Positions 1 through 45,020 of a stretch of DNA of 45,020 nt are shown here, piece after piece; the first letter of the stretch is position 1, and the number at the start of each line of letters is the position of its first letter. A program made the translations under genes and the position numbers. The notes beneath the pieces were generated by a model, which made no database searches, was not told the DNA's origin, and worked only from the letters and a program-made list of their open reading frames with translations. Source of the DNA: an uncultured Lachnospiraceae bacterium (GTDB taxonomy: Bacteria; Bacillota; Clostridia; Lachnospirales; Lachnospiraceae); assembly GCA_947626985.1 (NCBI GenBank), contig CANQUG010000029.1:1-45020 (forward strand), given 5' to 3'.

Positions 1-3
1 AAA

Positions 4-25
4 ACAAAATTTTGTAAAATTTTGT
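4..25. repeat. AT-rich palindrome with tandem 10-mer
   Basis: Positions 4-15 form a perfect 12-bp palindrome (ACAAAATTTTGT), and its last ten bases are repeated directly at 16-25. This is AT-rich DNA at the window edge. It could be a regulator half-site array or the tail of an upstream terminator, and nothing here decides between them. Confidence 0.35.
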
Positions 26-60
26 TGTGATATAAAAGGAGAATAAAAAATATATATAAT

Positions 61-81
61 CGTAGAGTAAGATACTCTACG
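61..81. promoter_or_regulatory. Perfect 9-bp inverted repeat upstream of the locus
   Basis: CGTAGAGTA and TACTCTACG flank a 3-nt spacer. It directly follows a TATAAT at 55-60 and lies just upstream of the promoter at 97-125. The short spacer and lack of a T-tract fit a dimeric repressor or activator operator better than a terminator. The protein that binds it is unknown. Confidence 0.45.
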
Positions 82-96
82 AAATATCAGATGGAT

Positions 97-125
97 TTGA
101 CTGAATGAAGCATATTTTGTATATA
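97..125 (+). promoter_or_regulatory. Probable sigma-70 promoter of the secretion locus
   Basis: TTGACT (97-102), a 17-bp spacer and TATATA (120-125) make a near-consensus promoter. The transcript would start near 132, leaving a leader of about 44 nt before the first gene, whose GGAGG is at 166-170. The TATAAT at 55-60 has no matching -35 and is a weaker alternative. Confidence 0.55.
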
Positions 126-175
126 AACGTGCAGAAAAAAGTTTTCTGGGGCTGATCGAACAGCCGGAGGTTTTT

Positions 176-880
176 ATGGAGATGATCAGGGAGCTGGCCG
201 TAAGGGTTGATTTCTGGATTTATGTTATCATGGCTGTCGTTTTTGTGTCAGGAATTTTTCTCTGCCTCCTCCCGGTCGGAAGGATCCGGAGAGCTCTTAT
301 GAAAGCGGAAAAGAATCTGAAGCTGCGCAGGCCGGATGGGAGTCATGCATATGCATCGCTGAATTTTCTGAATTGCAGGGCGCTTGACGGACACTGGGAA
401 CGATTTCTGAATAATATGGAGCTGATGCGGAAGAACAACGCAGTGTGTGAAATAGAAGATTTTATCAATTCCCGGACCGCCATTCACGAACCGGGACATT
501 CCTCCTACGGAGAAATGATACCTGGTCTTTTGACGACTCTGGGAATTGTGGGGTCTTTTTATGGAATCGTAAAGGGGCTTTCCACGCTGGATTTAAGCAC
601 GACAGAATCCATGAGCCTGTCCATTGCGGTTCTGATTTCCGGAATGAGGACGGCATTCCATACCTCGATTGCGGGCGCGGTCCTTGCTTTGAGCTTCCAG
701 ATCATGCGGCGCATGGTTATCGGAAGCGCGGAGCGGACTCTGAAAATTTTTATCGGGAGCTGCCAGACGGAAATGGCGTCTCTTCTCACCCCTGATGCCA
801 CCCTGATGCAGACGCTGCATGCGATTCTCATGGAACTGCGCAAAATCAGCGGGAGACAGAAGGAAACGCATGAACAATGA
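176..880 (+). CDS. MotA/TolQ/ExbB-family proton channel subunit
   Basis: This 234-residue membrane protein has three predicted helices: about 13-33, 114-135 and 147-178. Helix 2 has the family hallmark P-x-LLTTLGIVGSFYGIVKGL, and helix 3 carries the polar-lined SGMRTAFHTSIAG stretch that lines the ion path in MotA, ExbB and TolQ. In known systems five such subunits surround two MotB/ExbD-type subunits and convert ion flow into movement. The next gene encodes the matching partner, so the pair probably forms a stator-like motor. The soluble loop (35-110) and the tail are short compared with MotA. GGAGG sits 5 nt before ATG 176. It is closest in style to the ZorA/ExbB group rather than to flagellar MotA; no flagellar or Zorya effector gene is nearby. 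Confidence 0.8.
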   Translation: MEMIRELAVRVDFWIYVIMAVVFVSGIFLCLLPVGRIRRALMKAEKNLKLRRPDGSHAYASLNFLNCRALDGHWERFLNNMELMRKNNAVCEIEDFINSRTAIHEPGHSSYGEMIPGLLTTLGIVGSFYGIVKGLSTLDLSTTESMSLSIAVLISGMRTAFHTSIAGAVLALSFQIMRRMVIGSAERTLKIFIGSCQTEMASLLTPDATLMQTLHAILMELRKISGRQKETHEQ

Positions 881-963
881 GATCATTTTCTGTTCAGCAG
901 AAAGGCCGGATGATAAATGAACAGTCATGACCATGAGTGAGCGGAGTGGCGGAGGATTCCGAT

Positions 964-2025
964 ATGAAAAAAAGACATGACGGGTACTATGAGGACAGGG
1001 AAACCTTTACTCCATGGGAAACCTATTCCGATTTGTACTGCGGATTGCTTCTGGTATTTGTGCTTCTGTTTTTCTTTGCCGTTTATCAGTATATTGACGC
1101 AAGGGAACGAAATAATGCGGAGACGGCGGAGCTGCAGAACAGTATGAGGGAAGAGCAGGCCTCCGTTCTGGCTCTGTATAAGGCGGATCTGGAAGATCAG
1201 GAAGCGGCTTACAGGGAGAAGAGCAGAGAACTGGACAGCCAGAAAACGGCTCTCGCCATTATGCAGTCTGATCTGGAAGAGAGAACCGCATTGCTGGATG
1301 AGCAGCAGAAGCTGATCGATGCCCAGGAGCAGCAGATGAACGGGCAGCAGGAACAGTTGATAAACCAGCAGGAGAAGCTGGACAGTCAGCAGAAAACGCT
1401 GAATGAACAGAAGCTTCTGATAAAAAACCAGCAGAAGGAACTGGAAGCCCAGCAGGCGCTGCTGGACAGCCAGGCGGATCAGATCGAGCAGATTGTGGGG
1501 ATCCATGGTCAGCTGATCGATGAACTGAACGGCGAGCTGGCAGCCAATCAGATACAGATACAGGCGGACAGACGGACGGGAGCCATCGCTTTTTCAAGCG
1601 CCGTTCTTTTTGCGAAGGACAGAGATGAGCTGAGCGAAGAAGGAAAAGCTTTTTTCAGGAGCTTCATGCCTGTATATATGGAAGTTCTTCTTCAGGAGAA
1701 ATTCCGGGATCACATCGCTGAGATCATTATTGAAGGGCATACGGATGACAGCGGTTCCTATCTGCATAATCTTGAATTGTCGCAGCAGCGTGCCGGGAGC
1801 GTGGCGGAATATATTCTCAGCGACGACTGTGATTTTCTTGATGCTGATACGGTTGCGGCGCTGAAATCCCTGGTTACGGTAAACGGATGCGCGGACAAAG
1901 ATCTGATTTATCAGAGTGATGGAAAAGTGGATGCGGATCGATCCAGACGGGTGGAAATCAAATTCCGTCTGAAGGATCAGGAGATGATCCGGGAAATGGA
2001 CGAAATATTAAATAAGGAAGATTGA
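964..2025 (+). CDS. MotB/ZorB-like protein with coiled coil and OmpA peptidoglycan-binding domain
   Basis: I place the start at ATG 964, eight bases after GGAGG (951-955); a GTG at 937 is possible but has no such site. The 353-residue product has a short cytosolic N-terminus and then one helix (about 19-43). Asp23, in the YSDL motif at the start of that helix, matches the proton-carrying Asp of MotB (Asp32 in E. coli). A Gln/Glu-rich coiled coil follows (about 50-180). The C-terminal OmpA/MotB fold has GHTDD at 258-262 and NLELSQQRA at about 270-278, the residues that grip peptidoglycan. It would anchor the channel encoded just upstream to the wall. The coiled coil is much longer than in ZorB and could span the Gram-positive periplasm-like zone. 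Confidence 0.83.
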   Translation: MKKRHDGYYEDRETFTPWETYSDLYCGLLLVFVLLFFFAVYQYIDARERNNAETAELQNSMREEQASVLALYKADLEDQEAAYREKSRELDSQKTALAIMQSDLEERTALLDEQQKLIDAQEQQMNGQQEQLINQQEKLDSQQKTLNEQKLLIKNQQKELEAQQALLDSQADQIEQIVGIHGQLIDELNGELAANQIQIQADRRTGAIAFSSAVLFAKDRDELSEEGKAFFRSFMPVYMEVLLQEKFRDHIAEIIIEGHTDDSGSYLHNLELSQQRAGSVAEYILSDDCDFLDADTVAALKSLVTVNGCADKDLIYQSDGKVDADRSRRVEIKFRLKDQEMIREMDEILNKED

Positions 2026-2042
2026 TCAGGAGAGCAGAGGTT

Positions 2043-3689
2043 ATGAAAAAGCGGCATATTAAGACAGGAGCGGCGGCGGTTTTAGTTGGAATACTGTTTA
2101 TGTATTCTCTTGTGTTTGCCAGTGTGGACAAGCTGAATATCAGTCAGATTGTACAGAAGGGCAATGATGTGTATCTGTATGTGAGCGCTCTGGACAGCTC
2201 CGGAAAGCCTTCGGGAGATGTGCTCTCCGCGCAGCAGCTTTCTGTGAGCGTGGATAAAGGACAGTCGCTTCCCGTACTGGACGCGTCTGTTTTTCAGTCT
2301 CTGGGACAGGGCGTTTCCTATATTTTCTGCGTCGATGTTTCCAAGTCGGTGACGGAACAGGAGATGCAGGAAATCCGCAGCAGTCTTTCGGAATTTGTCA
2401 GCGGCATGTCCGATGGCGATTATGCGCAGATTATTACGATCGGAACGGAAATAAAATCCGTCTGCGATTCCACCACGGACCGGAACGCCCTGAACAGCGC
2501 GATTCAGGGGATTACCAGGAGCGCGGATTATACATATCTCTATAAAGGTCTTTCCTTTGCTCTGGACAGACAGAGAAAAAATGTGGATACCATGCCGGAG
2601 AGAGCGGCTGTGGTTCTGTTCACGGACGGCATGGACGATTCCGACGGGGCGTCCAGTGAGGAACAGGTACTGGTGGATATTGCGGAGACCAGAATACCCG
2701 TTTATGTGGTGGGATTAAAAGGAAATGATTCCGCAGCGAGTCTGAATTCCATGGGCCAGATCGCCAGACAGTCCGGCGGAAGCGTATTTTCCTACAGCGA
2801 CATGTCCATCACAGCCGCTGTACAGAATATAAGAAATATCATGAACAGTACCTATTATGTGCATGTGCAGCCTGAGGAAGCAAGCTTTGGCGTGCAGAAT
2901 CTGGTGTGGAGCATAATGTACAATTCAGAGGGATATTCTGTCACAAGTTCCAACTATGTGTATTCACTGGGCTTGGATCAGGTGACGTTTGAAGAACCGG
3001 CTGTTACGGAAACTCCGGCTCCCACGCCTTCTCCGGAGCCCACTCCCACGCCGGAGCCTACCCCCACGCCGGAACCGGAAAAAACCGCGATGGACAAAGC
3101 GGCGGAGTTTATAAAAGACAACTGGATTCTGTGCATCGCCGGGGTTTTGATTCTTGCCGCGGTGATCGCGGTTCTGGCGGTTGTCCTGCGGAAGAAAAAG
3201 AAGGGCGTGGAAGAACTTGAGGCTGGAGGAAGTATTTCTCCTGTTGACAGAACATTTTCTTTTGAAAGAGATGACACCTTTGAGGACAGTGAGCGCGTAG
3301 GGGACGACATAACCCTGGGAGAGGATTTCGACGACGAGAATACTATCGATGCGGCGGTGGAGAGCGGAATCCGGATCGGATTTGAAATCACCTTCGATGG
3401 ACGGACGGAGACAGTGGAACAGACTCTGCGCGACGAACTGATACTCGGACGGGGAGAAGAATGCGATGTGGACGTTGTGCTTCATTCCAATACGGAAGAA
3501 CGAAAACTGACGTCCAGAAAGCACGCGGTGATTCTGGACCGTCCAGATGGTCTGTACGTGAAGGACAATTCAAGAAACAAAACGTATCTGAACGGCGTGG
3601 AGGTCACAGGGGAAGTCGCTCTGAGGGATGAGGATGTGCTGAAGCTGGGAAAAGCGCTTGTGAAAGTAAAAATCCTCAATATGAAATAA
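2043..3689 (+). CDS. Secreted-side VWA domain / cytosolic FHA domain membrane protein
   Basis: ATG 2043 is preferred over TTG 2022, because AGGAG (2029-2033) is correctly spaced and a clean signal peptide follows. The 548-residue product has a signal sequence (1-27) and a von Willebrand A domain (about 80-280) with the MIDAS motif DVSKS from Asp98 and FTDGMDD further on. A Thr/Pro/Glu-rich hinge follows, then one membrane helix (about 361-382) and a C-terminal FHA domain (about 450-548) with GRGEECD, SRKHA (from Ser491) and LNG. The layout puts metal-dependent adhesion or scaffold binding outside and phosphothreonine binding inside. It probably links the kinase signal to the envelope part of the secretion machine. 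The exact partner is not visible. Confidence 0.82.
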   Translation: MKKRHIKTGAAAVLVGILFMYSLVFASVDKLNISQIVQKGNDVYLYVSALDSSGKPSGDVLSAQQLSVSVDKGQSLPVLDASVFQSLGQGVSYIFCVDVSKSVTEQEMQEIRSSLSEFVSGMSDGDYAQIITIGTEIKSVCDSTTDRNALNSAIQGITRSADYTYLYKGLSFALDRQRKNVDTMPERAAVVLFTDGMDDSDGASSEEQVLVDIAETRIPVYVVGLKGNDSAASLNSMGQIARQSGGSVFSYSDMSITAAVQNIRNIMNSTYYVHVQPEEASFGVQNLVWSIMYNSEGYSVTSSNYVYSLGLDQVTFEEPAVTETPAPTPSPEPTPTPEPTPTPEPEKTAMDKAAEFIKDNWILCIAGVLILAAVIAVLAVVLRKKKKGVEELEAGGSISPVDRTFSFERDDTFEDSERVGDDITLGEDFDDENTIDAAVESGIRIGFEITFDGRTETVEQTLRDELILGRGEECDVDVVLHSNTEERKLTSRKHAVILDRPDGLYVKDNSRNKTYLNGVEVTGEVALRDEDVLKLGKALVKVKILNMK

Positions 3690-3716
3690 GTATTGTCGGT
3701 ATCGGGAATTGAGTGT

Positions 3717-4919
3717 ATGTGGAATGTATGGGGACTGTCGGGGGAGATTTTAAAGAAGTGCGGAGAAAAGCTGCCGGAAATGATCGTTTTTTCCGTGATT
3801 CTGCTGCTGATCCTTTTATACGTTTTTTTGCGGATAAAACGGAAGCGGAAAAACAGAAAAAAAGAGATTTTCGAACAAACAGGCTATGTGCGCCCGACGC
3901 CTTCCGGGGACGAGGAGGACGGACATACCGTAATGGCTGCGGAGGCCGCTGATGAAACTGCGGAAAGCTCTGCGGAGAAGGAACGGAAGCTGTCGGAAGT
4001 GCCGCCGGAGGAAGGGCCGCAGGGGCAGGAGGGAACGTCATCCCGGAAGGACCCGGAGCAGGAGCCTGCGGTTATTCCGAAACCTGACAGTCAGAATACC
4101 CCGGTTTCCCGGGAAGCTCAGAGCCGGCAGGAACATCCCGCCGTTTACGGAATCGTGGTAAACAGTAAAGGACTGGTACGGGCCAATAATGAAGATAACT
4201 TTTATCTGAACGGAAAATATATGCGTCTCCGGAAGATGGACAACGATATCATTGCCTCGGGAAGCTCCAGGAAAGGAGTACAGCTTTATGCGGTGTGCGA
4301 CGGAATGGGAGGAACGGCGGCCGGGGAAGAAGCCTCCTTCCGGGCGGTAAGAGAACTTGCCGCCAGAAAGAAGATGTATGGGAGGATCTCGGACTCCGGG
4401 GACCTGAGTTCTCTTTTGCAGAAGATTTCTGACAGAATTTATGAAGAATCTGTGGAAAAAAAGAGAAAGTCGGGGACCACTGTCGCAATGCTCCTGGTGA
4501 AAAACGATAAGGCAATGCTGGCCAATGTGGGGGACAGCCGTATTTATCTCCTGCGGGACCGGAAACTGACTCAGATGTCGCTGGATCACACAAAAGTACA
4601 GAAAATGCTGTCCATGGGACTGATCACGCCGGAAGACGCGAAGACCAGTTCCGTTCGTCATGTAATCACACAGTACCTGGGAATGCCGGCGGCGATCAGA
4701 GTTTATCCTTATATTGTACCGGACCATGAACTGCGGAAAGGGGATGTTTATGTCCTGTGCAGCGACGGTCTGACGGACATGGTGGAAGACCGCGGGATGG
4801 AAGAAATCCTGAATAAGAATCAGAAACCGGAGGAAACGGTGAAGGAGCTTCTGAAAACCGCCCTGGAAAAGGGAGGACGGGATAATGTGACAATCATGCT
4901 TCTGTATATAACCGGATAA
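3717..4919 (+). CDS. Membrane-anchored PP2C-family Ser/Thr phosphatase
   Basis: Starting at ATG 3717 (a TTG at 3693 is less likely) gives 400 residues: one membrane helix (about 22-40), a low-complexity Glu/Pro linker and a complete PP2C domain (about 145-400). All metal-site motifs are present: RANNED (Asp160), VCDGMGG (Asp195), SGTT, ANVGDSR, CSDGLTD and GRDN. The family removes phosphate from Ser/Thr using two metal ions. It is the only phosphatase in the locus and should oppose the kinase encoded at 22365-25346, resetting the FHA-domain proteins. The order VWA-FHA, PP2C, FHA, FHA, EssC implies one operon. It resembles PrpC/PppA/PstP; the last two act in secretion or wall signalling elsewhere. 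Confidence 0.88.
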   Translation: MWNVWGLSGEILKKCGEKLPEMIVFSVILLLILLYVFLRIKRKRKNRKKEIFEQTGYVRPTPSGDEEDGHTVMAAEAADETAESSAEKERKLSEVPPEEGPQGQEGTSSRKDPEQEPAVIPKPDSQNTPVSREAQSRQEHPAVYGIVVNSKGLVRANNEDNFYLNGKYMRLRKMDNDIIASGSSRKGVQLYAVCDGMGGTAAGEEASFRAVRELAARKKMYGRISDSGDLSSLLQKISDRIYEESVEKKRKSGTTVAMLLVKNDKAMLANVGDSRIYLLRDRKLTQMSLDHTKVQKMLSMGLITPEDAKTSSVRHVITQYLGMPAAIRVYPYIVPDHELRKGDVYVLCSDGLTDMVEDRGMEEILNKNQKPEETVKELLKTALEKGGRDNVTIMLLYITG

Positions 4920-4997
4920 AAGGAAAATTTATCAGAACCCTGAAAATTACAGTCAGGCATATAAAAATCCGGCAGGAAAGGGCAGCAGGAGGAACGT

Positions 4998-5345
4998 ATG
5001 AATATGCACAGGGTCGAGGATACTGTTTCTCTGTGGAACAGCAGCGGAAAAAAGAAGATTACGCTGAAGAATCTGCTGACAGGGATGAAATTTTCGTTTG
5101 AACTGAAACAGAGCTTCACCATTGGGAGAAAAAAGGAAGAGTGCGATATGCAGATCACAGATGACGACCGGTACATATCCGGAAAGCATCTGCGCTTTAT
5201 CAAAGGCGAGGACGGAGTTTATGTGGAGGATCTGGAAACAAAAAACGGAACCGCGGTAAACGGAAAAAGAATACGGGCGAAAACCAGAGTGCGCAGCGGC
5301 GATATTATTCGGATAGGGAGATCGAAATTTGAGATTATGTTTTAG
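4998..5345 (+). CDS. Small stand-alone FHA-domain protein
   Basis: The 115-residue soluble protein is little more than one FHA domain. TIGRKKEECDMQI, SGKHLRF and TKNGTAVNG match the Gly-Arg, Ser-x-x-His and Asn-Gly signature residues that bind phosphothreonine. AGGAGG at 4988-4993 supports the ATG at 4998. It has no enzymatic domain and is probably an adaptor that bridges phosphorylated parts of the secretion system, like GarA- or Fha-type adaptors. It sits 78 bp after the phosphatase and 14 bp before a second FHA gene. Confidence 0.85.
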   Translation: MNMHRVEDTVSLWNSSGKKKITLKNLLTGMKFSFELKQSFTIGRKKEECDMQITDDDRYISGKHLRFIKGEDGVYVEDLETKNGTAVNGKRIRAKTRVRSGDIIRIGRSKFEIMF

Positions 5346-5359
5346 CGGAAGGAGCGGAC

Positions 5360-5947
5360 ATGAGTGATGGAGTAGCACAGCTGTTATTATCCCAGAAGGC
5401 CATTACTTTTTATGAAGTGCTGATCATTCTGATCCTGGCTGCGCTGCTGATCCGGCAGATGAAAAAGAAAAGGCAGCTGGAGGAACGCAGGCAGATCACC
5501 AATATAAAAACACGGAACGCGGAACTGGAAAAAATATTGAAAAATCCGGATAATACCGTGCAGCAGGTTAAGCCGCCCAATCCTTTTGATGTTCAGTACA
5601 GGCATAATGCAAATAATCCGATACCCAGATTCCAGATAGGGATAGAGGTCCATACGGAAATCAGTGTGGAGCGGTATCTGTTTGATTTAAAACAGGAACT
5701 GACTATCGGCAGGGACAAAAAAAATAAACTGCCTCTCGGCAATGATAAGCTGATTGCCAAAAAGAGCTGTTCGATTTTTCTTAAAGATCAGAACGTTTAT
5801 GTCAGAGATTCCGGATCGAGGAATTCGGTTTATCTCCAGAGAGGCAAGAAGAATTATCGTATACAGAACCAGACTGTGAAGCTGCAGAATAAAGATATAT
5901 TGATTTTAGGGAAAACTTCCCTTCATATTTCGCTTTTTGAAAATTAG
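5360..5947 (+). CDS. Membrane-anchored protein with degenerate FHA domain
   Basis: This 195-residue protein has one N-terminal helix (about 18-34), a basic/coiled stretch and a C-terminal FHA-like fold (about 105-195). The first signature (TIGRDKKN) is kept, but the Ser-x-x-His loop is replaced by AKKSCSI and the Asn-Gly turn by SRNSVYL. Phosphothreonine binding may be weak or lost, so a structural role at the membrane beside EssC is possible. GGAAGGAG lies just before ATG 5360. No homologue with known function is recognised. Confidence 0.72.
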   Translation: MSDGVAQLLLSQKAITFYEVLIILILAALLIRQMKKKRQLEERRQITNIKTRNAELEKILKNPDNTVQQVKPPNPFDVQYRHNANNPIPRFQIGIEVHTEISVERYLFDLKQELTIGRDKKNKLPLGNDKLIAKKSCSIFLKDQNVYVRDSGSRNSVYLQRGKKNYRIQNQTVKLQNKDILILGKTSLHISLFEN

Positions 5948-6019
5948 AAAATGCACAATGAGGTACTGCGTGTCCCGGAAGGAGTTCGTTCCGGCTGATC
6001 CGGATCAGGAGAAAGAAAA

Positions 6020-9000
6020 ATGGGTCTTATTATTTCTGTTTATACAAAGGAAGCGTTTAAAGAATATGTAATGCCGGCGATCAATAACGCGGATTACTCC
6101 ATTGTACTTAATAAAAATTATTTCAGTCTTCGTGAAGACGTCCGTCTGAATTTTGAAATTATCAACGACGTCTGGAAAATTAAAGCGGGGATGAATTACC
6201 GCATCACTCTGAATAAGAGCGAGATAGAAGACAAAATTGCGCTGGACGGTTCCCAGATTTTTCAGATTCTTACCTATGACAGAAAGCAGATCATGCTGAT
6301 GGTAAGAATGAGCGAGAATATTTTTTCGCCCTATACCAAGTATGATATCCGGAAGATGGGACGTATAACCATCGGCCAGGATGAAGGCAATCTGATCCAG
6401 TATGATTTCCAGCGCCTGATATCGAAAACTCACGCGGAAATTCTGCGGAAAGGGAAGGATTTTGTTATTTCCAGCAGAGGACAGAACGGACTGTATGTAA
6501 ATTCCAGATATATTGTAAAAGAAGAAACTCTTCATTTTGGGGATTACATCAATATTTATGGTCTCCATATGGTCTTTCTGGGAGAAATACTGGCTGTTGA
6601 TACTGCCGGCTCAAATATCCGTGTCAATGAAAAATATCTGACCCGATTTCCGGAGGAGGAGATCGGAGGGCGGAAGGTAAAGCAGGAAGCGGGAGCCGAA
6701 CTTGAACCTGTAAAGAAAACCTTTCATCGTTCTCCCAGAATAATAGAAAAAATAGAGCAGGGGGTTATTGAGATCGAAGAACCTCCCAAGGAGATGAAAT
6801 CTCAGAAAAAACCGCTTCTGATGACCATCGGTCCTTCTTTTACCATGGCGATTCCCATGCTTCTGGGGGCTCTGCTGATGATCGCGTCGTCCCGGGCGGC
6901 AGGAGGGTCCAGCGGTCTGTTCATGTATTCGGGACTTGTGATGTCGGTTTCCTCGGCGTCCATCGGGGTTATCTGGGCGCTGGTCAATCTGCGGTTTCAG
7001 AAAAAAACGGAGGCGGAGAACGAAACTCACCGCTATGACGCCTACAGCGATTATCTTGTAAAGAAAACAGAGGAGATCAGGGAAAAATATACGCATAATC
7101 AGACGGCGCTGAATCGGATGTATCCCAGTGCGAATACCTGTCTGGGCTACAATGAGAATTCCGCCATGCTCTGGAGCAGGAATTCCACGCATTCGGATTT
7201 TCTCAGCTGCAGGCTGGGAGAGGGTGATACGGACTTTCAGGTGACCATTCAGATCCCTAAGGAACGGTTCCGGCTGGATCGGGATGAGCTTGCGGAAAAA
7301 CCGGAATTTATTGTGGAAAATTATAAAACCATTACCAAAATTCCTATTCTGCTGGATCTTCTGGAGCACAGGCTGGTAGGCGTGGTAGGCGGAAACGGAA
7401 AGGCAGGGGCGCTTCAGATCGCGAAGGTTCTGGCTGCTCAGCTGGCGGCGTGCAACTGCTATACGGATGTGAAGCTGATCTTTGTTTATGATGAAAGCAA
7501 TTCGGAGGATTCCGGGCAGTGGGATTTTGCCAGGTGGCTTCCTCATGTGTGGGCGGAGGATAAAAAGGTGCGGTATATTGCTTCCAATAAACTGGAGGCC
7601 GGTGAGATTTTCTATGAAATCACCAGGGTATTGCGCCAGAGAGAAGAAAACAGTGCCGCTATTTCCTCTAAAAAGGCAGAGATTCCCAAGCCGTACTTTG
7701 TGATGTTCCTGTCGGATCCCTCCCTGATCGAGGAGGAGCTGATCGCCAAATACGTATTCGGAGCCTCTGCGGAAGTCGGACTTACGACGATTATGCTGGC
7801 CAGCAGCAGTGAGAGACTGCCCAATGCCTGTGAATACATCGTGGAGAACGATGCTCTTTTTCAGGGCGTCTACAACGTTTCCGCCCAGAAGGAGGAGCGC
7901 ACGAAGGTAAATTTCGATCAGGCAGATTCCGGAAAGCTGGAGAAGTTCAGCCGGACGTTATCCAATATTCAGGTACAGGAGATCGAAACCGGAGGTGAGA
8001 TTCCCAATTCGCTTACCTTCTTCGATATGTACGGTATTTCCAGACCTTCTGACCTGAAGGCGGAGGAGCGCTGGCTGAAGAACAGAAATTATGACAACAT
8101 CAGGGGCCTGATCGGACAGAAGTCCGGAGGAGCTCCCTGCTATATGGACGTTCATGAGAAATACCACGGCCCCCATGGGCTGGTGGCAGGTACCACAGGC
8201 TCCGGAAAAAGTGAAACCCTCCAGACCTATATGCTGTCCCTGGCCATCAACTACAGCCCGGATGATATCGGATTTTTTATCATCGACTATAAGGGCGGCG
8301 GCATGGCGAACCTCTTTGACGGTCTGCCTCACATGATCGGCCAGATTTCCAACCTGTCCGGGAATCAGGTATACCGGGCTATGGTTTCCATCAAGAGTGA
8401 AAACCGCAGAAGACAGCGGATTTTTACGGAGAACGGCGTAAACAATATCAATAATTATACAAAGCTGTATAAAAATAAGGAAGCAACCGTTCCCATTCCC
8501 CATCTGTTTATTATCATTGATGAGTTTGCGGAGCTGAAGCGCGAGGAACCGGATTTCATGAAGGAGCTCATCAGCGTGGCCCAGGTAGGGCGAAGCCTTG
8601 GGGTTCATCTGATTCTCGCCACTCAGAAGCCTGCGGGAACTGTGGACGACAATATCTGGAGCAACTCGAAGTTCCGTCTGTGCCTGCGGGTGCAGGACAG
8701 GCAGGACAGCAACGATATGCTTCACAAGCCGGACGCTGCCTATATCACGCAGGCCGGGCGTTGTTATCTGCAGGTAGGAAACGACGAGGTATACGAGCTG
8801 TTCCAGTCCGGCTGGAGCGGAGCGCCCTACGATGAGAATATGGAGAGCGGAAAGTCCGAGCTTGCCCGGCTTCTGACCATCAATGGAAAGGCGGAGATGA
8901 CCGGAGGACACGCGCGGGCACTCAGAAAACAGCAGGTGCTTCACCGCTGGATTTCTCAGCTGATCGCGAGCTTCGAGGAGACAGGTCTTCAGGAGGAAGC

Positions 9001-11044
9001 TTCCCTGCAGAATCTTTTCGCGCATAAAAGAGCGATGCAGGAGGCGGCGGAGCTTTTCTATGACAGGATAGCCGCGAACGGCCTGGATTATCAGAAGAGC
9101 AAATATAACCTGGCCCGTCTGGAGGATTTTATCGGTCTGTACGGAAAGGCAAAACAGCAGGAGGCAGACACTGCAGATGTGATTATCAGACTTGCCGCGG
9201 GAATGAATGTGAAGCTTCCGGAGGTGAGAGAGCGCACCCAGCTGGATGCCGTTAAGGACTATCTTCAGAAGACAGCGGCGGAAAACGGATATCAGCAGAA
9301 TCATCAGCTGTGGATGCCGGTGCTTCCGGATCATATTTATCTGGAACAGTTTGCGGAATATCAGAGCGAAGCCTTTGACGGGAAAGGATGGAAGGAACGG
9401 GGAGAAGCCTGGTCTCTGGACATTCCCATCGGTATGGTGGACGACCCGCAGAATCAGGCTCAGATCCCTCTGCAGTTCAGCTTTTCCGAGGGAGGCAATT
9501 ACGCCATTATCGGTTCGGTAGTCAGCGGAAAGAGTACAATGCTTCAGACCATACTGTACGGCCTGACTACGAAATATACGCCGGATTATCTGAATATTTA
9601 CGCATTGGATTTCAGCAGCAAAATGATGTCCGCCTTTGAGGGGCTGGCTCATTTCGGCGGAATCATGTATGAGGGCGACGATGAAAAGATCGCCAAATTC
9701 TTCAATATGATCCAGCGAATACTCGATGAGAGAAAGAAGGTTTTCCGGGGCGGAAACTACAGCCAGTACGTGCAGGTGCATGGAGTGACCTTCCCGGCCA
9801 TCGTGATCGTGATCGATAACTTTTCCGCATTTAAGGAGAAAACCGCCGATCTGTATGAAAAGCAGATTATTCAGCTTTCCCGGGAAGGCGTGGGACATGG
9901 AATTTTCCTCCTTTTCAGTGCCGGCGGGTTCGGAATGAATGAGATTCCGGGGAGAATCGCGGAGAACCTGAAGACGATACTCTGTCTGGAGCTTGCGGAC
10001 AAATATGCGTACAGCGATGTGCTGCATACGACTCAGATCCAGGTTCTTCCCGAGGCCGGCGTCAAGGGCAGAGGACTTGCGCTGTATGCTTCCCGCATTC
10101 TGGAATATCAGACGGCCCTTGCCCTGGAGGCGGAGGATGATTACCAGAGAATGGAAAAGATCTCCGGGGTCTGCAGGAGGATGAACGAGGCCTGGACCGG
10201 CAGAAGAGCCCGTCCCATTCCGGAAATTCCCGAAAAGCCTGCCTGGGAGCTCTTTACAGAGCTGGAGCAGGTGAGAAAAGACGCTTCCGAGGACTGCCTG
10301 CTTCCGGTGGGCTACAATGCGGAGACTGCCGATGTGTACAGCGTGGATCTCAGCTCCATTTACTGTTATCTGATCGCCGGCGCGGCCAGAACCGGAAAGA
10401 AGAATTTCCTGAAGGTGATGCTGGCTTCCGCCCAGCTGAAAAACAGTCAGATCTGTCTGATCGACGGAGACGGGCTGATGGGGCAGTATGCTTCCCAGGA
10501 TGGAATCAGTTATGTTTCCAATGAGGAGGAGCTGTTCGGATATTTCCAGAATACGCTTACGCCGGAGTTTAAGAAGCGGAATAAGATCAAACAGCAGATT
10601 CTTGCGGCGGGCGGCGAGGAGGAGGATCTCTACGCGCAGACGAGGAAGGAGACGCCCGTTTTCCTGTTTATCACGAATATGCTGTGGTTTATCAATACCA
10701 TCTACGCTCCCCAGAATGCGTCCAGAGGCATGAAAGGGTTTATGGAAACGCTGACCATGAAGGGGCGCTACCACAATATTTATTTTGTAGGAATATTAAA
10801 TCTGGAAGATAAAAATACCGTGAGGGGATATCAGACCTTTATCAATTTTGTGTCTTACAAGACCGGCATCCATTTCGGAGGAAATATTTCTCAGAATGGT
10901 TTTATGAACTTTGATTATCTTCCCTTTAAGGAAATGACAAAATCTGAAAAACCGGGCGTTGGTCAGCTGCCCATGGTGGATGGAAAAGTGGGGACTCAGA
11001 AGATTGTGGTTCCTCTGATGGGAAGAAAGAAGAGCAGGCTATGA
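6020..11044 (+). CDS. essC: EssC-type T7SS motor ATPase (FHA-FtsK/SpoIIIE)
   Basis: This 1674-residue protein is the core engine of type VII secretion. A degenerate FHA-like region (1-95) is followed by a clearer FHA domain (about 105-190; ITIGQDEG, SKTHAEI, NGLYVNS) and two membrane helices (about 265-288 and 297-322). Four FtsK-like modules follow. The first is degenerate (GGNGKAGA, 457-464). The second is intact, with Walker A GTTGSGKS at 724-731 and Walker B IIIDE at about 831-835. The third has GSVVSGKST (1165-1173) and VIVIDN. The last is atypical (GAARTGKKN, 1454-1462) with no normal Ser/Thr after the Lys. This matches EssC/EccC, where the second module hydrolyses ATP and the last recruits WXG100 signals. 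The 3' end overlaps the next gene by 4 bp, so translation is probably coupled. Confidence 0.95.
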   Translation: MGLIISVYTKEAFKEYVMPAINNADYSIVLNKNYFSLREDVRLNFEIINDVWKIKAGMNYRITLNKSEIEDKIALDGSQIFQILTYDRKQIMLMVRMSENIFSPYTKYDIRKMGRITIGQDEGNLIQYDFQRLISKTHAEILRKGKDFVISSRGQNGLYVNSRYIVKEETLHFGDYINIYGLHMVFLGEILAVDTAGSNIRVNEKYLTRFPEEEIGGRKVKQEAGAELEPVKKTFHRSPRIIEKIEQGVIEIEEPPKEMKSQKKPLLMTIGPSFTMAIPMLLGALLMIASSRAAGGSSGLFMYSGLVMSVSSASIGVIWALVNLRFQKKTEAENETHRYDAYSDYLVKKTEEIREKYTHNQTALNRMYPSANTCLGYNENSAMLWSRNSTHSDFLSCRLGEGDTDFQVTIQIPKERFRLDRDELAEKPEFIVENYKTITKIPILLDLLEHRLVGVVGGNGKAGALQIAKVLAAQLAACNCYTDVKLIFVYDESNSEDSGQWDFARWLPHVWAEDKKVRYIASNKLEAGEIFYEITRVLRQREENSAAISSKKAEIPKPYFVMFLSDPSLIEEELIAKYVFGASAEVGLTTIMLASSSERLPNACEYIVENDALFQGVYNVSAQKEERTKVNFDQADSGKLEKFSRTLSNIQVQEIETGGEIPNSLTFFDMYGISRPSDLKAEERWLKNRNYDNIRGLIGQKSGGAPCYMDVHEKYHGPHGLVAGTTGSGKSETLQTYMLSLAINYSPDDIGFFIIDYKGGGMANLFDGLPHMIGQISNLSGNQVYRAMVSIKSENRRRQRIFTENGVNNINNYTKLYKNKEATVPIPHLFIIIDEFAELKREEPDFMKELISVAQVGRSLGVHLILATQKPAGTVDDNIWSNSKFRLCLRVQDRQDSNDMLHKPDAAYITQAGRCYLQVGNDEVYELFQSGWSGAPYDENMESGKSELARLLTINGKAEMTGGHARALRKQQVLHRWISQLIASFEETGLQEEASLQNLFAHKRAMQEAAELFYDRIAANGLDYQKSKYNLARLEDFIGLYGKAKQQEADTADVIIRLAAGMNVKLPEVRERTQLDAVKDYLQKTAAENGYQQNHQLWMPVLPDHIYLEQFAEYQSEAFDGKGWKERGEAWSLDIPIGMVDDPQNQAQIPLQFSFSEGGNYAIIGSVVSGKSTMLQTILYGLTTKYTPDYLNIYALDFSSKMMSAFEGLAHFGGIMYEGDDEKIAKFFNMIQRILDERKKVFRGGNYSQYVQVHGVTFPAIVIVIDNFSAFKEKTADLYEKQIIQLSREGVGHGIFLLFSAGGFGMNEIPGRIAENLKTILCLELADKYAYSDVLHTTQIQVLPEAGVKGRGLALYASRILEYQTALALEAEDDYQRMEKISGVCRRMNEAWTGRRARPIPEIPEKPAWELFTELEQVRKDASEDCLLPVGYNAETADVYSVDLSSIYCYLIAGAARTGKKNFLKVMLASAQLKNSQICLIDGDGLMGQYASQDGISYVSNEEELFGYFQNTLTPEFKKRNKIKQQILAAGGEEEDLYAQTRKETPVFLFITNMLWFINTIYAPQNASRGMKGFMETLTMKGRYHNIYFVGILNLEDKNTVRGYQTFINFVSYKTGIHFGGNISQNGFMNFDYLPFKEMTKSEKPGVGQLPMVDGKVGTQKIVVPLMGRKKSRL

Positions 11045-11754
11045 TTTTCGGAGTAATGGTAATTTCAGAGACGGAGGAAAAGAAGCGGATCCGTCAGTGC
11101 TTCAGTGATCTGACGGCCTATTATACGGATGAAAAAATGGAGATCAGGGAGGTCCGCGCCGGCGCACAGCTGCTGGCGATGCTGAAGGAAACGGATCTCC
11201 TGGATATGGCTGTGATCGACGTTACCCTGCCGGGCGCTCTGGAGGGGGCCCGGGAGGTGCGCAGACGGTTTGTGAATACAGAGATCCTTGTGATAGCGGA
11301 TGTATCCATTTCACCCATGGAATATATGCATCCATCCATCCGCGCATCCGCGCTTCTTCTCCGGCCGCCGGCGCGCATCTGGGAAAATGCGCTCCGGGAT
11401 TTCTTTACGCCGCTGCTGGTGAAAAATGAAAAAGAGAATGAAGGGGATATTCTGTGGGTGGAAAACCGGGACGGAGTTTTCCGGATTCCCTTCGGGCAGA
11501 TCTGTTATCTGGAAGCCAGGGAAAAGAAGGTTTTTGTGCGGACCAGAACAGAGGAATTCGGAGTGAATGGAACCATAGAGAAATTTTCAGGAGAGCTTCC
11601 GAAAAATTTTATCAGGTGCCACAGAAGTTTTATTGTAAATATGGATTATGTGTACAAAATAAAACTCACCGAAAATATGCTGTATCTCAGGGATGATATG
11701 TTTGTCCCGGTGTCCAGAAGCTATAAAGCGGAGCTGAAAGAGGCGTTTAAATGA
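11041..11754 (+). CDS. LytTR-family response regulator
   Basis: This 237-residue protein has an N-terminal receiver-like domain (1-125) and a C-terminal LytTR DNA-binding domain (about 143-237; VFRIPFGQICYLEA, FIRCHRSFIVNMDYV, PVSRSY). Asp60 in MAVIDV is in the phospho-acceptor position, but the acidic pair near the N-terminus is reduced and the usual switch Lys is Arg (LLLRPP). No histidine kinase is encoded in the window. LytTR domains bind pairs of 9-bp direct repeats 21 bp apart, and exactly such pairs are found at 12793-12822 and 37342-37371. It overlaps both EssC and the next gene by ATGA-type junctions, tying its expression to the motor. Confidence 0.88.
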   Translation: MIFGVMVISETEEKKRIRQCFSDLTAYYTDEKMEIREVRAGAQLLAMLKETDLLDMAVIDVTLPGALEGAREVRRRFVNTEILVIADVSISPMEYMHPSIRASALLLRPPARIWENALRDFFTPLLVKNEKENEGDILWVENRDGVFRIPFGQICYLEAREKKVFVRTRTEEFGVNGTIEKFSGELPKNFIRCHRSFIVNMDYVYKIKLTENMLYLRDDMFVPVSRSYKAELKEAFK

Positions 11755-12476
11755 GTGAACTGGTTTATAAAAGCTATCTGTTTTCCACAAAGGAGTTTAT
11801 GATTCTGTGCGCGCTGACCGGCATAGAAGAGATAGATATGTTTGGAGAAAGCACGCGCTGTGAAATGGATGAGGAAGAAGTAAATCAGAACGTTTTTCAG
11901 CTTTATCAGAAGGGGATTCTGTATTGCGGAGAGGAAGATTTCTGGAAAGTAAAACCGGAAATCCGGAGTCTGTTCCGTGATATGAGGGATGCGGAAAAGG
12001 AAATGCAGATTTTTTCCAGAAAGAGAGGAGGTCCCCTCCTGTGTTTCGGGGAAGAGCCTCTGATCATCGTGGAAGTGAGTCAGAATGACAGGGATGCGGT
12101 CAAAATGCACCGTCAGACGTCGGATAGCTTTTTTATGGAACTTTGTGACAGAGGAATTCTTCCGGAGAGGGATTCCCTGGAGATGGAAGAGGCCGCTGAG
12201 GATGAAGAGAGCGGAGCCTGGGGGCAGCTTCTGGAAAGTCTGTCAGATCTGATCAGAAACGGGCAGCCTGTGTATGAGAAACTGGAAAAAATTCTGCGGG
12301 AGAGGGAGGAACTGCTCCTTTCTGCTGTGGTCGGCAGCAGGAAATTAAAATCGGACTGGAGAGCGATTTCGGTTGTGGATCTGGGAATTGCCGACTGGCT
12401 TGTATATGCGGGGAATGACAGCGTCAGAACAGATTACTATACCATGGACAGGCTGAGAGCCTTTCTCAGATCATAG
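11751..12476 (+). CDS. Unknown protein of the T7SS operon, possibly EspG-like chaperone
   Basis: I do not recognise this 241-residue protein with certainty. It is soluble and acidic, with no signal peptide or membrane helix. The N-terminal half reads like a mixed alpha/beta fold that starts with a short strand-helix (FSTKEFMILCAL) and continues with a helical segment ending LYQKGILYCGEEDFWKVKPEIRSLF. This resembles the order seen in EspG, the ESX chaperone for PE/PPE substrates (helix, 'L...Glv', then a helix of the 'vdp-l...l' kind). That likeness is by eye only. It overlaps the LytTR gene by 4 bp and precedes the YukD gene, so a secretion role is very likely. A cytosolic substrate chaperone or an EssB-like soluble piece are alternatives. 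Confidence 0.55.
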   Translation: MSELVYKSYLFSTKEFMILCALTGIEEIDMFGESTRCEMDEEEVNQNVFQLYQKGILYCGEEDFWKVKPEIRSLFRDMRDAEKEMQIFSRKRGGPLLCFGEEPLIIVEVSQNDRDAVKMHRQTSDSFFMELCDRGILPERDSLEMEEAAEDEESGAWGQLLESLSDLIRNGQPVYEKLEKILREREELLLSAVVGSRKLKSDWRAISVVDLGIADWLVYAGNDSVRTDYYTMDRLRAFLRS

Positions 12477-12483
12477 AAAAAGT

Positions 12484-12505
12484 CCTGCCATGCGGCAGCG
12501 GCAGG
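12484..12505 (+). other. Small hairpin before the yukD-like gene
   Basis: CCTGCC (12484-12489) can pair with GGCAGG (12500-12505) around a 10-nt loop. It has no T-tract. It may tune translation or processing between the two flanking genes, or be chance. Confidence 0.25.
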
Positions 12506-12543
12506 GTATGCAGAAGAATTTTTTGGAAGAGAGGGCATGGAAA

Positions 12544-12792
12544 ATGATTTTAGTGGATATATATGTCCCGTCCCTGGATAAAACCTATGATTTTCAGGTA
12601 GATGAAAAGGTATCGGTGGAAAGTCTGATCGTGGAAATTGCTGAGATGATCGGAAACGAAACAAAGTCCGGAAGAAAGTCGGATCCGGAAAAATTTTATC
12701 TGTGTTCTCCGGACCGGGAGATGATTTTTCCGGCAAAATCTTCGCTGCAGGCCTGCGGGATGAAGAATGGTTCCAGGCTGATGCTGGTATAA
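12544..12792 (+). CDS. yukD: YukD/EsaB ubiquitin-like T7SS protein
   Basis: Starting at ATG 12544 (GAGAGG just upstream) gives 82 residues, the usual YukD/EsaB length; an upstream in-frame ATG at 12490 would add a non-homologous tail. The sequence opens with a beta-strand (ILVDIYVPSLDKTYDF), then a helix (SVESLIVEIAEMIG) and closes with strands ending GMKNGSRLMLV, a ubiquitin-like beta-grasp fold. In Bacillus and Staphylococcus this small protein is needed for or regulates type VII secretion; it is not conjugated to targets. Here it is the last gene before the LytTR-controlled promoter of the WXG100 block. Confidence 0.82.
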   Translation: MILVDIYVPSLDKTYDFQVDEKVSVESLIVEIAEMIGNETKSGRKSDPEKFYLCSPDREMIFPAKSSLQACGMKNGSRLMLV

Positions 12793-12861
12793 TTGCAGTT
12801 CATCCTCAAAAACGTGCATTTCGTCGCTTTTTTATCTTTTTTATATTTATATGCGTATAAT
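12793..12861 (+). promoter_or_regulatory. LytTR operator and promoter of the WXG100 operon
   Basis: Direct repeats TTGCAGTTC (12793-12801) and GTGCATTTC (12814-12822) start exactly 21 bp apart, the spacing used by LytTR dimers. A perfect -10 TATAAT is at 12856-12861, but the -35 region (12833-12838) has no consensus, as expected of an activator-dependent promoter. The same arrangement recurs at 37342-37411. Transcription would start near 12868, which rules out the ATG at 12851 as a start for the next gene. Confidence 0.75.
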
Positions 12862-12886
12862 GGCAAGTGTAAGGAGAAAGAGAGAG

Positions 12887-13270
12887 ATGAACAGGATAAG
12901 CGTTAAGACGACGGGGCTGAGAGAGCAGGCCGATAAACTGAACAGAGAAGCGCTTCGGTATAATCGCAGATTTTCGGAAATGGAGGATTGCATTTCCTGG
13001 ATGCGGCGGCAGGTTTTCGATGGAGCGGACGAGGTGTATCACATGCTGAAAAAGCAGAATGAAGAGATGATGCATCAGAAAAAGGACCTGCTTTTATTGG
13101 GAGAGTCGCTGCGGCGGATCAGTGATAAATATGACAGGACAGAGGAGCGCATCATAGAGCAGGGAGAACAGGTATACTCTGCCCGGCTGGTGATTCATCC
13201 TGAGGTGATGCTGAAACAGCTGAATCAGATGCTGAAAAATATGGGCCTGCAGGTGTCTGACCCGGAATAA
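12887..13270 (+). CDS. Small helical WXG100-like protein
   Basis: ATG 12887 is chosen because AAGGAG lies 10 nt upstream and the preceding ATG (12851) falls before the predicted -10 box. The 127-residue product is almost all helix: two long helices (about 5-32 and 43-85) joined at a turn with FDG, where WXG100 proteins have W-x-G. A tail of about 25 residues is predicted as another helix. It heads the LytTR-controlled unit that continues with five WXG100 genes. It may be a substrate, a partner of one, or a divergent WXG100 protein adapted to bind another subunit. Confidence 0.65.
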   Translation: MNRISVKTTGLREQADKLNREALRYNRRFSEMEDCISWMRRQVFDGADEVYHMLKKQNEEMMHQKKDLLLLGESLRRISDKYDRTEERIIEQGEQVYSARLVIHPEVMLKQLNQMLKNMGLQVSDPE

Positions 13271-13301
13271 ATTTTACAGGAAGGAGCAGAGAGAAGAGCA
13301 T

Positions 13302-13607
13302 ATGGCGGTAAATAAGATCAGGGTCAATACCAGCAGCCTGAGTCAGACCCGGAGAGAGCTTCAGGCAAAGCTGGACAAGATCAGAAAGGATATTGCGAAC
13401 ATTTCCAACGATATGAATACATTGAATTCCATGTGGGACGGAGATGCGCATGAAGCCTTTTCCCGGCAGGTAGATTCAGATATCAGTTTTCTCAGGGATG
13501 CCTGTAACGGTATTCAGAGTATCATAAACTATGAAAGCACCGCGGTGACGGAATATGATAAATGTGAGCAGCAGATTGCCGATGTGATTTCACAGATCAG
13601 AATTTAG
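13302..13607 (+). CDS. WXG100 protein, trio A member 1
   Basis: This 101-residue helical hairpin has a canonical turn with WDG (MWDGDAHEAF) halfway along. WXG100 proteins form dimers and are recognised by EssC for export; many act as partners for larger toxins. It pairs with the product of 30250-30552: both share the pattern W-x-G-x-A-x-EAF-x2-QV-x2-DI and end in an Ile-rich tail after a YxxxE-like motif (YDKCE). It is the first of three adjacent genes that are repeated in the same order at 30250-31239. Confidence 0.88.
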   Translation: MAVNKIRVNTSSLSQTRRELQAKLDKIRKDIANISNDMNTLNSMWDGDAHEAFSRQVDSDISFLRDACNGIQSIINYESTAVTEYDKCEQQIADVISQIRI

Positions 13608-13625
13608 GAAAGGGGAAGGAACGTC

Positions 13626-13943
13626 ATGGGAATTGTATTAAAGGTGACGCCGGAGGTTCTGAAAAGGATGGCGGGCGAGATCGAAAAAGAGATCGGCGAT
13701 ATATCCAGTCAGTTCAGCCTGATCGACGCGGACATCAGCCGTACCCGTTCCTATTGGGAGGGAGAAGCCAGCGACGCCCATAAATCTCAGTATGACGGGC
13801 TGAAGGATGAGATCCATGAGGCTGTCAGCCGGCTGAAAAGCAACCCGGTGAATCTGCTTCAGATGGCCGGCCTGTATTCAGAAACGGAATCCGATCTGCA
13901 GGCTGTGGTGCAGCAGACTCTTTCGGAAGATGTTATCGTATAA
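13626..13943 (+). CDS. WXG100 protein, trio A member 2, DVIV tail
   Basis: The 105-residue protein has the WEG turn (YWEGEASDAHKSQY), a YxxxE export motif (YSETE) and the exact C-terminus SEDVIV. The DVIV ending and the distance to YxxxE are shared with the products of 14772-15092 and 30568-30894, which suggests a common recognition tail for EssC or for a partner. It lies 18 bp after trio member 1 and 15 bp before member 3. Confidence 0.88.
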   Translation: MGIVLKVTPEVLKRMAGEIEKEIGDISSQFSLIDADISRTRSYWEGEASDAHKSQYDGLKDEIHEAVSRLKSNPVNLLQMAGLYSETESDLQAVVQQTLSEDVIV

Positions 13944-13958
13944 GGAGGGGAGCGACAG

Positions 13959-14273
13959 ATGGCGAAAAGTGCTTTTGAGATCAGAATGGATTATGACAGG
14001 GCCGTGCGCCAGGCGAACTCTCTGGATGAGATTGCGAGAGATCTGAAAAAAACTGCGGAGAGAGAGCTTCAGGACTGTATGTCCCAGATTTCCTGTAACT
14101 GGACGGGGACCAATTCCACAGCTTATATCCGGAAGTGCGATATGTTAAAGTCCAATATCGTAAGAACGGCCGGAAACCTCAGCAGAACAGCCGATACCAT
14201 CCGCAGGATCGCGAAAAACACCTACGATGCGGAGATGAAAGCCCTGGAGATTGCCAGACTCAGAAAGTATTAA
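13959..14273 (+). CDS. WXG100-family protein, trio A member 3
   Basis: This 104-residue helical hairpin has WTG at the turn (NWTGTNSTAYI). AAGGAGG precedes ATG 13959. It matches the product of 30940-31239 in overall plan: N-terminal Leu/Glu heptads (SLDEIARDLKKTAE against RLEELADELKRIAE), the WTG turn, a RT/RTVAxxxY stretch, and a tail with no YxxxE...DVIV signal. That difference from member 2 hints that members 2 and 3 form a heterodimer with the export signal on only one of them. Confidence 0.83.
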   Translation: MAKSAFEIRMDYDRAVRQANSLDEIARDLKKTAERELQDCMSQISCNWTGTNSTAYIRKCDMLKSNIVRTAGNLSRTADTIRRIAKNTYDAEMKALEIARLRKY

Positions 14274-14280
14274 GATATAT

Positions 14281-14304
14281 GATATCCCGATGAAAGGGGA
14301 TATT
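14281..14304 (+). terminator. Weak hairpin between WXG100 genes
   Basis: ATATCCC (14282-14288) pairs with GGGATAT (14297-14303) around an 8-nt loop, followed by an AT-rich run. It may be a partial terminator or a processing site that lets the downstream EsxA-like gene be expressed at a different level from the trio before it. Confidence 0.4.
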
Positions 14305-14353
14305 TATATAAAAAACAAACAAAATAAATATGAAAAAACAGGAGGAAATATTC

Positions 14354-14653
14354 ATGAGCGAAATTATTGTAACATCCAGTATGCTGAGAAGCAAAGCAGA
14401 GGAACTGAATAATATGAACGAGCAGTTCAGAAATGCGGTGAGTTCTCTGAGAGATGTAGAGAACGTACTTCGTTCCCAGTTTGAAGGCGAGGCCAGCGAC
14501 GCATTCCACAAAGCCTTCTCGAATGATACCATTCAGATGCAGAACTTTTATAACGCTATTGCGCAGTACGTGCAGAAGCTGATTCAGATCGCGGACACTT
14601 ATGAGAAGGCTGAGCAGGCGAACGTAGCTACGGCAAATGCAAGAAATTATTAA
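14354..14653 (+). CDS. WXG100 protein, EsxA-like, with FEG turn
   Basis: AGGAGG directly precedes ATG 14354, giving 99 residues; the upstream ATG at 14330 would place this ribosome site inside the gene. The N-terminus (SEIIVTSSMLRSKAEEL) and the turn region (FEGEASDAFHKAF) are typical of the abundant EsxA-like proteins of clostridia, with Phe in place of the Trp of WXG. A YxxxE motif (YEKAE) lies near the end. It is probably a general export partner or secreted structural WXG100 protein rather than a toxin. Confidence 0.9.
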   Translation: MSEIIVTSSMLRSKAEELNNMNEQFRNAVSSLRDVENVLRSQFEGEASDAFHKAFSNDTIQMQNFYNAIAQYVQKLIQIADTYEKAEQANVATANARNY

Positions 14654-14771
14654 TCAGACTTTATAAAGAGGAAGAAAATCCTGCGGGAAACGGCAGAATT
14701 TCAGTACCGGTTTATCCGGACGGCAGATCATTACATAAAATTGAAAATAAAAAGAAAGTGAGGAATTTATT

Positions 14772-15092
14772 ATGGCATCAGGAATCTTAAGAGTATCACC
14801 GGAGAAATTACAGTCAACAGCATCCAGTTTTGAGGGATCCGCATCCAGCGTGCAGAATCTGACCCAGCAGATGACTTCCATCGTAACGAGCCTTTCCGGC
14901 CGGGTGTGGAGCGGCGACGCAGCTACCGCTTATGTGAACAAATTCAACGGTCTTCAGGATGATATGAATCGTATCTATAAGATGATCAAGGAGCATTCCG
15001 ACGACCTTATTCAGATGGCTCAGCAGTACTCCTCTGCAGAATCGTCCAATGCCAACCTGGCCAACAGTCTGTCATCGGATGTGATTGTCTGA
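14772..15092 (+). CDS. WXG100 protein with DVIV tail
   Basis: The 106-residue helical hairpin has WSG at the turn (VWSGDAATAYVNKF), a YxxxE motif (YSSAE) and the C-terminus SSDVIV, 21 residues from the Tyr, the same tail as in the products of 13626-13943 and 30568-30894. It is the last gene of the WXG100 block; a strong hairpin follows at 15143. A 118-bp gap separates it from the EsxA-like gene, but no clear promoter is visible in that gap. Confidence 0.9.
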   Translation: MASGILRVSPEKLQSTASSFEGSASSVQNLTQQMTSIVTSLSGRVWSGDAATAYVNKFNGLQDDMNRIYKMIKEHSDDLIQMAQQYSSAESSNANLANSLSSDVIV

Positions 15093-15142
15093 GAATCTCC
15101 TGATACGGAAAAGGGACAGACAGAAAATGCATCAGAGGACAT

Positions 15143-15196
15143 GAGAAATGCCGGTATAAATCACCGGCATTTCTCGGACGGCTGTCCGCCGGTTTT
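15143..15196 (+). terminator. Terminator of the WXG100 operon
   Basis: A perfect 12-bp stem (15143-15154 with 15164-15175, 9-nt loop) is followed at once by a second small stem CGGAC/GTCCG and then GGTTTTT. The two together look like an intrinsic terminator that closes the WXG100 block. Confidence 0.65.
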
Positions 15197-15247
15197 TCAG
15201 TGATTGCTGAAGAACCATACAGCCGCAATCAATCCGGGACTGGACAT

Positions 15248-16543
15248 ATGATCGGTAAGAAAAAGATTAAAGGAAAAAGAAAAAAGAATTTCCCCGGTAT
15301 TCTGATTATGCTGCTGATCTGCGCAGGCGTTTTTTTTGGAAGCGGCAGCGGCGCAGCAGTCAGGGGGGAGGAAGTACAGGAAAAAACGGAAGAAGAAATT
15401 CTGGATGAGATTAAGACGCACCGGGACGGTATTGTGCATATTGAATCGATCTGCTGGGATGGCGAGGGCAAGATTTATCGAACGAAGTCATTTTCCGGCT
15501 TTGTGGTGTCAGGGAATTCCATGGGCATCCATGTCGTCACGGTAAACAGCAATCTCACATATTCGTCAAAAGAAAAAGAGAAGATCAAAGAAAAATATGA
15601 ACTGGACAACAATGCGCGTATTTCGGAGAAAATTGAGGTCGTTTTCAACGGTGATCTGAGAATTGAGGCAGGTATTGTGGGAGAAAGTACCCAGAGGAAT
15701 CTCACATTGCTGAAGCTGAACCAGAACGTGAATTTCGAACATGTGCTTCAGTTTGCGAAGGAAAACGCATCAGATAAAGAGAAGATATATTTACTGAGTT
15801 TTCCGAAATCTGTAAAAGAGAACGGAGCAATTTATAATGAGGAAAATGTAAAAATCACGCCCGGAACTATTTTGTCATCCTACATGGAGGAAGAAGTGGG
15901 ATTTCTGGAGCATGATATTCAGACAGACGGGAATTCCCTGGGCGGACCGCTTCTCAATGAAGACGGCAGCGTGGCGGGAGCGCTTCTTACATCCGCGGAA
16001 AAAGGAGGAACAGCCATCAGCTGCGCTTCCATCAAGGATTTTCTGAAAACCCTGAATGTGTCCTATGAGGAATACGAGGAGCTTGTGGAGGAGAAGAAAC
16101 TCCCCATTGTCAATATTCTTCTGGGCGCGGTCATTCTGGTACTGTTTGCGGCGATCATTGTCCGCCTGGTGAAAAACAGATCGGAACAGGAGCATGAGAA
16201 GAAGGGAAAATCCGAAAAGAGCAAGAAATTAAAATCCGGTCCCGGGAAGAACGTACGGGTGTGGCTGGAATATCCGTCTGAACAGAAGCGGGTATCTGTC
16301 AGCAAAACAATATTTGTGATCGGGAGGGCGAAGGAGGCGGATTTCTGTATCGAGGGCGATAAGGGAATCAGCCGGACACATGCCTGTATTCAGTACGACG
16401 GAAAGAATTTTTATCTTAAGGATATGCAGTCCAGAAACCATACTTTCCTGAACGGTTATCAGCTGATACCGGAGGAGAGAAAGCGTCTGAAGGACGGGGA
16501 CAGGATTATGCTGGGGAAAGAGGAACTGATCTTTCGGATGTGA
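15248..16543 (+). CDS. Membrane protein with external pseudo-trypsin and cytosolic FHA domain
   Basis: ATG 15248 is used; a GTG at 15200 lies in the terminator. The 431-residue product has a basic N-terminus and signal or anchor helix (about 16-36), a trypsin/HtrA-like fold (about 50-265), a second membrane helix (about 287-307) and a C-terminal FHA domain (about 340-431; VIGRAKEADF, SRTHACI, LNG). The nucleophile region is recognisable (DGNSLGGPL, Ser230, with an extra Leu), but the His loop reads VVTVNSNL and the Asp position reads RNLTLLKL. Two of the three catalytic residues therefore seem lost, and I read it as a binding or sensing domain. It would carry phosphothreonine signals to the outside, or the reverse. 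Confidence 0.75.
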   Translation: MIGKKKIKGKRKKNFPGILIMLLICAGVFFGSGSGAAVRGEEVQEKTEEEILDEIKTHRDGIVHIESICWDGEGKIYRTKSFSGFVVSGNSMGIHVVTVNSNLTYSSKEKEKIKEKYELDNNARISEKIEVVFNGDLRIEAGIVGESTQRNLTLLKLNQNVNFEHVLQFAKENASDKEKIYLLSFPKSVKENGAIYNEENVKITPGTILSSYMEEEVGFLEHDIQTDGNSLGGPLLNEDGSVAGALLTSAEKGGTAISCASIKDFLKTLNVSYEEYEELVEEKKLPIVNILLGAVILVLFAAIIVRLVKNRSEQEHEKKGKSEKSKKLKSGPGKNVRVWLEYPSEQKRVSVSKTIFVIGRAKEADFCIEGDKGISRTHACIQYDGKNFYLKDMQSRNHTFLNGYQLIPEERKRLKDGDRIMLGKEELIFRM

Positions 16544-16594
16544 GACGGTTGGTCTTTGAAGGATTAAAAAAGAGAATCAGATCGGGAGTACGAT

Positions 16595-17119
16595 ATGGGT
16601 AATAAAGGAATTAAATTCATCGTATATGCAATTTCAATCTGTATTTTATATGCTGTATTGAATTATCTGAATACCAGGGATAATACGGACAAAAATCCCG
16701 GGCAGAATGAACTGCATTATATTGTGAAAACACCTTCTGTGTTAAAAAGTATTTATTTTTCCATATTTCTTTTCGGAATCATTCTTTTCTGCGTATTTTT
16801 GTTTTTTAAATTAAAGGGAAATCCAACAGTTACAAACGGTCATTTGTGGTTTGCTTTGGTTTTTGCAGCTATTGGGCTTGTAATAATGTTTTTCGCAACG
16901 AGATGGAGAATTATTGTAAATGAGAATGAGATGGAAATCCATCATCTGTTTCGAAGCAGAGAAACGCTTTTAATTTCAGAGATTGAAAAAGCAGAGACTG
17001 GAGACAGGGGACAGATTGAAATATTTAAGAATGGGAAAATAGTGACGACGGTGGATGGACTTGTGGATAATTATGGCCGATTTAAGAAAACATTGGGTCA
17101 GTATGGAAAATTAAAATAG
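16595..17119 (+). CDS. Membrane protein with PH-like domain, candidate RHS immunity
   Basis: This 174-residue protein has three hydrophobic helices (about 8-24, 52-72 and 84-104) and a C-terminal stretch (about 108-170) whose strand pattern (WRIIVNENEMEIHHLFR...GRFKKTL) fits a bacterial PH-like domain. I do not know its function. It lies 38 bp upstream of the RHS toxin gene and shares that gene's higher A+T content, so immunity to the toxin is plausible. Immunity genes more often follow their toxin, and the small protein at 22187 is the alternative. Confidence 0.6.
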   Translation: MGNKGIKFIVYAISICILYAVLNYLNTRDNTDKNPGQNELHYIVKTPSVLKSIYFSIFLFGIILFCVFLFFKLKGNPTVTNGHLWFALVFAAIGLVIMFFATRWRIIVNENEMEIHHLFRSRETLLISEIEKAETGDRGQIEIFKNGKIVTTVDGLVDNYGRFKKTLGQYGKLK

Positions 17120-17157
17120 TGTAGCGAAAGATATAGCAGGGAGCAGGGAGGTTTATC

Positions 17158-20100
17158 ATGGGTGAGTTTTCTGTCAATACAGGAAAAATAAGTAGTATAG
17201 CAGATATGTTGGAGCGACAGGCGAATGAACTGGAAAGTGCCGGAAGTTCTATTGATTCAGTGCGAAGAAATCTTAAAATTGATGGATCCGCAAAAGCCCA
17301 GGTGATGTCTGCGATGAAAACTACCAGCAATACGGTGAGAGACGAAGCGTCCGCAGCGTCCAGAATGGGTGCTGCTCTCAGGAAAATTGCGGAAACCTAT
17401 CGCTCCACAGAGAATACGATTCTTGGAAGAATACAATCAGGCGGAGGAATGAGCGGAGACGGAAATAGACGAGGCGGAGGACGGGGAGAGTCCGGAAGAG
17501 GCAGTCAAAATGGAAATAACAGAAATTCCGGTGTATACAGTAATGATCCAGTAAACCTGAATACAGGTAACTTTATCCTGGATAACAAGGATCTTGAGAT
17601 TGGCGGCGTTCGTCCTTTTGTGTTTGAAAGATTTTATAATTCCATGGGTTCGTTTTCGGGAATGCTGGGAAGTGACTGGAATTCATGCTTTGAGGTAAGA
17701 CTTTCTCTGACTCCTGATTATATGTCCGGAGGAAATGTCTTTATTGTGCGGGAAGATGGCCGTGAAGAATATTTTGTCACAGCAGACGGAAAGAATTTTC
17801 TTTCTGTATCAGGTACTACCGCTGAACTGGAACGAGAGGGAAGCGAATATATCTATCGGACTCTTGAGGGAAATTTTTATCGTTTTGATGAGCAGGGAAA
17901 ATATATCAGATTTGAAAATGCGCATCATGCAGGATTTAACCTGATTTATGACGATGGCCTTCTGGTCCGTGCGGAAAAAGATTCCGGAGAATTTTTTGAA
18001 TTTTTCTATGATAGTCAGGGCCTTTTGGCTTCCATGAGAGATCATACGGGAAGAAGCTGTCAATATGTGTTTGAAGATGGGCATTTGCGTAAAGTAATAC
18101 TTCCTGACGGTCATGCATATCAGTATTTTTATAATCAATATGGGAAAATCAGCCGTGTTTTGAATCCACGGATAGTGGATGCGGTGGAAACAGAATATGA
18201 TGATCTTCACAGAGTAGTCTATCAGAAATTTGCTGATGGAACGACAAACCGCTTTGAGTATCATGATGCTGAACAGGCAGTAGTCATGATTGAGAGGAAT
18301 GGAAGCAGAAGTGTTCATTATCATAATGAAAAATATCAGAATGTTCGCAACGTATATTCAGACGGAGAAGAATGTTTTGCGTATAATGATCGGGGACTGA
18401 AGACAGTTGTTGTCGATAAACTGGGCAATACTGCCCGCTTACAATATGATAACAAAGGTAATATGACTGGAATTCTGATGCCGGACAAAACGAAAATTGC
18501 GGCTACTTATAATCAGCAGAATCGTCTGTTAACCTTGTCTGTTAATGGAAAAAAGAAGATTGTCAATCAATATAATTCTTACGGAGATCTGATCAGTGAA
18601 GAAGACGGCCTAGGGAGAAAAAAGATGTATTCGTACGATGAATCCGGACAGGTCACAGAAGTCAAAATGCCGGATGGAACAGTGATAAAGGCTGTTTATG
18701 ATGAGCGGGGAAATCTCAGCTCTGTAAAGAATACAGATGGAGGTGTGCAGCTGTTCCGGTATGATGCTCTGAATCAGATGATAGAGCATACAGATGCTCT
18801 GGGAAGGAAAAACAGTTTTATTTATGATCTGAGAGGAAGGCTCATCTCAGAAACAAGAGCGGATGGAAGCAGTAAGCATTATCAGTACGATGAATGGGGA
18901 AATATAGTTTCCGTAACAGATTATGACGGAAGTGTGACTACTGGAGTCTATAATGAGAATAATCGTCCTGTCACGCTCACAGATGCAGCTGGAAGAACTA
19001 CGTATCTGGAATATGATTCCATGTGGAATGTGGAAAAAGTTACATTGCCCAATGGTGGAGTATTCCGGTATCTGTATGATGAAAATAATCGTCTGCAGAC
19101 AGTATGGGATGCTGAAAATAATAAAACCTGTTATACATATGATGCCTTAGGAAATGTCCTTACCCGTACAGATGCTGAGGGCAATGAGACAGAGTATACA
19201 TGGGATTCCAATGGGAATTGTATAAAAATTACGGCTGCGGACGGAACTGCCGCGGAATTCGGATATGATGCGCACGGAAATGTGATTTATGTGAAAGATA
19301 CGGAAGGAGTAGAACTTTTCCGGACATTTGACGAAGCAGGACAGATAATCAGAGAGGAAGACAGCCTGGGCCATATAAGAAGCTATTCCTATAATGAGGC
19401 AGGGGATATGACAGGAATGGTGGATGAAAAGGGCCGCAGGACAGTATATCGGTATGTCAAAGGACTGCATAAGGTCGAAGAGATTCTAAATCCTGACGGA
19501 ACAAAGAAATGTTATTCCTATGATTTGAATGGGAATTTGACTGCATATACAGATATTTATGGCGTTACTTTGCATTATGAGTACGATGAACTAAATCGTC
19601 TAGTTTCTCTTCAGAGTGCAAACGATAACAGGATGGAGTATTTCTATGATCTTTCTGGAAGAATAACAGCAGAAAAAGATTTTAATGGAAATATTATAAA
19701 ATATGAATATTCACCTGCAGGCCAGCTGACTGCGGTGGTGGATGCACTTGGAAATATTACCCGGTATTCTTATGACGAAATGGATGAATTGATTGGAATT
19801 TTAAAGGAAGTTCCAGGTTCTGACGAATCAGTGCGAATTGCATACGAGCGTAATCGTATGGGACAGATTACCAAGGTTACTGATGCTCTGGGAAATATTG
19901 AGACATATCGATATAACGGCTTGGGTAAGCTGATCGAAAAGATAGATCGGGGCGGTCTGAGTACCTGTTATTCCTATAATTCAGTCGGTCTTTTGCGGGG
20001 TGTAAAATGGGCGGATGGAAGACAGACAACCTACGGGTATGATTCTCTGTGTCGGCTGAATGAAGTTCAGGATTGGACCGGGGTTACCAGGATGAAATAT

Positions 20101-22035
20101 GACGGTATGGGTAACCTCCTGAAGATTATTTATCCGGATGAAAAAACACTTTCCTTTGATTATAATTCCAGCGGATACAGAACCGCGGCAAGATATCCGG
20201 GTGGAAAGCAGGTGTTTTATCAGTATGATACGTTTGACAGATTGGAGAAGGTAATTCAGGATGATCTCTCCATTCTGTATACATATAATCAGGCAGGAGA
20301 CGTTTCCTCCAGGACTTTGTCCAATGGCTCTGACATTCAGTATCAGTATAATGAGCGGGGAATGTTGTCCGGGATGACACATAGGGATGTTCAGGGGATC
20401 CTGGATCAGTTTTCTTTCGGATATGATCTCTTTGGCAGAAGAAATCAATATGGTGTTTACCGTCGGGATCATCCGCAGGATAACGGTAATTATGAATATA
20501 ATTATGATGGAGCAGGTCATCTGCTTAATGTGATAAAGGATCATCAGGTAATTCGCGAATATTCTTATGATGCTCTTGGCAACAGAAAAAGAATGAGAAC
20601 ATTTAATCCTCTGACGAACCAGTTTGAGAATACGGATTATGAATATGATCTTCGTGGTGGATTACTGAAAATGTCAGGAGCCGGTTTTTCCGAGGAGTTC
20701 AGGTATGATCAGCGGGGAAATCTGACAGAACAGTTTAAAAATGGAACATTTAGAAGAAAATATGAGTACGATGCTTTGAATCGTCTGGCGGAGGTACAGA
20801 CCTGGGAAGGAGAAAAGGCAACGTACCAGTATAATGGCCTCGGTTACCGGACAGGAATGAGCTGCCTTCGGAAGGGTAAAGAAACTGCGGTTTCATATCT
20901 TCAGGATTATAGTCGAGTTTACGATAATCTGGTGGAAAAGACGGAAGGAAATCACTCGGAAGCGTATATCTGGGGAAATGGGCTGGAAGGCTTTGCTGCA
21001 GAGAACGGCGCTTATGGAGGGTTTTTGACAGATCCTCTGGGAAGCGTTTTAAGAAAATTCGACAGGAATGGAAGCCTTTTCGTAGAGAATTATGACGAGT
21101 TTGGCAATCCATCTCTGGATGAGTATAAGGGAGAAAACTGGTTTGGTTATAATGGATTTTTATTTGATCCCGTAGCAGGCACATATTTTGCCCAAGCGAG
21201 ACAGTACCGCAGCATGACAGGAACCTTCGATGCTATGGATCGCTTTGGTGGGGATATTACCATGCCGGATACAATGAATCCATATATCTACTGTATTCAG
21301 GATCCGTTCAGTCATACAGATAAAACAGCATACTGGTTTGGGCTAGATGATTTAATTGCGGCAGGTGTTGGAGCTCTCGGCGGGATGGCCGGTCAGTTTG
21401 TCAGTGATATGGTTGATAGTATCTCAAGCGGAGAGTTCAAAGTGTCCTCATGGCAGGAGTATACAGGGGCTGCCATTGGCGGAGCTGCGGGAGGCGTAGC
21501 CACTCTTTATGGAGGGCCGATTGTTGGCGGAGCCGTATCCGGAGCAGTGGGTACTCTCACTGCAGAAGGGTTAACCTGGGCATCAGATCCTGAGGGATAC
21601 AAGGAATCATTCTGGGATGTTTTGGGGAAAACGCTGGTTGATGCCGGAATGGGTGCTTTAAGCGGTGCAGTAGCGAAAGGGATGGAAAAGCTTGCGAATG
21701 CTAAACCCGTGCAGAAGCTCATATCTAAAATGAAAAATGGAGGAAAGGCTTTAAACTGGATTTCGGATAAGATTTCGGATATTGCTGCCGGAAGATCTGA
21801 CACGCAATGGTCGCAGGTTACAAGAATATTAAAAAATCAGCATTTGGCCATTGGAAATAACTCTGCTCTGAAGGAGAAACTGTTTTCTCTTATGATTAAT
21901 GGTGTGCATACCTATCTGCTTCAGGAGCTTTTGGAGCAGCTGAATCCAATTAGTATATTCTTAGATTCTATATCGGACTGGCTTAAGGATATGCTGGGAC
22001 TAAATGACGATGGTACAGTATGCGCGGCGGCTTAA
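17158..22035 (+). CDS. WXG100-RHS polymorphic toxin, predicted T7SS effector
   Basis: This 1625-residue protein begins with a WXG100/LXG-like helical hairpin (about 1-95; no signal peptide), then a Gly/Arg/Asn-rich linker, and a RHS-start domain from about 130 (DPVNLNTGNF). A long array of YD repeats follows, ending in the RHS core at about 1380. The core's last lines (TGTFDAMDRFGGD...NPYIYCIQDPF) are typical, but the DPxG cleavage motif is replaced by DKTA. The remaining 230 or so residues are the variable tip: a Gly/Ala-rich hydrophobic linker (GGAAGGVATLYGGPIVGG) and a helical domain of unknown activity with no nuclease or deaminase motif I recognise. RHS shells cage toxins, and the N-terminus suggests export by EssC. 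The gene is more AT-rich than its neighbours, a sign of recent transfer. Confidence 0.85.
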   Translation: MGEFSVNTGKISSIADMLERQANELESAGSSIDSVRRNLKIDGSAKAQVMSAMKTTSNTVRDEASAASRMGAALRKIAETYRSTENTILGRIQSGGGMSGDGNRRGGGRGESGRGSQNGNNRNSGVYSNDPVNLNTGNFILDNKDLEIGGVRPFVFERFYNSMGSFSGMLGSDWNSCFEVRLSLTPDYMSGGNVFIVREDGREEYFVTADGKNFLSVSGTTAELEREGSEYIYRTLEGNFYRFDEQGKYIRFENAHHAGFNLIYDDGLLVRAEKDSGEFFEFFYDSQGLLASMRDHTGRSCQYVFEDGHLRKVILPDGHAYQYFYNQYGKISRVLNPRIVDAVETEYDDLHRVVYQKFADGTTNRFEYHDAEQAVVMIERNGSRSVHYHNEKYQNVRNVYSDGEECFAYNDRGLKTVVVDKLGNTARLQYDNKGNMTGILMPDKTKIAATYNQQNRLLTLSVNGKKKIVNQYNSYGDLISEEDGLGRKKMYSYDESGQVTEVKMPDGTVIKAVYDERGNLSSVKNTDGGVQLFRYDALNQMIEHTDALGRKNSFIYDLRGRLISETRADGSSKHYQYDEWGNIVSVTDYDGSVTTGVYNENNRPVTLTDAAGRTTYLEYDSMWNVEKVTLPNGGVFRYLYDENNRLQTVWDAENNKTCYTYDALGNVLTRTDAEGNETEYTWDSNGNCIKITAADGTAAEFGYDAHGNVIYVKDTEGVELFRTFDEAGQIIREEDSLGHIRSYSYNEAGDMTGMVDEKGRRTVYRYVKGLHKVEEILNPDGTKKCYSYDLNGNLTAYTDIYGVTLHYEYDELNRLVSLQSANDNRMEYFYDLSGRITAEKDFNGNIIKYEYSPAGQLTAVVDALGNITRYSYDEMDELIGILKEVPGSDESVRIAYERNRMGQITKVTDALGNIETYRYNGLGKLIEKIDRGGLSTCYSYNSVGLLRGVKWADGRQTTYGYDSLCRLNEVQDWTGVTRMKYDGMGNLLKIIYPDEKTLSFDYNSSGYRTAARYPGGKQVFYQYDTFDRLEKVIQDDLSILYTYNQAGDVSSRTLSNGSDIQYQYNERGMLSGMTHRDVQGILDQFSFGYDLFGRRNQYGVYRRDHPQDNGNYEYNYDGAGHLLNVIKDHQVIREYSYDALGNRKRMRTFNPLTNQFENTDYEYDLRGGLLKMSGAGFSEEFRYDQRGNLTEQFKNGTFRRKYEYDALNRLAEVQTWEGEKATYQYNGLGYRTGMSCLRKGKETAVSYLQDYSRVYDNLVEKTEGNHSEAYIWGNGLEGFAAENGAYGGFLTDPLGSVLRKFDRNGSLFVENYDEFGNPSLDEYKGENWFGYNGFLFDPVAGTYFAQARQYRSMTGTFDAMDRFGGDITMPDTMNPYIYCIQDPFSHTDKTAYWFGLDDLIAAGVGALGGMAGQFVSDMVDSISSGEFKVSSWQEYTGAAIGGAAGGVATLYGGPIVGGAVSGAVGTLTAEGLTWASDPEGYKESFWDVLGKTLVDAGMGALSGAVAKGMEKLANAKPVQKLISKMKNGGKALNWISDKISDIAAGRSDTQWSQVTRILKNQHLAIGNNSALKEKLFSLMINGVHTYLLQELLEQLNPISIFLDSISDWLKDMLGLNDDGTVCAAA

Positions 22036-22089
22036 AACGGCGATGAAAAAAATAAATTTTCGGAAAATAAAAAGAAATACCATGAACTG

Positions 22090-22135
22090 ACAGAGGTTTT
22101 GACGCACATGAGAATGTGCGTTGAAGCCGTTCTGT
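22090..22135 (+). terminator. Long hairpin after the RHS gene
   Basis: A perfect 8-bp stem ACGCACAT/ATGTGCGT with a GAGA loop (22102-22121) extends outward through GGTTTT/GAAGCC (with GU pairs) and ACAGA/TCTGT to about 20 bp. A short T-rich stretch follows at 22131-22140. It is a probable terminator or RNA-stability element that isolates the RHS gene. Confidence 0.5.
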
Positions 22136-22186
22136 CGTTTCGGGAACAGAAAAAATACAGGTGATACAGGCGAATAAGGGGGATTT

Positions 22187-22351
22187 ATGGACTGGTTGTC
22201 GGATGAACTCCTGTTTTTTGGCGGGACGGGTGTTGCGGTGGGCTCTCTGCTCCTGACACTGATTTATTCTTTGTTTTCACATATGGCAAAGAAACGCCTG
22301 AATGCGAAGCTGGATGAGGAATATGGAGAAAAGATCAGGGATCAGAGGTAA
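22187..22351 (+). CDS. Small single-pass membrane protein (54 aa)
   Basis: ATG 22187 follows a strong ribosome site (AAGGGGG) and opens a 54-residue frame: a short amphipathic start (MDWLSDELLF), one helix (about 11-30) and a charged tail (MAKKRLNAKLDEEYGEKIRDQR). It ends 13 bp before the kinase gene, so the two are probably co-translated. It could be a kinase accessory subunit, a small T7SS membrane piece in the EssA size class, or immunity to the RHS toxin. None is shown by sequence. Confidence 0.6.
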   Translation: MDWLSDELLFFGGTGVAVGSLLLTLIYSLFSHMAKKRLNAKLDEEYGEKIRDQR

Positions 22352-22364
22352 GAGGGACTGAAAA

Positions 22365-25346
22365 ATGTCACAGGTAATTGCTTCAACTTACGAGATTATT
22401 AAAGAAATCGGCGCCGGAGGCGGGGGCGTCGTTTATCTGGCCCGGCATTTGCGGCTGGAAAAAACGGTGGTTCTGAAAGCGGATAAAAGAAACGCCTCTG
22501 CGAAATTGACCAGCCTGCGCCGGGAGGTAGATGTTCTGAAGGAATTAAGGCATCGGTATATTCCTCAGGTATATGATTTTTTTGTTTACGAGGGCACTGT
22601 GTATACAGTGATCGACTTCGTAGAAGGAGAAAGCCTGAATAAACCTTTGAAGAGGGGAGAACGGTTTTCTCAGCCTCAGGTGATCCGCTGGGCGATACAG
22701 CTGCTGGAGGCCTTGTGTTATCTTCACAGTCCTACTCACGGAGATCCGCCCAGAGGGTTCATACATGGAGATATCAAGCCGGCGAATATTATGCTGACTC
22801 CCGGAGGAGATATCTGTCTCATAGATTTTAATATTTCCCTCGCTCTGGGAGAAGACAGGGTGGTGGGTTACAGTCCCGGTTATGCTTCCCCGGAGCATTA
22901 CGGACTGGATTTTTCCGCAGTCAGCGTCACGTCCCGGAGCTCTGTGACCGGTCAGAGTACATCGGAGAGAAGAAGATCCAGATTTCGCCTGGACAGCAGA
23001 ACGGGCGGGCAGACAGGAGGAAGCCGCGGGGGACTGACGGAGGATTCCGGTGAGAAGTCCCGTTCCGGCGAGGGGATCGCCGGTGATTCGGGGGGAAGTG
23101 CGCCTCTTTCTTCTTACCGGAGTTCGCAGGTTACATCCGCGAAGAAAAAGATCCTGCCGGATGTACGGTCCGATATTTATAGTCTGGGCGCTACGCTGTA
23201 TCATTTTCTCTGCGGCGTTCGCCCGGCGAGGGACGCCCAGGAGGTAGTTCCCCTTTCGCCCCGGGATTTCAGCCCGCAGATCGTGAAGATCATCACGAAA
23301 GCCATGAATCCCAATCCCGAGCTGCGCTATCAGACTGCGGAGGAAATGCTGAATGACTTTACGCATCTGAGAGAGCGGGATGAACGTGTGCGGAAAAGAA
23401 GAAGGAGAAATCTCTGCGTTTATTCTCTTCTTTTCTTCCTGTTTGCTGCGGGAGCAGCCTCTTCCTTCATAGGACTGAAGAGAATGCAGGTGACGCAGGA
23501 ATGGCTGAAGCTGGCGGAGTATTCGGAGAAAGCCCTCCGGGAAGGAGATACGGCTGCAGCTGTGGATTATGCCATGCAGACTTTTCCGGAAAAAAAGGAT
23601 ATCCTGCATCCGGCGGGGATTGCCGAAGGACAGAGAGCGCTTACGAATGCTGCGGGAATTTATGATCTCTCTGATGGATACAGGACATATGGAACCGTGG
23701 AACTGCCCTCCCAGCCGGTGTTTATGGAAATTGCTCCTGACGGCAGGACGGCGGCCTGCGTGTATTCCTGGGCTGTCAGGATTTTTGATACGGTAACCTG
23801 TGAGGTGCTGGCTGATCTCCCTGCAGAGGAATCTGCGCTGGCGGAAGTGAGGTATCTGGATAATGACAGGGTGATCTATGCCGGACCGGGAGGAATCCGG
23901 GTATACGATTTCCGAAGTAATAAAGAAGTGTGGTGCGGAAATCCGGCCACGGCTATTGCCGTTTCCGGGGACGGAACGAAGGCGGCAGCATTATATAAAG
24001 ATGAGGGATTCGCTACGGTTTACGATGTATCCGATGGAAATATTTTATACACCGTAGATTTCCAGGGAAAACATCAGTGGACTGCGGTAAATGATGTTTA
24101 TGTGAATCCGGAGGACGATATCTTTTCCCTGAATGACGACGGTACTTTACTGGGAGTCAGTTTTCTTGACGGATCGCTGAAGATCTTTCGGCTGGAATCG
24201 GGAAAAAGCGTGACCCTGTGCAATGATAAATCAGGATTTACCTGTTTTGAGGGAGGATTTTACCGAAACTGTTTCGCCTTTTCCGCCAGCGGTGCGCAGG
24301 GGTCGGCGGCTGTCTTCATTGATACGGAAACCATGGAGCAGATACAGGGTCTGATGAATGAAGAGTATTCCTATGGGGTGAAGGCCGATAAATCAGGCAT
24401 TATTGTTCGGAAGGGCGGGGCAATCATCGGTTTTGATCCGGAAACAGGGGATGTTGCTTCTCTAGTGGAAACGCCGGAAACAATTTTGCGTTTTGACACA
24501 GACGGCGTGCATATTCTGGTTATCACGGAAGAAGGCTTCCGGATTTATGACCGGAATGAAAATCTGCTGGAGAGTGTCGAGAGTGATAACAGCTGCGATC
24601 TCATAAAGATTTCTCAGGGGACGGCTCTTATCGGGAGCTGGGATTCTCCTGCCGTTCGGATACTGAAATATGAAAATCATCAGGAGAATGAACTGTTTGC
24701 CTACGATCCGTCTTATATTCATGATGAAGCGCGGAGAAGTCAGGACGGGCAGAGGATCATGCTGTTTACCTGCAAGAATTTTCGCGTTTATGATATTCAG
24801 GGAAAGATGATCGCGGAGGTTTCCATTCCTCAGCCGGATCAGGTGTATGATACGCAGTATGTGAGAGATTCTGAAGGGACCCGCCTGGAGGTGATTTATA
24901 ACGACGGAAAAATATTATGGTATGACGGCGGGGACGGCACACTTCTTTCTCAGGAGCAGGGAGAGCCGCCGGATCTTGAAATGAACGAGGAATTTGAAAC
25001 AGAGCAGTTTCTGATAAAATCTCCCGTTCACGGAGCTCCGGAGGTTTATGACCGGAAGACCGGAAAACTGCTGTATCATCTGGACGAGGACGGATATCTC
25101 ACATATGTGACTCAGACAGATGAAGGAGTAGTGCTGCAGTATATATCGGACGGAGACTATTATTATGGTCAGCTGATGAATGAAAAAGGTAAAATTATCG
25201 CGGATTTGCCTTATCTCTGTGACGTGGTGGACGGAACTTTTATTTTTGATTATCCCACCGGAAACATGAGGCAGTCGCGCGTTTACCGTATAGATGAAAT
25301 AAAAGAAATTGCGAAGGAGCAGAGAGGAGTAATGAAAAATGCGTGA
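22365..25346 (+). CDS. Receptor-type Ser/Thr protein kinase with external beta-propeller
   Basis: The 993-residue protein has an N-terminal Hanks-type kinase (about 8-340). Present are the Gly loop GAGGGGVVY, Lys38, the catalytic loop HGDIKPAN (Asp136), the metal Asp154 in DFN (rather than DFG) and SPE at about 175. An unusual insert of about 80 Ser/Arg/Gly-rich residues (about 180-262) separates SPE from DVRSDIYSLG; it is a likely autophosphorylation site. One membrane helix follows (about 350-372). The outer part (about 430-990) is built of repeated WD40/PQQ-like blades, a probable sensor. It is the only kinase here and should phosphorylate ligands of the locus's FHA domains. It overlaps the next gene by 8 bp, so the external protein and the sensor may work together. 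Confidence 0.88.
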   Translation: MSQVIASTYEIIKEIGAGGGGVVYLARHLRLEKTVVLKADKRNASAKLTSLRREVDVLKELRHRYIPQVYDFFVYEGTVYTVIDFVEGESLNKPLKRGERFSQPQVIRWAIQLLEALCYLHSPTHGDPPRGFIHGDIKPANIMLTPGGDICLIDFNISLALGEDRVVGYSPGYASPEHYGLDFSAVSVTSRSSVTGQSTSERRRSRFRLDSRTGGQTGGSRGGLTEDSGEKSRSGEGIAGDSGGSAPLSSYRSSQVTSAKKKILPDVRSDIYSLGATLYHFLCGVRPARDAQEVVPLSPRDFSPQIVKIITKAMNPNPELRYQTAEEMLNDFTHLRERDERVRKRRRRNLCVYSLLFFLFAAGAASSFIGLKRMQVTQEWLKLAEYSEKALREGDTAAAVDYAMQTFPEKKDILHPAGIAEGQRALTNAAGIYDLSDGYRTYGTVELPSQPVFMEIAPDGRTAACVYSWAVRIFDTVTCEVLADLPAEESALAEVRYLDNDRVIYAGPGGIRVYDFRSNKEVWCGNPATAIAVSGDGTKAAALYKDEGFATVYDVSDGNILYTVDFQGKHQWTAVNDVYVNPEDDIFSLNDDGTLLGVSFLDGSLKIFRLESGKSVTLCNDKSGFTCFEGGFYRNCFAFSASGAQGSAAVFIDTETMEQIQGLMNEEYSYGVKADKSGIIVRKGGAIIGFDPETGDVASLVETPETILRFDTDGVHILVITEEGFRIYDRNENLLESVESDNSCDLIKISQGTALIGSWDSPAVRILKYENHQENELFAYDPSYIHDEARRSQDGQRIMLFTCKNFRVYDIQGKMIAEVSIPQPDQVYDTQYVRDSEGTRLEVIYNDGKILWYDGGDGTLLSQEQGEPPDLEMNEEFETEQFLIKSPVHGAPEVYDRKTGKLLYHLDEDGYLTYVTQTDEGVVLQYISDGDYYYGQLMNEKGKIIADLPYLCDVVDGTFIFDYPTGNMRQSRVYRIDEIKEIAKEQRGVMKNA

Positions 25347-28300
25347 ATTGAAAAAAGCATTGTCAGTTCTTCTGGTATTGGCGCTTGTTATGGCGGCAGT
25401 GTTAAGGCCTGATTTTTCCGTCTCAGCAGAGGAGAGCGGGGATTCTCAGACTGTTCAGGAGGAGACTACTGAGGAAACTGCGGAGGACTCTTCGGATGAA
25501 GAGGAAGCAGAAGAAACAGATTCCGATGATGCAGAGGGGGAAGATTCCGCTGATTCAGAAACGGGGGAGGACTCCGGGGAGGAAGCGGAGCATTCGGAAG
25601 CCGGAGATCAGGAACAAACAGAGGATCCGGAGGCCGGAGATCAGGAACAGACAGAAAATCCGGAAGGAGACGCTCAGGAAACGGAAGCCGGAGAAGAGGG
25701 AGACTCCGGGGAGGAAAATCCGGAGGGCAGCGGAGAGCAGCAGCCTGAAACCCCGGAAAATGGAGATGAAAACGGGGATTCTGAAACGGATACACCGGAA
25801 GAGGAAGACAAAACGGAGGAAGATCAGTCAGAGGAAGGCGATGAAAACGAAGAAAAGGAACCGGAGGCTTCTCTGGAAACGATAGACGGACTTCAGCTGG
25901 CATTTGAGGAACTGGTGAACGAAGACTTGGAAGCCATATCGTTATCTGCGCTTTTAGGGTATCTCCGTGACAGCGATGGGAATGCCGTGTATATTTCCGA
26001 TACCGCATCCACTGTATGGATTCGTATTAAGGATTCGGCGGAAAATATTGTGTTTGATGAGAATTATGGCCTGGATTCCGGAGCGGTCCTGGATCTTCGG
26101 CAGTATATCGTTATGCCGGGGTACACTATGGAACTGACTGCCGGAGCAGGCGAGCGGCAGGCCCCCGGAAACACCCGGTATATGGTGAAGATGGGGATGG
26201 ATGGTGAGGCGACAGAACCCGCATCACTTCTGCCGTTGGAGGAAGTGCATGCAGACCTGACTTACATTCGATATGAACCGGTGATGAAGGTGAGCGATAT
26301 ACTGGCTGCTCTGAGAGACAAGGATGGAAATGCGGTCACTTATCCTGAGACATATACAACGGTATGGAAATGTGATGAGTATGCGGATACATATCTTGAG
26401 GTTGGGAATGAATACGAAATAGATTTGTCAAACTACAACAGCTATGATAATCCCCTCGAGTTTATTATAGGAAGCGGAAAACAGCTGGATTCGGGCAATA
26501 AGCGTTATTATGTCGATGTCTATTCAGAAGCTGCGTATGATGTAACTCCGAGATATCAGTTGTTTAATCAGGACAGTGAAGAAATCGGTAAAGATGCGGG
26601 AACTGTTGTTGCGGTATGGGATGATGGAAGAGAGAAAACTCTGACAAAATGGGCGGTTCAGGGTTACCAGCCGGAAAGCGCATACTTTTTAACAATGCAT
26701 ATTGATCTGCCTCAGACTTATATACTTCTGGAGATGAATATATATAATGATTCAGGTTACCAGAAGTTGATTTCGGGAGAAGAGGATACCCCAATAACAG
26801 ATCAAATATTGAATAGCAGATACACGATTAATTCTGAAAGTAATACATTTTATATTGTATATAAGAATAACAAAACGGGGAAAAGATATGATGAGGCTAC
26901 TCAGGAGGTATCATTTGAGATAGTAAAAAATGGGTATACTGTATCTGCGAAATTATATAAACGTACTGATAATAAATTAGCAGAAGCGTCATCGCCATAT
27001 TATGATACATCTATCCAATTACAATCTGGTACAGATGTAATAGCAAACCGGGGTATACCTGTTTGGTTGAGGGATGGATATGTAGAGTCGGGAGAATATT
27101 ATTGTGTTTTGAATGTCGCAGATTCGTTTGGAAATGATGTAAATAGTTTTCTGACAGGAATTGTAAAAGGACCATTTACTACCTACGATGAAGCGTATGA
27201 GGAGGCTAAACACAATAACCTAATGTCTCAGATGATACAATCTGGTCAGGAAGTACTTGGGTATCCTTCAGAGTATAGTGAAGGTGGTGTTGATTTTACC
27301 TTGATTTTTGCTGATCAATCTATTTCAAACATTCATGTTTATATTTCTGATACTCAAAAACCAAATTTCTCTGGTGGAAAATTGCAGACCATTGCTGAGA
27401 ATGGACAGAAAGAAAATGTCGGATATGTGTCTTCTATATTGGGAACTCCACGGGTGTATTCCTATACTTTGTATCCAGGATATTCTGCTTCGAAAAAGTA
27501 TTATTATCAATTAGTTATATCCAGTCCTTCTTATGAGGGAAGGAGGGAAGACTCTGTTGACATGGCTGTAGTTGGTCATTTTAATACGGAAGAGGAGGCC
27601 ATGGGAGCAAAAGCACATGATATCAAGTATAGTCTTCTGGGAGACGGATACCTGGCTGATTATAGCGAAGGAGTTGATTTTACTGTATTTTTTGAAGAAG
27701 GATTGGTATATTCGTTTACAGTAAAAGCAGTTGCTAATACATATGATTCGGATCTGTACGGAGACTTTGTTATTAGGGGCGTAAAGGATGCTGAGGGGCG
27801 GCCTCTGGATGCGTACATTGTAAATACTGAGAAAGGTAATGTAGATTCGGAATTTGATAATGGGTATTGGTCAATTTTTATTAACGATTCAACTGCTGAT
27901 TTGAAGGAGCTGAAACTTGAGTATGATATATACAGTAACGAAGGAGAAGAAGGCAATAAGGCACTGTACTTTGCAGACGAAAATGGAGGAGCAGGTCAGA
28001 TTGTTGATGACACTACAAAGATAAACTTTGACAATGGAAATCTGGTTCAATTTGTTCTGGCTATTAGTGAAGGAAATAAAACTTCCGTATTGAAGAACTA
28101 TTGGGTGAAGGTTGTTAAAGTGTCGGATGAGCCTCAGCTGTATGTAGCTCCTGGTCCATCTGATGAAACTGGTGAATACCGTGAAGTTTTTCTGGATGAA
28201 CGACATAACTATAAACATGATATTTTAATAGCTAATCTTGGTAACATGGACTTGACTGGTTTGAAAGTAAGTTTGGAAGCTGTAAACTGTAAGTTGGATG

Positions 28301-30093
28301 ATTACTGGACGGTTGGCGGAGACGGTAACAATACGCTTAAACCCTATAATGATGCTGACTCGAGTGAGCCGCAGATGGGCAAAATAACATTGATTCCTGT
28401 CGATGAGAAGTGTGGTATTATCAGCGGCACTCTGACTATTTCAGCAGATAATCTGGAAAAACCTGTAGTGATTCAGCTGAGAGGATTTGCTCAAAGTCCG
28501 CAAATTACGACTGTAAAACTGGGAAAGGGCGAGGAAGAAAACGGAAAGGCGGTCATGTGGGTACCATATCAATGCATCCTGACGACAAACTGTACCGAAC
28601 CGATTAAACCTAGCTTCCAGATTATAGATGGAGGGCTTCCATCAGGAGTGGAGTTTAATATTGAGACGGGTGAAATTTATGGAGTTCCTCAGGAAATAGG
28701 TACGTTTACCTTCAAAGTACAAGCAACGTTTACTGCCACAGGATACGATTATAAATTTGATCCTTTTGAATCTCCGGATTACACGCTGGTGGTCGAAGAA
28801 AATTCAGATAAGAATGCTTATACAGCTTCGGACAGTAACTATGAGGTAAAGCTTCCTCTTGGTGAAGATGAGAATGGGGATTATCATTTTATGGTAAAGG
28901 ATCTGGATAAAGAATTTGTATCTTGGGGTCCTTTTGAAGAATTTAAAAAGGTTTTCCTCAATGGTGATCAGCTTGGAGCAGGAGAGTATGATGCAGACGA
29001 AGGAAGCACCAAAATTACTCTTCGAAGACAGACGCTTGAAAACAGGGCGAGCAAAACGGGTAGAAATACGCTTGCGGTTGAGTTCCGTAATACTGCTAAT
29101 GAAATGCATCGAACCGCCCAGAATTTCTATCTGGATATTCAGGAAGATCCGCCCTATGTTGATCCTCAGCCGACGACAGAACCTGTACCTACGACGGAAC
29201 CCGTACCCACAACGGAACCTATACCTACGACTCAGCCGGTGCCGACCACACAGCCGACGCCTACCAGAGTGCCGGAACCCACATCAGCTCCGGCACCGAC
29301 TGTGACGACTGCACCGCAGCCGAGTGGAAGTCCGCAGCCCAGCGGAAGTCCGCAGCCCAGCGGAAGCCCGCAGCCCAGCGGAAGCCCGCAGCCTAGTGGA
29401 GCACCGCAGCCTAGCGGAAGTCCGCAGCCTAGCGGAAGTCCGCAGCCTAGTGGAGCACCGCAGCCTAGCGGAAGTCCGCAGCCCAGTGGAACACCGCAGC
29501 CGAGTGGCAGTCCGCAGCCTACCGGAAACCCGGATGTGAGCGGAACACCGCAGCCTACCGGAAATCCGGATGTGAGCGGAACACCGCAGCCTACTGAAAA
29601 CCCGGATGTGAGCGGGACGCCGCAGCCTACCGCAACACCGACGGAAGTCAATTATGTGAATTGTGCAATACGTTTAGTTGATGCTGACGGAAATCCTCTG
29701 GTGACCCGAACTCTGGAACTGCATTCTGATCCGGTGACCTCCACCACAGATGTAAATGGTCTTGCCGGATTCGGACATGTGGAATTTGGAACTCATTCCA
29801 TTTACGTGAAGGATGAAAATGGAAATATTGCGGCATCCAACAGCTATACCATTCAGCCGGGTGATGCCTTATCCATGGCTGCAAACGTGATCACAGCTGT
29901 CCGTGGTTCCTCGGTTACGATCAATATGACGTATGCCGACGGAATTCTGACTCTTGATTCTGTTCAGGAGGGAATTCAGTCCAAGATTGCTCCTCAGACA
30001 GGAGACGAATCCATGCCCGGATTATGGGCGATTCTGATGCTGGTATCTCTGGGAGCAGTGATTGTGGTCAGCAGACGCAGAATGTCCAGATAA
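25339..30093 (+). CDS. Large acidic wall-anchored surface protein
   Basis: The 1584-residue protein has a signal peptide (1-30) and a very acidic Glu/Asp/Ser-rich region (about 30-182). Several Ig-like modules of uncertain type follow, with one clear putative-Ig block (LPSGVEFNIETGEIYGVPQ) at about 1110. Next are a Pro/Thr stalk, 12 tandem six-residue PQPSG units, three 12-residue PQPTGNPDVSGT-like units and a CnaB/Ig-like domain (about 1435-1545). The C-terminus is APQTG (1551-1555), a membrane helix and RRR, an LPXTG-type sortase signal with Ala for Leu. No sortase is encoded in the window. The middle (about nt 26700-29100) is clearly richer in A+T than the ends, so the gene looks mosaic. 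Its start lies inside the kinase gene's end, implying that they work together. Confidence 0.8.
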   Translation: MRELKKALSVLLVLALVMAAVLRPDFSVSAEESGDSQTVQEETTEETAEDSSDEEEAEETDSDDAEGEDSADSETGEDSGEEAEHSEAGDQEQTEDPEAGDQEQTENPEGDAQETEAGEEGDSGEENPEGSGEQQPETPENGDENGDSETDTPEEEDKTEEDQSEEGDENEEKEPEASLETIDGLQLAFEELVNEDLEAISLSALLGYLRDSDGNAVYISDTASTVWIRIKDSAENIVFDENYGLDSGAVLDLRQYIVMPGYTMELTAGAGERQAPGNTRYMVKMGMDGEATEPASLLPLEEVHADLTYIRYEPVMKVSDILAALRDKDGNAVTYPETYTTVWKCDEYADTYLEVGNEYEIDLSNYNSYDNPLEFIIGSGKQLDSGNKRYYVDVYSEAAYDVTPRYQLFNQDSEEIGKDAGTVVAVWDDGREKTLTKWAVQGYQPESAYFLTMHIDLPQTYILLEMNIYNDSGYQKLISGEEDTPITDQILNSRYTINSESNTFYIVYKNNKTGKRYDEATQEVSFEIVKNGYTVSAKLYKRTDNKLAEASSPYYDTSIQLQSGTDVIANRGIPVWLRDGYVESGEYYCVLNVADSFGNDVNSFLTGIVKGPFTTYDEAYEEAKHNNLMSQMIQSGQEVLGYPSEYSEGGVDFTLIFADQSISNIHVYISDTQKPNFSGGKLQTIAENGQKENVGYVSSILGTPRVYSYTLYPGYSASKKYYYQLVISSPSYEGRREDSVDMAVVGHFNTEEEAMGAKAHDIKYSLLGDGYLADYSEGVDFTVFFEEGLVYSFTVKAVANTYDSDLYGDFVIRGVKDAEGRPLDAYIVNTEKGNVDSEFDNGYWSIFINDSTADLKELKLEYDIYSNEGEEGNKALYFADENGGAGQIVDDTTKINFDNGNLVQFVLAISEGNKTSVLKNYWVKVVKVSDEPQLYVAPGPSDETGEYREVFLDERHNYKHDILIANLGNMDLTGLKVSLEAVNCKLDDYWTVGGDGNNTLKPYNDADSSEPQMGKITLIPVDEKCGIISGTLTISADNLEKPVVIQLRGFAQSPQITTVKLGKGEEENGKAVMWVPYQCILTTNCTEPIKPSFQIIDGGLPSGVEFNIETGEIYGVPQEIGTFTFKVQATFTATGYDYKFDPFESPDYTLVVEENSDKNAYTASDSNYEVKLPLGEDENGDYHFMVKDLDKEFVSWGPFEEFKKVFLNGDQLGAGEYDADEGSTKITLRRQTLENRASKTGRNTLAVEFRNTANEMHRTAQNFYLDIQEDPPYVDPQPTTEPVPTTEPVPTTEPIPTTQPVPTTQPTPTRVPEPTSAPAPTVTTAPQPSGSPQPSGSPQPSGSPQPSGSPQPSGAPQPSGSPQPSGSPQPSGAPQPSGSPQPSGTPQPSGSPQPTGNPDVSGTPQPTGNPDVSGTPQPTENPDVSGTPQPTATPTEVNYVNCAIRLVDADGNPLVTRTLELHSDPVTSTTDVNGLAGFGHVEFGTHSIYVKDENGNIAASNSYTIQPGDALSMAANVITAVRGSSVTINMTYADGILTLDSVQEGIQSKIAPQTGDESMPGLWAILMLVSLGAVIVVSRRRMSR
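29170..29260 (+). repeat. Pro-Thr stalk repeats
   Basis: This stretch codes for degenerate PVPTTEP-like units that form an extended stalk ahead of the PQPSG array. The units differ at wobble bases and are older than the array that follows. Confidence 0.7.
29311..29634 (+). repeat. 18-bp and 36-bp tandem repeats in the surface protein
   Basis: Twelve 18-bp units coding for x-PQP-S/T-G run from 29311 to 29526; they are followed by three 36-bp units coding for NPDVSGTPQPTx (29527-29634). The near-identical DNA makes slippage, and so a variable stalk length between strains, likely. The unspaced coding units rule out a CRISPR array. Confidence 0.9.
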
Positions 30094-30134
30094 TGGACCA
30101 TAAGCTTCATTCACACAGTTTCATGTAATGTAAA

Positions 30135-30188
30135 ACTACAGGATACTGTTTCGGAAGCAGAAATGCTTTTGAGACGGTATCCTGTAGT
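30135..30188. other. 54-nt palindromic stem-loop
   Basis: A perfect 12-bp stem (ACTACAGGATAC at 30135-30146 with its complement at 30177-30188) extends inward by GTTTC/GAGAC. It lies after the surface-protein stop and before the second WXG100 trio. It has no T-tract, so it may be a bidirectional terminator, an RNA-stability hairpin or a small palindromic repeat element. Confidence 0.5.
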
Positions 30189-30249
30189 ATCATCAGGTGA
30201 AAAAAATAATTTACGGAGCAGCTATTTCATTGCGGGAAGGAGGACAGAT

Positions 30250-30552
30250 ATGGCAGATGTACAGAGAGTGTCCTGTGATTCTATGAAAAGAGATTCGGAG
30301 TCCCTGTCGGAAGCGCTGAGGGATATTCCCCAGACGATTGACCGGCTGCAGGCGTCCATGCGGAAACTTAGTCAGTGCTGGGAGGGGCCTGCCTGGGAGG
30401 CTTTTCAGATGCAGGTGAACAGAGATATTCAGAATATGTATGAGGTATACCGGAGCCTCGTGGAGCTTCAAAAAGCGATCGGGAAAGGCAGGGATACCTA
30501 TCTTCGCACAGAGCATGATGTTTATACGGATATAAAATCGCTGTGGATCTAG
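30250..30552 (+). CDS. WXG100 protein, trio B member 1
   Basis: GGAGG before ATG 30250 selects this start (100 residues); the in-frame ATG at 30163 lies inside the preceding hairpin. The helical hairpin has WEG at the turn (CWEGPAWEAFQMQV). It aligns with the trio A product of 13302-13607 through W-x-G-x-A-x-EAF-x2-QV-x2-DI and the Ile ending. It is probably one partner of the helical targeting domain of the lipase encoded downstream. Confidence 0.85.
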   Translation: MADVQRVSCDSMKRDSESLSEALRDIPQTIDRLQASMRKLSQCWEGPAWEAFQMQVNRDIQNMYEVYRSLVELQKAIGKGRDTYLRTEHDVYTDIKSLWI

Positions 30553-30567
30553 GAGGGAGAATGAAGT

Positions 30568-30894
30568 ATGAGCACAACATCCGGAATGCGGCTGAAGGTG
30601 AATACCCTGGAGCTGACGGACATATCCTCGGAGGTGGAGGAGCATATAAAAGCTATGAGGCAGAGCTTCAGTGAAGCGGAGCGTATCGTTAACAGAAGCA
30701 GTTCGTACTGGGAAGGGGAGGGGCAGACCTCCTGTCTGCAGGCCTTCCGCAGAAAATGTGACTCTGTTGAGGAGGCTCTGAGACGGTTTTCTGACAACGT
30801 GACAAATCTCAGAACAATTGCAGGCGTCTATGAAACAGCTGAGTCGGCCGCGGCGGAAGCAGCCGGCGGGCTGCCGGACGATGTGATTGTTTGA
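30568..30894 (+). CDS. WXG100 protein, trio B member 2, DVIV tail
   Basis: The 108-residue protein has WEG at the turn (YWEGEGQTSCLQAF), a YxxxE motif (YETAE) and the C-terminus PDDVIV, 21 residues from the Tyr. It is the counterpart of the product of 13626-13943. AGGAGGG precedes the start. In this trio it is the member that carries the export-type tail. Confidence 0.87.
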   Translation: MSTTSGMRLKVNTLELTDISSEVEEHIKAMRQSFSEAERIVNRSSSYWEGEGQTSCLQAFRRKCDSVEEALRRFSDNVTNLRTIAGVYETAESAAAEAAGGLPDDVIV

Positions 30895-30939
30895 TGCATA
30901 TATTGTATACTGCGGAGATACCTGAAATGGAGGATGGGA

Positions 30940-31239
30940 ATGGGAAAATCAGCGGACAATATTTATATGAATTATCAGGCGATGAAGCAGCGGGCCAGCC
31001 GGCTGGAGGAGCTTGCGGATGAGCTGAAAAGGATCGCGGAGAACGAAATCGCATGTCACGCTTCCGACAGAAGCTCATGGACCGGAGACAGCGGGGACGT
31101 ATGCCGTGAAAAACTGACCAGGCTGGAAAAAAATGTAAATAAACGCGCGAAGGAGCTGGAGAATGCGGCGAAGTCACTGCGCACCGTGGCGGAAAGGCAG
31201 TATAAGCTGGAGATGATGCTGGTATCCATAGTTTCCTGA
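30940..31239 (+). CDS. WXG100-family protein, trio B member 3
   Basis: GGAGG (30929-30933) touches the ATG at 30934 but lies at a normal distance from ATG 30940, so I start there (99 residues). WTG is at the hairpin turn (SSWTGDSGDVC). The Leu/Glu heptads and the RTVAERQY end match the trio A product of 13959-14273. It has no DVIV tail. The following lipoprotein and lipase genes are close behind and probably on the same transcript. Confidence 0.8.
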   Translation: MGKSADNIYMNYQAMKQRASRLEELADELKRIAENEIACHASDRSSWTGDSGDVCREKLTRLEKNVNKRAKELENAAKSLRTVAERQYKLEMMLVSIVS

Positions 31240-31256
31240 GGATAAGAGGAATCGCG

Positions 31257-31988
31257 ATGAAAAAGGAAAAATTAAAGCACTATCTGATGGGGGTGATGAT
31301 TTTGGCAGCTGTTGTAACAGAATTAAGCGGATGCAGCAGTCCTTCCCTGAGAAAAAAACAGGCGGCGGAAGCTCTGCAGCAGAAATATGGAGAAGAATTT
31401 GAGATCAGCGCGTATAAATCGGAGGGACTTCTGGATGATTATTATACGGTAATCGCTTACGCAGCGGAATATCCGGATTTACCGTTCAAAGCATCAGTCA
31501 ATACAAAGACGGGAAATGTTTCGGATGCTTACGTTGCAAAAAGACTGTGCGACAGAATTTCGGATAAAATCAGCCTGAATCTCGGATCGCTGGAAACGGA
31601 TTACTATGTTTATACAGAAACCATGCTGGACGGCACAGCCGTCACGGATGCGATGGTGACTCTGGAGGACTTTATGAAGGAAGGTCCCGGAAACAGGTTT
31701 ACGGTTTATTTGTTCATGAACAGGGAAGGCGCTGCCGTACAGAATATTGTGTCGGCGTTTGGAAATATACTGAATGATCTTACGGAAATGAGCGGGACGG
31801 TATGTCTTTATCTGGCGGATGAAGAGATGCTGGCAGGCGTGCAGGAATATGTCACATCCCATGACAATACCCACAGTGAATTTGATGAGATGACAGAAGA
31901 AGCGTATATCGGTTCGGTCAGTTTTGAGAATGGCAGAATATCTCTCACGGAAAATAATCTGAAGGAAATGGCAGGTGATCGTCTATGA
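31257..31988 (+). CDS. Lipoprotein, candidate immunity to the lipase
   Basis: This 243-residue protein has a lipoprotein signal with lipobox LSGC (Cys26), so it should be anchored on the outer face of the membrane. The rest is a soluble domain with repeated helix/strand pairs and no enzyme motif. It overlaps the lipase gene by 4 bp. In the Staphylococcus aureus TslA system a secreted lipase with reversed domain order is neutralised by lipoproteins (TilA) encoded beside it. The same arrangement here makes an immunity role the best guess, but I see no clear sequence match to TilA. Confidence 0.7.
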   Translation: MKKEKLKHYLMGVMILAAVVTELSGCSSPSLRKKQAAEALQQKYGEEFEISAYKSEGLLDDYYTVIAYAAEYPDLPFKASVNTKTGNVSDAYVAKRLCDRISDKISLNLGSLETDYYVYTETMLDGTAVTDAMVTLEDFMKEGPGNRFTVYLFMNREGAAVQNIVSAFGNILNDLTEMSGTVCLYLADEEMLAGVQEYVTSHDNTHSEFDEMTEEAYIGSVSFENGRISLTENNLKEMAGDRL

Positions 31989-33343
31989 GTTACACGGATG
32001 CGGAGATGCTGATGGCGACACAGGTGGCTTATCTTAATGTGGACGGAAACGGACGGGATATGCATGTGAATGTGGGGGATCTGGTAGATGCGGTACTGAA
32101 ACAGTATGGAAGATATGATGCCTCCACCGGAACGTACGCCTTAAAAGAGGGAATCGATGGTATCCAGAAGCAGCAGTTTGAAACAGCGCAGAATATTGTA
32201 AATTTAAGTGAGCAGAACAATACGGTTTCATGGAGGCACTGGACGATCACAGATACCTGCAGCAGAGAAGATACCAGCGGATATTACAGCTGTCTGATCG
32301 ATACCGGCGACGGAAATGCCATCGTGGGTACCAGGGGAAGCGAAAGCTATGACAGCGAACAGGTGCTGAAGGACTGGGTGGCAGCCGATGCGCTCAGGAT
32401 GAATAATGAACTGACCGATCAGCAGGCTGATGCGACCAGATATATGGAATACATATATAAAAAGTACGGGGACAGGTATGAGCATTTTTCCCTTACCGGG
32501 CATTCGCTGGGAGGCTCCCTTTCCACCCATTCTGCAATTTCTGCCCCTGAGGGAATGCAGGATAAAATCGATCAGGTAATCAGCTTCGACGGACCGGGAT
32601 TTTCGGATGAATATCTGAAAAAGTATGAAGGAGGAATCAGCCGGGTACGGAATAAACTGACGCATTATGAATACAGCTGGGTGGGGAGCCTTTTAAATCA
32701 GCCGAAGGGTATTCATAACAGAATCATAAAGGCTCATGATGATCAGGAAAGCAGCGATGTGTTTTTGCCGCAGCTTGTCAGACATCATACCAGAAATATA
32801 GAGTTTGATGCCAATGGAAACGTTCAGGACGGAGAGAGAGGTTTTCTTCAGACCTCTTTGAGCCTGATAAGCAAAACTCAGGAAAACGCTCCCTGGGTCT
32901 GGCAGTTTACTCATTTTAAATCTTTTCTGCTGTCAATTATGGCCGCTTATATTTTCAGCGTGGGGGAACAGGTTCTGAAGAAGCTGAGCGAAGTGGTGGA
33001 GACCGTGAAGGAAAAAGCGAACGAATTGTATAATGCCTATCTTTCTCTGTCGGTTTCCGGAAACTATGAAGTTCATATGAGTGAAATCGGCCGTATGATG
33101 GATGATCTGGAACGCGCGCAGCGGAATATGGACAGAATTGCCGATCAGGTAAGAGAGATAAAACGGGATCTGCCATACGATTCCATCAGCGCATTTTATT
33201 ATAAAAGCCTTCTGGGAAGCATTGCCAGCGGTATCGAGTCGGAGGGAAGGAAGGCGGATAAGATTTCCAGAACAGTGGACAGGGCTGTTCATAAGTATAA
33301 TCAGGGTGACCAGGAGGTTTCGTCCATTATGCCGCCGGGATGA
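31985..33343 (+). CDS. DUF2974-like lipase with C-terminal helical (LXG-like) domain
   Basis: This 452-residue protein lacks a signal peptide. Residues about 1-300 form an alpha/beta hydrolase with the nucleophile elbow GHSLGG (Ser174), a likely Asp202 (SFDGPGF) and a likely His at 267-268 (RHH). A hydrophobic segment follows (about 308-325), then long helices (about 330-445; HMSEIGRMMDDLERAQRNMDRIADQVREI and its partner helix) that resemble the helical targeting domain normally placed at the N-terminus of LXG toxins. With the three WXG100 genes and the lipoprotein just upstream, this fits the reverse-order T7SS lipase toxin class defined by TslA of S. aureus. It probably attacks phospholipids of competing cells. 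The domain reading is from the sequence; secretion is inferred. Confidence 0.78.
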   Translation: MSYTDAEMLMATQVAYLNVDGNGRDMHVNVGDLVDAVLKQYGRYDASTGTYALKEGIDGIQKQQFETAQNIVNLSEQNNTVSWRHWTITDTCSREDTSGYYSCLIDTGDGNAIVGTRGSESYDSEQVLKDWVAADALRMNNELTDQQADATRYMEYIYKKYGDRYEHFSLTGHSLGGSLSTHSAISAPEGMQDKIDQVISFDGPGFSDEYLKKYEGGISRVRNKLTHYEYSWVGSLLNQPKGIHNRIIKAHDDQESSDVFLPQLVRHHTRNIEFDANGNVQDGERGFLQTSLSLISKTQENAPWVWQFTHFKSFLLSIMAAYIFSVGEQVLKKLSEVVETVKEKANELYNAYLSLSVSGNYEVHMSEIGRMMDDLERAQRNMDRIADQVREIKRDLPYDSISAFYYKSLLGSIASGIESEGRKADKISRTVDRAVHKYNQGDQEVSSIMPPG

Positions 33344-33352
33344 TCTGGCCAT

Positions 33353-33401
33353 CTCATCAGCGCCGGGCTGTTCGGGGATTCAGCGTCCGGCAGCTGGTGA
33401 G
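33353..33401 (+). terminator. Hairpin terminator after the lipase gene
   Basis: A 14-bp stem (33353-33366 with 33387-33401, one bulged base and one GU pair) and a 20-nt loop are followed by CATTTTGAATTT. It is the probable end of the WXG100-lipase transcript. Confidence 0.55.
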
Positions 33402-33437
33402 CATTTTGAATTTATCTGATCACGAGAGGGTATAAAT

Positions 33438-35810
33438 ATGGAGGAGACTGTTTTTTCACAGGAGTATGAGGTAAAGCAGAAGGTAAAAGGAAACAGGTAC
33501 CTGATTATCATCGACGCCGACGGAAAGCTCCGGGAAATTTCCCTGGACTCTTTTCGGAAGGAAAGTCTGCTTTTGGGAAGGGATCCGGGAAAGTGCGAGA
33601 TCGTGATTCCCTTCGCGTGGGTTTCCAGGGTGCATGGAAAGTTTCTCCTTAAAGGAGAAAAGGTTTTCTTTGCGGATGCGGACAGCCTGAACGGCACTAT
33701 TCTGGATGTGGACGGGTACCGCAGGTTTATAAATGGAAACAAAGAATACTGCGAACTGCACAATGGCAATATTCTGCGGATTCAGTCTGAACAGAGCAAT
33801 GCCGGGAATTCTGTGATGCTGCTGTATGTGAACAGAAATGACGCGGGGGTCTGGAGCCGGATCTCTCTGCTGAAAGGGGATGTCACCATAGGACGTGACC
33901 GGAACAGCAGTATTGTATTGTCCCATCCCGGCGTATCCCGCTGTCATGCGATGATAAAGAGGCAGGAGAAGGGATTCGTTCTGATAGATCATAACAGTAT
34001 GAACGGGATACTGGTGAACGGACAGCGAATAGAAAAAATCAGAAGGCTTGAGGAAAAGGATGTTATTCAGATCCTGAACAGTACTCTGATCTATACGGAC
34101 AGTACGATCCTGTATAAAAGCTCTGTCAGAGGAATTCATATCGAGGTGAATGACCTGAACAAATATGTGGGAAAGAATAAAAAGATTCTTGACCGGGTGA
34201 ACTGCAGGATAGAAAGCAATGAATTTGTGGCGGTCATTGGAGGTTCAGGAGCAGGTAAAACCACATTTATGAACGCTGTAAACGGGTTTGACAGAAATGT
34301 CCGGGGGAATATCACCTACAATGGGATCAATCTCAGAAAAAACTTCAGCGAATTAAAAAATCTGATTGGCTATGTGCCTCAGGAAGACATCATATATGAG
34401 AACCTTACCTTGAGAAGTATGCTTTATTTTACTGCGCGGCTCAAGATGCCGAAGGATACGTCGAAGGAGGAGATCAGCGAGAGGATCGACCGGGTTCTGG
34501 ATATGGTGGAGCTGTCGGAGCATCAGGATACCTTTATACGCAAGCTGTCCGGAGGACAGAAAAAACGGGCAAGCATAGCTGTAGAACTGCTGGCGGATCC
34601 CAGCGTATTTTTTCTGGACGAGCCCACCTCCGGTCTGGACCCCGGAACCGAGCAGAAATTAATGATCACGCTGAGTCGTCTGGCCAAAACCCAGGGGAAG
34701 ACCATCGTTATGGTTACTCATACCACGCAGAGCCTTCAGCTGTGCGATAAAGTCATTTTTATGGGTAAGGGCGGGCGTATGTGCTTTTGCGGTACGACAG
34801 AACAGGCAAAAGCTTTTTTTCACACAGAGGATCTGGTGAGCATTTACAACATGATCTTCGAGAATCCGAAGGAATGGGCGGAGAAATACGATCATCTCGC
34901 ATCCCTGGAGGACGAGGGAACGAATCTGAAGATGGATGGCGGCGATGAGAACGACGGGCCGGGGGCGCTTCGCAGACCTGTGAAGCATGTTCTGATCGGG
35001 CAGGTGCCGGTGCTTCTCCTGCGCTATGTGAAATTAATCTGCAACGACTTCCCGAGACTGATGCTGCTATTTCTGCAGCCGGTGGCCATAGCGGTGCTTC
35101 TGGCCATTGTGGCGAATGAGAATGTATTTAAAATATTCGAGGATACCAGGTCTGTTCTGTTTTCCCTCAGCTGTGCTGCCATATGGATCGGGCTTTTTAA
35201 TTCCATTCAGGAAATATGTAAGGAGCGGGCGATTCTGAAAAGGGAGTACATGGGCAATCTGAAACTGCCTTACTACATATTATCCAAATTTATGGTGCAG
35301 ACTGTCATCGGACTTCTGCAGGCATTTTTGATCGTGACGGTATTTACTGTTACTGTGGGCAGTCCGGATAAGGGGATTTTGTCTGCGTCGCCTTTCGGGG
35401 AAATTCTGGTTACTGTGTGGCTGACGATAGAAGCGTCCATGGCTCTGGGATTTGTCATTTCGGCGTTTGTAAAGAGCGGAGATAAAGCCATGACCATTGC
35501 TCCGTTCATTCTTATAGTTCAGCTGCTGTTTTCCGGAATTCTGTTTGAACTGAAGGGCGCAGGGGAATATATCGCTTATATCACCATCAGTAAATGGTCT
35601 GTGGAAAGCCTGGGAAGCACGGCAGATCTGAACAGCCTTCAGCTCCGGATTCAGGAGCAGCTGCCTAATGCGGAACATGAATTTCAGAAAATTTTCGAAC
35701 ACACGCAGGAGCATTTGCTTGGTCACTGGGGAATTCTTGCGGGAATGATGATTGTGTGCGCCGTGGTGTGTACGTTGATACTGAGGTCCCTTTCCAGGGA
35801 TGGAAGATAG
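33438..35810 (+). CDS. FHA-FHA-ABC exporter (ABCG/Rv1747-like)
   Basis: The 790-residue protein has two N-terminal FHA domains (about 40-120, GRDPGKCE, SRVHGKF, LNG; and about 147-225, GRDRNSS, SRCHAMI, MNG). An ABC ATPase follows (about 235-460): Walker A GGSGAGKTT (268-276), signature LSGGQKKR, Walker B FFLDEPTSG and the H-loop VTHT. About six helices (540-785) make an ABC-2 membrane domain. The layout is that of mycobacterial Rv1747, an exporter switched by phosphothreonines that a membrane kinase places on it. Here the sole kinase (22365-25346) is the likely regulator. The exported compound is unknown; a cell-envelope molecule is plausible. Confidence 0.88.
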   Translation: MEETVFSQEYEVKQKVKGNRYLIIIDADGKLREISLDSFRKESLLLGRDPGKCEIVIPFAWVSRVHGKFLLKGEKVFFADADSLNGTILDVDGYRRFINGNKEYCELHNGNILRIQSEQSNAGNSVMLLYVNRNDAGVWSRISLLKGDVTIGRDRNSSIVLSHPGVSRCHAMIKRQEKGFVLIDHNSMNGILVNGQRIEKIRRLEEKDVIQILNSTLIYTDSTILYKSSVRGIHIEVNDLNKYVGKNKKILDRVNCRIESNEFVAVIGGSGAGKTTFMNAVNGFDRNVRGNITYNGINLRKNFSELKNLIGYVPQEDIIYENLTLRSMLYFTARLKMPKDTSKEEISERIDRVLDMVELSEHQDTFIRKLSGGQKKRASIAVELLADPSVFFLDEPTSGLDPGTEQKLMITLSRLAKTQGKTIVMVTHTTQSLQLCDKVIFMGKGGRMCFCGTTEQAKAFFHTEDLVSIYNMIFENPKEWAEKYDHLASLEDEGTNLKMDGGDENDGPGALRRPVKHVLIGQVPVLLLRYVKLICNDFPRLMLLFLQPVAIAVLLAIVANENVFKIFEDTRSVLFSLSCAAIWIGLFNSIQEICKERAILKREYMGNLKLPYYILSKFMVQTVIGLLQAFLIVTVFTVTVGSPDKGILSASPFGEILVTVWLTIEASMALGFVISAFVKSGDKAMTIAPFILIVQLLFSGILFELKGAGEYIAYITISKWSVESLGSTADLNSLQLRIQEQLPNAEHEFQKIFEHTQEHLLGHWGILAGMMIVCAVVCTLILRSLSRDGR

Positions 35811-35902
35811 AAAAACGTTTTTTATGGAAGAAACGGATAAAAGGGTCAGTTAGTGCGGATTTATTGTGATTTGAAATTATGAATGTCAGGAAGGAAAAGA
35901 AA

Positions 35903-37189
35903 ATGAAAGAATATTTTGTAAAAAAGAAAAGTTTTCCGGTATTGTTTTTATGGATTTTTATATTATGTATGCTGGCGTTTCCTGTAAAAGCATCCGCGGC
36001 GGGTACGATTAAGCTGTCTGGAGGCGTCTGCGAAAGCGAGAAGTCGATTTCGTTCAAAGCCAGTCTGAAGGCGCGCACTTCGGGCAGTTTAAATATCTAT
36101 CGCGCCGCAAAGAGGGAGGATCTGAAAAAAGAATCATCCCTGATCAGTACGATTCAATATTCGGACAGCCTTTACTGGAATAAGAGCGAAGACTGGTACT
36201 GGCTGAACCTGGATAGCCGTAAGAATACGGTTCTGGAGCTTTATTCCAAACGGAATAAGCTATCCGGAAATGTAACCTTCTATGAAGGCCAGCTGCAGGA
36301 AAATACCATATATTATTATCAGATTGTGGATAAAAAGAAAAACGGAACCGTCCGCGCCAGATCAAACGTTTTGAAAATAGAGACGGTTCTGGATCCCGCC
36401 AGACTTGTAATGTGCTATGCCAAAACAAATTCATCTGTTGCGCTTTCCTGGACAAAGAATGCAAAGGCAAGCGGATATCTTATATATCGGAAAAGCGGGA
36501 GTCAGTGGAGTCTTGTAAAAAATATTACATCAGGAACAGTAACCAGTTATACAGATGCGACAGCGAAATCAGGAAGTACTTATTATTACAGAATCAGAGT
36601 ATACTGCAGGTCCGGAGGAGTAACCCATTATGGAAAATATGGGGAGACTCGTAAAGTTGTGATGAAGAGTCCGACTGTGAAGGGCACTTACGTTCCGGGG
36701 AGCGTTTATGGCCCGTCGCTGAATTCTGCGAAGCTTTTGGAAGTCCGTCGTGTGGTTCAGGGTTTTAAAGATGCATTTATCACTGAAAAAATGAGCGATT
36801 ACGAAAAAGTATACAATGCTTTCGGATATTTGCGGACAAACTGCAGCTATGCTTACCGGGGATGGCAGTACAATTCTGCCAATACCGCATGGGGCGCTTT
36901 AGTGTATGGAGAAGCACAGTGCTCCGGCTATGCAAGGGCGATGAAGGCCCTGTGTGACGCGATGGATGTCCCCTGTTACTATGTTCATGCTAATTCCAGC
37001 GCATCCAATCCAAGCCATCAGTGGAATTTTGTGAAAGTACAGGGAAAATGGTATATCGTGGATGCCCAGTCAGGAATGTTTCTTTTTGGTTCGAAGTCGT
37101 ATCAGAATATGGCAGGAATGCGCTGGGATTCGTCAGGTTTTCCTGCGATTAGTGAGGAAAACCATCCGAAAGCATGGATTTACTTTTAA
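35903..37189 (+). CDS. Secreted transglutaminase-like cysteine enzyme with Fn3-like repeats
   Basis: ATG 35903 has AGGAAGG 8 nt upstream and gives 428 residues; the ATG at 35879 has no ribosome site. A signal peptide (1-33) leads into two Fn3-like beta domains (about 35-150 and 160-255). The C-terminal transglutaminase-like domain has Cys340 (AQCSGYARAMKAL), His372 (SHQWNFV) and Asp387 (YIVDA), the family's triad. Many bacterial members are proteases or amidases rather than true cross-linkers. It probably acts on wall or surface proteins, perhaps the large acidic protein of this locus. Confidence 0.82.
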   Translation: MKEYFVKKKSFPVLFLWIFILCMLAFPVKASAAGTIKLSGGVCESEKSISFKASLKARTSGSLNIYRAAKREDLKKESSLISTIQYSDSLYWNKSEDWYWLNLDSRKNTVLELYSKRNKLSGNVTFYEGQLQENTIYYYQIVDKKKNGTVRARSNVLKIETVLDPARLVMCYAKTNSSVALSWTKNAKASGYLIYRKSGSQWSLVKNITSGTVTSYTDATAKSGSTYYYRIRVYCRSGGVTHYGKYGETRKVVMKSPTVKGTYVPGSVYGPSLNSAKLLEVRRVVQGFKDAFITEKMSDYEKVYNAFGYLRTNCSYAYRGWQYNSANTAWGALVYGEAQCSGYARAMKALCDAMDVPCYYVHANSSASNPSHQWNFVKVQGKWYIVDAQSGMFLFGSKSYQNMAGMRWDSSGFPAISEENHPKAWIYF

Positions 37190-37229
37190 AAAACGTGCCT
37201 CACAAAGCCGGTATGAAGTGGCATGTTTT
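37190..37229 (+). terminator. Intrinsic terminator after the transglutaminase gene
   Basis: AAAACGTGCC (37190-37199) pairs with GGCATGTTTT (37220-37229) around a 20-nt loop; the last T run gives the terminator tail. Confidence 0.6.
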
Positions 37230-37341
37230 CAATATCCGAAACGGCAGGCTGTTAACAGTAAACGCAATTATGAGGAGCTTTACTCGTGGAATTATGGGTA
37301 AAGGATTTAAAACAGGTTAGATATCCCTGAAAATGTCTGTG

Positions 37342-37411
37342 GTGCATTTCATCTTTAAAAACGTGCATTTGGTCAGAATTTACCCTGCGGAGCGAAGAAA
37401 AAGTGTATGAT
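37342..37411 (+). promoter_or_regulatory. LytTR operator and promoter of the subtilase gene
   Basis: GTGCATTTC (37342-37350) and GTGCATTTG (37363-37371) are direct repeats exactly 21 bp apart. A 33-bp block here matches that at 12793-12825 at 28 positions. A -10-like TATGAT at 37406-37411 lies 43 bp after the second repeat starts (42 bp in the other promoter), again with no -35. The leader is about 34 nt. Between the terminator at 37190-37229 and this site nothing else is seen. Confidence 0.78.
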
Positions 37412-37451
37412 TCAGTAAAAGTAAAGAAACTCATACGAGGAGGGTATTATT

Positions 37452-39572
37452 ATGAAAAAGATGCGCAGAATCCTGATCTTTTTGCTGCTGCTGACGATCC
37501 TGATCCAGCCGTATAAGACTCTGAATGTATATGCGGCAAAGTCCGGGCCGACGGTCAAAACGGAAATGAGCTTTGAAGCGTTTGCGAAGGCAATCTGTGA
37601 GCTGATAAAAAAATATAATATTGATCTGGGCAATATAGGAGATATTACCGACAGATTTTTTTCAAAAAGACTGATCGTAAAGCTGAAAAACAGCAATCTC
37701 TCTTTTGACAAATATCATCCCCTGGCCGTAGTGAAGGGACCTCAGAATTTATGCGTGCTTCAGTTTTCTACAAAGGAAGAGGCGAAAAGCGCTCTGCAGA
37801 AACTGTCAAAATCTTCTGCGGTGAAGTTTGTAGAGGCGGACGGCGTCTTTTCAACAAACAGTGTTTCGTCAGAGGCCTCTCAGCATAAGTCCTGGGGCGT
37901 GGCAAAAATGAATGCGGACAGTTATGCAAATTATGTGTCTTCTGTGACAAAGCAGAGTATAAAAGTGGCGGTAGTGGATACCGGGGTTTCCAGTCATTCC
38001 TTTCTCAGCGGCAGAATAGCGGATGGAGGATATGACTTTGTGGGACTGGATTCGTCCCCTTCTGATCTGAACGGACACGGGACCCATGTGGCGGGAACGA
38101 TTGTGGACTGTACGCCGGGATTAAATGTAAAAATACTGCCGGTTCGCGTTCTGGATCAATATGGAAGCGGTTATAATTCAGTGGTGGCGTCCGGTATCCG
38201 TTATGCGGCCGATCACGGCGCGAAGGTGATCAATCTCAGTCTTGGGGGAAGCGAAAGCAGCCTGGTGGATGAGATGATTACATATGCGGTGAATAAAGGT
38301 TCGACAGTAGTGGTCGCCGCCGGAAATGAAGGCTCCAGTACCAGCCGCTATTGTCCGTCCCACCTGAAAAGCGCCATTGTTGTGGGGGCTGTGGACAGTC
38401 AGAACAAAAAGGCATATTTTTCCAATACCGGAAGCTCTCTGGATGTGGTAGCTCCGGGAGTAGATATTACGAGCTGCGTGCCGGGAGGCGGATATGCGAC
38501 TTACAGCGGCACTTCCATGGCCGCTCCTCATGTGTCGGCTGTGGCGGCTATGTTCCAGCTGGTTTATCCCGGTAAAACACCTTCCCAGATTGAGCAGCTG
38601 ATTAAGGCAAATACAAAGGATCTGGGCGTTTCCGGATGGGATTCCTCCTACGGGAACGGTATTCCCAGTCTTGCCTCCGGGAATACGCCGCAGAAGGTGA
38701 CCCTGAATAAAACCTCCGCTGCTCTGAAAGCAGGAAATGCCGTGACGCTGAAAGCTTCCGTGCTGCCGGCGGATGCAGATCAGGCCGTGACCTGGGAAAG
38801 CAGCAATACGGCGATTGCGGCGGTAGCGAATGGCAAAGTGGAGGCAAAGGCGCCGGGGACGGTCAGCATCACGGCGAAGACGAGCAACGGAAAAACGGCC
38901 GTATGCAAAGTTACAGTAACAAAGAAGACGGTAAAGCCCCAGGGGATCACACTGGACAGAGAGAGCGCGGCGATTGCCGCGGGGGAAAACCTGACGCTGT
39001 CCGCGACGATTACTCCTGCTGATGCCTCTAATAAGTCTGTTGCGTGGAGCAGCAGCAATCCTGCGATCGCTTCCGTGCAGAAGGGAAATGTAACAGGAAA
39101 CGCTCCTGGTACGGCCACCATTACCGCAAAAACAGGAAACGGGAAAACCGCGAAATGCGTCGTTACGGTAAAAGCCGCGTCAGTTTCCATAAAACTGGAT
39201 AAAGATTATTATACCTGCAAATCGGGAGAAAAACTGCAGATCAGAGCAGAGATCATTTTGCCGGAGAAGCCTGTCGTGAATCAGAGAAAGTATGTTCTGT
39301 ATATAGCGAATATGGGCTATGGATGGAAGGAACTGGGTTCCTACAATATCTGCGGCGCTCAGAGCTGTCTGGAACCGAGAAATCCCGGCGTAACGGAAAT
39401 TACTTCCTGTAATGTACAGGGGAATAAATTAATCGTGCATGCCGCAATTGATACGCGCGGCATGAAGGCCAGCGCGATTGTCCGATTATGTAAATTTGCC
39501 ATTTTCCCGTATGATGATTTTAACGCAGGAAAAAGCCTGCATGATGAAATATTCTTTTTGAAGATACAGTGA
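37452..39572 (+). CDS. Secreted subtilisin-like protease with Big2 domains
   Basis: The 706-residue protein has a signal peptide (1-32), an inhibitor-type propeptide (about 70-135) and an S8 catalytic domain (about 150-410) with Asp176 (VVDTG), His209 (GHGTHVAG), the oxyanion Asn of AAGNEG and Ser355 (GTSMAAPH). Two Big2/Ig-like domains (about 415-500 and 505-585) and a beta-rich end of about 120 residues follow. All catalytic residues are intact. It has no C-terminal membrane anchor, unlike mycosin MycP of ESX systems, so any likeness in role is only functional. It is controlled by a LytTR site shared with the WXG100 operon, which suggests it processes secreted or surface proteins of this locus. 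Confidence 0.9.
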   Translation: MKKMRRILIFLLLLTILIQPYKTLNVYAAKSGPTVKTEMSFEAFAKAICELIKKYNIDLGNIGDITDRFFSKRLIVKLKNSNLSFDKYHPLAVVKGPQNLCVLQFSTKEEAKSALQKLSKSSAVKFVEADGVFSTNSVSSEASQHKSWGVAKMNADSYANYVSSVTKQSIKVAVVDTGVSSHSFLSGRIADGGYDFVGLDSSPSDLNGHGTHVAGTIVDCTPGLNVKILPVRVLDQYGSGYNSVVASGIRYAADHGAKVINLSLGGSESSLVDEMITYAVNKGSTVVVAAGNEGSSTSRYCPSHLKSAIVVGAVDSQNKKAYFSNTGSSLDVVAPGVDITSCVPGGGYATYSGTSMAAPHVSAVAAMFQLVYPGKTPSQIEQLIKANTKDLGVSGWDSSYGNGIPSLASGNTPQKVTLNKTSAALKAGNAVTLKASVLPADADQAVTWESSNTAIAAVANGKVEAKAPGTVSITAKTSNGKTAVCKVTVTKKTVKPQGITLDRESAAIAAGENLTLSATITPADASNKSVAWSSSNPAIASVQKGNVTGNAPGTATITAKTGNGKTAKCVVTVKAASVSIKLDKDYYTCKSGEKLQIRAEIILPEKPVVNQRKYVLYIANMGYGWKELGSYNICGAQSCLEPRNPGVTEITSCNVQGNKLIVHAAIDTRGMKASAIVRLCKFAIFPYDDFNAGKSLHDEIFFLKIQ

Positions 39573-39626
39573 CGGGCGCAGGGTCTTCAGCTGAAATTAA
39601 AAATAGAGAGTCAGGGTGATAGAGGG

Positions 39627-40364
39627 ATGAACATTATTACCATTGCTGTCTGTGACAGAAATGAACATGAGGCCGGTACGCTGCAGAAACATCTGGAACA
39701 GCTGATTCCCGGAGCGGACGTCCGGATTTTCGATAAGTCCGAGGCCCTGCTTCGGACGATTCAGAAAGAGAGGAATCCTTATAAGCTGATATTCCTCAGG
39801 ATGGAATCCATGGGGATGAATGGGATTGAGACTGCCAGGGAGATCAGGAAGAGCGACATATATGTTCCGCTGATTATCCTGTGCGGCAGCGAGAAGTATT
39901 ACAAAGAAGCATTTGAAGTATTTGCCTGGCAGTATCTGTTGACTCCGGTAAATATAAAGGAATTGGAGCGGGCGATTTCTCCGCTGAAATATCTCTGGGG
40001 AAGTCTGGAGGAACGGATGCTGTATTATCGTTACCGTTCAAGGATTTACACTCTTCCTCACAACAAGGTTCAGTATATTTCCAGCAATCTTCATACCGTA
40101 AATTTTCATCTGAATGACGGAACGGTGATTCATTGCAGAGGAAAGCTTGTGGAATTCGAAGAGCAGCTGGAGGGCAGCTCCTTTCTCAGGTGCCATCAAA
40201 GCTTTTTTGTAAATATGGACGCCGTTACCTCCATGAAGCTTGACAGTTTCAGCGTGAAGGGAGCGATTGTTCCCATATCCCGCTCACGTATAAGGGAGGT
40301 TCAGGAAAAATATTCGGAATATTTAAAGAAAAGAGGAAAAAAGGATATTACGGTTTCCCTGTGA
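39627..40364 (+). CDS. LytTR regulator with phospho-acceptor replaced by Arg
   Basis: This 245-residue protein has a receiver-like domain (1-120) and a LytTR domain (about 133-235; IYTLPHNKVQYISS, FLRCHQSFFVNMDAV, PISRSRI). The receiver's strand 3 reads LIFLRMES, placing Arg58 where the phosphorylated Asp should be, while Asp10, the GMNG turn and a C-terminal TPV are kept. It probably acts without a histidine kinase, or responds to another signal. It lies 54 bp after the subtilase gene, probably in the same unit, so it may activate its own operon through the operator at 37342. Confidence 0.88.
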   Translation: MNIITIAVCDRNEHEAGTLQKHLEQLIPGADVRIFDKSEALLRTIQKERNPYKLIFLRMESMGMNGIETAREIRKSDIYVPLIILCGSEKYYKEAFEVFAWQYLLTPVNIKELERAISPLKYLWGSLEERMLYYRYRSRIYTLPHNKVQYISSNLHTVNFHLNDGTVIHCRGKLVEFEEQLEGSSFLRCHQSFFVNMDAVTSMKLDSFSVKGAIVPISRSRIREVQEKYSEYLKKRGKKDITVSL

Positions 40365-40378
40365 AATGGAGCGTACAA

Positions 40379-40436
40379 ACATCATTCCGGCTGTTATAAA
40401 ATTTTTGACATCATTCCTGCTGTATGTTAAAATTTA
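40379..40436 (+). promoter_or_regulatory. Promoter inside a tandem 29-bp repeat
   Basis: TTGACA (40405-40410), a 17-bp spacer and TAAAAT (40428-40433) form a near-perfect sigma-70 promoter for the sugar genes. It lies in two direct repeats of about 29 bp that begin ACATCATTCC at 40379 and 40408. The upstream copy has no clean -35, so it may be an operator repeat or a leftover of duplication. Confidence 0.75.
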
Positions 40437-40503
40437 CAAAAAGAAAGCGGTTTTTCTTATTGGACTGCTGCAGATCCGACAACGTTGAACAGGAGGAAAT
40501 GAG

Positions 40504-41151
40504 ATGAAATATCAGGGATTTATTTTTGATCTGGATGGTGTGATCGTGTTTACGGATAAGTTCCACTATCAGGCGTGGAAAAAGATGGCGGACGGTATGG
40601 GAATCTATTTTGATGAAGTTATCAATAATCGTCTGAGAGGCGTCAGCCGCGCGGAGAGCCTGGAGATCATTCTGGAGCGGTATGAGGGCGAACCTCTTTC
40701 CGCGGAGAAAAAGGCGGAGCTGATGGAGAGCAAGAATACCATGTACCGTGAACTTCTTGCCACCATGACGCCGGCGGATGTGGCGGATGATGTGCGTTCC
40801 GCCCTGAAGAAGATGAGAGAGGCGGGACTGAAGCTTGCCATCGGTTCCTCCAGCAAAAACGCGAAATTTATTCTGGAGAGAGTGGATCTGATGGATGCCT
40901 TTGACGCAATTTCAGACGGAACGAACATTACTCACTCCAAACCCCATCCGGAGGTGTTCCAGAAGGCGGGAGAATTCCTGGGACTGGACAGCAGCCAGTG
41001 TGTGGTGGTGGAGGATGCGTACGCGGGCATCGATGCGGCCAAGGCGGCTCACATGACGGCTGTGGGCATCGGAGATGCTTCCGGATACGATAAGGCGGAC
41101 TATAAGATTCAGAACTTTGTGGAGCTTCTGAAAATCGCAGGTATTGAATAA
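40504..41151 (+). CDS. pgmB: Beta-phosphoglucomutase
   Basis: The 215-residue HAD enzyme converts beta-glucose 1-phosphate to glucose 6-phosphate through a phospho-aspartate. The nucleophile and general acid are Asp9 and Asp11 (FDLDGV); the cap has the hinge and helix pattern of the family. GSSSKN, KPHPEVF and VVEDAYAGIDAA supply the rest of the active site. In Firmicutes its substrate usually comes from a disaccharide phosphorylase, none of which is seen here. It is 11 bp ahead of the GH3 gene and shares the promoter at 40405-40433. Confidence 0.9.
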   Translation: MKYQGFIFDLDGVIVFTDKFHYQAWKKMADGMGIYFDEVINNRLRGVSRAESLEIILERYEGEPLSAEKKAELMESKNTMYRELLATMTPADVADDVRSALKKMREAGLKLAIGSSSKNAKFILERVDLMDAFDAISDGTNITHSKPHPEVFQKAGEFLGLDSSQCVVVEDAYAGIDAAKAAHMTAVGIGDASGYDKADYKIQNFVELLKIAGIE

Positions 41152-41162
41152 CAGGAGGAAGC

Positions 41163-43946
41163 ATGGGAAACAGATACATCATTGACTGGAAAAAATATGC
41201 CGCTCTTGCCAGGCAGGCGGGAGCCGAGGGCGCGGTGCTTTTAAAAAATGAAAAGCGGGCTCTTCCATTAAAGAGCGGAGAGAAAATCTCTGTTTTCGGC
41301 AGGATTCAGTTTGATTATTACAAGAGCGGGACAGGCTCCGGCGGTATGGTGAACACCAGATACGTGGCGGGAATCCTGGATGCTCTGAAGGAGGAACAGG
41401 AGCTCACTGTGAATGAGGAGCTGGAGCAGATCTACCGGGACTGGCTGAAGGATCATCCCTTTGACTATGGTTCCGGCTGGGCGCAGGATCCCTGGAGCCA
41501 GGAGGAGATGCCCCTGGAGCCGGAGACGGCTGCGAGAGCAGCGGAGGTTTCTGATGCCGCGGTGGTGGTGATCGGAAGAACCGCGGGGGAGGACAGGGAT
41601 TCTGCCGCCGTTCCGGGAAGCTATCTGCTTTCGGAGGCGGAGAAAAAAATGCTTTCCACAGTGCGGGGCGCCTTTGACAGGATGATCGTGGTGCTGAATG
41701 TGGGAAACATTATCGATATGAGCTGGGTGGAGACCTGTAATCCGGACGCTGTTCTTTATACCTGGCAGGGAGGTCAGGAAGGAGGACACGCAGTGGCGGA
41801 CGTGCTTACCGGAAGGGTGAATCCCAGCGGCAGGCTTTCCGATACCATCGCGCGGTCGATCGGGGATTATCCTTCCACGCCGGCCTTCGGAGGAGAAAAT
41901 GGGAACAGCTACATAGAGGATATCTATGTTGGATACCGGTACTTCGAGACATTTGCCGGGGATAAGGTGCTGTATCCCTTCGGCTACGGTCTTTCCTACA
42001 CGAAATTTGAAATGAAAGGGACATATCTCGGACACGAAGATGGCGCTGCTCATTTGAAGGTACAGGTGAAAAACACGGGAGACTGCCCCGGCAAAGAAGT
42101 CGTCCAGATTTATGTGAAAGCGCCTCAGGGCCGTCTGGGAAAACCTGCCCGGGTTCTGGCCGCCTTTGGAAAAACCCGGCTTCTCGCGCCCGGGGAAAGT
42201 CAGGAGCTTTCCTTCCGGATAGGGGATTATACCGTTGCCTCCTACGACGACAGCGGTGTGACAGGGCATAAATCCTGTTATGTGCTGGAGGCGGGAGCCT
42301 ATGAAATTTATGTGGGGACGAATGTGCGAAGCGCGGAGCTGACAGGAAGCTTTGTGCTGGATGAACTGGCTGAGATTGAGAAATGCACGGAAGCTCTGGC
42401 TCCTGTGGAACCCTTTAAGAGAATGAAGGCAGCGGAAACACCGGAGGGAACTATTGAGCTTCAGTGGGAAGATGTACCTCTTCGTACGTACCATATCCGG
42501 GAACGTATCAGTCAGGATCCGGTGAAAGAGTTTCCGTTCACCGGCGACGCGGGTTATCGGCTGGAGGATGTGTACGACGGAAAGACAGATCTGGAAACCT
42601 TCACGGCGCAGCTGAGCGATCATGATCTCGCCTGCATGGTGCGGGGGGAGGGGATGTGTTCTCCCAAGGTTACGCCGGGAACGGCCGGAGCTTTCGGCGG
42701 GGTTACGGAATCCCTGAAGAGGTTCGGGATTCCCTGCGCCTGCTGTGCGGACGGACCCTCGGGCATCCGTATGGACTGCGGCACCTACGCCTTTTCCATG
42801 CCCAACGGGACCTGCCTGGCCTGCAGCTTTAACGAGGAGCTTGTGAAGGAGCTGTTCGTGATGACGGGCGCGGAGCTTCGGAAAAACAGGGTGGATACCC
42901 TTCTGGGGCCGGGAATGAACATTCACAGAAATCCTCTGAACGGCCGGAATTTTGAGTATTTTTCCGAGGATCCTCTTCTTGCCGGAAAGATGGCGGCGGC
43001 TCAGCTCCAGGGTATGAGCGAGTATGGAGTGACGGGAACCATCAAGCATTTTGCCTGCAATAATCAGGAGCATCACAGAAGGCTTTACAATTCTGCGGTG
43101 TCGGAGAGGGCCGTGCGGGAAATTTATCTGAAAGGCTTTGAGATCGCCGTGAAGGAAGGAAAGGCCTATTCCATCATGTCTACCTACGGCGCGATCAACG
43201 GTCTCTGGACAGCCAGCAATTATGATCTGCTCACCACCATTCTCAGAGGCGAGTGGAAGTACGGCGGAATCGTGATGACGGACTGGTGGGCGGACCTGAA
43301 TGAGGAGGGAGAGCCTCAGAGCACCGGAAACCTGGCCGCTATGGTGCGCTGTCAGAATGATCTGTACATGGTCGTGGACAATGCGGATAAAAATTCCAAT
43401 GGAGATAATCTGGAGGAAAGTCTGAAAAACGGGACATTGAAACGGGGAGCGCTTCAGAGAAGCGCGATGAATATTCTGGGAATGATCCTCCGTTCTCCTG
43501 TGATGCTGCGGTCCATGGGACGGCTGAGTCAGGAAGAACTGGATTCCCTGGAGGAGATGGATCAGGACGATAAGGTGGACTTTGATCTGGCATTCCATCC
43601 CATGAAGGAGCGGCTGGAGCTGGACGGCAGGGAAATCAATACCTCCAAGGGACAGTCCAGACTGTGGGGGATCGAGACCTCCATCAAGGGCATATATAAG
43701 ATTTCCATGAAGGTGAAGGTGGACGGCTCCAGGATTGCTCAGGTGCCCTTCTCCATTTTTGCCAACGGGAAGCTGGCGGGAACCGTGACGCTGAATGGAA
43801 CGGACGGAGAATGGATCCAGGTGGAGCATGATCTGGGAGTCTTCTTCGGGCCCAATAATTATCTGAAGCTGTATTTTGCCCAGAGCGGGATTCACATCGA
43901 TACCGTTGTGGTGGAACTGAAGGAAGAGCTGAAGCTGCCATTCTAG
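41163..43946 (+). CDS. GH3 beta-glucosidase with reversed domain order
   Basis: This 927-residue enzyme has no signal peptide. It starts with what is normally the C-terminal GH3 domain (AVLLKN at about 24, SGRLSDT, then YPFGYGLSYTKFEM) and a Fn3-like domain (about 290-400). The GH3 catalytic barrel follows (about 480-780) with DGPSG, LGPGMNIHRNPLNGRNFEYFSEDP, KHFACNNQE and the nucleophile Asp707 in GIVMTDWWAD. A beta-rich tail ends the protein. Such permuted GH3 enzymes are known from rumen clostridia (Butyrivibrio and Ruminococcus albus beta-glucosidases). It should release glucose from beta-linked oligosaccharides or glycosides in the cytosol. Confidence 0.9.
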   Translation: MGNRYIIDWKKYAALARQAGAEGAVLLKNEKRALPLKSGEKISVFGRIQFDYYKSGTGSGGMVNTRYVAGILDALKEEQELTVNEELEQIYRDWLKDHPFDYGSGWAQDPWSQEEMPLEPETAARAAEVSDAAVVVIGRTAGEDRDSAAVPGSYLLSEAEKKMLSTVRGAFDRMIVVLNVGNIIDMSWVETCNPDAVLYTWQGGQEGGHAVADVLTGRVNPSGRLSDTIARSIGDYPSTPAFGGENGNSYIEDIYVGYRYFETFAGDKVLYPFGYGLSYTKFEMKGTYLGHEDGAAHLKVQVKNTGDCPGKEVVQIYVKAPQGRLGKPARVLAAFGKTRLLAPGESQELSFRIGDYTVASYDDSGVTGHKSCYVLEAGAYEIYVGTNVRSAELTGSFVLDELAEIEKCTEALAPVEPFKRMKAAETPEGTIELQWEDVPLRTYHIRERISQDPVKEFPFTGDAGYRLEDVYDGKTDLETFTAQLSDHDLACMVRGEGMCSPKVTPGTAGAFGGVTESLKRFGIPCACCADGPSGIRMDCGTYAFSMPNGTCLACSFNEELVKELFVMTGAELRKNRVDTLLGPGMNIHRNPLNGRNFEYFSEDPLLAGKMAAAQLQGMSEYGVTGTIKHFACNNQEHHRRLYNSAVSERAVREIYLKGFEIAVKEGKAYSIMSTYGAINGLWTASNYDLLTTILRGEWKYGGIVMTDWWADLNEEGEPQSTGNLAAMVRCQNDLYMVVDNADKNSNGDNLEESLKNGTLKRGALQRSAMNILGMILRSPVMLRSMGRLSQEELDSLEEMDQDDKVDFDLAFHPMKERLELDGREINTSKGQSRLWGIETSIKGIYKISMKVKVDGSRIAQVPFSIFANGKLAGTVTLNGTDGEWIQVEHDLGVFFGPNNYLKLYFAQSGIHIDTVVVELKEELKLPF

Positions 43947-44001
43947 GCGGCAGACGGTTTTCCTGGATTCCGGATAATGATTCGGAAGGATAGACAGACA
44001 G

Positions 44002-44028
44002 GGGCTGCAATTATCTTTGCAGCCCTTT
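44002..44028 (+). terminator. Intrinsic terminator after the GH3 gene
   Basis: GGGCTGCAA (44002-44010) pairs perfectly with TTGCAGCCC (44017-44025) around a 6-nt loop and is followed by TTT. Confidence 0.75.
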
Positions 44029-44058
44029 AATAAGTACAGCTCAACAGAGGGGAAACGG

Positions 44059-44862
44059 ATGACGGGAGAAAATATGATGGAAAAAAAGGCGGTATTTTTT
44101 GACATAGACGGAACTCTGTGGGGATTTGACAATCAGATCCCCGGGAGCGCGAAGAAGGCTGTTCATGAGCTGAGGAGAAACGGTCATCTCACTTTTCTGT
44201 GCAGCGGCAGAAGCCGGGCGTTTATACGGGAACCGGAGCTTTTGAATATGGGCTTTGACGGAATTATTTCCGGGTGCGGCACAATGATTGAATATCACGG
44301 AAAAACGGTATTTCTGAGGGAAGTGGAAAGAGAGCTTCTGATCCATACGGTGGAGACCCTGAGGCAGTTCGGTTTCCGGCCGATCCTGGAAGGGAAAGAG
44401 TACCTTTATATGGACCTGGAGGATTTTTCCGACGATCCCTATGGAAAAAAGCTGGAGACGGAGATGGGAGAGTTTCTGCGTCCCATTGATTCCTGCTGGG
44501 GAAACTGGCAGGTGTGTAAATTTTCCTGCGGTACGGCCAACGCGGATCAGAAGGGCTGTATGGAGGCCCTGAAGGAGCACTATGATTTTATTGTCCACAA
44601 TGAATTGGTGGCGGAAATGGTGCCGAAGGGGTTCCATAAGGGAACCGGGATTCTGAAGGTCTGTGAGCTGCTGGGACTGGACGCGGCGGATACCGTCGCT
44701 TTCGGGGACAGCGTGAATGATCTGGGGATGTTCGAGGCGGCGGGAACCGCCGTGGCTATGGGAAACGGCGCTCAGGCCGCGAAGGACGCCGCAGATTATG
44801 TCACGGATTCTCTCTATGAGGACGGGATCTGGAATGCCTGCCAGCATCTGGGGCTGATCTGA
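44059..44862 (+). CDS. Cof-type HAD-family phosphatase
   Basis: ATG 44059 has GAGGGG 6 nt upstream; a TTG at 44017 lies in the terminator. The 267-residue product has the HAD motifs: DIDGT with Asp15 and Asp17, SGRS (second motif), and GDSVND near the end. It has the large alpha/beta cap of the Cof/YbiV subfamily, whose members dephosphorylate sugar phosphates and similar small molecules. The actual substrate cannot be read from sequence. Its neighbours suggest carbohydrate metabolism. Confidence 0.88.
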   Translation: MTGENMMEKKAVFFDIDGTLWGFDNQIPGSAKKAVHELRRNGHLTFLCSGRSRAFIREPELLNMGFDGIISGCGTMIEYHGKTVFLREVERELLIHTVETLRQFGFRPILEGKEYLYMDLEDFSDDPYGKKLETEMGEFLRPIDSCWGNWQVCKFSCGTANADQKGCMEALKEHYDFIVHNELVAEMVPKGFHKGTGILKVCELLGLDAADTVAFGDSVNDLGMFEAAGTAVAMGNGAQAAKDAADYVTDSLYEDGIWNACQHLGLI

Positions 44863-45020
44863 GAGGAAAAACGGCTGTCGGAAACGACTCCGGAAACCTA
44901 TGATCAGCTGGATCAGGGTGATTTTGAAATAGCGCGTTACGGCTATTCCGCGGCGGACAGCGCCATTCAGTATCTGGAGCTGTGGACCACCAGCATGCAG
45001 GTTGTAGCGGCGGTGGATGT
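44863..45020 (+). other. Open frame running off the window end
   Basis: From 44863 the frame directly after the HAD stop stays open to the window end and reads like protein (for example YSAADSAIQYLELWTTSMQ). No ATG, GTG or TTG opens it; the first in-frame ATG is at 44992. It may be the 5' part of a gene whose start I cannot see, a decayed fragment, or chance. Confidence 0.3.

Follow-up and report, generated by a model that had tools for sequence, protein, structure and literature searches.

A compact stator-type gene pair in an EssC-class type VII secretion locus of Lachnospiraceae

Introduction

The closest described relatives of the gene pair reported here are ZorA and ZorB of the Zorya systems (types I and II), which, in the available text of their description, form an ion channel and motor that works through the Asp of the family and whose B subunit holds the cell wall (PMC11890865). 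The present pair has in common with them its nearest structures and profiles for both subunits, the Asp, and a B subunit of the OmpA-type, wall-binding kind. However, ZorA possesses a long tail, whereas the A subunit described here ends soon after its last transmembrane (TM) region; Zorya-type B subunits have rods of 16–23 residues (four plasmid-borne examples), compared with 136 here; and Zorya has effector genes nearby, whereas the present pair, with no visible effectors beside it, sits among genes of a type VII secretion system (T7SS).

A Mot/Exb/Tol-type proton channel with a wall-binding B subunit is also found as an auxiliary encoded in a secretion locus in the case of SiiA and SiiB (PMC12607715), although the secretion system that they serve is of type I, works with an ABC transporter and belongs to a Gram-negative bacterium, and the likeness drawn here is one of function and superfamily. 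According to the available sections of the same account, loss of SiiA/SiiB leaves secretion of SiiE into the supernatant unaffected and harms adhesion-related functions (PMC12607715). The flagellar stators MotAB and PomAB share the superfamily, the Asp and the OmpA-type domain with the present pair, but flagellar MotB has the MotB_plug domain, for which the MotB described here scores 12 bits against a cut-off of 24, and the present A subunit is, in addition, compact.

On the secretion side, the variants T7SSb and T7SSc to T7SSj share EssC, YukD and WXG100 proteins with the locus analysed here, and several of them include a kinase, a PPM phosphatase and FHA proteins, as set out in the available text of a survey (PMC11217815); the present locus differs in being without EssB/YukC and in having a stator pair, a membrane VWA-FHA protein and a LytTR regulator. 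The main text of that survey does not use the terms MotA, OmpA or proton (PMC11217815), the available text of a paper on MotAB evolution names ExbBD, TolQR, AglRS and ZorAB and no T7SS-linked stator (PMC12505986), and among the titles listed from a partial library none concerned a stator pair with a T7SS. Non-flagellar stators and T7SS variants are already known kinds. How T7SS substrates cross the thick wall, and whether anything besides the EssC ATPase energises or licenses their passage, is an unsettled question in the field, and a natural T7SS operon with a stator, together with a close relative without it, makes that question testable.

Results

The window, by which is meant the whole stretch of DNA analysed (45,020 bases), is the entire contig C29 of a 4.08-Mb source genome in 200 contigs (97.6% complete), and the contig begins 175 bp 5' of MotA, where the visible upstream DNA ends. 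From this 5' end the gene order is MotA, MotB, VWA-FHA, PP2C, FHA, FHA, EssC and LytTR (Table 1), followed by one unnamed protein, YukD, a second unnamed protein and five WXG100 proteins, and farther downstream by a trypsin-FHA protein, an RHS protein, a membrane Ser/Thr kinase, three additional WXG100 proteins and an FHA-ABC transporter. A first-pass annotation had placed only phospho-signalling and T7SS genes between MotB and EssC, and this proved correct for all four genes of the interval (VWA-FHA, PP2C, FHA and FHA); the identity of EssC was confirmed by TIGR03928 (1106 bits, NCBIfam cut-off 778 bits). The gap between the MotB stop codon (2023–2025) and the VWA-FHA start codon (ATG 2043) is 17 nt. 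The inverted repeat upstream of MotA had one match in the window and none in 100 shuffles, and no repeat of its type was seen by eye in the matching stretch of the related genome G361 (described below).

With its EssC, WXG100 and YukD genes, the window encodes a T7SS of the EssC class. EssB/YukC (PF10140) had no match in the source genome (0/1; the control matched 3/14 genomes, above cut-off in one of them), so the locus is not a T7SSb in the strict sense. EsaA and EssA were likewise not among the proteins identified by the scans of the window. The RHS-repeat protein (1625 aa, window 17158–22035) lies inside the T7SS locus, with further WXG100 genes downstream, and is likely a T7SS substrate. 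In the same locus, the ABC transporter (window 33438–35810) bears two FHA-matched stretches. A GH3 enzyme (window 41163–43946) has its C-terminal domain model (residues 25–279) ahead of its N-terminal one (residues 516–772), a permuted order.

Table 1. Features of the window, with the evidence on which each assignment is based.
Feature	Position	Strand	Evidence and remarks
Inverted repeat 5' of MotA (perfect 10-bp arms, 3-bp spacer)	60..82	.	Possible operator or hairpin
A subunit of MotA/ExbB/ZorA type, compact (234 aa) and lacking the long cytoplasmic tail of ZorA	176..880	+	Profiles, PDB matches, alignment
Candidate docking helix (MotA residues 204–218)	785..829	+	Alignments; docking role putative
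MotB/ZorB-type B subunit (353 aa)	964..2025	+	Profiles, PDB match, alignment
Codon of Asp23 (numbered from ATG 964), the ion-carrying Asp of the family	1030..1032	+	Role by homology
Long helical linker from TM helix to OmpA domain	1108..1503	+	Alignment, AlphaFold2 model
OmpA-type peptidoglycan-binding domain, Pfam-matched part	1606..1827	+	Pfam
Membrane VWA-FHA protein	2043..3689	+	VWA probably outside, then Pro/Thr-rich stretch, TM, and FHA probably inside; predicted topology
PP2C phosphatase, membrane-anchored	3693..4919	+	Domain scan and hydropathy scan
Small FHA protein	4998..5345	+	Pfam scan
Membrane FHA protein	5360..5947	+	Pfam scan and hydropathy scan
EssC ATPase of the T7SS	6020..11044	+	TIGR03928
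LytTR response regulator	11041..11754	+	Pfam scan
YukD/EsaB ubiquitin-like protein	12490..12792	+	Pfam scan
Five WXG100 proteins, one under the Pfam cut-off	13302..15092	+	Pfam scan
Membrane Ser/Thr kinase of the locus	22365..25346	+	Domain scan and hydropathy scan

The stator-type pair with Asp23 and OmpA wall-binding motifs that had been proposed at first reading was borne out, both open reading frames being as then described, by matches in Pfam, PADLOC and the PDB. The A subunit scored 23.5 bits with PF01618, just over the cut-off of 22.9, and 61 bits with PADLOC ZorA, and its best PDB matches were to ZorA (8qyh/8qyd, E 6e-9 to 3e-8). The B subunit scored 39.9 bits with PF00691 (OmpA) and 223.7 bits with PADLOC ZorB1 (E 5e-67), and matched ZorB in the PDB (8qyd_F, E 2e-10). 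Both subunits are by sequence comparison closer to ZorA/ZorB than to flagellar stators. NCBIfam Zorya models nevertheless gave scores far under their cut-offs (ZorA2, 58.5 of 700 bits; ZorB1/ZorB2, 55.7 and 59.6 of 400 bits; also 37.5 of 750 bits). As had also been noted at first reading, no flagellar genes and no Zorya effectors were seen nearby: MotB_plug had no match in the source genome (0/1; the control matched 4/14 genomes), and Pfam scans of 30 window proteins, with three ORFs of annotated size (31985, 40504 and 44017) standing outside them, showed no ZorC/D/E-type domain.

A second ZorAB-like pair, here termed the core pair, is present in the source genome on contig C66. It belongs to the same superfamily, and its MotB is ~36% identical to that of the window, but its A subunit differs in length (563 aa, with a long tail), in neighbourhood and in clade. 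The window A subunit has its C-terminus ~60 residues past the last conserved TM region of the alignment, whereas 21 other A subunits, all outside the T7SS-linked pair, run well past this point with tails or further domains, the extension being an EAL domain in L042, L043 and L049. Hydropathy segments were found at residues 14–32 and 114–132 of the window A subunit and at 4–22 and 159–177 of its G361 relative, making three regions jointly, and the same scan found one additional N-terminal hydrophobic segment in the core A subunit of the source genome; T7SS-linked A subunits would then have three TM helices, compared with four in the core A subunit. The residues of the candidate docking helix are the same in the window and G361, unlike those of the remaining A subunits aligned.

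The B subunit starts at ATG 964, preceded by a GGAGG-like site, with GTG 937 as a possible alternative (362 aa), and has one hydrophobic segment by hydropathy scan. Asp23 was invariant in 22/22 aligned B subunits, as were residues Y266, N269, L272, S273 and R276 of the OmpA domain. The long coiled segment predicted at first reading between the TM region and the OmpA domain was recovered in a single-sequence AlphaFold2 model of MotB, in which residues 18–217 form a single helix and the 10-residue blocks from 31 to 160 have mean pLDDT of at least 90; the OmpA part of the model is unfolded, with mean pLDDT 66 and pTM 0.30.

Measured from the TM end to the OmpA domain, the rod of the window B subunit is 136 residues long and that of its G361 relative 185. 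Rods of 23 other Lachnospiraceae stators from a first set had 61–131 residues and core rods from a second set had 93 to 142, so that the window rod is long, yet within reach of the longest core rods. Linker lengths in the first set, 29 B subunits (L237, which is partly masked, was left out), fell into three classes modulo 7, and inside tree-derived clades 12/12 length steps, among related sequences, were multiples of 7. The second set, from 40 fetched core loci (L266–L305), yielded 39 B subunits, and 39/39 of these related sequences had linkers of 2 modulo 7, with seven distinct lengths between 93 and 142; the count (39/39) was the same under two choices of flank columns, and a third gave 38/39. 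One extra linker, from a four-row alignment, had a length of 90 (6 modulo 7), outside the second-set class. When the rod was examined by Fourier analysis, hydrophobicity showed no significant period of 3.5 residues (2000 shuffles, of which a fraction of 0.113 was as high for the window and 0.90 for G361), and the heptad case therefore rests on the length steps. Steps of whole heptads suggest a coiled coil with its register held, although duplication of heptad-coding DNA, without selection, may be a partial alternative explanation: the DNA of the G361 rod is repeated in tandem with periods of 42 and 21 bp, while a search of the window for tandem repeats of such periods found none. Heptad-stepped rods suggest, moreover, a fixed angular register between the membrane and wall ends of such stators.

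A second species keeps the pair in place. In G361, the genome of locus L146, EssC is 73% identical to that of the window, and the order MotA (70%), MotB (64%), VWA-FHA and PP2C is shared, with EssC on a separate contig. The kinase gene of this genome is split across contig ends, the stator contig ending in a stretch that matches L147 kinase residues 14–539 and the EssC contig starting with the remainder, residues 544–846; given one kinase gene divided between the two ends, stator and EssC are very likely neighbours, and the possibility that the G361 pair is an unrelated stator, suggested by the location of EssC on another contig, was rejected on these grounds. The gene ahead of MotA in G361 encodes an Ig-like surface protein of 2454 aa, for which there was no match in the window's source genome.

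A third genome, G362 (locus L147), is of the same genus as G361 and its EssC is 77% identical, but its operon has no stator, the end of the Ig-like surface protein directly preceding VWA-FHA; this T7SS can therefore do without the pair. The three closest EssC proteins (window, L146 and L147) formed an unresolved fork in the tree, within a fully supported group. In one further genome of G361's genus, G411, two pieces of the MotA N-terminus are encoded close to YukD and WXG100 genes (L254:8953-9114 and 12257-12420 (-)). These fragments (54 residues, 72% identity to G361 and 57% to the window), ~1 kb from YukD, are the remains of a stator-bearing T7SS locus; 20 kb of its 31.7 kb were read, and EssC had no match there. 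Known T7SS-linked stator loci thus amount to two intact examples and one remnant.

To place these loci among T7SSs more widely, EssC was located in 16/64 genomes of the genus and in 38/299 of a family sample. The GTDB contig collection yielded 225 stretches with EssC, and the 80 best were retained. In all, 136 EssC loci were read, 122 of them distinct, with ≥6 kb of upstream sequence in 85 and <2 kb in 20. With four A subunits and four B subunits as tblastn queries, no stator part was found in any of the 122 distinct loci. Three tblastn matches in EssC loci, to EAL-type A/SpaA-type B proteins, fell outside the stator parts and were rejected. Because contig ends may hide the pair, the search was extended to the full genomes from which the 80 nearest EssC loci came: MotA matches at E ≤ 1e-6 were present in 8/40 and 7/40 genomes, and among the genomes behind the best 80 of the 225 stretches only G361 had a MotA match of >35% identity. 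An order-wide sample gave matches to MotA at E ≤ 1e-18 in 2/392 genomes, namely the source genome and one with a tailed stator. A scan of a genome contig collection with MotA produced 42 stretches fitting a pattern and no relative, but this is a weak negative, since the scan missed the 70% identical relative in G361, whose EssC contig belongs to that collection. Searches with MotB found nothing in viral contigs and 19 plasmid records, none covering 80% of the query and with best identities of ~30%.

The pair is accordingly no standard part of T7SSs, as had been supposed at first reading, and it does not feature among the variants in the available text of the survey (PMC11217815). That the pair should rarely adjoin EssC in other genomes had been named in advance as telling against a link with secretion; this is what was found for T7SSs at large, while the arrangement in G361 indicates that the association recurs in a second species. 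Rarity beside EssC, together with absence from L147, makes the pair a lineage-specific accessory and not a general T7SS component.

Between the window and G361, dN/dS was 0.14 for MotA, 0.10 for MotB and 0.09 for EssC, with dN of 0.20, 0.27 and 0.18, respectively. These ratios are rough, since dS had reached saturation, with values of 1.5 to 2.7 and, for three operon genes, infinity. Codons aligned for the calculation numbered 293/547 for VWA-FHA and 254/408 for PP2C. Within the limits of such rough ratios, constraint on the pair is similar to that on EssC, and its conservation equals or exceeds that of its operon neighbours. In the trees, the T7SS-linked A proteins are sisters, as are the B proteins (support 100/99 and 100/100), outside the core and EAL classes and on long branches whose depth is unsure; their separate clades indicate that the pair is not a recent copy of the source genome's other stator.

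Discussion

The reading we favour, which we rate slightly below an even chance, is that the pair forms a compact 5:2 ion-driven stator of ZorAB/MotAB type and is a lineage-specific accessory to a T7SS operon that has phospho-signalling genes and no EssB. In its support are the family, the Asp, the wall-binding motif, the operon order, conservation in a second species, the constraint and the long helix; against it, only two intact examples are known, 0/122 EssC loci hold the pair, and L147 is without it. By analogy with SiiAB, the pair would gate or sense rather than serve as the main engine of the T7SS: deletion of siiA/siiB spares SiiE secretion into the supernatant, and the precedent therefore favours control over power.

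Under such a scheme, five A subunits would ring two B subunits, the dimer of which would conduct ions past Asp23, while the B rod (~136 residues, ~20 nm if fully helical) would span the wall zone and the OmpA domain would hold peptidoglycan. Contact with the wall would open the channel, ions would rotate or tilt the A ring, whose short, tail-less cytoplasmic face could relay this state to the locus-encoded FHA/PP2C/kinase/EssC circuit, with the result that secretion or release would be licensed by wall contact and the ion gradient together, as with SiiAB in the type I system of Salmonella SPI-4. We infer the 5:2 assembly, the passage of ions, attachment to the wall in vivo, a link from the stator to FHA or EssC, and gating as the outcome. 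The wider proposition, that a T7SS has its own ion-driven, wall-anchored rotary stator, such that the proton (or sodium) gradient and wall contact (sensed across a rod of ~20 to 28 nm) set or drive its activity through FHA phospho-signalling, is a tentative one and, taken as a whole, somewhat doubtful. If true, it would be to the T7SS what SiiAB is to type I secretion and the rotary motor to type 9. In these bacteria one stator core appears, in any case, to be used in at least three settings: as the tailed core pair, in an EAL fusion of c-di-GMP type and as the compact T7SS-linked form.

It is unlikely, in our estimation, that the pair is a bystander, an envelope stator that is one of several, serves the wall or a surface protein, and shares only transcription with the T7SS. 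The T7SS-linked pairs form a clade of their own in an identical operon position in two genera, and the sole further trace found (G411) is likewise near T7SS genes, although stators of other kinds are plentiful, with MotA matches in 54/60 genomes of the genus (E ≤ 1e-5, EAL class included) and 41/47 of G361's genus, and lie in non-T7SS places wherever their neighbourhoods were read. The operon of L147, which is present without a pair, and the Ig-like surface protein ahead of the pair in G361 also fit a bystander; this surface protein could be the stator's true partner.

It is improbable that the pair is a power-stroke motor in which ion flow turns the A ring and drives EssC, or a rotor-like part, to move substrates across the wall; EssC ATPases are generally considered to power translocation by themselves. 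The pair carries every motif of an ion-driven stator, and type 9 secretion is, in the available text of one account, powered by ion-driven rotary motors (PMC11890865); however, no rotor candidate was found here, the pair is missing from L147 and from the other loci examined, and SiiAB, the nearest precedent, is described as dispensable for release of substrate into the supernatant (PMC12607715).

A role in defence, which the first-pass annotation had entertained for a module sharing the promoter, whether as a reduced Zorya on the T7SS promoter or as a phage sensor firing the T7SS or its toxins, is improbable, for although ZorA and ZorB are the nearest named relatives and the survey, in its available text, cites phage-linked T7SS activation through a Ser/Thr kinase (PMC11217815), the A subunit is without the cytoplasmic tail that Zorya is described as requiring (PMC11890865), the NCBIfam Zorya models fall far short, and effector domains are absent from the scanned window proteins.

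Other stators of these bacteria showed features of their own. In the EAL-class loci (L042:8930-10489 (-) and L042:7236-8945 (-); likewise L041, L043, L044, L048, L049 and L052), the MotA/ExbB domain was fused to an EAL domain in 7/7 scanned A subunits, and in 5/5 scanned B partners SpaA-type repeats replaced OmpA on the wall side; no paper on this MotA-EAL-SpaA combination was found in the literature search. The EAL motifs of these fusions look degenerate by eye, as in a c-di-GMP receptor, and their neighbours, again by eye, resemble the genes for chain-length regulators and for sugar nucleotides that occur in exopolysaccharide clusters. The tailed, ZorA/ZorB-like core pair (L040:88-2799, L045, L046, L047, L050, L051 and L053) has a conserved neighbourhood, near pheT- and ylqF-like genes by eye, and no Zorya effectors were noticed in the core-pair neighbourhoods read. 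The PADLOC ZorB1 model PDLC00609 scores core pairs at ~220 bits, and such pairs may consequently be miscalled as Zorya.
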